Of a stretch of 64,000 nucleotides of DNA, positions 1-64,000 are shown piece by piece. Made by a program: the position numbers and the translations under genes. The stretch comes from Apteryx mantelli (Eukaryota > Chordata > Aves > Apterygiformes > Apterygidae). Under the pieces are notes generated by a model. That model made no database searches and was not told the DNA's origin. It was given only the letters and a program-made list of their open reading frames with translations. Each line of letters starts with the position of its first letter. Position 1 is the stretch's first letter. The stretch spans positions 87,538,007 through 87,602,006 of the forward strand of contig NC_089978.1 of the NCBI RefSeq assembly GCF_036417845.1. The letters are read 5' to 3'.

Positions 1-9929
<9,929 letters not shown>

Positions 9930-10340
9930 CGCCCTCCGGCCCGCGGCGGCACCGGCAGCAGCACCGCTCCGCGCCTCATCCGCCCGGCCCGGCCCGGCCG
10001 CCCTCCCCCGGGATCCGCCGGCCCCAGAGATGGCGGCGGCCTCCTCCGCGGGCGTGAGGCGGGGCCGGGGCCGGGGCCGCCCCTCCGGCGCCGGGAGCGA
10101 GGGCGCGGGGCGCCGCCGCCGCCGCGCTCGGGGCGCCCCGCAACAGCAGCGGTACCGTGCGGCGGGGAGCGGCGCCCGCGGGCGGGCGAGCGGGCGGCAG
10201 GTGCCCCGCGGGGCGGCCCGGGGCAGCCGCGCCGGCCCCGCCCGGGGCTGCGGGACGCCGGGCGGGCGCTGGCGCTGCGGTGGCCGGGGCCGATGCAGGA
10301 GCCGGCAGTCCCCGGGGCGGGAGGCAGAAGCGCCTCCCTT

Positions 10341-11783
10341 CAGCCGGTGTGTTTGAAGTGCCAAGTGCAGCTTTTCTGAAGAATCTGCCGCCGCGACCCG
10401 AGGAGCACCAAAGGTCGGGCTAAATTGTCGAAAATACAGGTGGTTTGACAAATCCTCTTCATAACTTTGAAAGATAAAACGCAAAGGCTAGGACATTTAT
10501 TTTTAGCCTTAGTATTTTTAGCCTGAAAAAATAACATTTGGGGATGTTAGAATGGGAGTCAAAAACCTCAAGACTGTATCGGGTGTCTTCGCATACCAGC
10601 TTTCAGTTTCTAACTTAGTAAACAAGATTTACAGACAGATGTCAATGAATCTGCTGTTCTCCCAGGCCCTCAGTAGGGCCGTCATGGCAATGCATGCTTT
10701 TGACCTGATTTGCCCTTATGTATGACTCTTGGCTTCACGCCACAGCAGCAAATTCGCTCATATGAGTATGACAGGAGCACGCAGAAAGAAGGGAAGTCAG
10801 GCAAGAACTAAGACTTAAAAACTTGACAAAGACTTAAAAAAAGGCACGTGTGTAACACACAGTTGCACAATCTTCACTGAATTCTGTCCATCCTCCTGGC
10901 AACAGGGAACAAAACAATTGTAGACGTGGGCGGGTGCCGAAGCACAGAAACGTCGTTTCCAACTGGCTGAAGGTTACAAGGTGCCCTCAGACTGCAGGAA
11001 GGATTCTGGCTTTTTTTCCCCCCCATGTGAAATTACAACATTAAGGAAGTTTTCATTTTGTAATTTTTTTTTGCCATGATTACCTCATTGATGGTGAAAC
11101 AGAGACAGCCAGGGTAGAGGAAACAGACTTAAAGAGAGACCTCTTCCTTCAGCTGTGGCTCTAAAACAGTGCTTCTGTACAGCAGGCCTGGGGAGAGGGC
11201 AGCAGTTGGAAGCTCATTAACCCCGTCAACCGGAATTCACCTGTTGCAATTCAATTAACAAGTCGGGGAAGGCTGTGATATTCTGTAATATAAATTACAG
11301 TGAAACAGGCCTCCCAGAACAGGTCCCAGTTCACTCTCCCATTAACTCTGCACATGCTTACCGCTTCAGGGCACTACTTTTTCCCATAAATGTCAACAGA
11401 GAAGAGTGCGTAGACTCAGGGAGCAGATTTGCTGAGCCAGGTGGTGCCAGCTGTACACCACATGCTGCTATCCATGACTAAGCTGTACAGACATCCCCGA
11501 GGTACTGCTGCAAGCACCAGCTGATGCACTGAATTTTACTCACTTTTCTGGCACAGGGTTGCAGCTCTCACTGACTTCTGGGCTGCCATGGTGAAACTGC
11601 TAATTTGCAGACCACATAGGATATGTATTCTTTAGACCATAATATTGCTTCAATTTGCTAAGCTTTAAATGAACTACCAGGGACTGGAAGCAAAATACCT
11701 GCACAGTCATGTCAATCACATCATGCTAACTTGTTTAATCACATACCTTTTAAAATATTTTCCCTAGGAAGGAGGTTGAGATA
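10341..11783. other. Intergenic sequence upstream of PHKA2
   Basis: Single-copy-looking sequence between the CpG island and the CR1 complex. It contains short poly-T runs and no convincing exon or RNA gene. A distal promoter or enhancer role is possible but not visible. Confidence 0.6.
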
Positions 11784-12313
11784 ATCAGGAAGAGGAAGTC
11801 GATGAGGCCTTCTACAGACAGCTGGAAGTAGCCTCACGATCCCAGGCCCTGGTTCTCATGGGGGACTTCAACCACCCCGATATCTGCTGGAAAGACAACA
11901 CAGCTAGGCTCAAACAGTCCCAGAGGTTCCTGCAGAGCATTGGTGACAGCTTCTTGACACAGGTGGTGGAGGAGCCAACAAGGAGAGGTGTGCTGCTGGA
12001 CCTCGTACTAACAAACAAAGAAGGACTGGTTGAAGATGTGAAGGTCGGGGGCAGCCTTGGCTGCAGTGACCATGAGATGGTGGAGTTCAGGATGCTGCGA
12101 GGAGGCAGCAGGGCACCAAGTAGGATCGCAACCCTGGACTTGAGGAGAGCAAACTTTGGCCTCTTCAGGGACCTACTTGGAGGAATCCCATGGGTTAGGG
12201 CCCTAGAAGGAAGGAGTGTTCAAGAGAGCTGGTTACTATTCAAACATCACTTCATGCAAGCTCAAGAGCGGTGCATCCCTATGAGTAGGAAGTCAAGCAA
12301 AGGAGGCAGGAGA
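11784..12313 (+). mobile_element. CR1 LINE, outer copy, left part
   Basis: 5'-truncated plus-strand CR1. It encodes the second half of the endonuclease ([14 protein letters not shown], later [10 protein letters not shown]) and the linker to ...[11 protein letters not shown]. It stops abruptly at about 12313, where an inverted CR1 3' end begins, and resumes at about 15374. The start is approximate. Confidence 0.93.
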
Positions 12314-12389
12314 CAGAATCACAGAATCGCTGAGGTTGGAAGGGACCTCTGGAGATCATCTAGTCCAACCCCCCTGCTCAAGCAGGGTC

Positions 12390-13318
12390 ACCTAGAGCAC
12401 ATTGCACAGGATTGCATCCAGACGCGTTTTGAATATCTCCAGAGAAGGAGACTCCACAACCTCTCTGGGCAACCTGTTCCAGTGCTCTGTCACCCTCACA
12501 GTGAAAAAGTTTTTCCTCATGTTCAGATGGAACTTCCTGTGTTTCAGTTTGTGCCCGTTGCCTCGCGTCCTGTCGCTCGGCACCACTGAAAAGAGTCTGG
12601 TCCCATCCTCTCGACACCCTCCCTTCAGATACTTGTACACATTGATAGGATCTCCTCTCAGCCTTCTCTTCTCCAAGCTAAACAGGCCCAGCTCTCTCAG
12701 TCTTTCCTCCTAAGAGAGATGCTCCAGTCCCCTAATCATCTTTGTAGCCCTTCGCTGGACTTGCTCCAGTAGTGCCACATCCCTCTTGTCCTGGGGAGCC
12801 CAGAACTGGACGCAGTACTCCAGATGGGGCCTCACCAGGGCTGAGTAGAGGGGGAGAATAACCTCCCTTGACCTGCTGGCAACACTCTTCCTGATGCACC
12901 CCAGGATACCATTGGCCTTCTTGGCCACAAGGGCACATTGCTGCCTCATGCTTAACTTGGTGTCCAGCGGCACTCCCAGGTCCTTCTCCGCAGAGCTGCT
13001 CTCCAGCAGGTCAACCCCCAACCTGTCCTGGTGCATGGGGTTATTCCTCCCCAGGTGCAGGACCCTGCACTTGCCTTTGTTGAACTTCAGGAGGTTCCTC
13101 TCTGCCCACCTCTCCAGCCTGTCCAAGTCTCTTTGAATGGCAGCACAGCCCTCTGGTGTATCAGCCACTCCTCCCAGTTTTGTATCGTCAGCAAACTTGC
13201 TGAGGGTGCACTCTGTCCCTTCATTCAGGTCATTGATGAAGAAGTTGAACAAGACTGGACCCAGTACTGACCCCTGGGAGACACCGCTAGCTACAGGCCT
13301 CCAGCTAGACTGCGCCAC
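12390..13318 (-). pseudogene. CR1 ORF2, inner copy, part 2 after frameshift
   Basis: Continues with [20 protein letters not shown] (a Ser replaces the usual Pro of GVPQGS), intact FADDTKLGG, and then ...RGLEHLS followed by an in-frame TAG where CR1 normally has a Tyr codon. The last block (MEKRRLRGD... to ILCNVL) is in the same frame after the stop. Confidence 0.9.
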
Positions 13319-15350
13319 TGATCACAACTCTCTGAGCTCTGCCATTCAGCCAGTTCTCCATCCACCTCACTGTCCACTCATCTAAACCACACTTCCTGAG
13401 CTTGTCTATGAGGATGCTATGGGAGACAGTGTCAAAAGCCTTGCTGAAGTCAAGGTAGACAACATCCACTGCTCTCCCCTCATCTACCCAGACAGTCATT
13501 CCATCAGAGAAGGCTATCAGATTGGTTAGGCATGATTTCCCCTTGGTGAAGCCATGCTGACTACTCCTGATCACCTTCTTGTCCTCCACATGCTTGGAGA
13601 TGGCTTCCAGGATGAGCTGCTCCATCACCTTTCCAGGGATGCAGGTGAGGCTGACTGGCCTGTAGTTCCCTGGGTCCTCCTTCTTGCCCTTTTTGAAGAC
13701 TGGGATGACATTGGCTTTCTTCCAGTCCTCAGGCACCTCTCCTGTTCTCCAGGACCTTTCAAAGATGATGGAGAGTGGCTTAGCAATAATGTCCGCCAGC
13801 TCCCTCAGCACTCGTGGGTGCATCCCATCAGGTCCCATGGATTTGTGGGTGTCAAGTTTGCTTAAATGATCTCTAACCCACTCCTCCTCCACCAAGGGAA
13901 AGTCTTCCTCTCTCCAGACTTTCTCTCTTGCCTCCAGGATCTGGGGCTCCTGAGGGCTGGCCTGAGCAGTCAAGACTGAAGCAAAGAAGGCATTCAGTAA
14001 CTCTGCCTTCTCTGCATCCTTCGTCACCAGGGCACCCACCCCATTCAGCAAAGGGCCCACATTTTCCCTAGTCTTCCTCTTGCTGCTGATGTATTTGAAG
14101 AAGCCCTTCTTGTTGTCCTTGACATCTCTTGCCAGATTTAATTCCAAACGGGCCTTAGCCTTCCTCGTCGCATCCCTGCATACTCTGACAACATTCCTAT
14201 ATTCCTCCCAAGTGGCCTGTCCCCCTTTCCACTTTCTGTAGACTTCCTCCTTCTGGTTGAGCTTTGCCAGGAGCTCCTTGCTCATCCATGCAGGTCTCCT
14301 GCCTCCTTTGCTTGACTTCCTACTCATAGGGATGCACTGCTCTTGAGCCTGGAGGAAGTGATGTTTGAATATTAACCAGCTCTCTTGAACACTCCTTCCT
14401 TCTAGGGCCCTAACCCATGGGATTCCTCCAAGTAGGTCCCTGAAGAGGCCAAAGTTTGCTCTCCTCAAGTCCAGGGTTGCGATCCTACTTGGTGCCCTGC
14501 TGCCTCCTCGCAGCATCCTGAACTCCACCATCTCATGGTCACTGCAGCCAAGGCTGCCCCCGACCTTCACATCTTCAACCAGTCCTTCTTTGTTTGTTAG
14601 TACGAGGTCCAGCAGCACACCTCTCCTTGTTGGCTCCTCCACCACCTGTGTCAAGAAGCTGTCACCAATGCTCTGCAGGAACCTCCAGGACTGTTTGTGC
14701 CTAGCTGTGTTGTCTTTCCAGCAGATATCGGGGTGGTTGAAGTCCCCCATGAGAACCAGGGCCTGGGATCGTGAGGCTACTTCCAGCTGTCTGTAGAAGG
14801 CCTCATCGACTTCCTCATCCTGATCAGGTGGCCTGTAGTAAACACCCACAACAGTGTCACCCATGCTAGCCTGCCCTTTGATCCTTACCCATAAGCTCTC
14901 GACTCGCTCTTCATCCACCCCTAGGCACAGCTCCATACATTCCAGTTGCTCTCTCACATAAAGAGCAACTCCACCACCTCGCTTTCCTGGCCTGTCTTTC
15001 CTAAAAAGCACATAGCCATCCATGACAGCACTCCAGTCATGAGAGCTATCCCACCATGTCTCTGTAATGGCAATGAGATCATGGCCCTGCGACCGCACAC
15101 ATATCTCTGGTTCTTCCTGTTTGTTCCCCAAGCTGCGTGCATTGGTGTACAGGCATTTCAGGGAGGTGATCGAGCATGCAGGTTTCCCAGGAGGGGTAAA
15201 AGAGGGTCCTCCATAGCCACATCCCATGCGCACTTCCCTGGCTGCATTCACCTGTTGGAGGCATCCTGACTTGAGCAGTCTTTTGCCAACTACCCTGTCA
15301 CTATAACTCTCCCCTTCCCCCATCTTTCCTAGTTTAAAGCCCTCCTTACC
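13305..15350 (-). pseudogene. CR1 ORF2 (endonuclease-RT), inner copy, part 1 before frameshift
   Basis: About 680 codons reading from the endonuclease domain to ...[12 protein letters not shown], then stop. The sequence around the stop (GGCGCAGTCTAGCTGG) lacks two bases of an AGAG relative to the CR1 reading ISG(T/A)ESSWRP. The remaining RT domain continues in another frame at 13318. The 5' end of the true ORF2 is approximate because the outer element's sequence extends the open frame. Confidence 0.9.
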
Positions 15351-15374
15351 AGGTTGGCCAACCTGTTGGCAAAG

Positions 15375-17133
15375 ACCTGCATGGATGAGCAAGGAGCTCC
15401 TGGCAAAACTCAACCAGAAGAAGGCAGAGTTACTGAATGCCTTCTTTGCTTCAGTCTTTACTGCCCAGGCCAGCCCTCAGGAACCCCAGACCCTGGAGGC
15501 AAGAGAGAAAGTCTGGAGAAAGGAAGACTTTCCCTTGGTCGAGGAGGATCGGGTTAGAGATCATTTAAGCAAACTTGACACCCACAAATCCATGGGACCT
15601 GATGGGATGCACCCACGAGTGCTGAGGGAGCTGGCGGATGTCATTGCTAAGCCACTCTCCATCATCTTTGAAAGGTCCTGGAGAACAGGAGAGGTGCCTG
15701 AGGACTGGAAGAAAGCCAATGTCACCCCAGTCTTCAAAAAGGGCAAGAAGGAGGACCCAGGGAACTACAGGCCAGTCAGCCTCACCTCCATCCCTGGAAA
15801 GGTGATGGAGCAGCTCATCCTGGAAGCCATCTCCAAGCATGTGGAGGACAAGAAGGTGATCAGGAGTAGTCAGCATGGCTTCACCAAGGGGAAATCATGC
15901 CTAACCAATCTGACAGCCTTCTCTGATGGAATGACTGTCTGGGTAGATGAGGGGAGAGCAGTGGATGTTGTCTACCTTGACTTCAGCAAGGCTTTTGACA
16001 CTGTCTCCCATAGCATCCTCATAGACAAGCTCAGGAAGTGTGGTTTAGATGAGTGGACAGTGAGGTGGATGGAGAACTGGCTGAATGGCAGAGCTCAGAG
16101 AGTTGTGATCAGTGGCGCAGTCTAGCTGGAGGCCTGTAGCTAGCGGTGTCCCCCAGGGGTCAGTACTGGGTCCAGTCTTGTTCAACTTCTTCATCAATGA
16201 CCTGGATGAAGGCACAGAGTGCACCCTCAGCAAGTTTGCCAACGATACCAAACTGGGAGGAGTGGCCGATACACCAGAGGGCTGTGCTGCCATTCAGAGA
16301 GACCTGGACAGGCTGGAGAGGTGGGCGGAGAGGAACCTCATGAAGTTCAATAAAGGCAAGTGCAGGGTCCTGCACCTGGGGAGGAATAACCCCATGCACC
16401 AGGACAGGTTGGGGGTTGACCTGCTGGAGAGCAGCTCTGCGGAGAAGGACCTGGGAGTGCCGCTGGACACCAAGTTAAGCATGAGGCAGCAATGTGCCCT
16501 TGTGGCCAAGAAGGCCAATGGTATCCTGGGGTGCATCAGGAAGAGTGTTGCCAGCAGGTCGAGGGAGGTGATTCTCCCCCTCTACTCAGCCCTGGTGAGG
16601 CCACATCTGGAGTGCTGCGTCCAGTTCTGGGCTCCCCAGTACAAGAGGGATGTGGCACTACTGGAGCAAGTCCAGCGAAGGGCTACAAAGATGATTAGGG
16701 GACTGGAGCATCTCTCTTAGGAGGAAAGACTGAGAGAGCTGGGCCTGTTTAGCTTGGAGAAGAGAAGGCTGAGAGGAGATCTTATTAATGTGTACAAGTA
16801 TCTGAAGGGAGGGTGTCGAGAGGATGGGACCAGACTCTTTTCAGTGGTGCCGAGCGACAGGACGCGAGGCAACGGGCACAAACTGAAACACAGGAAGTTC
16901 CATCTGAACATGAGGAAAAACTTTTTCACTGTGAGGGTGACAGAGCACTGGAACAGGTTGCCCCGAGAGGTTGTGGAGTCTCCTTCTCTGGAGATATTCA
17001 AAACATGCCTGGATGCAATCCTGTGCAATGTGCTCTAGGTGACCCTGCTTGAGCAGGGGGGTTGGACTAGACGATCTCCAGAGGTCCCTTTCAACCTCAG
17101 TGATTCTGCGATTCTGTGATTCTGATTCTGTGA
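15375..17133 (+). mobile_element. CR1 LINE, outer copy, right part
   Basis: Continuation of the plus-strand CR1 after the nested insertion: ...[12 protein letters not shown], then directly [13 protein letters not shown]. Comparison with the inner copy shows an in-frame internal deletion of about 90 codons at about 15422. The RT catalytic motif reads FANDTKL instead of FADDTKL, so this copy is inactive. It ends in the CR1 3' tail with ATTCTG(TG/CG) repeats. Confidence 0.94.
15385..17038 (+). pseudogene. CR1 ORF2, outer copy, RT and C-terminal remnant
   Basis: Three blocks: 15385-16125 (RT N-part, ends ISGAV-stop), 16112-16720 (RT core with FAND, ends EHLS-stop) and 16754-17038 (C-terminal block). 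It carries the same frameshift and the same in-frame TAG as the inner copy, plus its own internal deletion and active-site change. Confidence 0.9.
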
Positions 17134-17644
17134 ATTCAGATGAAAAGCTGCTATAAAACTATAGTTTATGATGGTGACCATTCACTGAGCTAAAATAATA
17201 TACTGCCGAGGGTGCAAATTTTACAATAAGGTGTGCATGCTTGTAAGTGGCAAAGTAAGAAAAGGCTCCTTTCCCCTAGGGATAAATTGAATAAAAATGA
17301 TTAAAAAATCCTAGCATGTGATGGGGTGCAAAAATAAAAACAAAGGAAGACTGCAAGCAGTTCAGCAAGAGTGCAATATGTGTTTTAGCATACTGAAGCC
17401 AAACTCAGCTATGTGCTTTTGCTCATAGCAGTCTTGTGGAAAAGCTTCAGCAGACTTCAGGGCAAGCACTGACTGGACAGACTTATGTCAAACTTCCTTC
17501 TGCTAAAAACACAGCTGCTAGAATCATGAAAGATACAGTATGGTGTGGAAAAAAATAAATGCAAGGGCCAGGTCAGCATTATCTCCAAGCGATTACATTC
17601 TCCAGCTCATACCATCTGAAGGGTTGTAAAACAGCCCACTATAA
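17134..17644. other. Intergenic sequence between CR1 and the ADGRG2 3' end
   Basis: About 0.5 kb of AT-rich sequence with no recognised gene or repeat. The ADGRG2 transcript end is inferred to lie just to its right. Confidence 0.5.
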
Positions 17645-17669
17645 CAACACATTTATCTTAAAGAGAATG

Positions 17670-17703
17670 TTTATTTATGTGTTATACTTGCTATAAATTT
17701 ATT
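17670..17703 (-). terminator. ADGRG2: Candidate ADGRG2 polyadenylation signals
   Basis: Two AATAAA hexamers on the minus strand, about 28 bp apart. They are the first canonical pair found downstream of the ADGRG2 stop. Cleavage would fall near 17645-17680. Confidence 0.4.
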
Positions 17704-19420
17704 ATTTTTTACAATTGAAAATATAAATACAAGAACATTAAATAAATTTACAAGAAACAGTGCAAAGGCAATTAGCCAAAAAGTTAAAGCATTCACAGAA
17801 ATGTACTCCAACCACTACCATTCCAGTACCATCTTTTTTAACATGTAGTTAAAACCTTGTGGATAAACACTACAAATACTTGAAATTCTCACTTTAAAAG
17901 CATATTCAGAGTAGTCTGACATAGGTGACCAAAAGAACCATACATTACATATAGAACCACAAGAGGGTTTGAGTGCTTCAGAGGTTCAATTGCCGAACTA
18001 CAACAGAGACCCAGATAGGAGGTGTTTAACTGATGCTTTCTGCTGAGAACAGTGTTTCCAGGGCTCCTACTGAGTCCTCTGGGAAAGCCAAGCACTTGCT
18101 ACCTTCCAGCATGCGTCTGCCTCAAATAATCCCCTTTACAGGGTCTGGCACACTGCAGTGTAACACTGACTTGTTCTAGCTCTTGCTCCCATACGTAAGA
18201 GCTCCAGGAGTGTTCAATCTTTGTCCAGGAACACAAGGAGAAAAAAAACATTGAGAGCTGCCCAACTGTGTCAGGGCCATGTGCAACCAGTGCTCACTAA
18301 TGTCTCAAAGCTGATTTCTGTTCAAGAAGAATCTTCACAACATCGTATGTGCTCTACCTACTGTTGTGCATAAAGAGTCAAAATCCAGCCCTCCTTTTGG
18401 GGGCAAATTCCACAAAGGGAATGAAATTTTGCTTTGGGAATTTACTGAGCTAGGGCCTCAGAATTTGGTTGGCCAAGCAAGGACCCAAGTACAAGCAGAA
18501 ATATTCATTAATGCTCATGAGCTGCCCCTGAAAAAAGCAACCATACAACAAAACCAACCATTTGCTTGGCTACTAAATATAGCAGCTAGCATTTATCTCC
18601 TGTAATTTTTTTTCTTTAAAAAATAACACTAGTCTAGTTAATCACTGCAGATGAGAAATGGCAGTGTGTTTAATTTCTGTAACAACCACTCAAGATAAAA
18701 TACTGACCTAGCTGAAATCAATGACAAAAATTCCTATTGACTTAGTCAAGCCACTAACATAACTTAGGTGTATTCAATAACCTAACATCTACTCTATCAC
18801 TCCCTTGCTCTTGGCACTCTGCTGTGATGATACCCAGCTTCTATCCCTCCATATTGCAGTAAGAGGCCACTAAAGTTCAAGACTGATCGTGTTCATACCT
18901 ACAGTTCCGTATCTAGTGAACATATTTAAACCACTGTAAGTGATTTCACTTACTGAACAAATTAGCTTCTGTATCAGTTAATTATTTCAATTAAAGGCAC
19001 CTGCAAACTACAATAAAAGTTAAAACAAAATACCAATTATTTTTCTATACAAAGGAATATTTAAATTTATATTACAAGAAATAAATATAAAAGTATCATT
19101 AAGATGCTTAAAGGTAGATATTTTTCTGCTTATGTACAGCACTACAGAGTATGCAACCATAACCTACAAAAAGTTGAAGCTGACAGTGTAGCTAACATTT
19201 TTAAAGATAACATCATTTGTATGCATAGGTTGTAATTTCCTACATTTATACAATACTACTGTGTACTATATCTAGATAAACTAACTCAGTTGTACTGAAA
19301 AAAGTCTAAACAAAACTTTCCTTTAAATGTAAAAAACCCCCCAAAACCCTCCAATGAAGAATCAAAATGGAAATGTGCCAGCTGTAATTCGACATCTGAA
19401 GTACCTTGTTAAATAGCAGC

Positions 19421-19534
19421 TTTCTTTTCTTTTTTCTTTTTTCTTTTCTTTTCCTTTTCCTTTTTTCTTTTCTTTTCTTCTTCTCTTTTCTTTTCTTCTT
19501 TTCTTCCCTTCCCTTTCCTCTTCCTTTCCTTTTC
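19421..19534. repeat. Pyrimidine tract (TTTTC)n-like
   Basis: 114 bp of uninterrupted T/C on the plus strand with TTTTC/TTTTTC units, hence a purine-only (GAAAA) stretch in the ADGRG2 sense strand. It lies about 150 bp past the stop codon. The apparent KKRK-rich reading frame is low complexity. Confidence 0.9.
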
Positions 19535-19687
19535 AATAATTGTCCTTGTCAATCCATTACATGACTGCCTTGAAGTTCCAGTACCGTATATTAAATAAAA
19601 TCAGTTTCTGGTCTTCTCACATTATGTAAAACTGTTAAAGTAAATCTGTACTTCATACTGTAGAACAATGTACTGTTTAAAAGGAAA

Positions 19688-19872
19688 TCACATTTTCTCA
19701 GTAAAACTTAGGCTTCCCCTTTTGGAAGTCCTTCTGAGCGAGATACGGCTTTTTTGACTGCCTGTATCATCCTTTTCTTGAAATACAATTTGTTTGCCTG
19801 AGAAGTCACGGAGACACACATCACCATTCTGTACATTGAATGAAACACCATTCTTCTCACTGGAAAGATGGC
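19688..19872 (-). CDS. ADGRG2: ADGRG2 last coding exon (cytoplasmic tail, stop)
   Basis: 185 nt: [20 protein letters not shown]...[23 protein letters not shown]. Parallel to human ...[18 protein letters not shown]...[17 protein letters not shown]. Acceptor TTTCGACAG|GCCATC; GC completes the Gly begun in the previous exon. Confidence 0.95.
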
Positions 19873-22800
19873 CTGTCGAAACAAAAATGCATCCCCTGTC
19901 AGAAAGCTCAGAATCAAGTCCCCCATGCTTTTGCAGTCAGTATACAGAGTACATGCACTCTAGTTGTATTCCTGCAACAATTTCAGAATGGGGATTTTTC
20001 TGTACAGGGTTTTCTGTATGAAATCAGTAAGATTTGGGAGATAATAACACATTGTACACACAGTAAGATTATATCTTTTATTTTAAACAGTGAAGGTCGC
20101 ATTTCTCTGAATTTGGGAGACTTTGACTTGGAATAAATCTCATTACGTAAGACGCCAAATACTTCTCTCTCTAGTTCTGCATTAAAGTTAAGTTAAAAAT
20201 GTTTTCAGGTTTGCCTTGTATTTGAAACATGAAAGTGCTGGAGAAAACAAGGATATTTTCTCCCTTTGAAATGCACTAAACTTGCAGCATTTATTCCTGG
20301 ATGATAATTAGAATATGGCCTAAATCCAATGATTGTTGGATTGAGCATCTTCCATATTTCGGTGAATCTACAGTGAACACATGTAATACCAGTGCTGATC
20401 GCAGCCTGTTAAAGAAATGGAACACCAACTCCCAAAATGCTTAAATTACTCATATCTCCATGCTTCGCATTCTAGATATTTTTGTTGAGAATTAACTTTT
20501 TTTATTGTAAGTATTTGTGCAAATGCAGAGCAGATTTTCCTTTTTATTTCTTTTGCAAAGTAGGCCAGTTTAAAAGATTTACCAGGATACTGATAGCATA
20601 TATACAAATCTACTAATACCTAGGTCTTTTAAGAGTTCTGTTACATATTCCATTCACAATTGATTTTCAGAGTTCATTAATACTTCAAAACTACCATGTT
20701 TTAAATCAAAAGAAAATGGAATATATATAATTAAAGTTTTTATCTGTACATTTTATTAGGAAACCACAAGAACTGTGTTAATAAACGTTTTTGCCATCTA
20801 AGGCTGAGTGGGGGTAACTTGTAAGGAGCATCATGATGGGGAAACAAAAACCAGAACTAAAATTACTTTAGAGAGGGAATCACTTTGTTAAACACTACTG
20901 AGAAATGAGTTCACAAACACAGATGCAGACCTATAATTTATACTAGAAACAGCATTAATAAAAAGATAAAACATCCAAGTTTGCTACTTGTGTTAATATT
21001 CACAATACTGCACACGCAAACACCATCACTGTTGCCTAGTGTTAAATTTGCTGAAAAGACAGCGAATGTAGAAACTGCTTGCAGTTTATGCCTTCGGGAA
21101 GACCAAAAATATTGGTAGGAAACCTCTAGGCAGTGAAAGAAGACTCATGACAAGGACAGAAATCTGATCCTCCCTCTAGTAGATCTGGACTCAGTCCATC
21201 AAATATTTCAGGTATTCTGGAGCAGAATCTTGCTATGGGTCTGCGTTCCCCTTTCACCCTCTCATGACTTCAGCCTTCTGAACAACCCATCCAGGAGGGG
21301 CAAAACTGCATTATAGGATCCTCTTTAACTATTTCTTGTTGAGGTCACCAGAGGCAGAGTATTAGGCGACCTCTCTCCTCTGCACTTAATCCCTCCTGCA
21401 GAAAGGGTTTTGCAGAGACTAGGCTAGACTTGCCTTCTCTCTTTTTGCTTGGGGTAGAGCCCCCAAGCACACAGGTTTATGTATCAGTCTACTCAACCAG
21501 TTCCTCTAGGGACTAATACCTCACTTTAGGCAGACCATATACCTTTGAGCAGTTTTCTTACTGACTCAAGCAGATGTCAGTGCATGAGCTATATCAAAAC
21601 CTCATTTGGAAGCTTTACTTTGGAATGAGAGCCAGCATTTTTTTAAATAGGAAATGTGAACATGTATTTCTAGCTGACAAAGTTTACTATCATTTTGAAA
21701 ATACAATGCATATGACTAAGCCTGAATATCTCAGGATGGGAGTTTAAGGGAGTGGGTTTGCAGAGATGGCTGTCAAAAAAAAGTTTCAGCTCCATGCTAA
21801 ACTACTGAGCTGCCACCGGACCTGCAAAAAGGAAGCAATCCCCCCCCAGAGTATGCAAAACCTTTTAAATATAAAGTTGAAGGTAAAACGCCATCAAGCA
21901 CTAAAACATGTACAAATGTAAACAGGGTAAGATAAGCAGAAGAGCTTTGTTAATCAATTCAAATCATGTAAAGAGTGAAAGGACAGAAAATACCATCCTT
22001 GCTGACACTGTAATTGTACATTTGTAAGGGTTTCACCCCCTGCCTGATTGCAGTTGATTTATTTTAGATGTTCAAAATAGCTAAGCCCTATTGCTAGGGC
22101 AGAATCTGCAGAGAAAATAAGGCTATTCTACGAACAAATTCAGAAAGGTTAGTTCTGTTCCTCAGGCACAGAATCTGCAGGTTCAGCCATGTGAACCTAA
22201 CGGGAGTTTCCCAAACATGAAAACCTGTCAGAGAAGAACAGAAAACAAGCAATGTTAGTATGTCATGAAAAGATCAAGTTACACAATCCATCAGGCAAGC
22301 AAAGCCACAGGCTGTATAGACATCCCAAACTTACCATGGCAAGTCATTCAATTCTGTCTGGAACGGCATTTCCGTGGAAGTAGTGAGGCCAAAACCGTAA
22401 GTGCTTACAGCTTAATACACTTATGACATGGGTCTCATTTTCAAGAGTGCTTTCGTTTTGCAGCATGCTTTTTTTTTTTAATAAAATATTGCAGTGTTAT
22501 TGTACATTCCTAGCTGTGAGAGCAGGGGATCAGGCACAACAAATTAGAAGGTCCTATGTTCTTATCTAACACCAGCCTAACCTATCTAACCTTGCAGTTA
22601 CTTTTGGGGGCATTTGTCCAGCTCTTCCCAGATACAACTGCCCCGTGTTTGGGAGATGTAAGTGTAAGGAATTGTCTCAAAGAGCTTTCCCAGGAGGACC
22701 ACGTCTATGCAAGCATCAGTATAGACTTCTTCCTGGAAGTCCTAAAGACCTGGAAGTTCATTAAAAAGAAGGAATCTTTTGGTCAAACTATGTTGGTTTG

Positions 22801-25800
22801 TATCATGCAGCCCTTTTGATATGAATGGAAGATGTGGTACAGGGTTCACAGCATTCAAAACACTCAACACAGCATTCTTATATAAAATATAAGTGGAGAT
22901 GAGGTGGGTTATCTTGGAGACCTTCGTGTATATTGCAGCACTCCAAGTTCTTTCATCTGCATGTGTCTGAGAAGCTCTTGGGTCAACACATACACAGACC
23001 CTCACACTGGAAAATCTAAACATTTGAATAAACCATGAATTTTTATAGCCTGGTATTAGACAGAACAGGAGCACATGACACAAGATTAGGACTGCTCAAC
23101 TATTTAAACGATCAGTTTTGCATCTCATTCCAAAGTACCACCCAAATCATAACAACTTGTTCTGGAAAGCCACAACAGGACCATCCGCACAGTTGCTGCA
23201 AAACACAAGTTCTACCCTTCTTTCTGTTAAGCAAAGTAGTTAAAATGCTTTTGTAGCTGTGATGGTGCAAAGGTATAAGCATAGCAAATGTAGGGAGAAG
23301 TGATATCTTTATATTAGAGTAATTAACACAGCTATAACTATGTAACTATAAATATTAGAGTAACTAATATACCCTCCAAGACATGCAGGCTTTTGTTCCT
23401 GAAAATTTATCTTTTCGAAAGGTATTACTTCCCTCTATAAATATTGCCTTGATTTGTATTTGATGACAGTAAGAGTTATTGCTTTGTTTTTTGTCTGTGA
23501 ACTGGTTTGTTAGATACAAAGTATGATAATTCTATTGTATCATGTGGTATGCAAACAGAGGAGGTTTTATAAGGGCATGACAAAAAAAGGAACTAATTTT
23601 ACAAGCTCAATTAATTTGTAAAGCTATTCAGGGCATGTCCAAATGCCATTAAAGGAACATTTCTTGAAGTCTTGTGATTTCTTTACATTATGCAGTTCAC
23701 ACATCCAAATGGACAATAACACATAAAGGGGCAGCACATACGAATTCCATAGCTTTTATTTTGTACATCTGAGCGATTATTGTATTTTCCAGTCGATTAT
23801 CTGTTTCTTCTAACAGAATGTGCCCGGAAATGAGGACAACACAGCCACTATGTGCTTGTTCTACAACTTCAGACTAAACAACGCAGCTGGTAGCTTGGCT
23901 TCTTAGCCTCAATTCTTGATCAACTGGGAGAAATAAACTAGGCACACAGGACTGATGTCCTGTAAGGTTTGCTCAGCTTAGGCTTTTCTACATTACAAAA
24001 TTATTTTTCTCTTTGGAAAAGTGAGTATCTATACTGAGAGCTCAAATCAGCAGCAGTAATCATGCTTTATTTTAGATTGTGTGTGCTGCAAAAAGTTCAT
24101 TTTTTAATGAGTGTATTCAGTGGAGATTTATATCTAATTTTCTCAGTAGACGAGCCACAGATTGGAGTGCTACATGCACTTGCCTTTCCACTTCTCAGGA
24201 ATCAAGCAGAGGGTAACACTTCAGAGGACAGTACTGTGTTAGAATGGGAAAGATGGAAAGTTTTACTTTTGAAAAGTTGTTTCCTGCAACATAAAGATAC
24301 ATCTCTGTTAGGGAAAGGTATCCATAGAAGTACCCAAGGGAAATAAAGAGATATAGAGCAGTTCAGTTTTAATGCTTACTCTGTGGCCAACAGCAAGGCA
24401 GCCCTCTCAGCAATGGTCTCTTCACTAAGGCAACTTTATAGTCTCCATTTTCTCCTCTTCTCTCCTCAATAAGAAGCTTCCATGTGAGTTTTCCATTAAT
24501 GTTGGCAGAATTTCTTCCTCACATTACCTTCTACATGATTCCTTTCATACTTTTAAGCTATCTTCACTGGTTGTCTTAAATTTCTTTCTTCTCCAGACAA
24601 TGTTTATTTTAATATGGTTTAAAACACAAACTGTTTCAAAACATGCTTAAAGTTTATAGTAATATCTTCAGGTGACAAGAAAGTTGTTAACAGCAGCTTT
24701 TGATCAGTACTTGCTCTAATAATGAATGTTACCTACAATTCAATATATAAATCAGCAGTTCATACTGAGTAGGAGAAATGGTTATTTCAAAATTTTGTGT
24801 ATAGCCCTAAAATGCATGTGTGGTATTATTTGTGATGACATCCTGAATATTTTGATCCTCTATTTAGGAATAATATTTGGTCAGCAATTCACTTTACATT
24901 AGCATAACAGAGCATAAAGCTGTTGTTTTAAAAAAAGAAGGAAAATAGTTTGAGAAATACCATTTTGCATTATACATACCATTGCCATTTGCATGCACTG
25001 AATAATCATTGTTCATTAGCAGTGTTGTAGAATTAGTGGAGTTACTGTTTGATTGTAAGGAATTGGAAGAACTGGATACTCCTTGATTTACAGTCTGCTT
25101 CTTTAAACCATTAGTAGCAGTTCTACTCCAGTCTACGGCAGATACATGTTACAGAAAGTAGTGCAACCCATAAAAGCAAAATATAAAAATATAGCTAATA
25201 ATGCAAATGAAATAAAATAACAGCAAGGCTTTCCCAACTCTCCCCACAGTATTACAGTCAGAATAATATTCTCTTAAGAATTTCATGATTCTTGATGGTT
25301 AAAATTATTTGTACATAGTTCCTTTTTCCTCTTTGTCATTTTCTTCAATTCAGCAAGCAAGCAGTCATAGTTTTATGACTGTAGACCAGATCAAAGATGC
25401 CAGTAACTAACGTACAGTCAACCCTCTGAGTTAATGTGTATGAAAAGTACATAGCTTTAACAAGTCAAGTACTGAATAACAAAATACCACAAACCCATTT
25501 ATAGGTTTTTTGGTTGAAACTATTCTTCATCTTGCTTTTGTTGAAGTCACTGACCACACTACATGTGACTCAGAAGCTAGAACAAATCTTATGGTTCCTA
25601 ATCGCAATCAGTGGTCTTCTGCAAAGGCATACCTATAGACCCTGGAAGAGGTCCACTGCAGTTAACAGCTTAATGCAACAGCATGTAAAAACTGAATAAA
25701 CTGCAACCTTTAAAGAGGATAGTTTTAGACGTTTATTACACCTAAGGTAATAAATTAGGCCTGGAACTACAGCAATATGGTTTATTCGATAATAATAAAA

Positions 25801-28800
25801 ATATGTATAAAAAAATGCTAGGGACTTAACACTGAGCACAAGCATTCGGAGGTAAAAAAAAAAAAAAAAGTTTTCATAATTACCAGAGTTTTCAGCTAGC
25901 CTGAATTTCCCACAACAAAGGTATCTTCTCCACTGTTTACGAACATTTTCCTTTGTTACACAATAGAAGATAAAAATGAAGAACCCTGCAAAGTGATAAA
26001 TATCAGAGAATGTTTCAAAATAGATTTTTGCTACTTCTTAATAAATAATGTATTAATATGTATTATATGCAAATGATTTCCTTTTGTTTGTTGTTTTTAA
26101 GTTCTAATCAGAAGTAATGACACCTTTCTTTGGTGAAAAAGTTCACAACTCTCAACACTTAAGAATATTTTTCCCTTGTACTTAGATGATAGTATCATAC
26201 ACACAAATGGAAGAAGAATAAATGTAACCAAAATCCACAGAGTTTCATACTTTCAAATAAGAAGGGAAAAATTCTGTGGATCCTGAACCTAACTGAAGCC
26301 TTTTGGTACAGAAGTCTAAACAATGTCAAACAGAGGGTATGACAGTACGCTGTCAGGCTACACAGCTCTCAGCACACCTTGTAACACTGTCCCATATATC
26401 ATTAACAGCTAACCTGTTACTACCAACAGCTGTAACAGAACCACTAACCCTACAGAAAAAGCTTTTGGATTGCCAGCCCCCTAGAGCAGCCTTATTGAAC
26501 TTTCCACAAACTCTAAGTTACATGGAAGCTATTAATTGTCCACAAAATCATAATTACGTTATTTTAAATGTCTACACAAAGAAAGCAACTCATAACTAAA
26601 ATAACAATTGCCACATTACAGGTTCATTATCTGCTTCTCATTCACTCCTACTGACACAGGGTGGGACTTAAGTCTCCCTACTTATAAAAGTTTCCCCTTT
26701 TAAGAAGTGTGGCACTCAGTCTTTGCACAATTTTACAGCTGCAACATGCCCTGAGAACAAATTTCTTAGGTTTATAGTGAATGAAAAATAAAATAAAATT
26801 AAATTAAATTAAAATAAAATAATAAAATAAAATAAATGTTCAGACTGGCAAAAGCAGATTCACATGCACATTATACTTGCACTGCTTTAAAACCATTTCA
26901 GCATATATGTGTTTTTTAAAATCCCACTGTGAGAGATTATTTACATCTTTATGTTGCTTAGTAGCTTTCTTAACTTTGGCTTTCAGGACAAATTTTTAAA
27001 GGTAATTAAGTGTTGCTCTATTCAAAAGCTTCTGTTCCATTTTCAAATATTATTTTGGAACACTGGCATAAGGTTAATTAGGTCAATTGGATTTATTTGC
27101 CTTTATTACTTTTAGTATCAAGGTTTACTCAGTATCTAACTTCAAGCTGAGTAAGAGTAGGACTTAGGCTCACATAACAGATTACCCTGCAATCACATGG
27201 AATCTACAGTCTTGCGTTAGGTCCACACAAGTCTGTACAAGGGCTGGGGAGATACGGGTTCAATCCCTCAAGTAGTCAAATAGTAAGATCCACAAAAATC
27301 AGTGTATCAAATAGGAGGGAGGCATATACACTGAACTGCCATTTTAATTGCTCTAATCTCTCTGGAAAACCAGCCAGCCAGTCTTCTAAGCAACTGAAGT
27401 GCCATTTAAGCAGAAGTATTGGATCCTAACTTGAGTAGGACAATTCAGGAACGTGCAGGTGCCTGAGGTACCGTAGGTGCCTACAGTTCTACGTGAAAGC
27501 TTCTACAGTACCTGAAACTCTGCTTTTGGATATGTGCGGTAGCATCCCTGCCTTTGCCAAGCTGCGTGCCTAAGGACTCTCTCCTACTCAAGAACATCTG
27601 AGGCGCAGAAACAGACATCCCAGAGCACAAGTGCCTGGATAAACAGCCTGTTTGTGGGCTTGAGGCCCCGAAAGTCAGTATCACGAAGGCCCCTAGTCTA
27701 TGCAGGTGACAAGAGCATGTGGTGCACCGCTCTTAATTAGCTGCCTTTGGCATTCTGGTGCATGGCACCAGTAGTTTGTAGTTGTGAAGCCCAAGCTTGG
27801 AACTGCTTGGCTACTTCAGTACTAAATACCATTCTCAGCTCACTTGAAGATGCTGCAGCCCTGCCTGTCTCAATGGCCCTTTGATGAATGTCTGACTTCA
27901 CACCTAAGCCTTAGAGTGGTAAGCTGAGAAATAATACAATTTTCACTACGTTAATGTGAACACTTATAGTAACTGAGTATTTACAATTAATCCATTGACG
28001 AGAAAAAGACAGTCACTTCCAGTGGTGTCTGGTTTGCATACATTTATAAAATTCTAATATTTATAGATATAAATATGTTATAAATAGAAGATTGCTTTCC
28101 TGTCATATTACATATCATTATAATATTGTTATACTATATGTAGTATATACATATTATATATTATATTAATCTAATATTATTATATTATATATGATTAGAG
28201 AGAAGCAGTATCATCTCTAATTGAATTAACATTAAAGAATGCACCAAAATTACATCTTTGCTGTTGAATAAAGCGTCCTTTTAAAATTCTTTGTTCATTA
28301 TATTGTACACAACAGGCTATGGCATGAAGGATAAACTTACCTTGCAAAGTGTTGAAAATGGTAAAGAGATATGTAAAGATCTCATTTACTGTGAAGAAGG
28401 CAAATCCCCAAGTAATTCCCAACAAAAACGTGAGACCAGCAACACTCCTGAGGTCTTGAATACTGGTTTTTCTCTGAGTGCCAAGCTGTTTTTTCTTTTT
28501 GATGCGACAGAGCTGGATCAGCACAACAATGAACATGCTGATATTGATCAGAAATATCACGCAAAAGTATCCCACAGCAGTAATATAGAAGGCTATTCTA
28601 CTTTTAATCCAGCAGCTAGAACACAAGAACAAAGTCTGTCAGCCATTGTAAGTAACAGAAGTAAAACGAATGTGAGATAAAGCTGTATTTTGTTATAAAT
28701 GCAAACCAATTTTACCTCTTTAGTAAAAAGTATTCTTTTTTGCCAAAGAGTAAGAATATTCACGTCAGCAGTTACCACAAAGCATGTGACATACTGTAGA

Positions 28801-31800
28801 GCCATACCATTTCAAAGCTCTCATTGCTTTCTTCTCTCCACCACCTTTATTTCAAAGAAAAGCAATTTGGTAGGACTCAGAAAAGAAAAAGCTACCCTTT
28901 TACTTACAATTCATCTGGTCTGTTGTTTGAAAATGTTCCAGTGGATATAAGCCCATAATTATCCGGTGACACTGCCAACACAATGGCCACAACTACTGCT
29001 GGTACCCCTAAAAGATTATGAGCAAACATGTAAGTGAAAATCATGACACAATGACAGTATTAAGATGACTTGAAACTACTGTATTTTTCTGTGAATTCTA
29101 CAACCAGTTTATGAACTTCTGTTGAATTCTGTTGATTATTAGCTGTCCAAAGAAATCTAAAAATTGGGGCATTCAAACTGTGCTCAGGAGAATAACTTGC
29201 AAAGAAACAAATGTTCTCCTCCACAGCTGGCTTTAAACCTTTCTGAAGAAGGCAACAAATATCATATGATTTAATCCAGTTATTTTACTTACAGCCTAAG
29301 GTAATCTACTCAGGTATGTGTATGGTAACAAAGACCTTAAAACACCAAACACAGTACATTGATTTTCTTCCCACTTACATCTGTTTAAAGAAACACAATT
29401 CTATTGATTTTAGTGCCTTCACTCATGTTTACTCAAGTGGGCTAGAGAGGAAAATCAGGTCCAGAATCTCTTCATTCTTTAACCAGTTAGGGGGGCTTTG
29501 CTGCTTTTTGGTAGAAACAGTGCTATTCCAGAAACAGAATATATATACGTGATGGCATTTATTTTCCAAACAGAACTGATGCCATCTGTCTGGAAGATGG
29601 AAATGAAAGTGAGCACATTCAAAATCAGCTCTATTACACTTGTCCAAGGAAAATTCTTCATCCATTTGCATCGCAGCAGCCTTTTTTCAGCTTGCAATCT
29701 GAAAAAATCTGCAGCTAGGGGGAAGTTGCATACCTCAGAAAATAGAATATACAGGACCAGATTTACTGATACTGAATATGTGGTCACTGACAGGTTATTG
29801 GCATTTAATGACTGCTTCATTTTCACTTTTAGTTAAGTGTCACATTCCCTGAAATATTTGGTAAAAGGATATATCTATTTAGCTTCAAAAAGTGAAAAAA
29901 AATACATACCCCAACCAACAATGCAAAATTTAAGGATGTATTTCCGTACATAGGTATTAAAGACTTTCACAAGGGCAAGATACATATGAAAAGCTTCTAG
30001 GCCCATCCAAGTGAAGGAAACCAACAGGAAATAATGAAGAAATACAGCAACTGCAATGCACAAGCCTCGTGTATCATACAAAGCAATCCATGAATCAAGG
30101 AGGAAAACTAGGTTGAGCAGAAGTAACGCAGCACACAGCTGAATAAGGATTTTGGAGGGGTAGTCTCTCCGGATTTTCCTAAAAAGCAAATTAGTGAGAT
30201 CACATCAATTGTCATTACTTTGGATCCCAGGCTGATTTTCTCTCTTGTAGTCCTTATTGCACGAATGACAATAAAATATTTATTTATATGTTTTTCATTC
30301 ATACATAATTCTTCGTATATTGCATTTATACAGAGAAGGTGAGTTATAAAGATTCACAAATTAAAGGTCTGTATGACACGTTTGTAATAATAAGATTTCC
30401 ATAAATACAAACAACACAGCTTGGACTCTTATATTTTAATTCAGTGATTTTTTTTACACTCTGTGTTAGGCTTCTCTGTGTTGGAATACTTCCAAAAACC
30501 AAAATGTGAGTGTTCTTTAATGCTAAACTAGATTAGGCACTCTACTGGGCATCCAACAGCCTTGACAGAAACAAGTAATTCTTTGATGACAGGATAATGA
30601 GAGAGTAATTGGGTGCCAAAAGCAACTTCTAGGAGGATTTACAAAACACAGTATGGAGGATCAAATAGCTAAGGCTCAATCAACTTAAGAAAATGTTCCG
30701 ACAAACAATCAAGAAAGTTAGTATGCCATAATTACATGTCATTTCACAAGACAAATACATGTAAAATGCTATCATTATGGACTGCACTGTGTATGCTGTA
30801 TCTTATCTTAAACACATCCTTCCACACTTTTGTTAAGATAGTATGTTGTAAAACACTTAAGAGTATTATTTCTTCACTTGTCACTGTACAGAACCTCATG
30901 ATTCATTCACTTGTCTACAAGATTAACGTTCCTGCAAGACGGAATCAACACCTTCCTAGTAAAGGGAACAAATTTGTGCATTCTTAACTGAGCCAGAATC
31001 AGTAACTACTGGAAAGGACACTGCAGCGAACATTACAAGCAATCACAAGCACAGAACAATGGGAGCTTAGTTCAACAAATACTTACTCAAAGGCTATGTA
31101 GGTCACAAGAGTAACAGAAAGAAAAATTGCAGAGAGGCCACAGCCTATATAGGATATAAAAGTCAGTACCAATTCTTGTGTGGGATTTAAAGGAGTATTT
31201 CCATACAAGTTCTAAAAGGGAAACAGAAGTTAAGTTCAAAGAGCATGCTTGTTAAAGGGAAAAAAGTCCCCACCAAAATGCGCTTTTTCCTCTGCAATTA
31301 AAAAATGAAACAGTTCTTTTCATCACAGATCTTATAAAAGGTGAAAAAAAAACTGAAAAAAAATCTAACTGTGAAGTGATGTTTGATTAAAATATTGTTT
31401 TAAATTTGATTTATCCTAATTTTTCTTTCCTACAGAAGAAAGACCGCCTAAATGTAAAAGCTGCAGTTTAGTAAAACACTTAACTGATTTGGACTTTAAT
31501 GGAACTCATGGCCCCAGTTCAACAAGCGGTTTAAGCATATGACTGATTTTATGCATGCATGTACTAACACTGAAATGAATGGAGCTAGTCAGGTATTTAA
31601 TAGTTGATACGTGCTTGCTAAATTCTCACTGTTTAAGATCACACATGCCTAAATGTTTTCTTGAATCAGGGTATCGCACAATTTTTTAAATAATTACCAT
31701 CAAAACTGCAAAGCTTGTGAGGTGGTTGCATGAGCAGACTGTTTCATTTGCTCTACTTTCTTTAACTATGCAGCCTTCATATGACCAGCCTCCATATCCA

Positions 31801-34800
31801 CCTGTTACAGAAAACAGCTTTGTTATTGACAACAGCATTTCTTTATACTAACATGAGCTAATATAGCTAAAAGAGCGTGATATTTTGGGTGATATATCAA
31901 GAACTTACCATTTCTATTAAAGTCCCAAAAAACACATCTAACTGTTGAATTATCCTGTTTGAGAGGTAAAGAAAAAAAGATGTTTTACTAAACTATGAGT
32001 TTATAATCAAGTAATTTATGAATTGAGTACCAAATGGAGACAAGAATAAATGCTGTTTTACACGAATTTAGATGCATAGAATGGATTAATATCTCAATAT
32101 GCATGTGAAAATATACAGAACAAATCTGAAGTGATCATACAGCAGATAGGTTGCATGCTGAGATTTTGTTCTTGGTAGAAACATTATGATGCTGATTCAT
32201 CATCATCTTTCAATGTACAAATTATTTGGATTTCTCATCCTTTCTGATTTTATAAGTATAAAGAAACTGACTATATTGAAAAGCAAAAAAACCTTTTAAT
32301 TTGCAAACATTTGGTCACTTTATCCTACTGTGCTGTTAAAGGTTTACATATGCATCTTCTTTCCACCAATGAAAATCCTATAAATTGTAGCAGTAATACA
32401 ATCTATTGCTATGAATACTAATAATTCTACAGTTATAGCTCAAAACTCAATATTATATCAATAGAAATAAAAACTACAATGAGCCAGCTCTAGAAAGAAG
32501 TTTCAGACACAGAAGTGGAATCACTACAGATTTCAGTTTGTAATATTTTAGTATTTAAAACTCTTTTTAAAGATCAGGGACAGGAAGATTTTAATCCCTG
32601 GTGCTCATTTATGAAAGAGACACTGTATATGAGCCCTAATACTTAATGATGACACAATCCTGTTTTCCAGTTTAAGGAACAACATTCGCCCTACAGAAAA
32701 AAGCTTTATATTGCTCTCTGGCCACACAGAACCTATAAGTATCGTGATTCCAGTATCTCCCTAACAAGCCCTACAGTCAACTTTCAACCCAGAGATACTA
32801 TTCTTTGGAGAAAAAAGAGAAAAAAACAGAAGGGCAGTTAGGGAGGATAAAAACTGGATGGTAAGTGAAAGAGCAAAATTAACTGAAATCATCTGAGAAC
32901 AAAAACTAATACCAACGATAAATATGCAAAGCTGAGTGATTTTGAAAGTCCAGATGGAGAGGAAATGTCCACAACAGTAGAGCAGCACCAACAAAACAAT
33001 CTGCATTCTTAGTATGGTATTTCTTCTACAACACCTCCAACTGAGACAACAAAATAACACTTTTAAGTCCACCAAAACATAAATCATACCTGATTGGGTT
33101 TGATATTCTGTAAAGTGACAGTAACATTTGCCTTTAAGTTGCTGAGTGTGAGGTTAGCAACACTTGATGATATAACATTGCTGATTAAAGATACATTCTT
33201 CAAGGAAGGATCCTGAAACAACAAATATATAACCAGACTTTAAAATATTAAAGGAAACAGTAGTGAAATAAAGCACACACAAGTTAAGCTATTATATGGT
33301 GTGAGAACTGGACAAAACCAGTATATTTTTAACAGGAAATTCTGAAATGTATTTTTTGGGGAAAAAAAATCCATTCGTATTTTATCTTGCTCTAGTCTGG
33401 AGTTTAAAACCATTATGAACAGACTACTGGAAAGATACCTGGAACACAGTGGTCTTTTTAAAAAAGTTGAATATAATTCTAGAAGCCAAGTCCAACTCCT
33501 CAGGAGGTAAATTTGTCAGCAATGATGAAGGAAGTGTAATTGATCCAAGATTATTTAAGTCATGAAGTGCTTCAGTACCTAGAGAGATCTGCAAAATAAG
33601 TACAAAGATTATGATTCATTTCTGTCACTGAAGAAAAATTAAACTATGCCTTATTTTAAGCTTAGAACTTTGAAATACATATTTGTGCCACTCTGATCAT
33701 TGCTAGGAACATACTGTTGATCTCTCATTCCTCTCTTGCTCAAAGGATTAAAAGCATCTGCAGGCCTGAAAATGATGCAGTTTATTTCAGGTCTGCCCAC
33801 CACTGAAAATACTTTGTCTTTATCCACTTGCTTACTGGGACAGAACATCACTGTTGTGGATAATATTGATTTGAAAAAGGTGAAGAGCAACAACCTAGGT
33901 AGATCTACATAATTGTGGAGGGAGATTAGCATTTCATAGGCTAGAAGTGTGCAAAGAACTTCTTATAACCCAGGTGAAGAAAGTATGTCATTTGTAGACG
34001 ATTTAGTAAGAAAATGAGGCTTTTACATTCATGGCACCTATCTACGTTTACGTTAAACCTTCCCTAAAGCTTTTTAATTCATTGGCTAATCTCAACCATG
34101 TTTGAAAATAAGAGAGAGAGATTGTAAAGATTTTTAAGCTCTGGTGGCCAAAGAGAAAAGAGAAACCCTACTTATGCCTGAGGGAAGCCTTAATCCTTCA
34201 CTGTTCTTTCTGCAACAGCTGTTCAATGTCTCACCCCATGTAGAGCTCCAAAATGGCCCCACAACGCCTCTTGCCCAACGAGGAGGCCATGCAAAAGTGG
34301 GCAGGACACGGGAGAAAAAGGTTATAGGGAGGAACTGAGGGTATTACTAAGGAAAGGAATACAGGGGACATGAAGGTAAACTGTCCCTGGGTGGCACTGG
34401 GAATACCCTATGGGGAACATGCTAGCTGACAGCACTACAGGGTAAACAAAGATGTCTACAATAAACATGAAGGACTAGGGTGACAAATACAGTGAAAGGC
34501 CATAGGAGTCATATGGGAGAACTGAAAGTCCTGAAGTACGAGAAGCAGGATTATTGTGCCAGTATAGGAACAAAGGACATATATGTAGGTATGCTCTGCA
34601 TTTCTTTACCATGCCATGAGACTTCCAGTAGATCATTACTTAGCAAATACCTCTTTTTCAGCACTATCACCTCCTAGAGTCACCTCAGACTCATGAATCA
34701 CATCTTACTTGGAACACAAAAAAGAACTCAAATGTTGTTATCATTTCACATCATTTTTAACATCATAGAATGATCCCAGTAGTACCTATGGTCTTATGGT

Positions 34801-37800
34801 TCATGCTAGATTAAACTACTTCTTTCTCTGAGAGGACAGTATGTGCCAGTATTTGTCCAGAACTTTCCACCTCTCCCGGCCAAAGCCTCCAAGATTGGTA
34901 TTGTCCAAATTATAATTTCCTCAACCAGGCAGGAAGAAGGTTTTGAGTGATACAGACTAGATCCAAACCTTTCTCAGCCCCTTTTTCACAGAGAGAGCAA
35001 CTAGCCCTGAGTGACAAATATATGCATATCATTATCCAAGCAATATAATAGTTCTTTCCTGGCACCCTCTGCAATTAATCACCTTCCGACAGATGAAGCC
35101 ATCTGGCAAAGCTCCTTGACAAATTTCAACACTGTCAGGGTGGATGATTAAATGACTCATGATTCAAGGTTTTTGAGGGAGAATTATGCAGTTAAGCCCT
35201 CTGTCCATTCTGGTGTTCTGGCTGTAGCCTCTCTAACAGCTTATTAGTCAAATGCCAGCTTCTAAGTCTGTTGCTTATTGATGCCACAGTGGAAAATGAA
35301 AGGAAAAACTCCAGAAGGCTTCAAAAGCAAAGTATTTCTTCTCTTAAAATAACACAAATAAAAGATCCTGAAATTGGGACATAAACACAGAGCAAACTCA
35401 CATTGCTTATAAATTAAATGTAAGTATTTAAATTTGTAAGTACTTAGAGTTACAGTGCTTTACCTGGAGATCAGATGAGTCCTGGACAGCAAAAGACATT
35501 TGGCTGAAGCGGATGCTGTTGGTTTTGATAACTGCCAGAGCCAAGGAAGGGGAGGCAAAATCAGCAGACTGTGCTGAAAAGTCCAATTTTAAGCCAATAT
35601 AATCCACGAGTTTTATTATTCTGAAAAAAAAAAAGAGACAGTTAGTATTACCAAGAGCATACACCCAAATTCTCAGGCAGGTTGTGGAGCAGCAAGCCAA
35701 GCACAGTGTAAAGTCTAGCTGACTCTGCTCACTTTCTGTGGCCTTGACATGAAAAACTACAGTTTTCCATGGAGTTATATTATAGTAGAACTAGTAACAC
35801 TAGAATAATACTCCCTCCCTTTGTATGTTATACTTACATACTTATATACTTATATAGTTGTATAACATAGTTGTATAACTACATTAAAGAACAAGAGACT
35901 TTTTTTGGATTATGATTATGAAAAATTACCTTCAGCAACTGTCACTTTACCAAGACAATTAATACAACACACCTTTAATCTGTTACCAGAATGGCCTACC
36001 TGTTAGAAATTCGGGGTGGTAATGGCTGAGAAGCAGTCAAGATTTTGCTAACTTCACTAACCATCCTTTCTACATCTTTTGGCTCTACTTTCCCAGCTGC
36101 TAAATCTTTTTCTATTTTGGACACGATTTGCTCAGCTGTGGTGATATTAATGGTGGTATAGATGAAAGTTGTATATGTGGTAGCTGATAATATCTTTCCT
36201 GTGACAAAAGAAAATTTGTGCATTTATTTAGATAGTGTTCAACAAATGAAGTAATCCTTAAGAATTAGAAAAATCAGGCACTTTACAACAACAGTTCACT
36301 TGATCAACAAACCTTACTACAAGTGCAAGGTCTCTCTACATGTTACCTTAAACAGGACCCCTTCTTCTCCCTGTCAGCTACTTTGCATAGAGCAATACTT
36401 TAAATCTTACAGAAACATAAACCAAGGTTTCAAATGGCCTACATTCATTCGACTTTTTACTGATTATAACAATCTTCCTATTAGACCCTCAGTGATGTTA
36501 AATAATCTATTACTTTGGATTTTTAGCCACTGAATGCCTGGAAACAGAACAAAATCAAGACTAGCAATTTGACAAGCAGCCAGTGAAGATGCATACATTC
36601 TTCATAGGAAATATATAGCTGCTAAGAATATTTATAAGCAATTACATATTTCAAGGAAACTCTAACACTGATGTGTAATATTTTAAATACTAGTTTAGTA
36701 AAAAAACTATCTACCTGCTTCTGTGACTACTAATTTTTCTGCCAAATTTACCTTCTGGGAACTTAGCACACCACCTACGTATCACAAATAACAAGTAGAG
36801 TCGGGTATCATTCATAATGGCCAAAGGCATCAGAATGTGTTTCAAAAAGAGTATACGTCTTGTGAGAGTTATGTCTTCACACTAATTGGAAGGTGAGGTC
36901 TTAGTTCACACACAGCAAGATCCTCTTGTTCAGTAAGTTTAAAAGCAAATTCAGTATGTGCCATTCGAATAAGAAAAAAAATCCTTTCACCTGTCATATT
37001 TACCTGAGCTTCCATTAGGCAGGCTACCATGGCCATCATCAGTAGAATGAGGATGAGAAGAAGCTGAGACAGAATGTTTGACAGGACTAACAGTAGGGAT
37101 CAAAGATGTTGTGAAAGGAGTAAAGGGAAGAATAGGTGCTGTAGTAACACTTTTATTAATGGAGATAGGTTTGGTAGAATCTGTAGCAGGATGAATTTGT
37201 GTGATATATCTGGTGGTAGTTTCAGAGGGGGGAATTGCTATTGGAGGTGTGGGGGGAAGCTCAGAAGAGGAAACTGTTGTAGGTTTAGTGAAACTTACAG
37301 CAGGAGAAATGGTTCTGACTGGTTTTCTAGGATATATAGCATCAGATTTAATTGAAAGAGCAACATTAGTGCCAGATTTTGATGCAGGTGTGGACGGAAA
37401 AGTTGGCATGGCAGATTGAGCAAAAGACTCAGAAGAAGAAAGTGTAGTGGTAACACTGGTGGAAGGCAGAGAAGGTGCAGTGGTAAATGTAGTAGAAGGT
37501 TCAGAGAGAGGACTTGTGGTGGGAGATGTGGAGAGAGTTCCAGAAGCAGAAATTTCTGTGAATGATGCAGTCAGTGGTCTAATCAGGGGGTCCTGTTTGG
37601 TAGAAAGCATAGTGGGGGAAAGAAAAGTATTAGATGTGAGGGAAGGAATAGCAGTCCTTTTAGGGGGAAAAGGCGTAAGAGAGAAAGGAGGCCAAATAGA
37701 ATGAGATGACACTTGTATAGTACTGTAAAAAAAAAAAGCACAGAAAAGCATATTAAATTTAGTTTTATTTATATTTTAAAGAAAACAAGTTAGAATATAG

Positions 37801-40800
37801 AAATATATAGGAATGGTATGGACATACTGCTACTAGTAATGTATATTTTAAAATTCATCATATCAGATGTCTCATGCTCTATTAACAAATATTAATTTTA
37901 TCACATTTTGAGAGCGCAGACATTCTGTTTTGCTATAGTTGTTAACTAGCAAGTCCAAAAATAATACTATTGCCTTTGTTTTCTACTCTGTGCATGACCT
38001 GATTCTGAATATAAAAGTTATCCACATCACGGTTGAAAAAAAAGAGAGAGAGAGACAACTATACAGGAAAATGTCTGTAAGGTTGCTCTTGTGGAGAGTC
38101 CTTCCTAGCTATTATGTTCCAACATGGAAATTCACTATTAATGCATTACAAAATTCAGGAAATAGGCAAGTCAAGCTTTTTCTATTTATACTCACTACTT
38201 TCGTAATTCTTCAGCAGTCAAGGAACAATACTTCAGTGATGAACAGCAGCACTGATCTGAGATGACAAAGCAGCATTAACCTAGTTTGTCCTGAAGCATA
38301 AAAAATTGCTAATACTATTATGTATAGTATTCTGAAAGCACGTTTGACAGTTTTAATACAATAGTGCATTTTGCATAATTGCTTTTGATTTCTGTCTGAA
38401 AAGCCATTTGCAAAACAGATTTTGACCAGTGAAAATAAATACTGCAATACCACTGCATTTTTGCTCAATGCCTGACAAGTACAGATTTATTCTTATGGTA
38501 AGCAAACTGGAATGCAATTCTACATGATTTGCAACAGAAAGAAATAGTACAAGCCACCACTCCCTACTATATCAATATCACCGTGAAAACTTGGCAATTT
38601 TTAAACTTGTCAGTTCAGGTCAACATTTCAGTAATGCATATATGTTAGCAAACAATATTACAGCTAATCATTTTAAAATCTGCTTTATTAATGTAGTCAC
38701 CAATTTTATACCAAAGCTTTTTAATACACATTCCTATCTCTCCCTCTCCCCACCAAATCCAAAATGCTGCATTTTCACTTCATATATGAGGTTATCAAAA
38801 TTAGTTTTTATTTAAAATAAGTAAGAGTCTTTTCTTTTAGCTACCTGGGGGTCGCCTGTAGAACTATGAAATTTAATCTAAACAGTAACTGTGATGAGAC
38901 TGTATTTAAGGCATAACTTACCAATTTGACTTATTTCTGTTTTGTCTGTTAAATTGCTTATATTCTCTTTCTTAGCCAGCTTTATTATGAAATTGCAATG
39001 TATGCTGTAATGAGAAGAAAAAGCTTTAGACTCAAGAAACATATCTGCCTTGTATTTACAATGCATGGAACCAATGTCAAATGCTACATCAGTGAACATA
39101 AATTTTTCCTAGGCTTTTTCAATTTTGGGGTTATTTTTAATGCACATAAAACACCATGGCAGGCTACAAAGCAGAAGAGTATACATTAGAGAATACATTA
39201 GTTTGTAGCACCTTATTTTCTCTTCTCTCCACAGACACTGCTGATTCTTAAATGGGATCCTTCCTAATTAACGTTAGCCATTTACTCATGTAGGCATGTA
39301 ACTACACTTTTTATAATTACGGTTACATGATGAGAAATCCTCCCTAAACTAGCAAATGTACAGCCAGATTTCTTCACATTCAGCAAACTCAAACACACAG
39401 GTGTATAAAAGGCAACAGAAACAAGATGAAGTGAAACTTCTTTCCAGCTAACAAGAATGAAGAGTACCCTAACACCTGCCAGCATATGACACAGTGACGT
39501 GAACTGAATTTCTGTCCATTACTATTTGAGGGTTTTGGACTTTTTTTCATCTTAAACTGGGAAAATAAACTCCAAAATTCAAATATTTGAGGAAATGAAG
39601 TTTCAGATTTTGATTTAGAATATAGTATTTTCAAGCTGAACATTTTAAAGGACCAGCAATTTAGTGGTGAGTAGCAATTAAACCGACAGGTGTTATCTAC
39701 ATTTCAGTCAACAGCTGTCAGGGTTTCCAGGATCACCTGCTGTAGAGCAGCCTTGCCATTCTGGTAACCGATGGCTTCCAGACTCTGAACTAGTTACCTC
39801 CTCAGGGTTCTCCTATCCTGAGGATGGCTGGTTTTCAAAGCTGAAGAACAGCAACCCAAGATGTTTGAAGAAATTCGCTAATAAAGATTGTCTTGGATTC
39901 ACAATCTCTGGAAGTTCAGTGGTCCCAAATCTCAAGGCAGCCTTTCAGGTTATTGGCCAAGTTGCTGTGTGAGTTGGTTAATATGAAGATGAAGAAGAAA
40001 TCTGGCAGGCAAGCCTGTATTGCACCAGAAAGTTAATGAAAAGTAATATAATTTTGTAAAAAAAAAAAAAAGGAATCACTAATCCTAGGAGACTAAGGGG
40101 ATCAGAACTTCCTTCTCTGTCAGCCTGCATATATTTCTCAAGCCTGTTTCTCAAACCTAACTTCCTAGATAGCTTGGGTTTTGTCCTGCTACACAGCCAT
40201 TCATGCTTGAAATAATCACAATACAATATATGAGCTTTTTATTATATAAACATTTTAAAAGTTAACAACAAACCTCTGGTTTTCTTCTCTGCATTCCATA
40301 ACAGAGGACTGTAATGACAAATGAAAATAGAATAAAATTATTCTGTCAGGAGAAAACAGGACTGATACTTAGATAATGACATGATCAGACATAAGTTGAA
40401 AAAAGTTTTCCAAATAGTAACAACAATTAGTAATCTTACCTCACTTACTTCTTGCAAGGTTTTGTTGAACTCTGAAATTCTTTAAAATAAAAGGTTACCA
40501 TTATGGAGGATTTCTACTTATGTTTAAAAAGAAAAGAATAAGCAATTACCAAGAAGCAAACATTTTTCCAATTGATCAGTAAATAGTTAACAGTGATTTT
40601 TTAAAATGATAGTTTTAATATTGTAAAACCACTTTTAAAAGGATTAAACAGTAAAAAATTGTCTTTTCATCTTTATTAGTCACTTCACAAAGTAAGTTTA
40701 AACCTCTGTCATCCCATATAAATATATTTCAACATCAACCCACTTCTTTAAGACTTATTTAGAAGAGCAAAAGATAAATCTCAATATTGTCTTTTGGCAC

Positions 40801-43800
40801 GCAAGCATTTGGAACAGAATTCTAATCTGATAGTCGAAGCTACAGAAAGAGAATGAACAGGAAATACGGATTTCTTCTACAAACAGGATCTGTTGGCCAA
40901 ATATAGTTTTTTGATTTTCAGGGGAGTTTTGAGAATAGCAGTTAATATACAGTCACTTAAACCTCTGCAAAGGGTAGTACGAGTATTAAGAATACTAGGA
41001 AGAGAAAGGTAAGTAGAACCACAACTGGGGACAAGCCCCTGTAGACAAAAGCTTTGGTGCATCTTGAAAGAGGAAAGGGCACATCTTAGAAAGACCATGA
41101 AAGGAGATGCTACACTGAAATAAAAATATAGACAGGACTCCATGAATATGTATAAAAATATATAGCTATAAAAGTTTTCATATTAGTTTCTTAGAAGACT
41201 GACCAAATCCCTGCAATTATGACAACCATTTGCTCATGATAAGCAGCAGCCGGATTGGCAATTTCAACAGTTCACAGCTCATGTCCTCAGATTCTTTTTT
41301 TTCAGACCATCAGCATATACACAGCTTAAATGCTACCTTACTAAGGTCTTTCTGATATGGAGATAGACCACTGCAACTTTGTTTGAGACCCAAGGAAACT
41401 GAAGGACCTAAATGAAATCAAAAAGTATACTGTTTTTTTAAAACAAAATCCACTGACGCGTAAAACAAAAATGAGACTATTCTAACCAATATGAACTTCA
41501 TCTTAAAGAAAACGATTTCAAAATTCCTGAAAATTTTAATTTATAAAGTACAAGAATAATGCAAAGTGAAGAGTCTAATCACACAGAAGGCCTTACTTAA
41601 TCTTTTTCAAATATCTCAAAGGTTTCAATCCTTATTCAAAATTACTCACTTCACTTCTTCCAGGGTAGGTGCCACAACTGGAATTAATTTTGCAACGTGA
41701 TTGCTGATGGTTATGTTATTAATCTGTTAGAAACAAAGATTCCACTGATAAATCAAAACTGATTCTTAGCATCAAAAGAACCTTATGTTCATATCACACA
41801 GTCCAGAAGTCTGAAGTTCCAAGGGTAAGAAGCACACTTGCTCATAAATACATTTCAGAAAATATTTACCATGAAGTTATTGTCACAGCTTATTGAAGGA
41901 ATTGGCTCTTTTGGGGCACACCAAGTAACAGTTTCTGATCTATTATCATCAAGAGGATAGCAACTTTAACATATCTCATGTTAGGAAAAGATGAAAGCAG
42001 ATTAGTTTGCAACAGAGAGACCTTAAACCAGATACTGAACAAGCTTCCCAATTGTAATGATAGTGCAGCATGGGGACAAACTACATAATAGTCACAGGGA
42101 ACATACAGCATGGAATCTCAGGAGTTAGATATCAACAACTGAGGTGAAAATCACAGTAGGAGTGATCTAATTATATGTGATCTAGCCTCAGGGCAGCAAG
42201 GCGTATTAAGGTCCACCTAAAGGTCCCTCTTAGGCCAGCATTCTTATGTTCTTCTGGTTGCCACCAGTAACTGGTATTTTTACACTTGATGCAAGCAGCA
42301 AGTAACTTCCTGAAAACATCTGACATAAATGATATTGACATTACCGGAGAAATATTGTGCTAAAAAGTAAAACAGTTTCAAGAAACAGGAAACCTCCTTT
42401 TGTAATAGCTATGGGCATAATGTTAACACAGTAGGGTCATCCCAGTTGACACTATCAACATGGAAACACAATACAAATGTGGAGGCAGCTCCTATCCTGG
42501 GGATAGTGGGGCCCAACCTCACCTAAACTTTTTGAATGTAAGCTAAAATCTTCCTTTGTTCTTCTGTCTTACTTGTGGCATGCAGTGGAGTCATAAACAA
42601 TGGATATATGGACAAACTTGTTACAACATGTAAAGTTTCCCCAGCATTTTCTTTTTACCAAGGCTTAAAAATGTAACAGAGCTCAATGTGAACCTGTGCA
42701 GTGGCTGTCGGTGGGGATCCTACAATAGAAAACTGAAAAAATGGACATTAACTTGCAAAGGACCTTGTACCATTTTGGCTGTCCTCAGGCTTGCAGAAAT
42801 GGCATGTGAAATCTCAGACTGAATGCCAAAAGGCATGTATGGGAGAAAGGCAAAAGGTCCTTTACAAGTTATGTCAGGTTTTCAGTTTTCAAACCTGTAA
42901 CAGCTAAATAGTCTCATCCTGTATTATCTAGATACTGAATAACCTATACTGTCCTTGCTTTGCATGATATCGTTCTCTTAAACCTCTTTTGTGTTATAGG
43001 AATACACACACACATTCATACTCCTGCTACAAACCTGGTAACTGATTAACCACTAGCTAAAAAGTATTAGGGCCACCGCTGCTTAGAACAACGCCCTGTT
43101 TATGAGAGTCTCAACATGAATTATTCCCAGGATGCAATCCGGCCTAACTTGTGATCAAACTGTATGTGTCTAATACTCCTAAAGTGTCTAAATTTCTCTC
43201 CAAAGGATGATCCTGTATACCTAAATTTAGATTCCTAATTAGGTGGTTCAGACTTCTCTCTCCAGAATTTCCAGGGCTTCTTCCCTGTTTTCAGTGGTTA
43301 TATAGAAAATACAGACAATTAGTGTAGGAAGTCTACTTAATTGGACCTTTAAAATTTAGCCACAAAACCACTATTTAAGACAGAGAGAGCAGATCCATCC
43401 ACTGTTAATATTAACTTGTATTGCAAACTGTACTTGAAGTAAAATAAAACCATAATAAAAATCACACTAGGATATCAGTATTTTAAGTGTAGACAAAGAA
43501 ATTTATTTCAGCCTTCCTTACAACAAAGTTTTAAAAGAGAGAACACTTACTATTTCTACATTTAGTGATGTGTTACTGCTTTCTTCACTCGCCTGAAGTT
43601 TTGCCTTGCCCACATAGAACACTAAAACCAAAAGTCAAAAAAGTTAAAGAAAAACAAAACTTGTGCTTAATCACACAATGTGAAATTATTTGAGAATTCA
43701 AGATTTCACTCTCCTGTGTTACAAGAGAAGGGAAATAAGAACACCGAAATTAACTTTTCTGATCATTTCCTATTTTGCCATCATTCTTCCATGTCTTCAC

Positions 43801-46800
43801 TTATTCTTTTCCACAAAACTACTACTTCAATAGCTTCATTTTTTCAGTTTTGCTAGCTATCTCTAAATTCCATCTAATTTTTTTTCCAAAATAGAAGAGC
43901 TGCACTGTGCATGCTATTAATACAACTCCAACTTCTGTAATGAGAATAAAATGTTGGCTAAAGGCAAAGTGGTACTCTGAATATTATTCAGTCCCTTTGC
44001 TGATTAAAGCACTTTCAGGATACCATAATTCCCAGTATCATTCAGCAGTCCTTTAGAGCTGATAGGACACTTTGGTGGACATAAAAGAACTTCTATGACA
44101 TTTCTCTTCTTGCAGCCACACATTCAGTGTGAGCTTTAGAGAAGGACCCATGCAGGAATGCATACGTCATGTCACCCAAAACACATGGCACAGTTTACTG
44201 TGTCAACCATTAGGGAAACTTTATATTGGGAAGCAAATATTTATTCTGTCTCTTTCTAATCTATAAAGTACAGATTATCAGTATACAGCCACCTGGCAGA
44301 AATGACTTCATTTTCTGAAGTACTTCTCACAGGAGCCCTTTATCAAAGTATTTTGAAAGTCAGCAACATAAATCAACAAAATCTTTATCTACATTTTTGT
44401 TAACACACATATAGGGAACATCATTGCCCTTTCCATTTCCCTTTGTTTTTCTGTCCTGTCACATTATGCTTTTAAAATACATGCAGGTTTTTACAATAAT
44501 TCTTCCAAACTCTATTTCAACTTCCATTTCTGATACAGGATTAGGCTTAATATGGCAGAGACTAACAGCATACTAGCTTCTTTTTTCTCAGGTTAGTAAT
44601 TATTATCTGTAACCGTGTATCCTCTGATAAGAAATACTGATCAAGAACAGAGTTGACTGAACATTACTTCTAATACAAAACATGTTTAATTTAATTTTTA
44701 AGAAGCTATATACAGTCTCTCTGAATTAGCAAGAAAACTTACTACAGAGCTAGATTTTATACAGCAAATGCAAATTGCCACATTACTCAGAAGAGAAAAT
44801 AGTTGGACATAATTTTTACAAGAAGAAAGAAAAAAACTAACCTGAAAAATTACAGACAGTCGATATATTGCATAAAATGGTTTCTCCTGGCATAGTTTCT
44901 GGAAAAAAAAAAAATCCAGTGAGTAAAAATACTGAATTTAAAGTCAGTCCTGACAAACATACACATTTACAATCATTTCAGGGTTTTAAATTTAAAGGTC
45001 TTTACCTTTTAGAAATATTTTACATACTGTGTAGGCTTCACTTCTCTAGGGCACTTACCATGATATTATCTAAGAGCTAGTATTCAGACCGATACACACT
45101 GTTTTTGTTTAATTTTCTGTAACAGTTTCCGCAGAAGACCTACATGCAAGTAGTTTCTGCATTTAAAAATAATCCCATAATTTGGTGGAAAGCAAAGACA
45201 CAAACACATTAGAATACAGTTGTATCTAAGACAATATTTAACATACTTAAGTTGTCAATTTATAGATAGGACTGTGCTCTTGCAGGGCTGCACATCACCT
45301 TTCCAATAACCGTGCACTGTGTGGCACACACTTTTTCAAGGTCTGTATCAGCAACTAACTCGAATGAATAAAAGTAAGATAGTCAACTCCAGGACTCTCA
45401 TTGCAACTGTCCAGGCACAAGAAAGACCTGATGAAAAGGGATCTTTGTCTAGGTTATCAAAAAGAAGTTGACATTTTTAAAATAATCAAGTCAATAAACT
45501 CTTCATATATAATCAAGATAACACAGAAATCAGTGTATCGCGAACAGGCTCTTTAAATATCACGGTATTCAAATCCTTATGTGATACATCATCTGTTTCT
45601 GAGGATCCTATTACGGCTACTTATGATAGTATGAAAACTAGAAACTATTCTGCCTGATAGAATTGAAACCATGGTGATAAGAAACGGATTCTCTCACCTA
45701 GCATACCATGCTTTAGTTAAAACAAACCTTTTGCTACTGCCATATGTTTAACCCTACCTATACAGCAAAGAAAAATACTGATCTCAAATTTAGGGTATTG
45801 TAAACAGATGGCTCAGCTGTAATTTTATTCAGTTAGTAAAGGACATGAAAGATGTTTGCATCTGAGACAAAACTCCTGCACTTTCTCATAAAAACAGATG
45901 TGGCAGCATACATTTCCTTACAACACTTAAGCAAATTCCTCAGTTATAATGAGGACCAAGGAAATAGTGCAAAATAAGCACGTATTTTGGTACGATAATT
46001 TCGATCATCCTCCATTAACAGAAAAACAAGTCCTGTCCTCTCAGCTGTGATCATTCGCTAGTACCAAATGAGATGGGAAATTTTTCTTTTCTTTTTTTAC
46101 TTTTTCTGTGGTACAAACATTTGCCTGTTACAGCCTGATATACTTCATCTGTTTCATCATCATCAATGGCAAGGATTTTGAGCTGCTGGCAACATTCAAA
46201 AAATTAGGAAAAAAATTTTTTTTTGAGAGCAATTTTGATTCAAATGAACTTGCCTTCCCTTTCATGTTGGTAGCTGTCAGTGAAGTAGCAATGAAATTTT
46301 ATCAATGCTATTATTTTAAGAAAAAACAATCTTTGAAGAAATAAAAGGTTCTTCAATAACTGAATTTTTGAAATTATTAGCTAGATGAAGAACAACAACA
46401 TTTATAAAATCCCAACGTACAAAATAGGTCAGAAAAGTAAAGAATAAGGTCAACCTTGTATTTACAGAGAACTTGTATGTGTGCCACCTCGTCCTGCCCA
46501 GGACCTCTGCATGCCACCACAATGCACATAATAAATAAGCAGTGTGGAGGATCAAAGCCTCACCAAAAGTCATTAATGATTTCAACCTCCAAGGATCACC
46601 AGGTAACATAGCCACAATCTTCTTGCAGGTCACATTTCACATAGTCAAATTACACTAGCCAGTATGGCTCCAAGCCATCCACCACTTATGCTAATTCTAT
46701 GTAAATATATTCTAGTCAGTCTACTAGGCTCCTACATGGATAATAAAATACTAAACTCAGCCTAGTCCTATAGACTGGATCTGCACAGAGAACATCAGAT

Positions 46801-49800
46801 TCAGATTCAGTCCTCTTCAATCTGTTTAAAAGCATGAGGAATTTTTTTTAAGTAAATACAGTTCCTGGGACTGCGTTTCTTAGATCTTTGTGCCCCCTGA
46901 CAATCTGCTGCTCTGATTCACAAAATACTCCAACCTTTCTATATGTGATATGTAGGTAAGCATTGCAGAACTAGACCTTCTACTGGACTGGAGACCAATG
47001 CAAAGTAAGGCAGACTGCTAATATGACAAACAATAGTACCAAGAAAAAAATCCGATTAAAAATATTTGAGTGCAGACCTCTTGAACTCACAAAGACACTT
47101 AAATTTTGAAAAGCTTTAGAGAATATCAGTAGTGATATATAAATCCTACATGGTATTATGGCGGAATAATAATCAGTGATATTAAGGGTGTCTGTAAAAA
47201 AAATGTTTTAAAATTAAGTATTTACATTTTAATTTAAAAAGCCTATGAAATACAAGTCATAAAAAGAAGTTTCCTTATTTACAGTTTAGACTCCGTCTTT
47301 CCAGAAGAAGTGTAAACACATGACCATTTATTTTATAAGGTGATTAAGTTACTTTCTGCACATGAAAATAAAAGCAGCATTTTGGGGGGTTCACCTGATA
47401 AAATCATTACATCCCCATCTGAGCCAGTTACTCAAGGCTCCCTATTATTCACTGGAGAAAGAAGTGCTTTTAAGGTGTGATTCATTTAACCTATTTTAGA
47501 TGGGTACTTTAGGATAAGACGAATCCCATCCTAAAAATGTCTCTCTCTCCATCAACTATGAAGGCTAGCAGGATGTCTAGCTCAGATGAAGACACAGGCA
47601 TCTATAGTTACATGGGATGAATATACTCCAAATGCAAACATCAGGAAGAAAGGTGTAGCAATTCTCCTGACTGGTCTCTACTGACCCTATTTGGCCAACA
47701 TATCAAAAGCACATATATTATGTCAGTGTTTTTAAGCAATGATGTGTACATTTTAGTTCTGTAAAATACTTTAAATAGCATCAGAAAGTTTAGAAAGCAT
47801 TCTCTCTATAGCTATACCCCAAAACAAAAAACAAACAAACAAAAAATACCCCAAGCCAACATATTGCTAAAAATAAATGTCCGGTCTGGGCTTGGACAAG
47901 CAATTTAATATTTTGGCTAAAAAGGAAAGGTTAACAGCTCAGTGTTAGTTTAATGCACTTCAAAACTCTACCAATGCAGACTTAAAATATAGACTGTAAG
48001 CTTTTTAAAATAGTGTAAGAAAAGAATTTGGGCTAAATGAACCCCAGTTTAAAAAGCAAACTTTCATGAATGCAACACAGATCTTCCTCCAGATCTCATT
48101 CACCTTATGTGAATTCTCACCTGTAGTTTGTGCAGTTTCTTCTGAAGACATATCTGAAGGAGAAAATTAATAACAGTAAAAACAAAAATAACAAAATCTA
48201 AACAATCTAACACTAACTAAATCTAAATAGGAGAAATGTTAATAAAATCTTGCCTGTAGGACTAATAGGATAGGTGATAAAAGTAACAATAGAGGATTCT
48301 GGAAAAAAAAGAGAAAAGAAGTAGCAATGGCATTAATGTAATTCTTTATTTCTATGAATTTCTGAGAAGGAAGATCAAGCATGCAACACTTTCAACAGGA
48401 ACAGAATTTTAATGCTCTAAGTCCCCTTTTATGAGCACTTCGGTGCTCAGTAAGAACTGTGTCCATTGTTTCAAAAATCTGAACAAGTATCTGAATACAA
48501 ACAGCCGGTAATTGAGCTCTTTCAGGTAAGTTCCTTTTATTGGTTTCATTCTCTTGGAAGACACAGATGACTGGCTCATCCAATAGCGGTAACTGCTCAG
48601 CTCCAAGGCCCTTTTTCTGCATATACCCATGATACTCCTGACCAAAGATGACATACTGAGCTTGGCAAACGGTGCTTCCAAAATCTTATTTTTGCCAGAA
48701 ATTATATATAAATAAAATAGAACGAGGATGCAAGTATTTTTTTAGCCACACAAGAAAAAAAAATTACATTAAGAAAGCAGAAGAAAAAGACTGCTCAGGA
48801 AGGATGTGCTTAGTTAGCACATTTTAAGTGACCACACAGGAATATAAAGCCGTTAGAGGACAATGTCACTCCAATATGACACCTCAGTGACTTTTTTAAA
48901 GGGGGCAAAGCAGTTTCATAACAGAATAACATTACGCTTTCCAAATTTCTTTAATAAAAGCATCAGTGTCATCATTTGTAGCAATATCTCAAATATAATA
49001 AAAAATAGTTGGTTACTCTGCAAAGAGAGAGTTGCACACCAAAACAAAGCAATGTACTTCATGATACAGAACAGGTAGGGGAGCTTTTCTTTCAGCTATA
49101 TTTATTCCCATTAGACTAGCCATTTTAAACATTTTCAAAAGTTCCCTCTTTATTTTGTACTTGGAGTAAGAGCTAAGCATATTTGTTTCTTCAGTAACAA
49201 TCCTGAAGACAATTGATTTTCTAAGGCAATTAATAAATGGCCAAAAGGAATCAGAGGGAAAACTAAATGCTGGCTTCATCTGTATCACTTTGTTTGGTAT
49301 AAACAACTACAAATAATGAATTGGCTGCAATTGTTAATGATGATACATTCTCAGAGAAAGATTGTATCTGTAAAAAAAAGTGTATCTGTGTGCCTGTATG
49401 ATTTTTTTTTCTAGAGTATAGTGTGTCAGCATATATTAAGAAAGCAAGCAAATGGTTCTTTCTGTGTGTATATTTCCTCTATTTTTTCACAAATTTTTCT
49501 ACAAAAAATGCTTTCATAGACGATGTTCATCACCTTTGGTCCCACAAGTTATTAGAGTCCCCTTCTTGTTTTTGTTGTCTCTGAAGTGTACCACACTGCA
49601 TCAAATGACAGAGGTGTGTGTACTGGGGTGGAAAGAGGTGGAAAGGAGTTCTCTCCCTACAGTGTTCTCCCTCTGCCCTCTCTGCAAACTATTCACTGTT
49701 TAGGTTACAAAAGGCTCTTGATCAAGCAGCTTGCACTTATTTCATCCCCAACCGACACTACCACAAACTGGGAGTGATCCCATATGCCATGCTAATCCAT

Positions 49801-52800
49801 TAAAGGTAGCATGAAGAATTCAGTTCTTCAATTCTCCTCATTACTTCAGATAAAAACAGAAAAAGATTTTTCTAATACGAAATAATGGGCATTGCAGCAA
49901 TCAGTAAAGCCCTGGTTTTCTTACCAGCAATGGTTGTTGCAGTTAATGCTCCTGAATTTACAGCATTTGTTTCAGAGAGAGAGAGAGAGAGAAAAAAAAA
50001 GGGGGGGGAGGGGGAGGACACAGATTAGTACATGAAGTTTCAGTTACAGATATAACCATCCTCATCAGCCTTTCCCTGTATTATCGGAAGTTAACTGGAT
50101 GCATTCACCAGAAGAGGGCAACACCTGCTCATCAGAAAAACACTTCCAGGTTGAAAAAAAGGTGGACATACTAATCTCTGCTGAAATAACATTAAAATTG
50201 TTATGAATTCAAATAGAATTTAGCCAAAAATTATTTCTTTTCAACAAATATGGGACAATTTGCATTGTACAATGTTAAGGAAACAAAATCCATAGTCCCA
50301 AGATACATGTCAGACTAGCCTGAACTCCACATGCCTATCATGAGCGTCTTGCTAATGGTGGGAATGGGAATTAAACATTTATGACAAGATGATTGTAGCT
50401 GGGTAGGAAGAACCCTTCTCACATCTTGTATTAATAACACTGGGACTTGCCATTTAAAAATTATTTCATACATGTCCATTCTCTTCTCTATCCAGCAAAA
50501 AGTAGCATTACAAAAAGCTAATTCATTTCAAGTTTGAATCTCTGCTCTTGATAGGAGCCAGCCAACTATTTATATAGCAAACACTAGCCACTAAACCTTT
50601 GATCTTGTTACAGCAAGCATTTTGATCAAAAAGAAATTAGAAAGTTTGATATCTGGTCTACACAGCAATTTTAAAGTTAGCCCTTTAATTTACTGAGTGG
50701 TTTATGACAGTGCCTTAGAAAAGTAAAATCACAGTTATCACAGAAATACAGTATCAAGAACAAATCACAGCAAATACAGACACACAGACACTTTTTTTTT
50801 AAAACACAACAATTTCAGATGTGCTGCTATGCTAGCAAAATAACATTTTGTGCTGTCAAAAGTTTTGTTTTTGTGAAATAAATTGTTTGCATTGAACTTC
50901 AAGTCTTTTACACTAGAACTGAAGAAATGAATTCTAGTTTGTGCAAACACGGTTGTACTGGATAGGCTAGTCTTTCATCTACCTTCAGTGGGTGCGACTA
51001 ACACTACTGATTTTATTTTTATAAATCCGTTCTTACCTGTAGGTCTGGTAGTGTCTTCTGTATCTGACAAGGGAAGAAAAACAGTAAAAATTAGATGATA
51101 AATGTAAGAACAGAGAATTTTGTAACAGAAAAAAAAACAAAATTAAATGAAACAAGAACAACGCTCTCCTCAAAAAACCCAAAAACTTAAAAAAGAAAAA
51201 TATGACAAAAGAAACCCAAAGTAGTCAAAACAAAGCAGAAGACAACTCGCGTATTCATTTTTCCTGAGAATTCCCCGGCTTTCAGTTTAGGACTTGGTCT
51301 TTATAAGCCAGAACCCCATATTAAGAGCCCAAAAGAAGTGAATATAAGGAAGAAAGTCCAGAAGCAAGAGATTTCACCTATCTGCAATGCTATTAACTCA
51401 CCTGGAGCACCTCCTAGTCAATGAAGCCTTCCTTAATCATTCCTACCTATTTTGGGAGGACTGGAAGTAACCCTCCTTTTTCCCAGTCTGACCCCAACTT
51501 TTGACTGAGACGCCACCAGCTTTCTTCATACCTGTTAAAGGAACCAGTGAGATGCGATTTTCCCTTCCAAGCAGAGATCAGAATCCCTATCTGACTTTTC
51601 TCCTTCATTCCTCAGGGATCTTTCCCTCAATCTACATCTGCTTTACCTGTAAACAGTTACTAACGAAATCAGAAGAGAATATTCTTACTTAGTTGAGCAG
51701 GTCTTTGAGCCACAGTTAGAAAATAAAAATCCCTCAACCCACTCCTGCTACTCTGTCGGAAGATAAAAAAATTCCCCGCTAAAAACGAAGTGCCCAGAAC
51801 AACGTCACCATGACAGATCACGAGGCCAGTTTGCTCTCAGCTGGCTTAGCTCTACCCTAGAGCAGCCTCTGAAGATGGCAGTGTCTAAGCGGCAGAGAAA
51901 GAAGAAAGTGAAAATACCATTTTCTAGTTCATTCCTGCCTCAGAGACACCCTCTCCTCACATACAGGAACTTGCTAACTTTCTGCCTGTCAGTTAAACAA
52001 ACCCTCAATTCAAGCTTGTTTGCAGAACTACTGTGCATCCTTTGAGAAATGTGTGTTGCATCTTTTTGAAAAGCTAGAAGATGAACTCTGTTGAGCTCAA
52101 TTTGTTCTTCAGTTTATCACTTTTGGACTTACAGAAGACCCATATTAGTCTGCGAGCTTTCGCACTGCCCTTCCATTGCCAATGTCTCCAGAAATCCTTT
52201 CAGAACAGTTGCTTGATTGAAAATGAACAACTACACTAAATAGCAGCAAACACAAATGTAACAGGAACTCATTATTGTGCTTCCACATAGCTATTTTTGC
52301 TCAAATGTGGAAAAAAGATGCAGTTGAATCATTCATTTGTATACGGGAAATAAAATGAAATGTTATTAATTAAGAGAAAAGCTGGGGAGGACAGGAGAGG
52401 TGTGAAAGAAAAGGACATTTTATTCCACAGATATTCACAAAGTACATATAACAATTACAAAGTAAACCAACATTAATACAAAGAGGTAAAAAAGGCAGAC
52501 AAGATAGCAAACAGTTCCTACATCTGGAATATGAAGGAAAAGTAATTTAGGGTAAAATTAAAATGTAGAAAAAGAAGAATATACAAAGATGACCATACAC
52601 TTGTTAGACTTGCCCTGGGCAGCACGCAAAGTTCTGGCTAAAAATGGGAATTAGCAGTATATGAATTTAATATTCAACAAATCAATACTGAAAGTTTTTT
52701 AGTTTAACAACTTTTGTTCTGCTTATACCTGAATTACTATTTACAACATAGCAACAACACCACAAGAACAGTGCCATTAACTTTGTTTCATCAGCTTTCA

Positions 52801-53623
52801 ATATGATTCCTCCAACCAGTGTCAAATGCATATTTATATATGTATAAATACAGTAAGGTATAGTGTTTTGCATTCATTGATAGATACTGTCATGTTGTGT
52901 ATCTAGCTTTATGCTCAAGGACTCACAAGGCACAGGAAGACTGCCTAAACACCATTTAAATCTGAGTTTGTACTGAGGCTACAAATAAGAATATCTACCA
53001 CACTCATTCATTTCCACAGTATTACTGTCTGTTCTGTAAGAAGTTAATTTACACAACCACTCTTCCTTGGCCTAACACCTTTCACTTATTACAAGTATGG
53101 GTGGATAACAGCCAGGAATCCAAATGCTAAAGGATTTGATGTTATTTCTACTCTCAGTTACAAGCTATCTGTTTCCTCTGTCCTGTGAGGATCAATGCTC
53201 CAAGTTCATTTAAATGCTTTTAAAATTCCCATCCATTTTTCTCTTATGTGAAAAATTCCAGTGCAACTATGGAGTCTCTAAGTAGCTGTGCAAACATTGA
53301 TGTCCTTGACCACAGACGCTAGGCACAATGAAAAATTGAAGAAAAAAAAGGAACAAGGGAAAAAGGAAGCATAACAATTCAGCCTTGGTATAAAGCACAC
53401 CCACCCAAAATAAAGTGTGTTTCTATCAAGTTTGAATTTGGTCCTATTTCTATAGTCTGCCTGTAACAACAATAATTCTAACCTGTAGTGCTTGCAGTTT
53501 GTTGTGAAGTTGTATCCGAAAAAGAAATGTTAACAAAAAGCTAACTAATGTACAAGTAATGCAGAAATAAAATCTTGCCTGACACAGTATTGGAGCAGGT
53601 AACAAAAGTAACAATAAATGATT
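19688..53623 (-). CDS. ADGRG2: ADGRG2 (GPR64/HE6), 26 coding exons, 5' end missing
   Basis: Adhesion G-protein-coupled receptor G2, a plasma-membrane receptor known in mammals from epididymal efferent ducts. Twenty-six exons join in consistent phase into about 1,100 codons ending at TGA 19688-19690. Order: small stalk exons; a cysteine-bearing segment (CNISTVC...[10 protein letters not shown]); a 239-codon Ser/Thr/Pro mucin exon; GAIN domain with GPS site [11 protein letters not shown], cleavage expected between Leu and Thr; seven TM helices; a Ser-rich tail. TM regions match human ADGRG2 almost residue for residue ([40 protein letters not shown]). The TM3 Cys (GLCIA) and ECL2 Cys (CWIKSR) for the conserved disulfide are present. 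Oddities: loss of Trp-Gly-Pro after TM6, a triplicated exon module, a long mucin exon. Signal-peptide exon(s) were not found. PHKA2 follows downstream, as in human. Confidence 0.95.
19873..24979 (-). other. ADGRG2: ADGRG2 last intron
   Basis: 5.1 kb between the two tail exons. AT-rich; I recognised no exon, RNA gene or clear mobile element. Confidence 0.7.
24980..25132 (-). CDS. ADGRG2: ADGRG2 tail exon (Ser/Asn-rich)
   Basis: 153 nt: (D)[20 protein letters not shown]...[20 protein letters not shown]...ANGN. Matches the human tail segment [20 protein letters not shown]. Acceptor CCGTAG|ACTGG, donor GGCAATG|GTATGT. Confidence 0.95.
25884..25985 (-). CDS. ADGRG2: ADGRG2 exon: end of TM7 and start of tail
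   Basis: 102 nt: (G)[18 protein letters not shown], then [15 protein letters not shown]. Covers the cytoplasmic half of TM7 and the amphipathic Cys-Cys segment after it. Acceptor TTTGCAG|GGTTC, donor AACTCTG|GTAATT. Confidence 0.96.
26784..26837. repeat. AAATA/AAATT simple repeat
   Basis: About 54 bp of A/T-only pentamer-like units, AAAATAAAATAAAATTAAAT and variants. Confidence 0.85.
27230..27900. repeat. Possible ancient amniote interspersed repeat
   Basis: Less AT-rich than its surroundings, with motifs such as GAGATACGGGTTCAATCCCT and repeated 'gtgcct' words (AGGTGCCTGAGG, TAGGTGCCTACA, GCGTGCCTAAGG), which remind me of an old sauropsid interspersed repeat. I cannot name the family or fix the ends. 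Confidence 0.3.
28101..28195. repeat. TA-rich low-complexity sequence
   Basis: About 95 bp nearly pure A/T with TATATTA-type units. Confidence 0.8.
28341..28615 (-). CDS. ADGRG2: ADGRG2 exon: ECL2 Cys, TM5, TM6, ECL3, start of TM7
   Basis: 275 nt. Starts [17 protein letters not shown] (ECL2 Cys-Trp, TM5), then the basic loop [22 protein letters not shown]6 [15 protein letters not shown] with the conserved GITWGF Trp, then [17 protein letters not shown]. Human has FFAWGPVNVTFMYLF here; this gene reads [12 protein letters not shown], three residues shorter. Acceptor TGTTCTAG|CTGCTGG, donor TTGCAAG|GTAAGT. Confidence 0.96.
28908..29007 (-). CDS. ADGRG2: ADGRG2 exon: TM4 and ECL2
   Basis: 100 nt: (G)[19 protein letters not shown], then [13 protein letters not shown](F). 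Matches human VPAVVVTIILTISPDNYGL; the glycine-rich human loop (GSYGKFPNGSPDDF) is replaced by [13 protein letters not shown]. Acceptor CTTTTAG|GGGTACC, donor GAATT|GTAAGTA. Confidence 0.95.
29008..29909 (-). other. ADGRG2: ADGRG2 intron within TM4
   Basis: 0.9 kb; nothing recognised. Confidence 0.75.
29910..30178 (-). CDS. ADGRG2: ADGRG2 exon: TM2, TM3, start of TM4
   Basis: 269 nt: [20 protein letters not shown] (TM2), then [20 protein letters not shown] (ECL1 and TM3, with the disulfide Cys), [20 protein letters not shown], and [11 protein letters not shown]. Nearly identical to human. Acceptor TTTTTAG|GAAAATC, donor GGTTGGG|GTATGT. Confidence 0.97.
30179..31086 (-). other. ADGRG2: ADGRG2 intron between TM1 and TM2 exons
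   Basis: 0.9 kb; nothing recognised. Confidence 0.75.
31087..31211 (-). CDS. ADGRG2: ADGRG2 exon: TM1
   Basis: 125 nt: [20 protein letters not shown], then [20 protein letters not shown] and F(E). Matches human [22 protein letters not shown]. The linker before TM1 differs from human (DLSRTSVLPAQMM). Acceptor CCTTTTAG|AACTTG, donor TTTGA|GTAAGT. Confidence 0.96.
31212..31697 (-). other. ADGRG2: ADGRG2 intron between GPS and TM1 exons
   Basis: 0.49 kb. About 31500-31680 reads like a diverged old interspersed repeat (CCCAGTTCAACAAGCGG, TTTAAGCATATGACTG, GAAATGAATGGAGC), similar in wording to a widespread sauropsid repeat. Identification is weak. Confidence 0.5.
31698..31801 (-). CDS. ADGRG2: ADGRG2 exon: GPS cleavage site and tethered agonist
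   Basis: 104 nt: (G)[20 protein letters not shown], then [14 protein letters not shown]. Contains the GPS cysteines, the two tryptophan-linked positions shared with the previous exon (CVFWD...GGW), and the His-Leu/Thr cleavage triad. The peptide exposed by cleavage, TSFAVLM, is closer to the canonical adhesion-GPCR agonist than human TSFGVLL. Acceptor TGTAACAG|GTGGAT, donor TTGATG|GTAATT. Confidence 0.97.
31909..31954 (-). CDS. ADGRG2: ADGRG2 exon: GAIN/GPS start
   Basis: 46 nt: [15 protein letters not shown] plus one base of Gly. Matches human [15 protein letters not shown]. Acceptor TCAAACAG|GATAAT, donor AGAAATG|GTAAGT. Confidence 0.96.
31955..33089 (-). other. ADGRG2: ADGRG2 intron in the GAIN region
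   Basis: 1.1 kb; nothing recognised. Confidence 0.7.
33090..33212 (-). CDS. ADGRG2: ADGRG2 exon: GAIN domain
   Basis: 123 nt, 41 codons: [20 protein letters not shown], then [20 protein letters not shown] and Q. Matches human [22 protein letters not shown]. Acceptor GTTTCAG|GATCC, donor AATCAG|GTATGA. Confidence 0.96.
33439..33588 (-). CDS. ADGRG2: ADGRG2 exon: GAIN domain
   Basis: 150 nt, 50 codons: [20 protein letters not shown], then [20 protein letters not shown] and [10 protein letters not shown]. Matches human SIGTITLPSSLMNNLPAHDMEL and RVQFNFFETPALFQ. Acceptor TTTGCAG|ATCTCT, donor TTCCAG|GTATCT. Confidence 0.95.
33589..35463 (-). other. ADGRG2: ADGRG2 intron in the GAIN region
   Basis: 1.9 kb; no exon or named repeat recognised. 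Confidence 0.7.
35464..35620 (-). CDS. ADGRG2: ADGRG2 exon: GAIN domain
   Basis: 157 nt: [20 protein letters not shown], then [20 protein letters not shown] and [12 protein letters not shown]. Matches human LLKVVDDIGLQLNF and [13 protein letters not shown]. Acceptor after an unbroken T tract, TTTTTTTCAG|AATAAT; donor CTCCAG|GTAAAG. Confidence 0.96.
35820..35882. repeat. TA-rich imperfect repeat
   Basis: ACTTATATACTTATATAGT and GTATAACATAGTTGTATAAC units in an ADGRG2 intron. Confidence 0.7.
36000..36198 (-). CDS. ADGRG2: ADGRG2 exon: stalk/GAIN subdomain A start
   Basis: 199 nt: [20 protein letters not shown], then [40 protein letters not shown] and PRISN. Corresponds to human LENQVLQMEKALSLGSLEPN...MINQVSRLLHSPPDML. 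Acceptor TGTCACAG|GAAAGA, donor TCTAACAG|GTAGGC. Confidence 0.92.
36199..37003 (-). other. ADGRG2: ADGRG2 intron 3' of the mucin exon
   Basis: 0.8 kb; nothing recognised. Confidence 0.75.
37004..37722 (-). CDS. ADGRG2: ADGRG2 mucin-like stalk exon
   Basis: 719 nt, 239 codons, very rich in Ser, Thr and Pro: [20 protein letters not shown] at the start, [18 protein letters not shown] at the end. It is an open frame across the whole exon, with acceptor TTTTTTTACAG|TACTAT and donor AGCTCAG|GTAAAT. Phases fit both neighbours (TA|T and G|GA). The human equivalent is a Ser/Pro/Thr segment that I recall as roughly 125 residues, so this one is about twice as long. Dense O-glycosylation is inferred. 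Confidence 0.93.
38196..38256 (-). CDS. ADGRG2: ADGRG2 stalk exon: Cys cluster
   Basis: 61 nt: (D)[19 protein letters not shown](Y). Aligns with human HCCCSVRIPCPSSPEELEKL. Acceptor TCATCTCAG|ATCAGT, donor AAAGTA|GTGAGT. Confidence 0.92.
38922..39004 (-). CDS. ADGRG2: ADGRG2 stalk exon
   Basis: 83 nt: (S)[19 protein letters not shown], then DKTEISQI plus G. Aligns with human STLNCTFTIKLNNTMNACAV. Acceptor TCATTACAG|CATACA, donor CAAATTG|GTAAGT. Confidence 0.9.
39005..40273 (-). other. ADGRG2: ADGRG2 stalk intron
   Basis: 1.3 kb; nothing recognised. Confidence 0.65.
40274..40308 (-). CDS. ADGRG2: ADGRG2 stalk micro-exon
   Basis: 35 nt: [11 protein letters not shown] plus AG. Corresponds to human TYFIMCATAEAQ(S), with the Cys aligned. 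Acceptor TGTCATTACAG|TCCTCT; the donor CCAGAG|GTTTGT is weak. Phase fits both neighbours exactly, which is the main support. Confidence 0.8.
40440..40479 (-). CDS. ADGRG2: ADGRG2 stalk micro-exon with two possible donors
   Basis: 40 nt: (K)[13 protein letters not shown]. Matches human SELNKTLQTLSE. Acceptor TTTTAAAG|AATTTC. Two good donors lie 9 nt apart in frame: GAG|GTAAGA (exon ends 40440) and CAAGAA|GTAAGT (exon ends 40449), giving products with or without Val-Ser-Glu. Confidence 0.88.
40480..41649 (-). other. ADGRG2: ADGRG2 stalk intron
   Basis: 1.2 kb; nothing recognised. Confidence 0.65.
41650..41723 (-). CDS. ADGRG2: ADGRG2 stalk exon
   Basis: 74 nt: [20 protein letters not shown], then LEEV plus AA. 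Corresponds to human TNGTLTGVLSLSELKR. Acceptor ATCTAACAG|ATTAAT (minus strand), donor GAAGTGAA|GTGAGT. Contains an N-glycosylation sequon (NIT). Confidence 0.87.
41724..43550 (-). other. ADGRG2: ADGRG2 stalk intron
   Basis: 1.8 kb. Near 42190-42250 there is wording like an old CR1/L2-type 3' end (AAGGTCCCTCTTAGGCCAGC, ATTCTTATGTTCTTCTG), too diverged to call firmly. No exon recognised. Confidence 0.6.
43551..43621 (-). CDS. ADGRG2: ADGRG2 stalk exon
   Basis: 71 nt: (V)[19 protein letters not shown], then NVEI. Corresponds to human FFRGEIMFQYDKESTVPQNQ. Acceptor GGTTTTAG|TGTTCT, donor GAAATA|GTAAGT. Confidence 0.87.
43622..44841 (-). other. ADGRG2: ADGRG2 stalk intron
   Basis: 1.2 kb; nothing recognised. 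Confidence 0.65.
44842..44898 (-). CDS. ADGRG2: ADGRG2 stalk exon (CNxSxxC)
   Basis: 57 nt: (E)[18 protein letters not shown] plus G. Aligns with human PQRNICNLSSICNDS. Acceptor TTTTTTCCAG|AAACTA, donor TTTTTCAG|GTTAGT. It is the first of a run of phase 1-1 exons going 5'. Confidence 0.9.
44899..48120 (-). other. ADGRG2: ADGRG2 stalk intron
   Basis: 3.2 kb; nothing recognised. Confidence 0.6.
48121..48153 (-). CDS. ADGRG2: ADGRG2 stalk exon B, module copy 1
   Basis: 33 nt, phase 1-1: (D)[10 protein letters not shown] plus G. Acceptor TCTCCTTCAG|ATATGT, donor ACTACAG|GTGAGA. Clearly related to the B sequences at 51037 and 53483: AT...ACTACAG framework. Intron to exon A1 is only 100 nt. Confidence 0.8.
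48254..48298 (-). CDS. ADGRG2: ADGRG2 stalk exon A, module copy 1 (GC donor)
   Basis: 45 nt, phase 1-1: (E)[14 protein letters not shown] plus G. Acceptor TTTTTTCCAG|AATCCT. The donor is CTACAG|GCAAGA, a GC-AG type site matching the known GC-donor context AG|GCAAG. The same donor sequence is found in copy 3. Fits the frame of its neighbours. Confidence 0.75.
48299..49924 (-). other. ADGRG2: ADGRG2 stalk intron
   Basis: 1.6 kb; nothing recognised apart from short poly-A/poly-T runs. Confidence 0.6.
49925..49951 (-). CDS. ADGRG2: ADGRG2 candidate stalk micro-exon
   Basis: 27 nt, phase 1-1: (G)ALTATTIA plus G. Acceptor TAAATTCAG|GAGCAT lies downstream of a long CT/T/C polypyrimidine tract; donor ATTGCTG|GTAAGA. 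The Thr/Ala content suits a mucin-like stalk. No homologue is known to me; called from splice signals and phase only. Confidence 0.5.
49952..51036 (-). other. ADGRG2: ADGRG2 stalk intron
   Basis: 1.1 kb; nothing else recognised. Confidence 0.6.
49974..50017. repeat. (GA)n / poly-A / poly-G tract
   Basis: AG repeats followed by A9 and G-rich sequence. On the minus strand it forms the polypyrimidine tract in front of the candidate exon at 49925-49951. Confidence 0.85.
51037..51063 (-). CDS. ADGRG2: ADGRG2 stalk exon B, module copy 2
   Basis: 27 nt, phase 1-1: (D)TEDTTRPT plus G. Acceptor CCTTGTCAG|ATACAG, donor CCTACAG|GTAAGA. Paralogous to B1 and B3, but six bases shorter. Confidence 0.7.
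51090..51119 (-). pseudogene. Relic of stalk exon A, module copy 2
   Basis: Reads AATTCTCTGTTCTTACATTT... on the minus strand. It matches exon A1 (AATCCTCTATTGTTACTTTT...) at about 20 of the first 24 positions, at the expected place just 5' of B2. The acceptor position has lost its AG (ACAA) and no donor remains, so it should not be spliced in. Confidence 0.65.
51120..53482 (-). other. ADGRG2: ADGRG2 stalk intron between module copies 2 and 3
   Basis: 2.4 kb; no other exon recognised. Confidence 0.6.
53483..53515 (-). pseudogene. Stalk exon B, module copy 3, acceptor lost
   Basis: 33 nt that would read (D)[10 protein letters not shown] plus G, with donor ACTACAG|GTTAGA retained. The acceptor reads TTTCTTTTTCGG instead of ...CAG, so the exon should be skipped. 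It is the same length and framework as B1. Confidence 0.7.
53579..53623 (-). CDS. ADGRG2: ADGRG2 stalk exon A, module copy 3 (GC donor)
   Basis: 45 nt, phase 1-1: (E)[14 protein letters not shown] plus G. Acceptor TACTGCATCAG|AATCAT; donor GTGTCAG|GCAAGA, again a GC donor. Most 5' exon of ADGRG2 that I can support; it joins in frame to B2 (G|AT = Asp). Confidence 0.7.
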
Positions 53624-56600
53624 CTGATGCAGTAATAAGCAAACAGATGCATGAATCAATAAAGAAGCCAACCAGCCAAATACATTTAGGGTTTGCTTGT
53701 TTTTAAGAATCTGTGATTAAATTTTCAAATACTATTCAACTGATTGGAAGAATTCAAGTTCCAATGTAAACATTTTCATCAGCACATAAAAAGATGCAAA
53801 TAAACACTTTGGTTACATACATGAAACACAGTAAAATTGTATTAGTGCAAGTTCCTTAAAAATCATGGATATTTGGAGCAGCTTTTTTTCAATGAACAGA
53901 TTTTCAAAGTCCTTAAAGTACAATGTAGAATATAAAGTGATCAGACAGGAAAGTTGGAGCATAAGAATACGAGACTAAATCATAAGAATATGACACATAG
54001 AGGTCATCTGGTTGGCTATGCTAAGCCAGGGAAAAGGAAATGTTCACGTCTCAGAGGATTTTCATTTAGAAGAAATTTTCCCCATTTGATCATGAGATTA
54101 GCATGTTGGATTGTGCAGGAGGTTTTGCTAAAATCAGTGTTACATCTACTGCAAAGAATTGCACCCCAAGTTATATGCAAATTATTTCATGTAAATAATC
54201 CAGAGTTACTGAACTTCTGGTTCCAAGCTCATCCCATTTTGGAAACGAGTATCTCTCTGCTACCCTTAAGATTTGGCTGCAGGAAACTGTGGTACAGGCA
54301 TGTATCTGACTTGAGATATTGCACATAAAAGCTGTCCTTCATAGCAAAATTACACAAATGCACACAAAACTATACCTTTACAAAACACAACTACCAAAAG
54401 AAGTGTCAGGCACAACAGTGCAGTATATGTATTATCTTTTTATTTATATGTATTCTAGTACCAATCAACTTATAAATAATGCTGATCCTCTAAGTATGTA
54501 TCACTGATGAGCCAGCCTTCCTTGACCTTGGAAGGTACCACAGCACATCAGCTGGCAGTTATTCTTGCCAGATGCAAAGATTTGGCACTTCTGCATATTC
54601 TTTCTTCCCTGACCTGTGCAGAATGCTTCCTGCCTAGGCAGCTGGCAAAAAAAGACTGTTGCTTAAGTACCTTGCACCTATCATTCCATTTCTGAGCACG
54701 TTAAAAATTGCAGAGTTCATCTAATCCTACTCATTTACAAATGGATGTAAAAGAATCTGTTATTCCAGAAGAGAAAACCAGATTGATGAAACACACCAGT
54801 GCCTTTTCCAAACTTACTTCACAACACACTTGCCAGCCAGGAGCAGACAGTTATCAGAAAGGAACTGGCAATAATCTGTCCTGTGTGCTGAGCAATTTTC
54901 TGCCCCTGAGGTTTACAGGAGGTGTTGCAACTGATAGTCTAGCATTTATCGCTTTTGCTGTAGGAAAAGAAATTTTAAAGAAGGCTTGTCAGAGTATATT
55001 AAATCTCCACAATCCATTCTATTCAACAACAGTATTGAACAGTGAGAGTAATACCTGCCTTTTGAAAGGATTTTAGCAGAGCCCATTCAGCTGTTAAGGA
55101 AATACAGACACAGACTCTATTGCTATACCAGAATAATACTTAGAATAAAAGTAGATGCAGTATGGATTCTCAAATCTTTGAAGAGACATAAAGAAATCTC
55201 AGTTCATTTTTGTTGAATGTCATACACTGCACAAACCTAACACAGCAACTCTGAAATATGGCAGGATGAACACATGAAAATCAGATGAGCTACACTGTAT
55301 TTCCTTTTTAGGAGTTTTCCTTGAAACTAACTGTTGGTTTTAGTTGCTTGACATTCTAGGTAGAAATTTTCTTATTAAAAAAGAAACAGAGAGAGAAAGA
55401 GAGAGACCAATATCCTTAGTAAAAAATGCACACTCATGTAGGTAAGAAAAAAGTGTAAGTAAATAAAAAATTGCACATTCATGCATATCAGCCTATTGAA
55501 TTTAAGCTATTCAATTAGAGGCACTGATCAAACCCAAGTTATACTAGACATCTTATTTGAGACAACTGGGATTTTGCCTACAGAGAAATACAGGTCTTTT
55601 TAACATCTAGTGGTGTATGAACGTCACAGATTATGAAAACTAGGATATAACCTTAATTTTTATAGTCAATTTTCAGAAAACATTAAGGCTTCTCATTATG
55701 ACTTTTCATGCCGTAAATCAGGTTAAAATACATGATCCTGTTAAGATATGTGTTCTAGAGCTCTTACACAGAAGTGTTGATACTTTAAAATTGTACAGTG
55801 ATTAGGCATTATGGCACCTATAAAATTATTTTCATAACACCTAGTGTGTGTTTAAGGAAAGCCTTTAAGGTGCATTATTTACTTTAAACAATATGTAGAA
55901 CTAAAGTTGTAGAAATGATAGTCAAATAAAACAGTTCTGTACTGTAAAAACATGCAAATACATTTTTAAGGTAAAATGGAGTGAATAACTAATGGATCAA
56001 TCTTATATAAACTTAGGTGGACTTTCACTTAGTGAGGAAAGTATCCTTCCCAGTGGGCAAGCTGGCTTCCCTAGCACAGAAAGTGAATACCATCTCCAAA
56101 AATTTACTTGCCGCTGGTCTTGTCTTACTAAGAGGTTAGCACCTCTTGCAGCAGCTCTTATTTCCAATCAAAGGGCTCTGGAGGAAAACAAATTCTTAAA
56201 AGGAAACTGTATCTTGAAGTATGCAGCATCTCTCAGAAAAGGGCACCACACTGCTTCTGCCCACTGAAAAAAAACCGAAAGATTCTGCCCAGGGAGTCTG
56301 ACCTTAAGGTCATTCTCATATACTCTTGAGGAGACAGTACAGACATAGCCATTAAAGATAAACTGCTTTTCCCATCCTCCATATCTCTTCAACTTATTTT
56401 GTGAATTTTGTGGGTGCAGGTAGTATGCTGGGGTAGGTAAGAAAAGTTTTTCAGTGACATATCTAAGTATTGTAGTTTAGTCAGTAAGAAGGCAGCAAGC
56501 TCTAAAAAATGCCATATTCTTTCAGTCACAAATCTAGCAGTACAGAGAGCAAAATAAGATAAACACAAGCCATGAATCTGAAGCTGGCAAATGCAGCAAA

Positions 56601-57679
56601 TGATGGTGGCATGCGTAGTTTGGGAGGGGCATTTTTTCTGGATCACAGTCTAACAGTGACTTCTCTTACAGCACGATATTCACATCTACTGTAGCTAGAA
56701 ACTACCCCTAAAAATAAGACTTTTTCACTGATAATGGTGCAGTATTAGGCTCACTAACCAAGTCTTTCATCAGTATCACCTTTGCATAACAGAGGCAGTG
56801 GAGGAAGAGAGACTGTCATACAATATTCACTTTCACTTAGATTTGTCAACCCTCTTCCTTTGCTGTATTTAAGAACTAGACAAGAAAGTGAATAGAGTTT
56901 ATTTGGAGGAGGTTTAAAGGCCAATCTAAAGTATCCCTAAAGTTGACATGTAAAAAGAAAAGTACAAAAGCCAAAGGTGTGCTAGTCACAGGCAAACAGA
57001 ATATTTCCCTTAGGTTATCCTCTAAGAATAAGAGCATGAAAATCCTCATGTATACGAAATGTGATTTTATTTGCTTCATGCATTTTTGTCTGCAACACTG
57101 TTAGGTGGGGTTCATCAAATCAGCGCATCTAATATCCTACCCAAGACAAGACACTATATATTGTAGTAATACTTTTCTAGATTTTCAGCAAATACAGAAT
57201 ATTTCCTGAGGACCCAAACAGCAAATAAAAATAAAATAACATTATTCAGCATTATTCCTTGCTTCTATTCAAAGGGACACACAGCAGGTCCCCAACAAGA
57301 GTTTGGTTTTTCTACAGGAAATGGCACCTCCATTAAATAAGCACCAGTTTCTATTACTAACATGCATTACTAGAAAACAAAATCAGCAAGTCCCTTACTG
57401 TCTTCATATCACTTTGTACTGTTCCAACACAAATAGCCAGGTATGCCAATACTTGAGAATCACCTCTGTGCAGGCAGAAGAAACTGTTCCAGTGGTGTGA
57501 AACCAGTTTAGCAATTTTTATCATTGCTTTCCATACCACAGCTGCAAAAGCTTACTTGGAAACCTGTATTCTTTGCATTGTCAAAACCTTCATTTCCCAT
57601 CATGACTTATTATGACAATGGGGATCCAGTGTAACTTGAGCAGCTCCAGTCTGTAGAGAGGCTAAATCCATTAATAACA

Positions 57680-58270
57680 GTACTTAAGGCTAGGTCCACA
57701 AATAGATGTAGCTCTTACAGTGACGGACCTTTGACTACTAGAACCTGTGCACTGAATCTGTATCTCCAAGCAAGGCATTGTAGGCAATTCCTGGAGAGAG
57801 GCTCTTAAGAGCAATGTTCACAACAGCCAGTAACCCACAGTCCTTTTTGGAGTTTGTGTGTTTAAATTTGGATTACAAGCCCCAACTCCAAGTGGCACTG
57901 AACAGCTCAGCTCTGTTTCCTCGATTTTGATGCCAAGGTTGCTCTTTTCAAAACTGAGGCAGGAACTCATCCCTTTCTTTTAAAGTTTAAACAGAAAAGA
58001 GAGGTATCAGTGCCTTGCCCTCCCTACAAAAAAAGGCACGTGCTTACTGCATTCCCTAGCATGAGAGATCCTAATTGTCAGCATACGGGCTATTTTAGCT
58101 CAGAATGGTCTCCTCACGTCCTGCTGAAGCTGTTCCACTATACAAAGCAGAATTCAAAATCAATTCAGCCAAAGAGAAAGAAAGGGAGAATAAGATCTTG
58201 TAGCACAGCGGTCAAGATGGGAAGGGTAAGATTTGGGTTCTGGTCCCCTGCAAAAGGAATAGCATGCCTT
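57680..58270. repeat. Possible ancient amniote interspersed repeat
   Basis: Contains CTAGGTCCACAAATAG and, near 58195-58250, GTAGCACAGCGGTCAAGATG...GGTTCTGGTCCCCTGC, wording like a tRNA-related old sauropsid repeat (AGCxCAGTGGTTAG...GGTTCAAGTCCC). Heavily diverged; ends uncertain. Confidence 0.3.
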
Positions 58271-58550
58271 TCGTCCAGGAGCTATTAGACACAGGATACA
58301 GAAAAAGACCTTAAAATGCACATGATGTACAATGACCTACCTCCAACAGGAAGAATGAAAAGCACTCTTTTCTTCTCTCTACCTCCAGTCTAACTTAAGA
58401 GATCTAAGTGATTTGGGGAGGAACAAATATGAGAAAATAGAGCCATGCCTTGTGCCTGATCAGCACAGCCTGTCTTAGCTTCTTACTAAATTCCTTTCTA
58501 ACTATTTTCCTGGGCAAGTGAATCCTGTGTGCATGCATGGAGATCTAAGT

Positions 58551-59250
58551 GTCAGCAACTGGAGTGAGACCATGGGTCATAGGGGCCCATGTATCAGTGG
58601 TGCCAGCAACTGGAGAGAGTGAGGATCTAAGTGCCAGCAACTGGAGTGAGACAACTAGAGTGGGACCACAGGTCAGAAGGCCCGTGTGTCTGTGGTGCCA
58701 GGAACTGGAGCAAGCGAGGGTATGCAAGTGAATGTGCAATCACTAGCGAACATCAAGCCCCACTAGCAGATGAGTAAGTGAATTGACCTGGGAGCCAGAT
58801 ATGCGTGTGTCTCCAAGGGTGAAATCACAGGGGCAATGGGCTACAGCCAACCGCCAGAGGGACAGTAGGGTCCAGGCAGGTCAATAGGGAGACCCACTTG
58901 TGTGTGTCTGTGCATCTGACGGTAAGACCACAGGGGAATTGCCTACCGGAGAGACAAGGGGAGTCCTGGCTGACTGCCAGAGAGACCACAGGGTCTGGGC
59001 ATCAACCTAGAGCTGTTTGAGCATGTCTGGTGTGTGCGTGTGTGTCTAAGGGTGAGACACATGGAAGAGTGAGGGTTCAGGACCAGCTACTGGGTGGACT
59101 ACAGGTCCAAGGCCAGGTACTAGATAGAGCCAGCATGTGCACGTAAGTGTATGTGTGCATGCGTGAGTGTGGGGGACTGTACCAGCAACTGGAGTGGGGC
59201 TGCAGGCCACAAGGGTTCGTATGCCCAGATGCCAGCAACCTGGGAGACCA
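58551..59250. repeat. Degenerate minisatellite-like block
   Basis: Repeated copies of GTGCCAGCAACTGGAGTGAG and GACCACAGG(T/G), with GTGTGTCTG-rich spacers: AGCAACTGGAG or close variants near 58555, 58607, 58635, 58703 and 59185. Units are unequal. GC- and TG-richer than the flanks. Confidence 0.65.
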
Positions 59251-59257
59251 GGGATCC

Positions 59258-59275
59258 ATAAATAAATAAATAAAT
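59258..59275. repeat. (AAAT)n microsatellite
   Basis: Four to five AAAT/TAAA units at the edge of the degenerate minisatellite block. Confidence 0.85.
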
Positions 59276-59702
59276 CCCACTAACCTTACTCCTCATCAGC
59301 CAGAGAGGGGAAAAGGATGAGACCATTGGTGCTCTTTGCATGAATGATGAGTGTGTCTGCCTGTGCCGATCCGTGTGGCTAGCCATGCATATATATATTG
59401 TATATGCGTGTACTGGGAATACATATTCAGCCTTGCTACTGGTTGGACCTGGGGACATGGAGCTGTGGCAGTCTCGCCCCATTGGGCTACTGGGTTCAGC
59501 CACCTTACCTAACATCCTCAATCTTGTCAGATCTCACAAACAGATTGAGAGCTGAATCTGAATGGAAGAATCCCAAGGGACATCTTGGTGGCTAAATAAG
59601 TAACATGGTCTCCCCACATCTCAGTTCTTGGCCAACATCACAGAACAGCATTAGATAAACAGGACCGTATATTGATGAGAAGATCAGTTCTGACTTACAA
59701 AT

Positions 59703-59757
59703 TATACATACATACATACATTATATATATATATATATGTGTATATATTTATACATA
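59703..59757. repeat. TACA / TA microsatellite
   Basis: TACA units followed by a TA run and GTATAT. Confidence 0.9.
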
Positions 59758-60749
59758 AAGATACTAGGAAAGTAAATAAAATGTAGATTTTCTAAATAAT
59801 ATGTGATAGCAAACTTAGCACTGAAAGTTTTTCCACTAAAAAATTCAATTGATTGGGGCTGGGGAAATTGATTTGCCTTAAAAACTCCCATAAGACATAC
59901 CAAAATGAAAGTTTTCATTCCAAATAGATACAGAATATCATTCTTTGGCTTAAAAAACAACTAAATAGCATTTTATATTGAAATGTCAATTCCACGCTGC
60001 ATTTTTTATTCTATACAAATCATCTTCTAAATATTTTCACATGCAATAGTTATCAGTATGTATTACATTAGTCACCAAAACTGTGAAGCAACTGCCCTCC
60101 ATTTGTGTTCAGTGTTACTAGGATACAGCCAGGAGAAAATACCTGTCATTAATACATTTCACAGAACTTGTTCTTGAACAAAACTGAGTAGTTTGAACAG
60201 CAAAATGTCAAAAGTGATACTGTTCTAAACTCCACCTATTTACAGAAATAGGCATTTAAAATACTATATTCAATTCTCATCTTCAAATTAAATCCACATT
60301 TTCTATTAAGAGACAGTTAGCATTGGATAAATCTTTCAGTTGGATAAACATTCTGCAAAAATGAATCATCCTATCACACAAGGCATTAATAACACTAACA
60401 CATAAAAACCTTCCCCAATTGTTCCTCTGTAGACATTAGCTCATATTGACTTTCAACGCAAGTTAGATTTTGAGGCACACTTGAAAGGTTTATAGGATAA
60501 AACTAAGAGCAATCTCAGTTTTGCCTTTTAGTGCTTCTCACAAGATTAGAAGTCTGTTCTGACTCTTCGAGGTCGCACAATGGAAGAAATGATGGATTAT
60601 CACTGGCTATTGGACAGCAGCGAATGGAAGAAAACAACAAAAGTGCTTGTTCAACATAGGGCTCTGGCATTTTGGCCAGTCCAATTTAGCATCCTTGACA
60701 GAAAAACTATGGTGTAATATTTTTAGCCAACCTTGATGTTGCATATGCC

Positions 60750-60769
60750 TTTTTTTTTTTTTTTTTTTT
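60750..60769. repeat. Poly-T run (20 nt)
   Basis: Uninterrupted T on the plus strand (A on the minus strand). Confidence 0.9.
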
Positions 60770-63700
60770 GATATCTGGCTATAAATATGAACATTTTTAA
60801 GCTCTACTGGTGGCTATGAAGATCTACACTAGAGGCTGAGGTCAATCAGATTGCCTTCGCTGGCAGGCTGATTTCCAAAAAGCTACTCTGATATCACAAA
60901 AAAGATAAGCAATGAGAGCGGACAAAGAAAGGGAAGGCCAAACATGCATTCTGTTAATGGGTACAAAGCAGAGCAGTATCTGACTCATAAAACAGGCACT
61001 TCGGAGTCATGTATTTTTTTCCCCCATTTACTTCCTTTATGATTTCTACTGGTTTCTGCAGGTTTTTGCCCTTATGAATTTCGAAAGAAAATTCTATTTG
61101 GGGCAAATAATTTCTTTTTTCACCTCCAACTTTCATAACCAGTTCAGTAAAAGTAGCAATATGGCCCAAAGTTTGGTACCCAACAGACTGAGATGCAAAC
61201 TTGACAAGCAGCGCTACATTTCCACCTTCTGTCTGAGGAAGTAGAGCCTGGGACTCTACCCTCCCTTTCAGGCAAGCTGATTCTGTCATCAGAAGGGTAC
61301 ACAGCTTGGGTAATCTTTAAAAGAGATTGCACAAGATCAAATCACATCTCCTGCTGCTCACACCTCCAAATTAGAACAGCAAGCCAAACTGAAGTTTTCT
61401 TCTTCCTTGAGCGTGAAAGGGCAAAACAGTCACACAGGGCACTGGTCAGCTCCCAGTTTTCCCACTGACATTTGACCACGTTGTCCTACAAGCCTAGAAA
61501 CCTCTTCCTGCAATATCAGTAGCAAGTTCATCAGTATAGGAAGAGAAAAGGATGCATGGAAAAGAGGGGGCAGCAGAGTTTTATCTTGAAACTTGGACAG
61601 GACAGTTTAGAAGAATTAAAATGCCATGATGTAAACTGTGAATTGTGTTTGTGCAAAAAAATGCAACCAAAATCAATAGGCACTGGACTCCTGCTAGAAG
61701 TTCTCTGTCACTACAAAACATAATATCTTTTTAGGAGATTGATAACACAAATGAGACAACAGAATTTTCGTATCAGTAATGCTATTTACAGCTAGGCTGA
61801 AAACCGTGTATTCTATTTATTCATTGAAATTTGTAAAAGATATCCCTGTCATCTCTGTGCTCCTTGCATAAACACACAATGTAACAATTTAGATATTTAT
61901 ATCTGGAGCAAGAATGTGACTGTTTAATATGTAACTGAAATAATTAATGTTTAAACAGTAAATTTCTTTCAGTTGTCAAAGTATTATTAAAGGTGACCTG
62001 CAAACACTCCATGTAAAAAATGACAGCTGAAGAGCTGGTGCTCATAGACAACTAAAACTTCTTTTCAAACGTTTAGCATTTTAAATGCACCTATCTTCTT
62101 ATATCTTTGTACTCTCTTAAATCACCCAAAGCTTTACATTACTCTGTGCACTTTTCTTCTTGGATTATGCAGAGACAACAGTGACATCACTCATACTGTC
62201 CATATTAAAACATGTAGCTAAATAGGAATCATCCATCAAGCAATAAGATAAAGAAATTATTTGTTGAATTTTTTTTTAGCTTTGGTATTTGGAACGGTGA
62301 GCAGATCTCTCTTCACTTACATATTCTTAAATACCAGGAGATGATCTTTAAAGTGAGACACATTCAATCTGTGGCAGTCCTTCTCCATATCACAGTTGTC
62401 ATGCTATCTCTCATTCTCAGCAAAAGAGAAAATAACAAAGGAACCTGAGGAATGCAAGCAGAAGGTTAGTGGCACACAGTGTGTGGGCCTCCTTCACTCT
62501 TTGGTCCTACATGTAGTATTTACACCTGTTCAGCTTGCAACAGATATATCAGAGGGGACCCAGAAGCTTGCGTGCCTGGAAAAAGCAAGAGTCATGTCTT
62601 TACCTGAAACTTAAAAGTTTTCTGTTGCTAAGCTCCATTAGTCCATAAATTGTGATCAGCCCTCATCATAAACTTGGAAGTAGTCGGACACATCCTTTCT
62701 TGCAAAACATTAGATCCAATTTGGGAAGCTAGTTACTTGGTTCAAGTTAAGCATGAGTTTAAGTGCTAAGCATGTGTGTAAGTTTTACTGGAATCAAGAC
62801 TCTAGTCTTTATTGGACCTCACATTGCGAGTTAACTAAACAAAATGTTTGAAATCTGAGTAATTACTATAAAATTTAATAAAACCAAAGGAATATAGAGT
62901 CAACAAATGAAAAGCAGAAGAAGGAAGCAAAGAAATATAAGGTAATAATATACCATTTAGTAAAATCAAACTTAAAGGAGTGAGTCACTGCCTATTAAAC
63001 ACCAATTAAATAGTGGTTTATCCTCTGCAAAGATCCCGAGAGGTTAAACAAATGAGAAATCATGGTAAACTTCGACTCTGAATATTTTGCAGAGTATTGT
63101 TCATGTAAGCACAAAATGCCAACCAGGTCATAACAAAATCCTGAAACCTGCCCTCAGGCACAAATGACTTACTACTTATGACTGTAATTAACCACTTCCT
63201 TTTCACCTTTTGTGCCTCCACAGGAGGCATGGCCCTTTCCCAAGTTTTAGCCCTTTACCAATTCTGTTCTCTGTAGATGCAAAAATCAGATGTTTCTGAA
63301 GACTTACTATTAAAAGTACTTTCATTTTAACAAAAATAGAGACGTCCCCCAAAATCAGCTAATTTTTTCACAAGTATTCAGAGGAACTTTTGGAAAGAAA
63401 TCAGATTGTAAGACTGGCAGCACCATCAATTATTAAGGTTGCCTGACATCATTATATGCTCCTACTGTCAACACTTTATTTTTAATTGTTGGATTGATAT
63501 TTATTAAAAATGTGCCCTTGATAGGCTGACTTTTGGGGGAGAAATGGCGGCAGGGGCAAGGGGAGATAAGCTAAAATGCCTCCATTCCTGAGAATAGGCA
63601 AATACACTGTCAGAAAAATTCCAGTTAACTTTTCTTCGAAAAACTGTTTTTCTCCCAAGATGCCTAGAGCAGGTAACTTGCACTTGGCATTAGGAATGGC

Positions 63701-64000
63701 CTTTGTACTGAAACAGGCCCCCGTCAGCATCATTAAAGTTTAATTCGGCTAGCAACAGAGTTTTGGAAACCACACATCTTACATGCTCACTGGAGAGCTC
63801 TTGCAGTTAGACAAAGGATTCCAAAATACCCTAAATCACTAATTCCAAAATCACTAAGCAGTTAGGGCTGGAGTTGGATATTTGCTAACTTAACTGTGCT
63901 GGGATGCTCAGGAATGCTCTATATCCAGGGCAGAAAGTGCTGGGACTGAAAGCAGGAAGCTTTGGTCTTTTCTACGCCTGGGTGAAAGACAACCAGATAG

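What the first reader, a model, noticed from the sequence alone, without database searches (positions are those of the whole stretch)
48121..53623. Triplicated two-exon module in the ADGRG2 stalk with complementary decay
Seen: exon A (45 nt, ESxIVTF...) and exon B (27-33 nt, AT...ACTACAG) occur as a short-intron pair at 48.12-48.30, 51.04-51.12 and 53.48-53.62 kb. Copy 1 has both exons. Copy 2 keeps B while A is a relic without splice sites. Copy 3 keeps A while B has lost its acceptor. Inference: tandem duplication followed by reciprocal loss. A3 spliced to B2 across about 2.5 kb restores one full in-frame module (G|AT = Asp), so two modules remain from three copies.
Basis: partly seen in the sequence, partly recalled or inferred. 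Interest (0 to 1): 0.8.

Follow-up and report, generated by a model that had tools for sequence, protein, structure and literature searches.

The report
Triplicated mini-exon pair in bird ADGRG2
A bird gene for the receptor ADGRG2 carries three old copies of a pair of tiny optional exons, two of whose six exons are broken; it looks like the bird counterpart of a stretch already known to be variably spliced in humans, an ordinary but tidy case of exon duplication and decay.

Summary
On the minus strand a 45-nt exon A and a 27-33-nt exon B occur as a pair three times. A1/A3 and B1/B3 are alike beyond chance (E 2e-6, 3e-5); B2 is found by a profile of B1+B3 (E 3e-4); relic A2 matches A1 in exact register better than any of the other stretches tested (1688 in all). 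A2 lost acceptor, frame and donor; B3 has GG for AG. No further copy was detected within 100 kb upstream (a relic like A2 could be missed). The pair lies between the signal-peptide exon (8.5 kb outside the window) and the NICNLSS-type exon, and most resembles human exons 5-6 in the published variably spliced region 38-101 (PMC8834492). A3 has the weakest sites of the intact exons tabulated. No transcripts or other birds were available. A new member of a known kind.

The parts
53579..53623 (-). exon A3 (45 nt, phase 1-1, [15 protein letters not shown]); weak AG acceptor, GC donor
53483..53515 (-). exon B3 (33 nt), dead: acceptor GG instead of AG; frame open ([11 protein letters not shown])
51092..51119 (-). 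relic of exon A2: acceptor AA instead of AG, in-frame TAA at the end of the core, 3' half and donor gone
51037..51063 (-). exon B2 (27 nt, DTEDTTRPT), strong acceptor and donor
48254..48298 (-). exon A1 (45 nt, [15 protein letters not shown]), strong acceptor, GC donor
48121..48153 (-). exon B1 (33 nt, [11 protein letters not shown]), strong acceptor and donor
44842..44898 (-). next downstream conserved exon (57 nt, [19 protein letters not shown]), counterpart of the human NICNLSSICNDS exon
   Evidence: weak match to the recalled human protein (E 5.6, 0.066 in the narrower); strong splice sites
49925..49951 (-). possible further phase 1-1 mini-exon C (27 nt, GALTATTIA) between B2 and A1; weak acceptor, strong donor
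31698..31802 (-). GPS motif exon that, with the 7TM exons, identifies the gene as an adhesion GPCR

Best explanation
The bird ADGRG2 gene carries three tandem copies of an old two-mini-exon unit (A 45 nt, B 27-33 nt), most likely the counterpart of human exons 5-6, between the signal-peptide exon and the first conserved ectodomain exon (shown: order, phase, size, similarity among copies; inferred: orthology). Each exon is phase 1-1, so each can be included or skipped without harming the frame (shown for seven combinations). I infer that A1, B1 and B2 are spliced into at least some transcripts and that A3, if used, is a weakly included cassette, while A2 and B3 are dead. The effect would be to set the length and Ser/Thr content of a flexible N-terminal stretch in front of the ectodomain, as alternative splicing of residues 38-101 does in humans (inferred). 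Loss of A2 and B3 is ordinary decay of redundant copies, not shown to be driven by complementation. This overlaps with the second rival below, which differs only over A3.
For: Gene identity: 7tm_2 E 1.4e-18 and 2.8e-16, GPS E 9.9e-15. Copies related. In a search for short phase-1 exons on the minus strand of 44.8-64 kb, B1, the NICNLSS-type exon, B2 and A1 are the top four of 42; scores of 16 or more occur 4 times there, 0 times on the plus strand, and on average 1.17 times (at most 4) in 30 simulations. The signal-peptide exon at 72544-72661 in window numbering, first of 17 candidates, ends in phase 1 and scores 68 against the recalled human N-terminus; the best of 2000 shuffles is 48. A3 against human exon 5 in exon-end register p 0.002; A3+B2 p 0.043. 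The human region is published as variably spliced, with isoforms lacking 51-66 or 52-75 (PMC8834492). All 7 tested exon paths into the next exon are open and in frame.
Against: No transcript evidence. Similarity to human exon 5 is weak: A1 in register gives p 0.052 and scores better against human residues 76-87 (p 0.018); in free alignment A1 0.58, A3 0.11, B1 0.16, B2 0.68, A1+B1 0.71. Six register tests were made, so the 0.002 is about 0.013 after correction, and six free alignments, so the 0.043 does not survive correction. Mismatches between A1 and A3 are spread evenly over codon positions (4, 5, 5 of 15 each), so no protein-level constraint is seen. A3 has the lowest acceptor score of the intact exons tabulated (2.3 against 4.5-12.5), though the twelve receptor-exon sites in that table were picked as the best-scoring near the homology edges. 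The human protein is recalled, though its numbering agrees with the paper.
Confidence: 0.7

Rival explanations
1. Reciprocal, selected loss: the duplicated modules shared out their parts, so that A3 and B2 together are kept because they rebuild one module.
For: A3 keeps its frame and a donor stretch identical to A1's; A3+B2 gives 24 aa like human 52-75 and aligns better than A1+B1; B2 has strong sites.
Against: The pattern is expected in 6 of 15 random two-loss patterns; frame is kept by all seven combinations tried; human A and B are not obligate partners (PMC8834492); A3 has weak sites.
Confidence: 0.12
2. Only copy 1 (A1-B1) and perhaps B2 are used; A3 is a decaying exon like B3 and A2, and the array is mostly fossil.
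For: A3 sum of splice scores 7.5, against 9.9-21.4 for the 16 other intact exons tabulated (the twelve receptor-exon sites were chosen as best-scoring); A3 is 39th of 42 candidates; even codon-position spread.
Against: A3 frame is open; its last 3 exon and first 13 intron bases match A1 exactly; weak sites are common in cassette exons (general knowledge).
Confidence: 0.35
3. The three stretches are copies of a dispersed repeat that happen to carry splice-like ends, not duplicated exons.
For: Short (54-62 nt) matches in AT-rich introns.
Against: The two profiles find no further copy in 164 kb at E below 0.9 (the A profile also ranks A2 no better than chance, so relics could be missed). Each DNA query finds only itself in the 1.5-Gb genome, but this search also missed the sister copy, so it excludes only close copies. 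Matches start and stop near exon edges; B1, B2 and A1 rank among the top four short exons.
Confidence: 0.04
4. Copy 3 is read as one fused exon, the 63-nt A3-B3 intron being retained in frame because 63 is a multiple of three and B3 lacks an acceptor.
For: Intron length 63 nt; B3 donor scores 6.9.
Against: The unspliced reading meets an in-frame TAG.
Confidence: 0.01

Closest known systems
Human ADGRG2/GPR64 exons 5-6 and the 'variable region' (residues 38-101), PMC8834492 (passages and figure legend)
   Same: Same gene, same place before the NICNLSS exon, small in-frame exons, phase 1 junction (derived by me from the paper's primer and deleted 9-mer), similar lengths (16+8 aa against 15+9 or 15+11), VVSF/IVTF core.
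   Different: Human shows one such adjacent pair; here there are three copies with two dead exons, and both A exons have GC donors. Splicing here is unproven.
Tandem exon duplications in general (PMC9013439, abstract and passages; Exonize, PMC12343006, passages)
   Same: Neighbouring homologous exons within one gene; Exonize explicitly covers degenerate exons, PMC9013439 unannotated copies in introns.
   Different: The unit here is two very short exons (27-45 nt), so ordinary similarity cut-offs would probably miss it (my inference).
CSN1S1/CSN1S2 casein genes (PMC12470106, passages)
   Same: Extensive exon duplication and skipping with many small coding exons.
   Different: Unrelated gene; secreted milk proteins, not a receptor ectodomain.

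Membership tests
ADGRG2 (adhesion GPCR) | 7tm_2 core and GPS motif, exon-by-exon match to human ADGRG2 | tested here: met
   (recalled human protein)
Tandem exon duplication with degenerate copies | homologous exons repeated within one gene beyond chance | tested here: met
Tandem exon duplication with degenerate copies | same phase and frame in each intact copy | tested here: met
Tandem exon duplication with degenerate copies | expression of at least one duplicate | not testable with these tools
   no RNA data
Orthologue of human ADGRG2 exons 5-6 | lies between signal-peptide exon and NICNLSS exon | tested here: met
   (the NICNLSS-type match is weak, E 0.066)
Orthologue of human ADGRG2 exons 5-6 | sequence similarity in exon register | tested here: inconclusive
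   A3 p 0.002, A1 p 0.052; A3+B2 p 0.043, A1+B1 p 0.71; human sequence recalled
Orthologue of human ADGRG2 exons 5-6 | alternatively spliced | not testable with these tools
   human shown in PMC8834492; bird unknown
Mutually exclusive exons | exactly one duplicate per transcript | not testable with these tools
   frame does not enforce it: A3-B2-A1-B1 stays open
Subfunctionalised (complementary) exon loss | complementary pattern rarer than chance | tested here: not met
   6 of 15 random patterns

The most novel reading that the evidence does not exclude
The ADGRG2 variable region is a birth-and-death array of optional mini-exon pairs that has persisted since the common ancestor of birds and mammals, in which A exons are kept facultative by GC donors, and in this bird the unit matching human exons 5-6 is a composite of halves from two different copies (A3 with B2).
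Probability: 0.13. Interest if true: 0.55.

Novelty: new member of a known kind. Interest (0 to 1): 0.32.

Why it matters
Very short exons easily escape annotation and similarity searches. If used, this array would mean that birds and mammals vary the same stretch of a fertility-related receptor by different numbers of optional mini-exons, and it gives an example of how such exons die, both dead copies here showing a changed acceptor AG. It does not change how the receptor is thought to work.

Tried and rejected
Human residues 88-101 as the source of A: no register match (p 0.36 for A1, 0.61 for A3). Duplication of the surrounding introns: flanks of 200, 400 and 1000 nt of copies 1 and 3 are not clearly alike (upstream of A 0.33, 0.65 and 0.21 of random pairs score as high; downstream of B 0.055, 0.028 and 0.17), so the size of the duplicated unit is unknown. 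Mini-exon C as a relative of A or B: not significant (best p 0.054 with B1, five comparisons). More A/B copies up to 164 kb: none detected. Retained-intron reading of copy 3: stop codon. Genome-wide DNA search for copies: found only the query itself and missed the sister copy, a weak negative. I did not search the virus, phage, plasmid or prokaryote collections for this exon pair, and the tool states that the genome has no relatives here.

Literature (seven searches; rows listed of papers found): 'ADGRG2 / splice variants / exon' 19 of 19; 'GPR64 / HE6 / alternative splicing / N-terminal', at least 3 terms, 20 of 39; 'ADGRG2 / chicken / avian', at least 2, 20 of 41,645; 'exon duplication / tandem / complementary loss / reciprocal loss / alternative splicing', at least 4, 1 of 1; 'tandem exon duplication / degenerate / relic / alternative splicing', at least 3, 12 of 60; 'GC-AG introns / alternative splicing / exon duplication', at least 2, 8 of 278; 'ADGRG2 / exon duplication / bird / microexon', at least 2, 10 of 182. 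None of the titles or abstract starts listed named this array; the unlisted papers were not seen. Passages were seen of PMC6667449, PMC8834492, PMC11039983, PMC12343006, PMC12470106 and PMC9013439, and abstract with outline of PMC9013439 and PMC7242645. No paper was read whole. Splice-site weights are recalled approximate vertebrate frequencies, so the scores rank but do not calibrate.

Full report
What the gene is. The window holds an ADGRG2 gene on the minus strand. A recalled human protein matches exon by exon from 36 kb down to 19.7 kb, with much weaker matches at 38.2, 40.4 and 44.9 kb (E 0.03-0.07 in the narrower). Exons at 31.7, 30.0 and 28.5 kb hit GPS and 7tm_2 in Pfam. The window lies in a 1.5-Gb assembly, contig C1 87538007-87602006. 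No species is named.

The three pairs exist. Along the transcript the order is A3 (53579-53623), B3 (53483-53515), relic A2 (core 51092-51119), B2 (51037-51063), A1 (48254-48298), B1 (48121-48153). Self-BLAST of 44.0-64.0 kb gives A1/A3 79% over 62 nt (E 2.3e-6) and B1/B3 78% over 54 nt (E 2.7e-5); copy 2 matches copy 1 in the same order at E 0.04 and 0.14. A profile built from B1 and B3 alone finds B2 with 16.9 bits (E 3.3e-4), against a best of 10.7 in 3.2 Mb of simulated sequence. The A profile gives A2 only 4.2 bits (E 3.7), fourth in the window and below the best simulated score of 12.6, so that test alone does not show A2. A direct comparison does: 28 ungapped bases with 5 mismatches to A1, starting at the first base of the exon, in the only one of 1688 stretches to score 33 or more (stretches overlapping A1 and A3 left out). 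A3 against the same place is not significant (22 of 1680 as high, other register). B2 against B1, with its first two and last four letters fixed, gives p 0.002; against B3 p 0.076. Over the first 28 bases A1 differs from A2 by 5 and from A3 by 5, and A2 from A3 by 10.

How the dead exons look. A2 has AA where A1 and A3 have AG, then an in-frame TAA, and it lacks the 3' half and donor (sequence printed). Its start lies 56 nt before B2, against 145 and 108 nt in copies 1 and 3 (from the coordinates). B3 has GG where AG is needed but an open frame and a GT donor. The single B3 change could be a polymorphism or an assembly error; this was not testable.

How good the live exons are. In a search for phase-1 exons of 18-129 nt between 44.8 and 64 kb, the first four of 42 candidates are B1, the NICNLSS-type exon, B2 and A1; A3 is 39th. 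Scores of 16 or more occur 4 times on the minus strand of this stretch, 0 times on the plus strand, and 1.17 times on average (at most 4) in 30 simulations; 20 or more occur 3, 0 and 0.07 times (at most 1). A3's acceptor (2.3) is below all 16 other intact exons tabulated (4.5-12.5), and its sum (7.5) is below the next lowest (9.9). Twelve of those exons had their sites picked as best-scoring near the homology edges, which flatters them. Splice weights are recalled approximations. Both A exons have GC donors, which are about 0.8% of splice sites in protein-coding genes and go with weaker sites and alternative splicing (PMC7242645, abstract). The last 3 exon and first 13 intron bases are identical in the two and occur together only there in the window.

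Where the pair sits. I fetched 100 kb beyond the window. A signal-peptide exon, first of 17 candidates, lies at window-frame 72544-72661 (L002 8544-8661). It ends in phase 1 and scores 68 against the recalled human N-terminus, where 2000 shuffles reach 48 at most. The next conserved exon downstream of the array is 44842-44898, counterpart of human NICNLSSICNDS. The profiles detect no other A or B copy between 1 and 164 kb at E below 0.9, though a relic like A2 would be missed by the A profile. Between the signal exon and A3 no mini-exon reaches 16; the best (15.7, GNSPVVLPSDAQTHT at 58898-58942, near a tandem repeat) and a few others cannot be ruled out, since known exons of this gene score as low as 9.9.

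Relation to human. PMC8834492 (passages and figure legend) calls residues 38-101 of human GPR64 the variable region, with isoforms lacking 65-67, 51-66, 52-75 or 88-101. The primer and the deleted GTACTCCAG given there place the exon 5/6 junction in phase 1 after residue 67 (my derivation; recalled residue names fit). Human exon 5 (residues 52-67, 16 aa) and exon 6 (68-75, 8 aa) thus resemble A (15 aa) and B (9 or 11 aa) in order, phase and size. Sequence support is modest. With exon ends in register A3 against exon 5 gives p 0.002 and A1 p 0.052; A1 does better against residues 76-87 (p 0.018); residues 88-101 give nothing. In free alignment A3+B2 gives p 0.043, A1+B1 0.71, A1 0.58, A3 0.11, B1 0.16 and B2 0.68. 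None of these is corrected for the twelve tests.

The complementary-decay idea. The two lost exons do belong to different copies and types, but 6 of the 15 ways to lose two of six exons do so. Seven exon paths into the 44.9-kb exon, from none of the array to A3-B2-C-A1-B1, are open and in frame, so frame restoration is no argument for A3-B2. The human isoforms show that B can be used without A. I keep the duplication and the losses, and set aside selection for complementarity (0.12).

Age and constraint. A1/A3 differ at 14 of 45 and B1/B3 at 8 of 33 sites, 0.40 and 0.29 substitutions per site. Mismatches are even over codon positions in A (4, 5, 5 of 15) and 4, 2, 2 of 11 in B, so there is no sign of protein-level constraint. 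Introns around the exons are no longer clearly alike, which fits an old duplication with exons changing more slowly, or a very small duplicated unit. At a recalled 2e-9 per site per year the split is about 70-100 million years old or older, so other bird orders should share it; this was not testable here.

Verdict. A real, old, tandem duplication of two tiny, probably optional exons with partial decay, in a region already known to be variably spliced in humans. Tandem exon duplications are common (about 10% of animal genes in the 2002 study quoted by PMC9013439; [quoted passage not shown] New member of a known kind.

Noticed in passing
window 49925-49951 (-): Possible 27-nt phase-1 exon GALTATTIA with a strong donor and weak acceptor; a long CT tract just upstream ends in TG at the point where a 48-nt open version would begin.
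   Followed up: partly
window 47150-47191 (-): Possible 42-nt phase-1 exon [14 protein letters not shown] between B1 and the 44.9-kb exon.
   Followed up: no
window 47195-47268 and 62836-62911 (-): 73.7% similar stretches, E 9e-5; scores higher than all 244 tiled 74-mers of 44.9-54 kb against 54-64 kb. Perhaps an unnamed dispersed repeat.
   Followed up: partly
L002 8544-8661 (-), window frame 72544-72661: Signal-peptide exon of the same gene, outside the window.
   Followed up: yes
window 58898-58942 (-): Exon-like 45-nt phase-1 stretch GNSPVVLPSDAQTHT (score 15.7), near a tandem pair of about 90-nt units at 58542-58719.
   Followed up: no
window 36990-37775 (-): 262-codon Ser/Thr/Pro-rich open stretch without a Pfam match, with a 33-nt tandem repeat at 37437-37499; looks like a mucin-like ectodomain exon.
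   Followed up: no
window 11780-13321: Two opposed pieces of retroelement: endonuclease on + (11780-12586) and reverse transcriptase on - (12713-13321).
   Followed up: no
window 9319-10400: C-rich minisatellite-like array next to long open frames on both strands.
   Followed up: no
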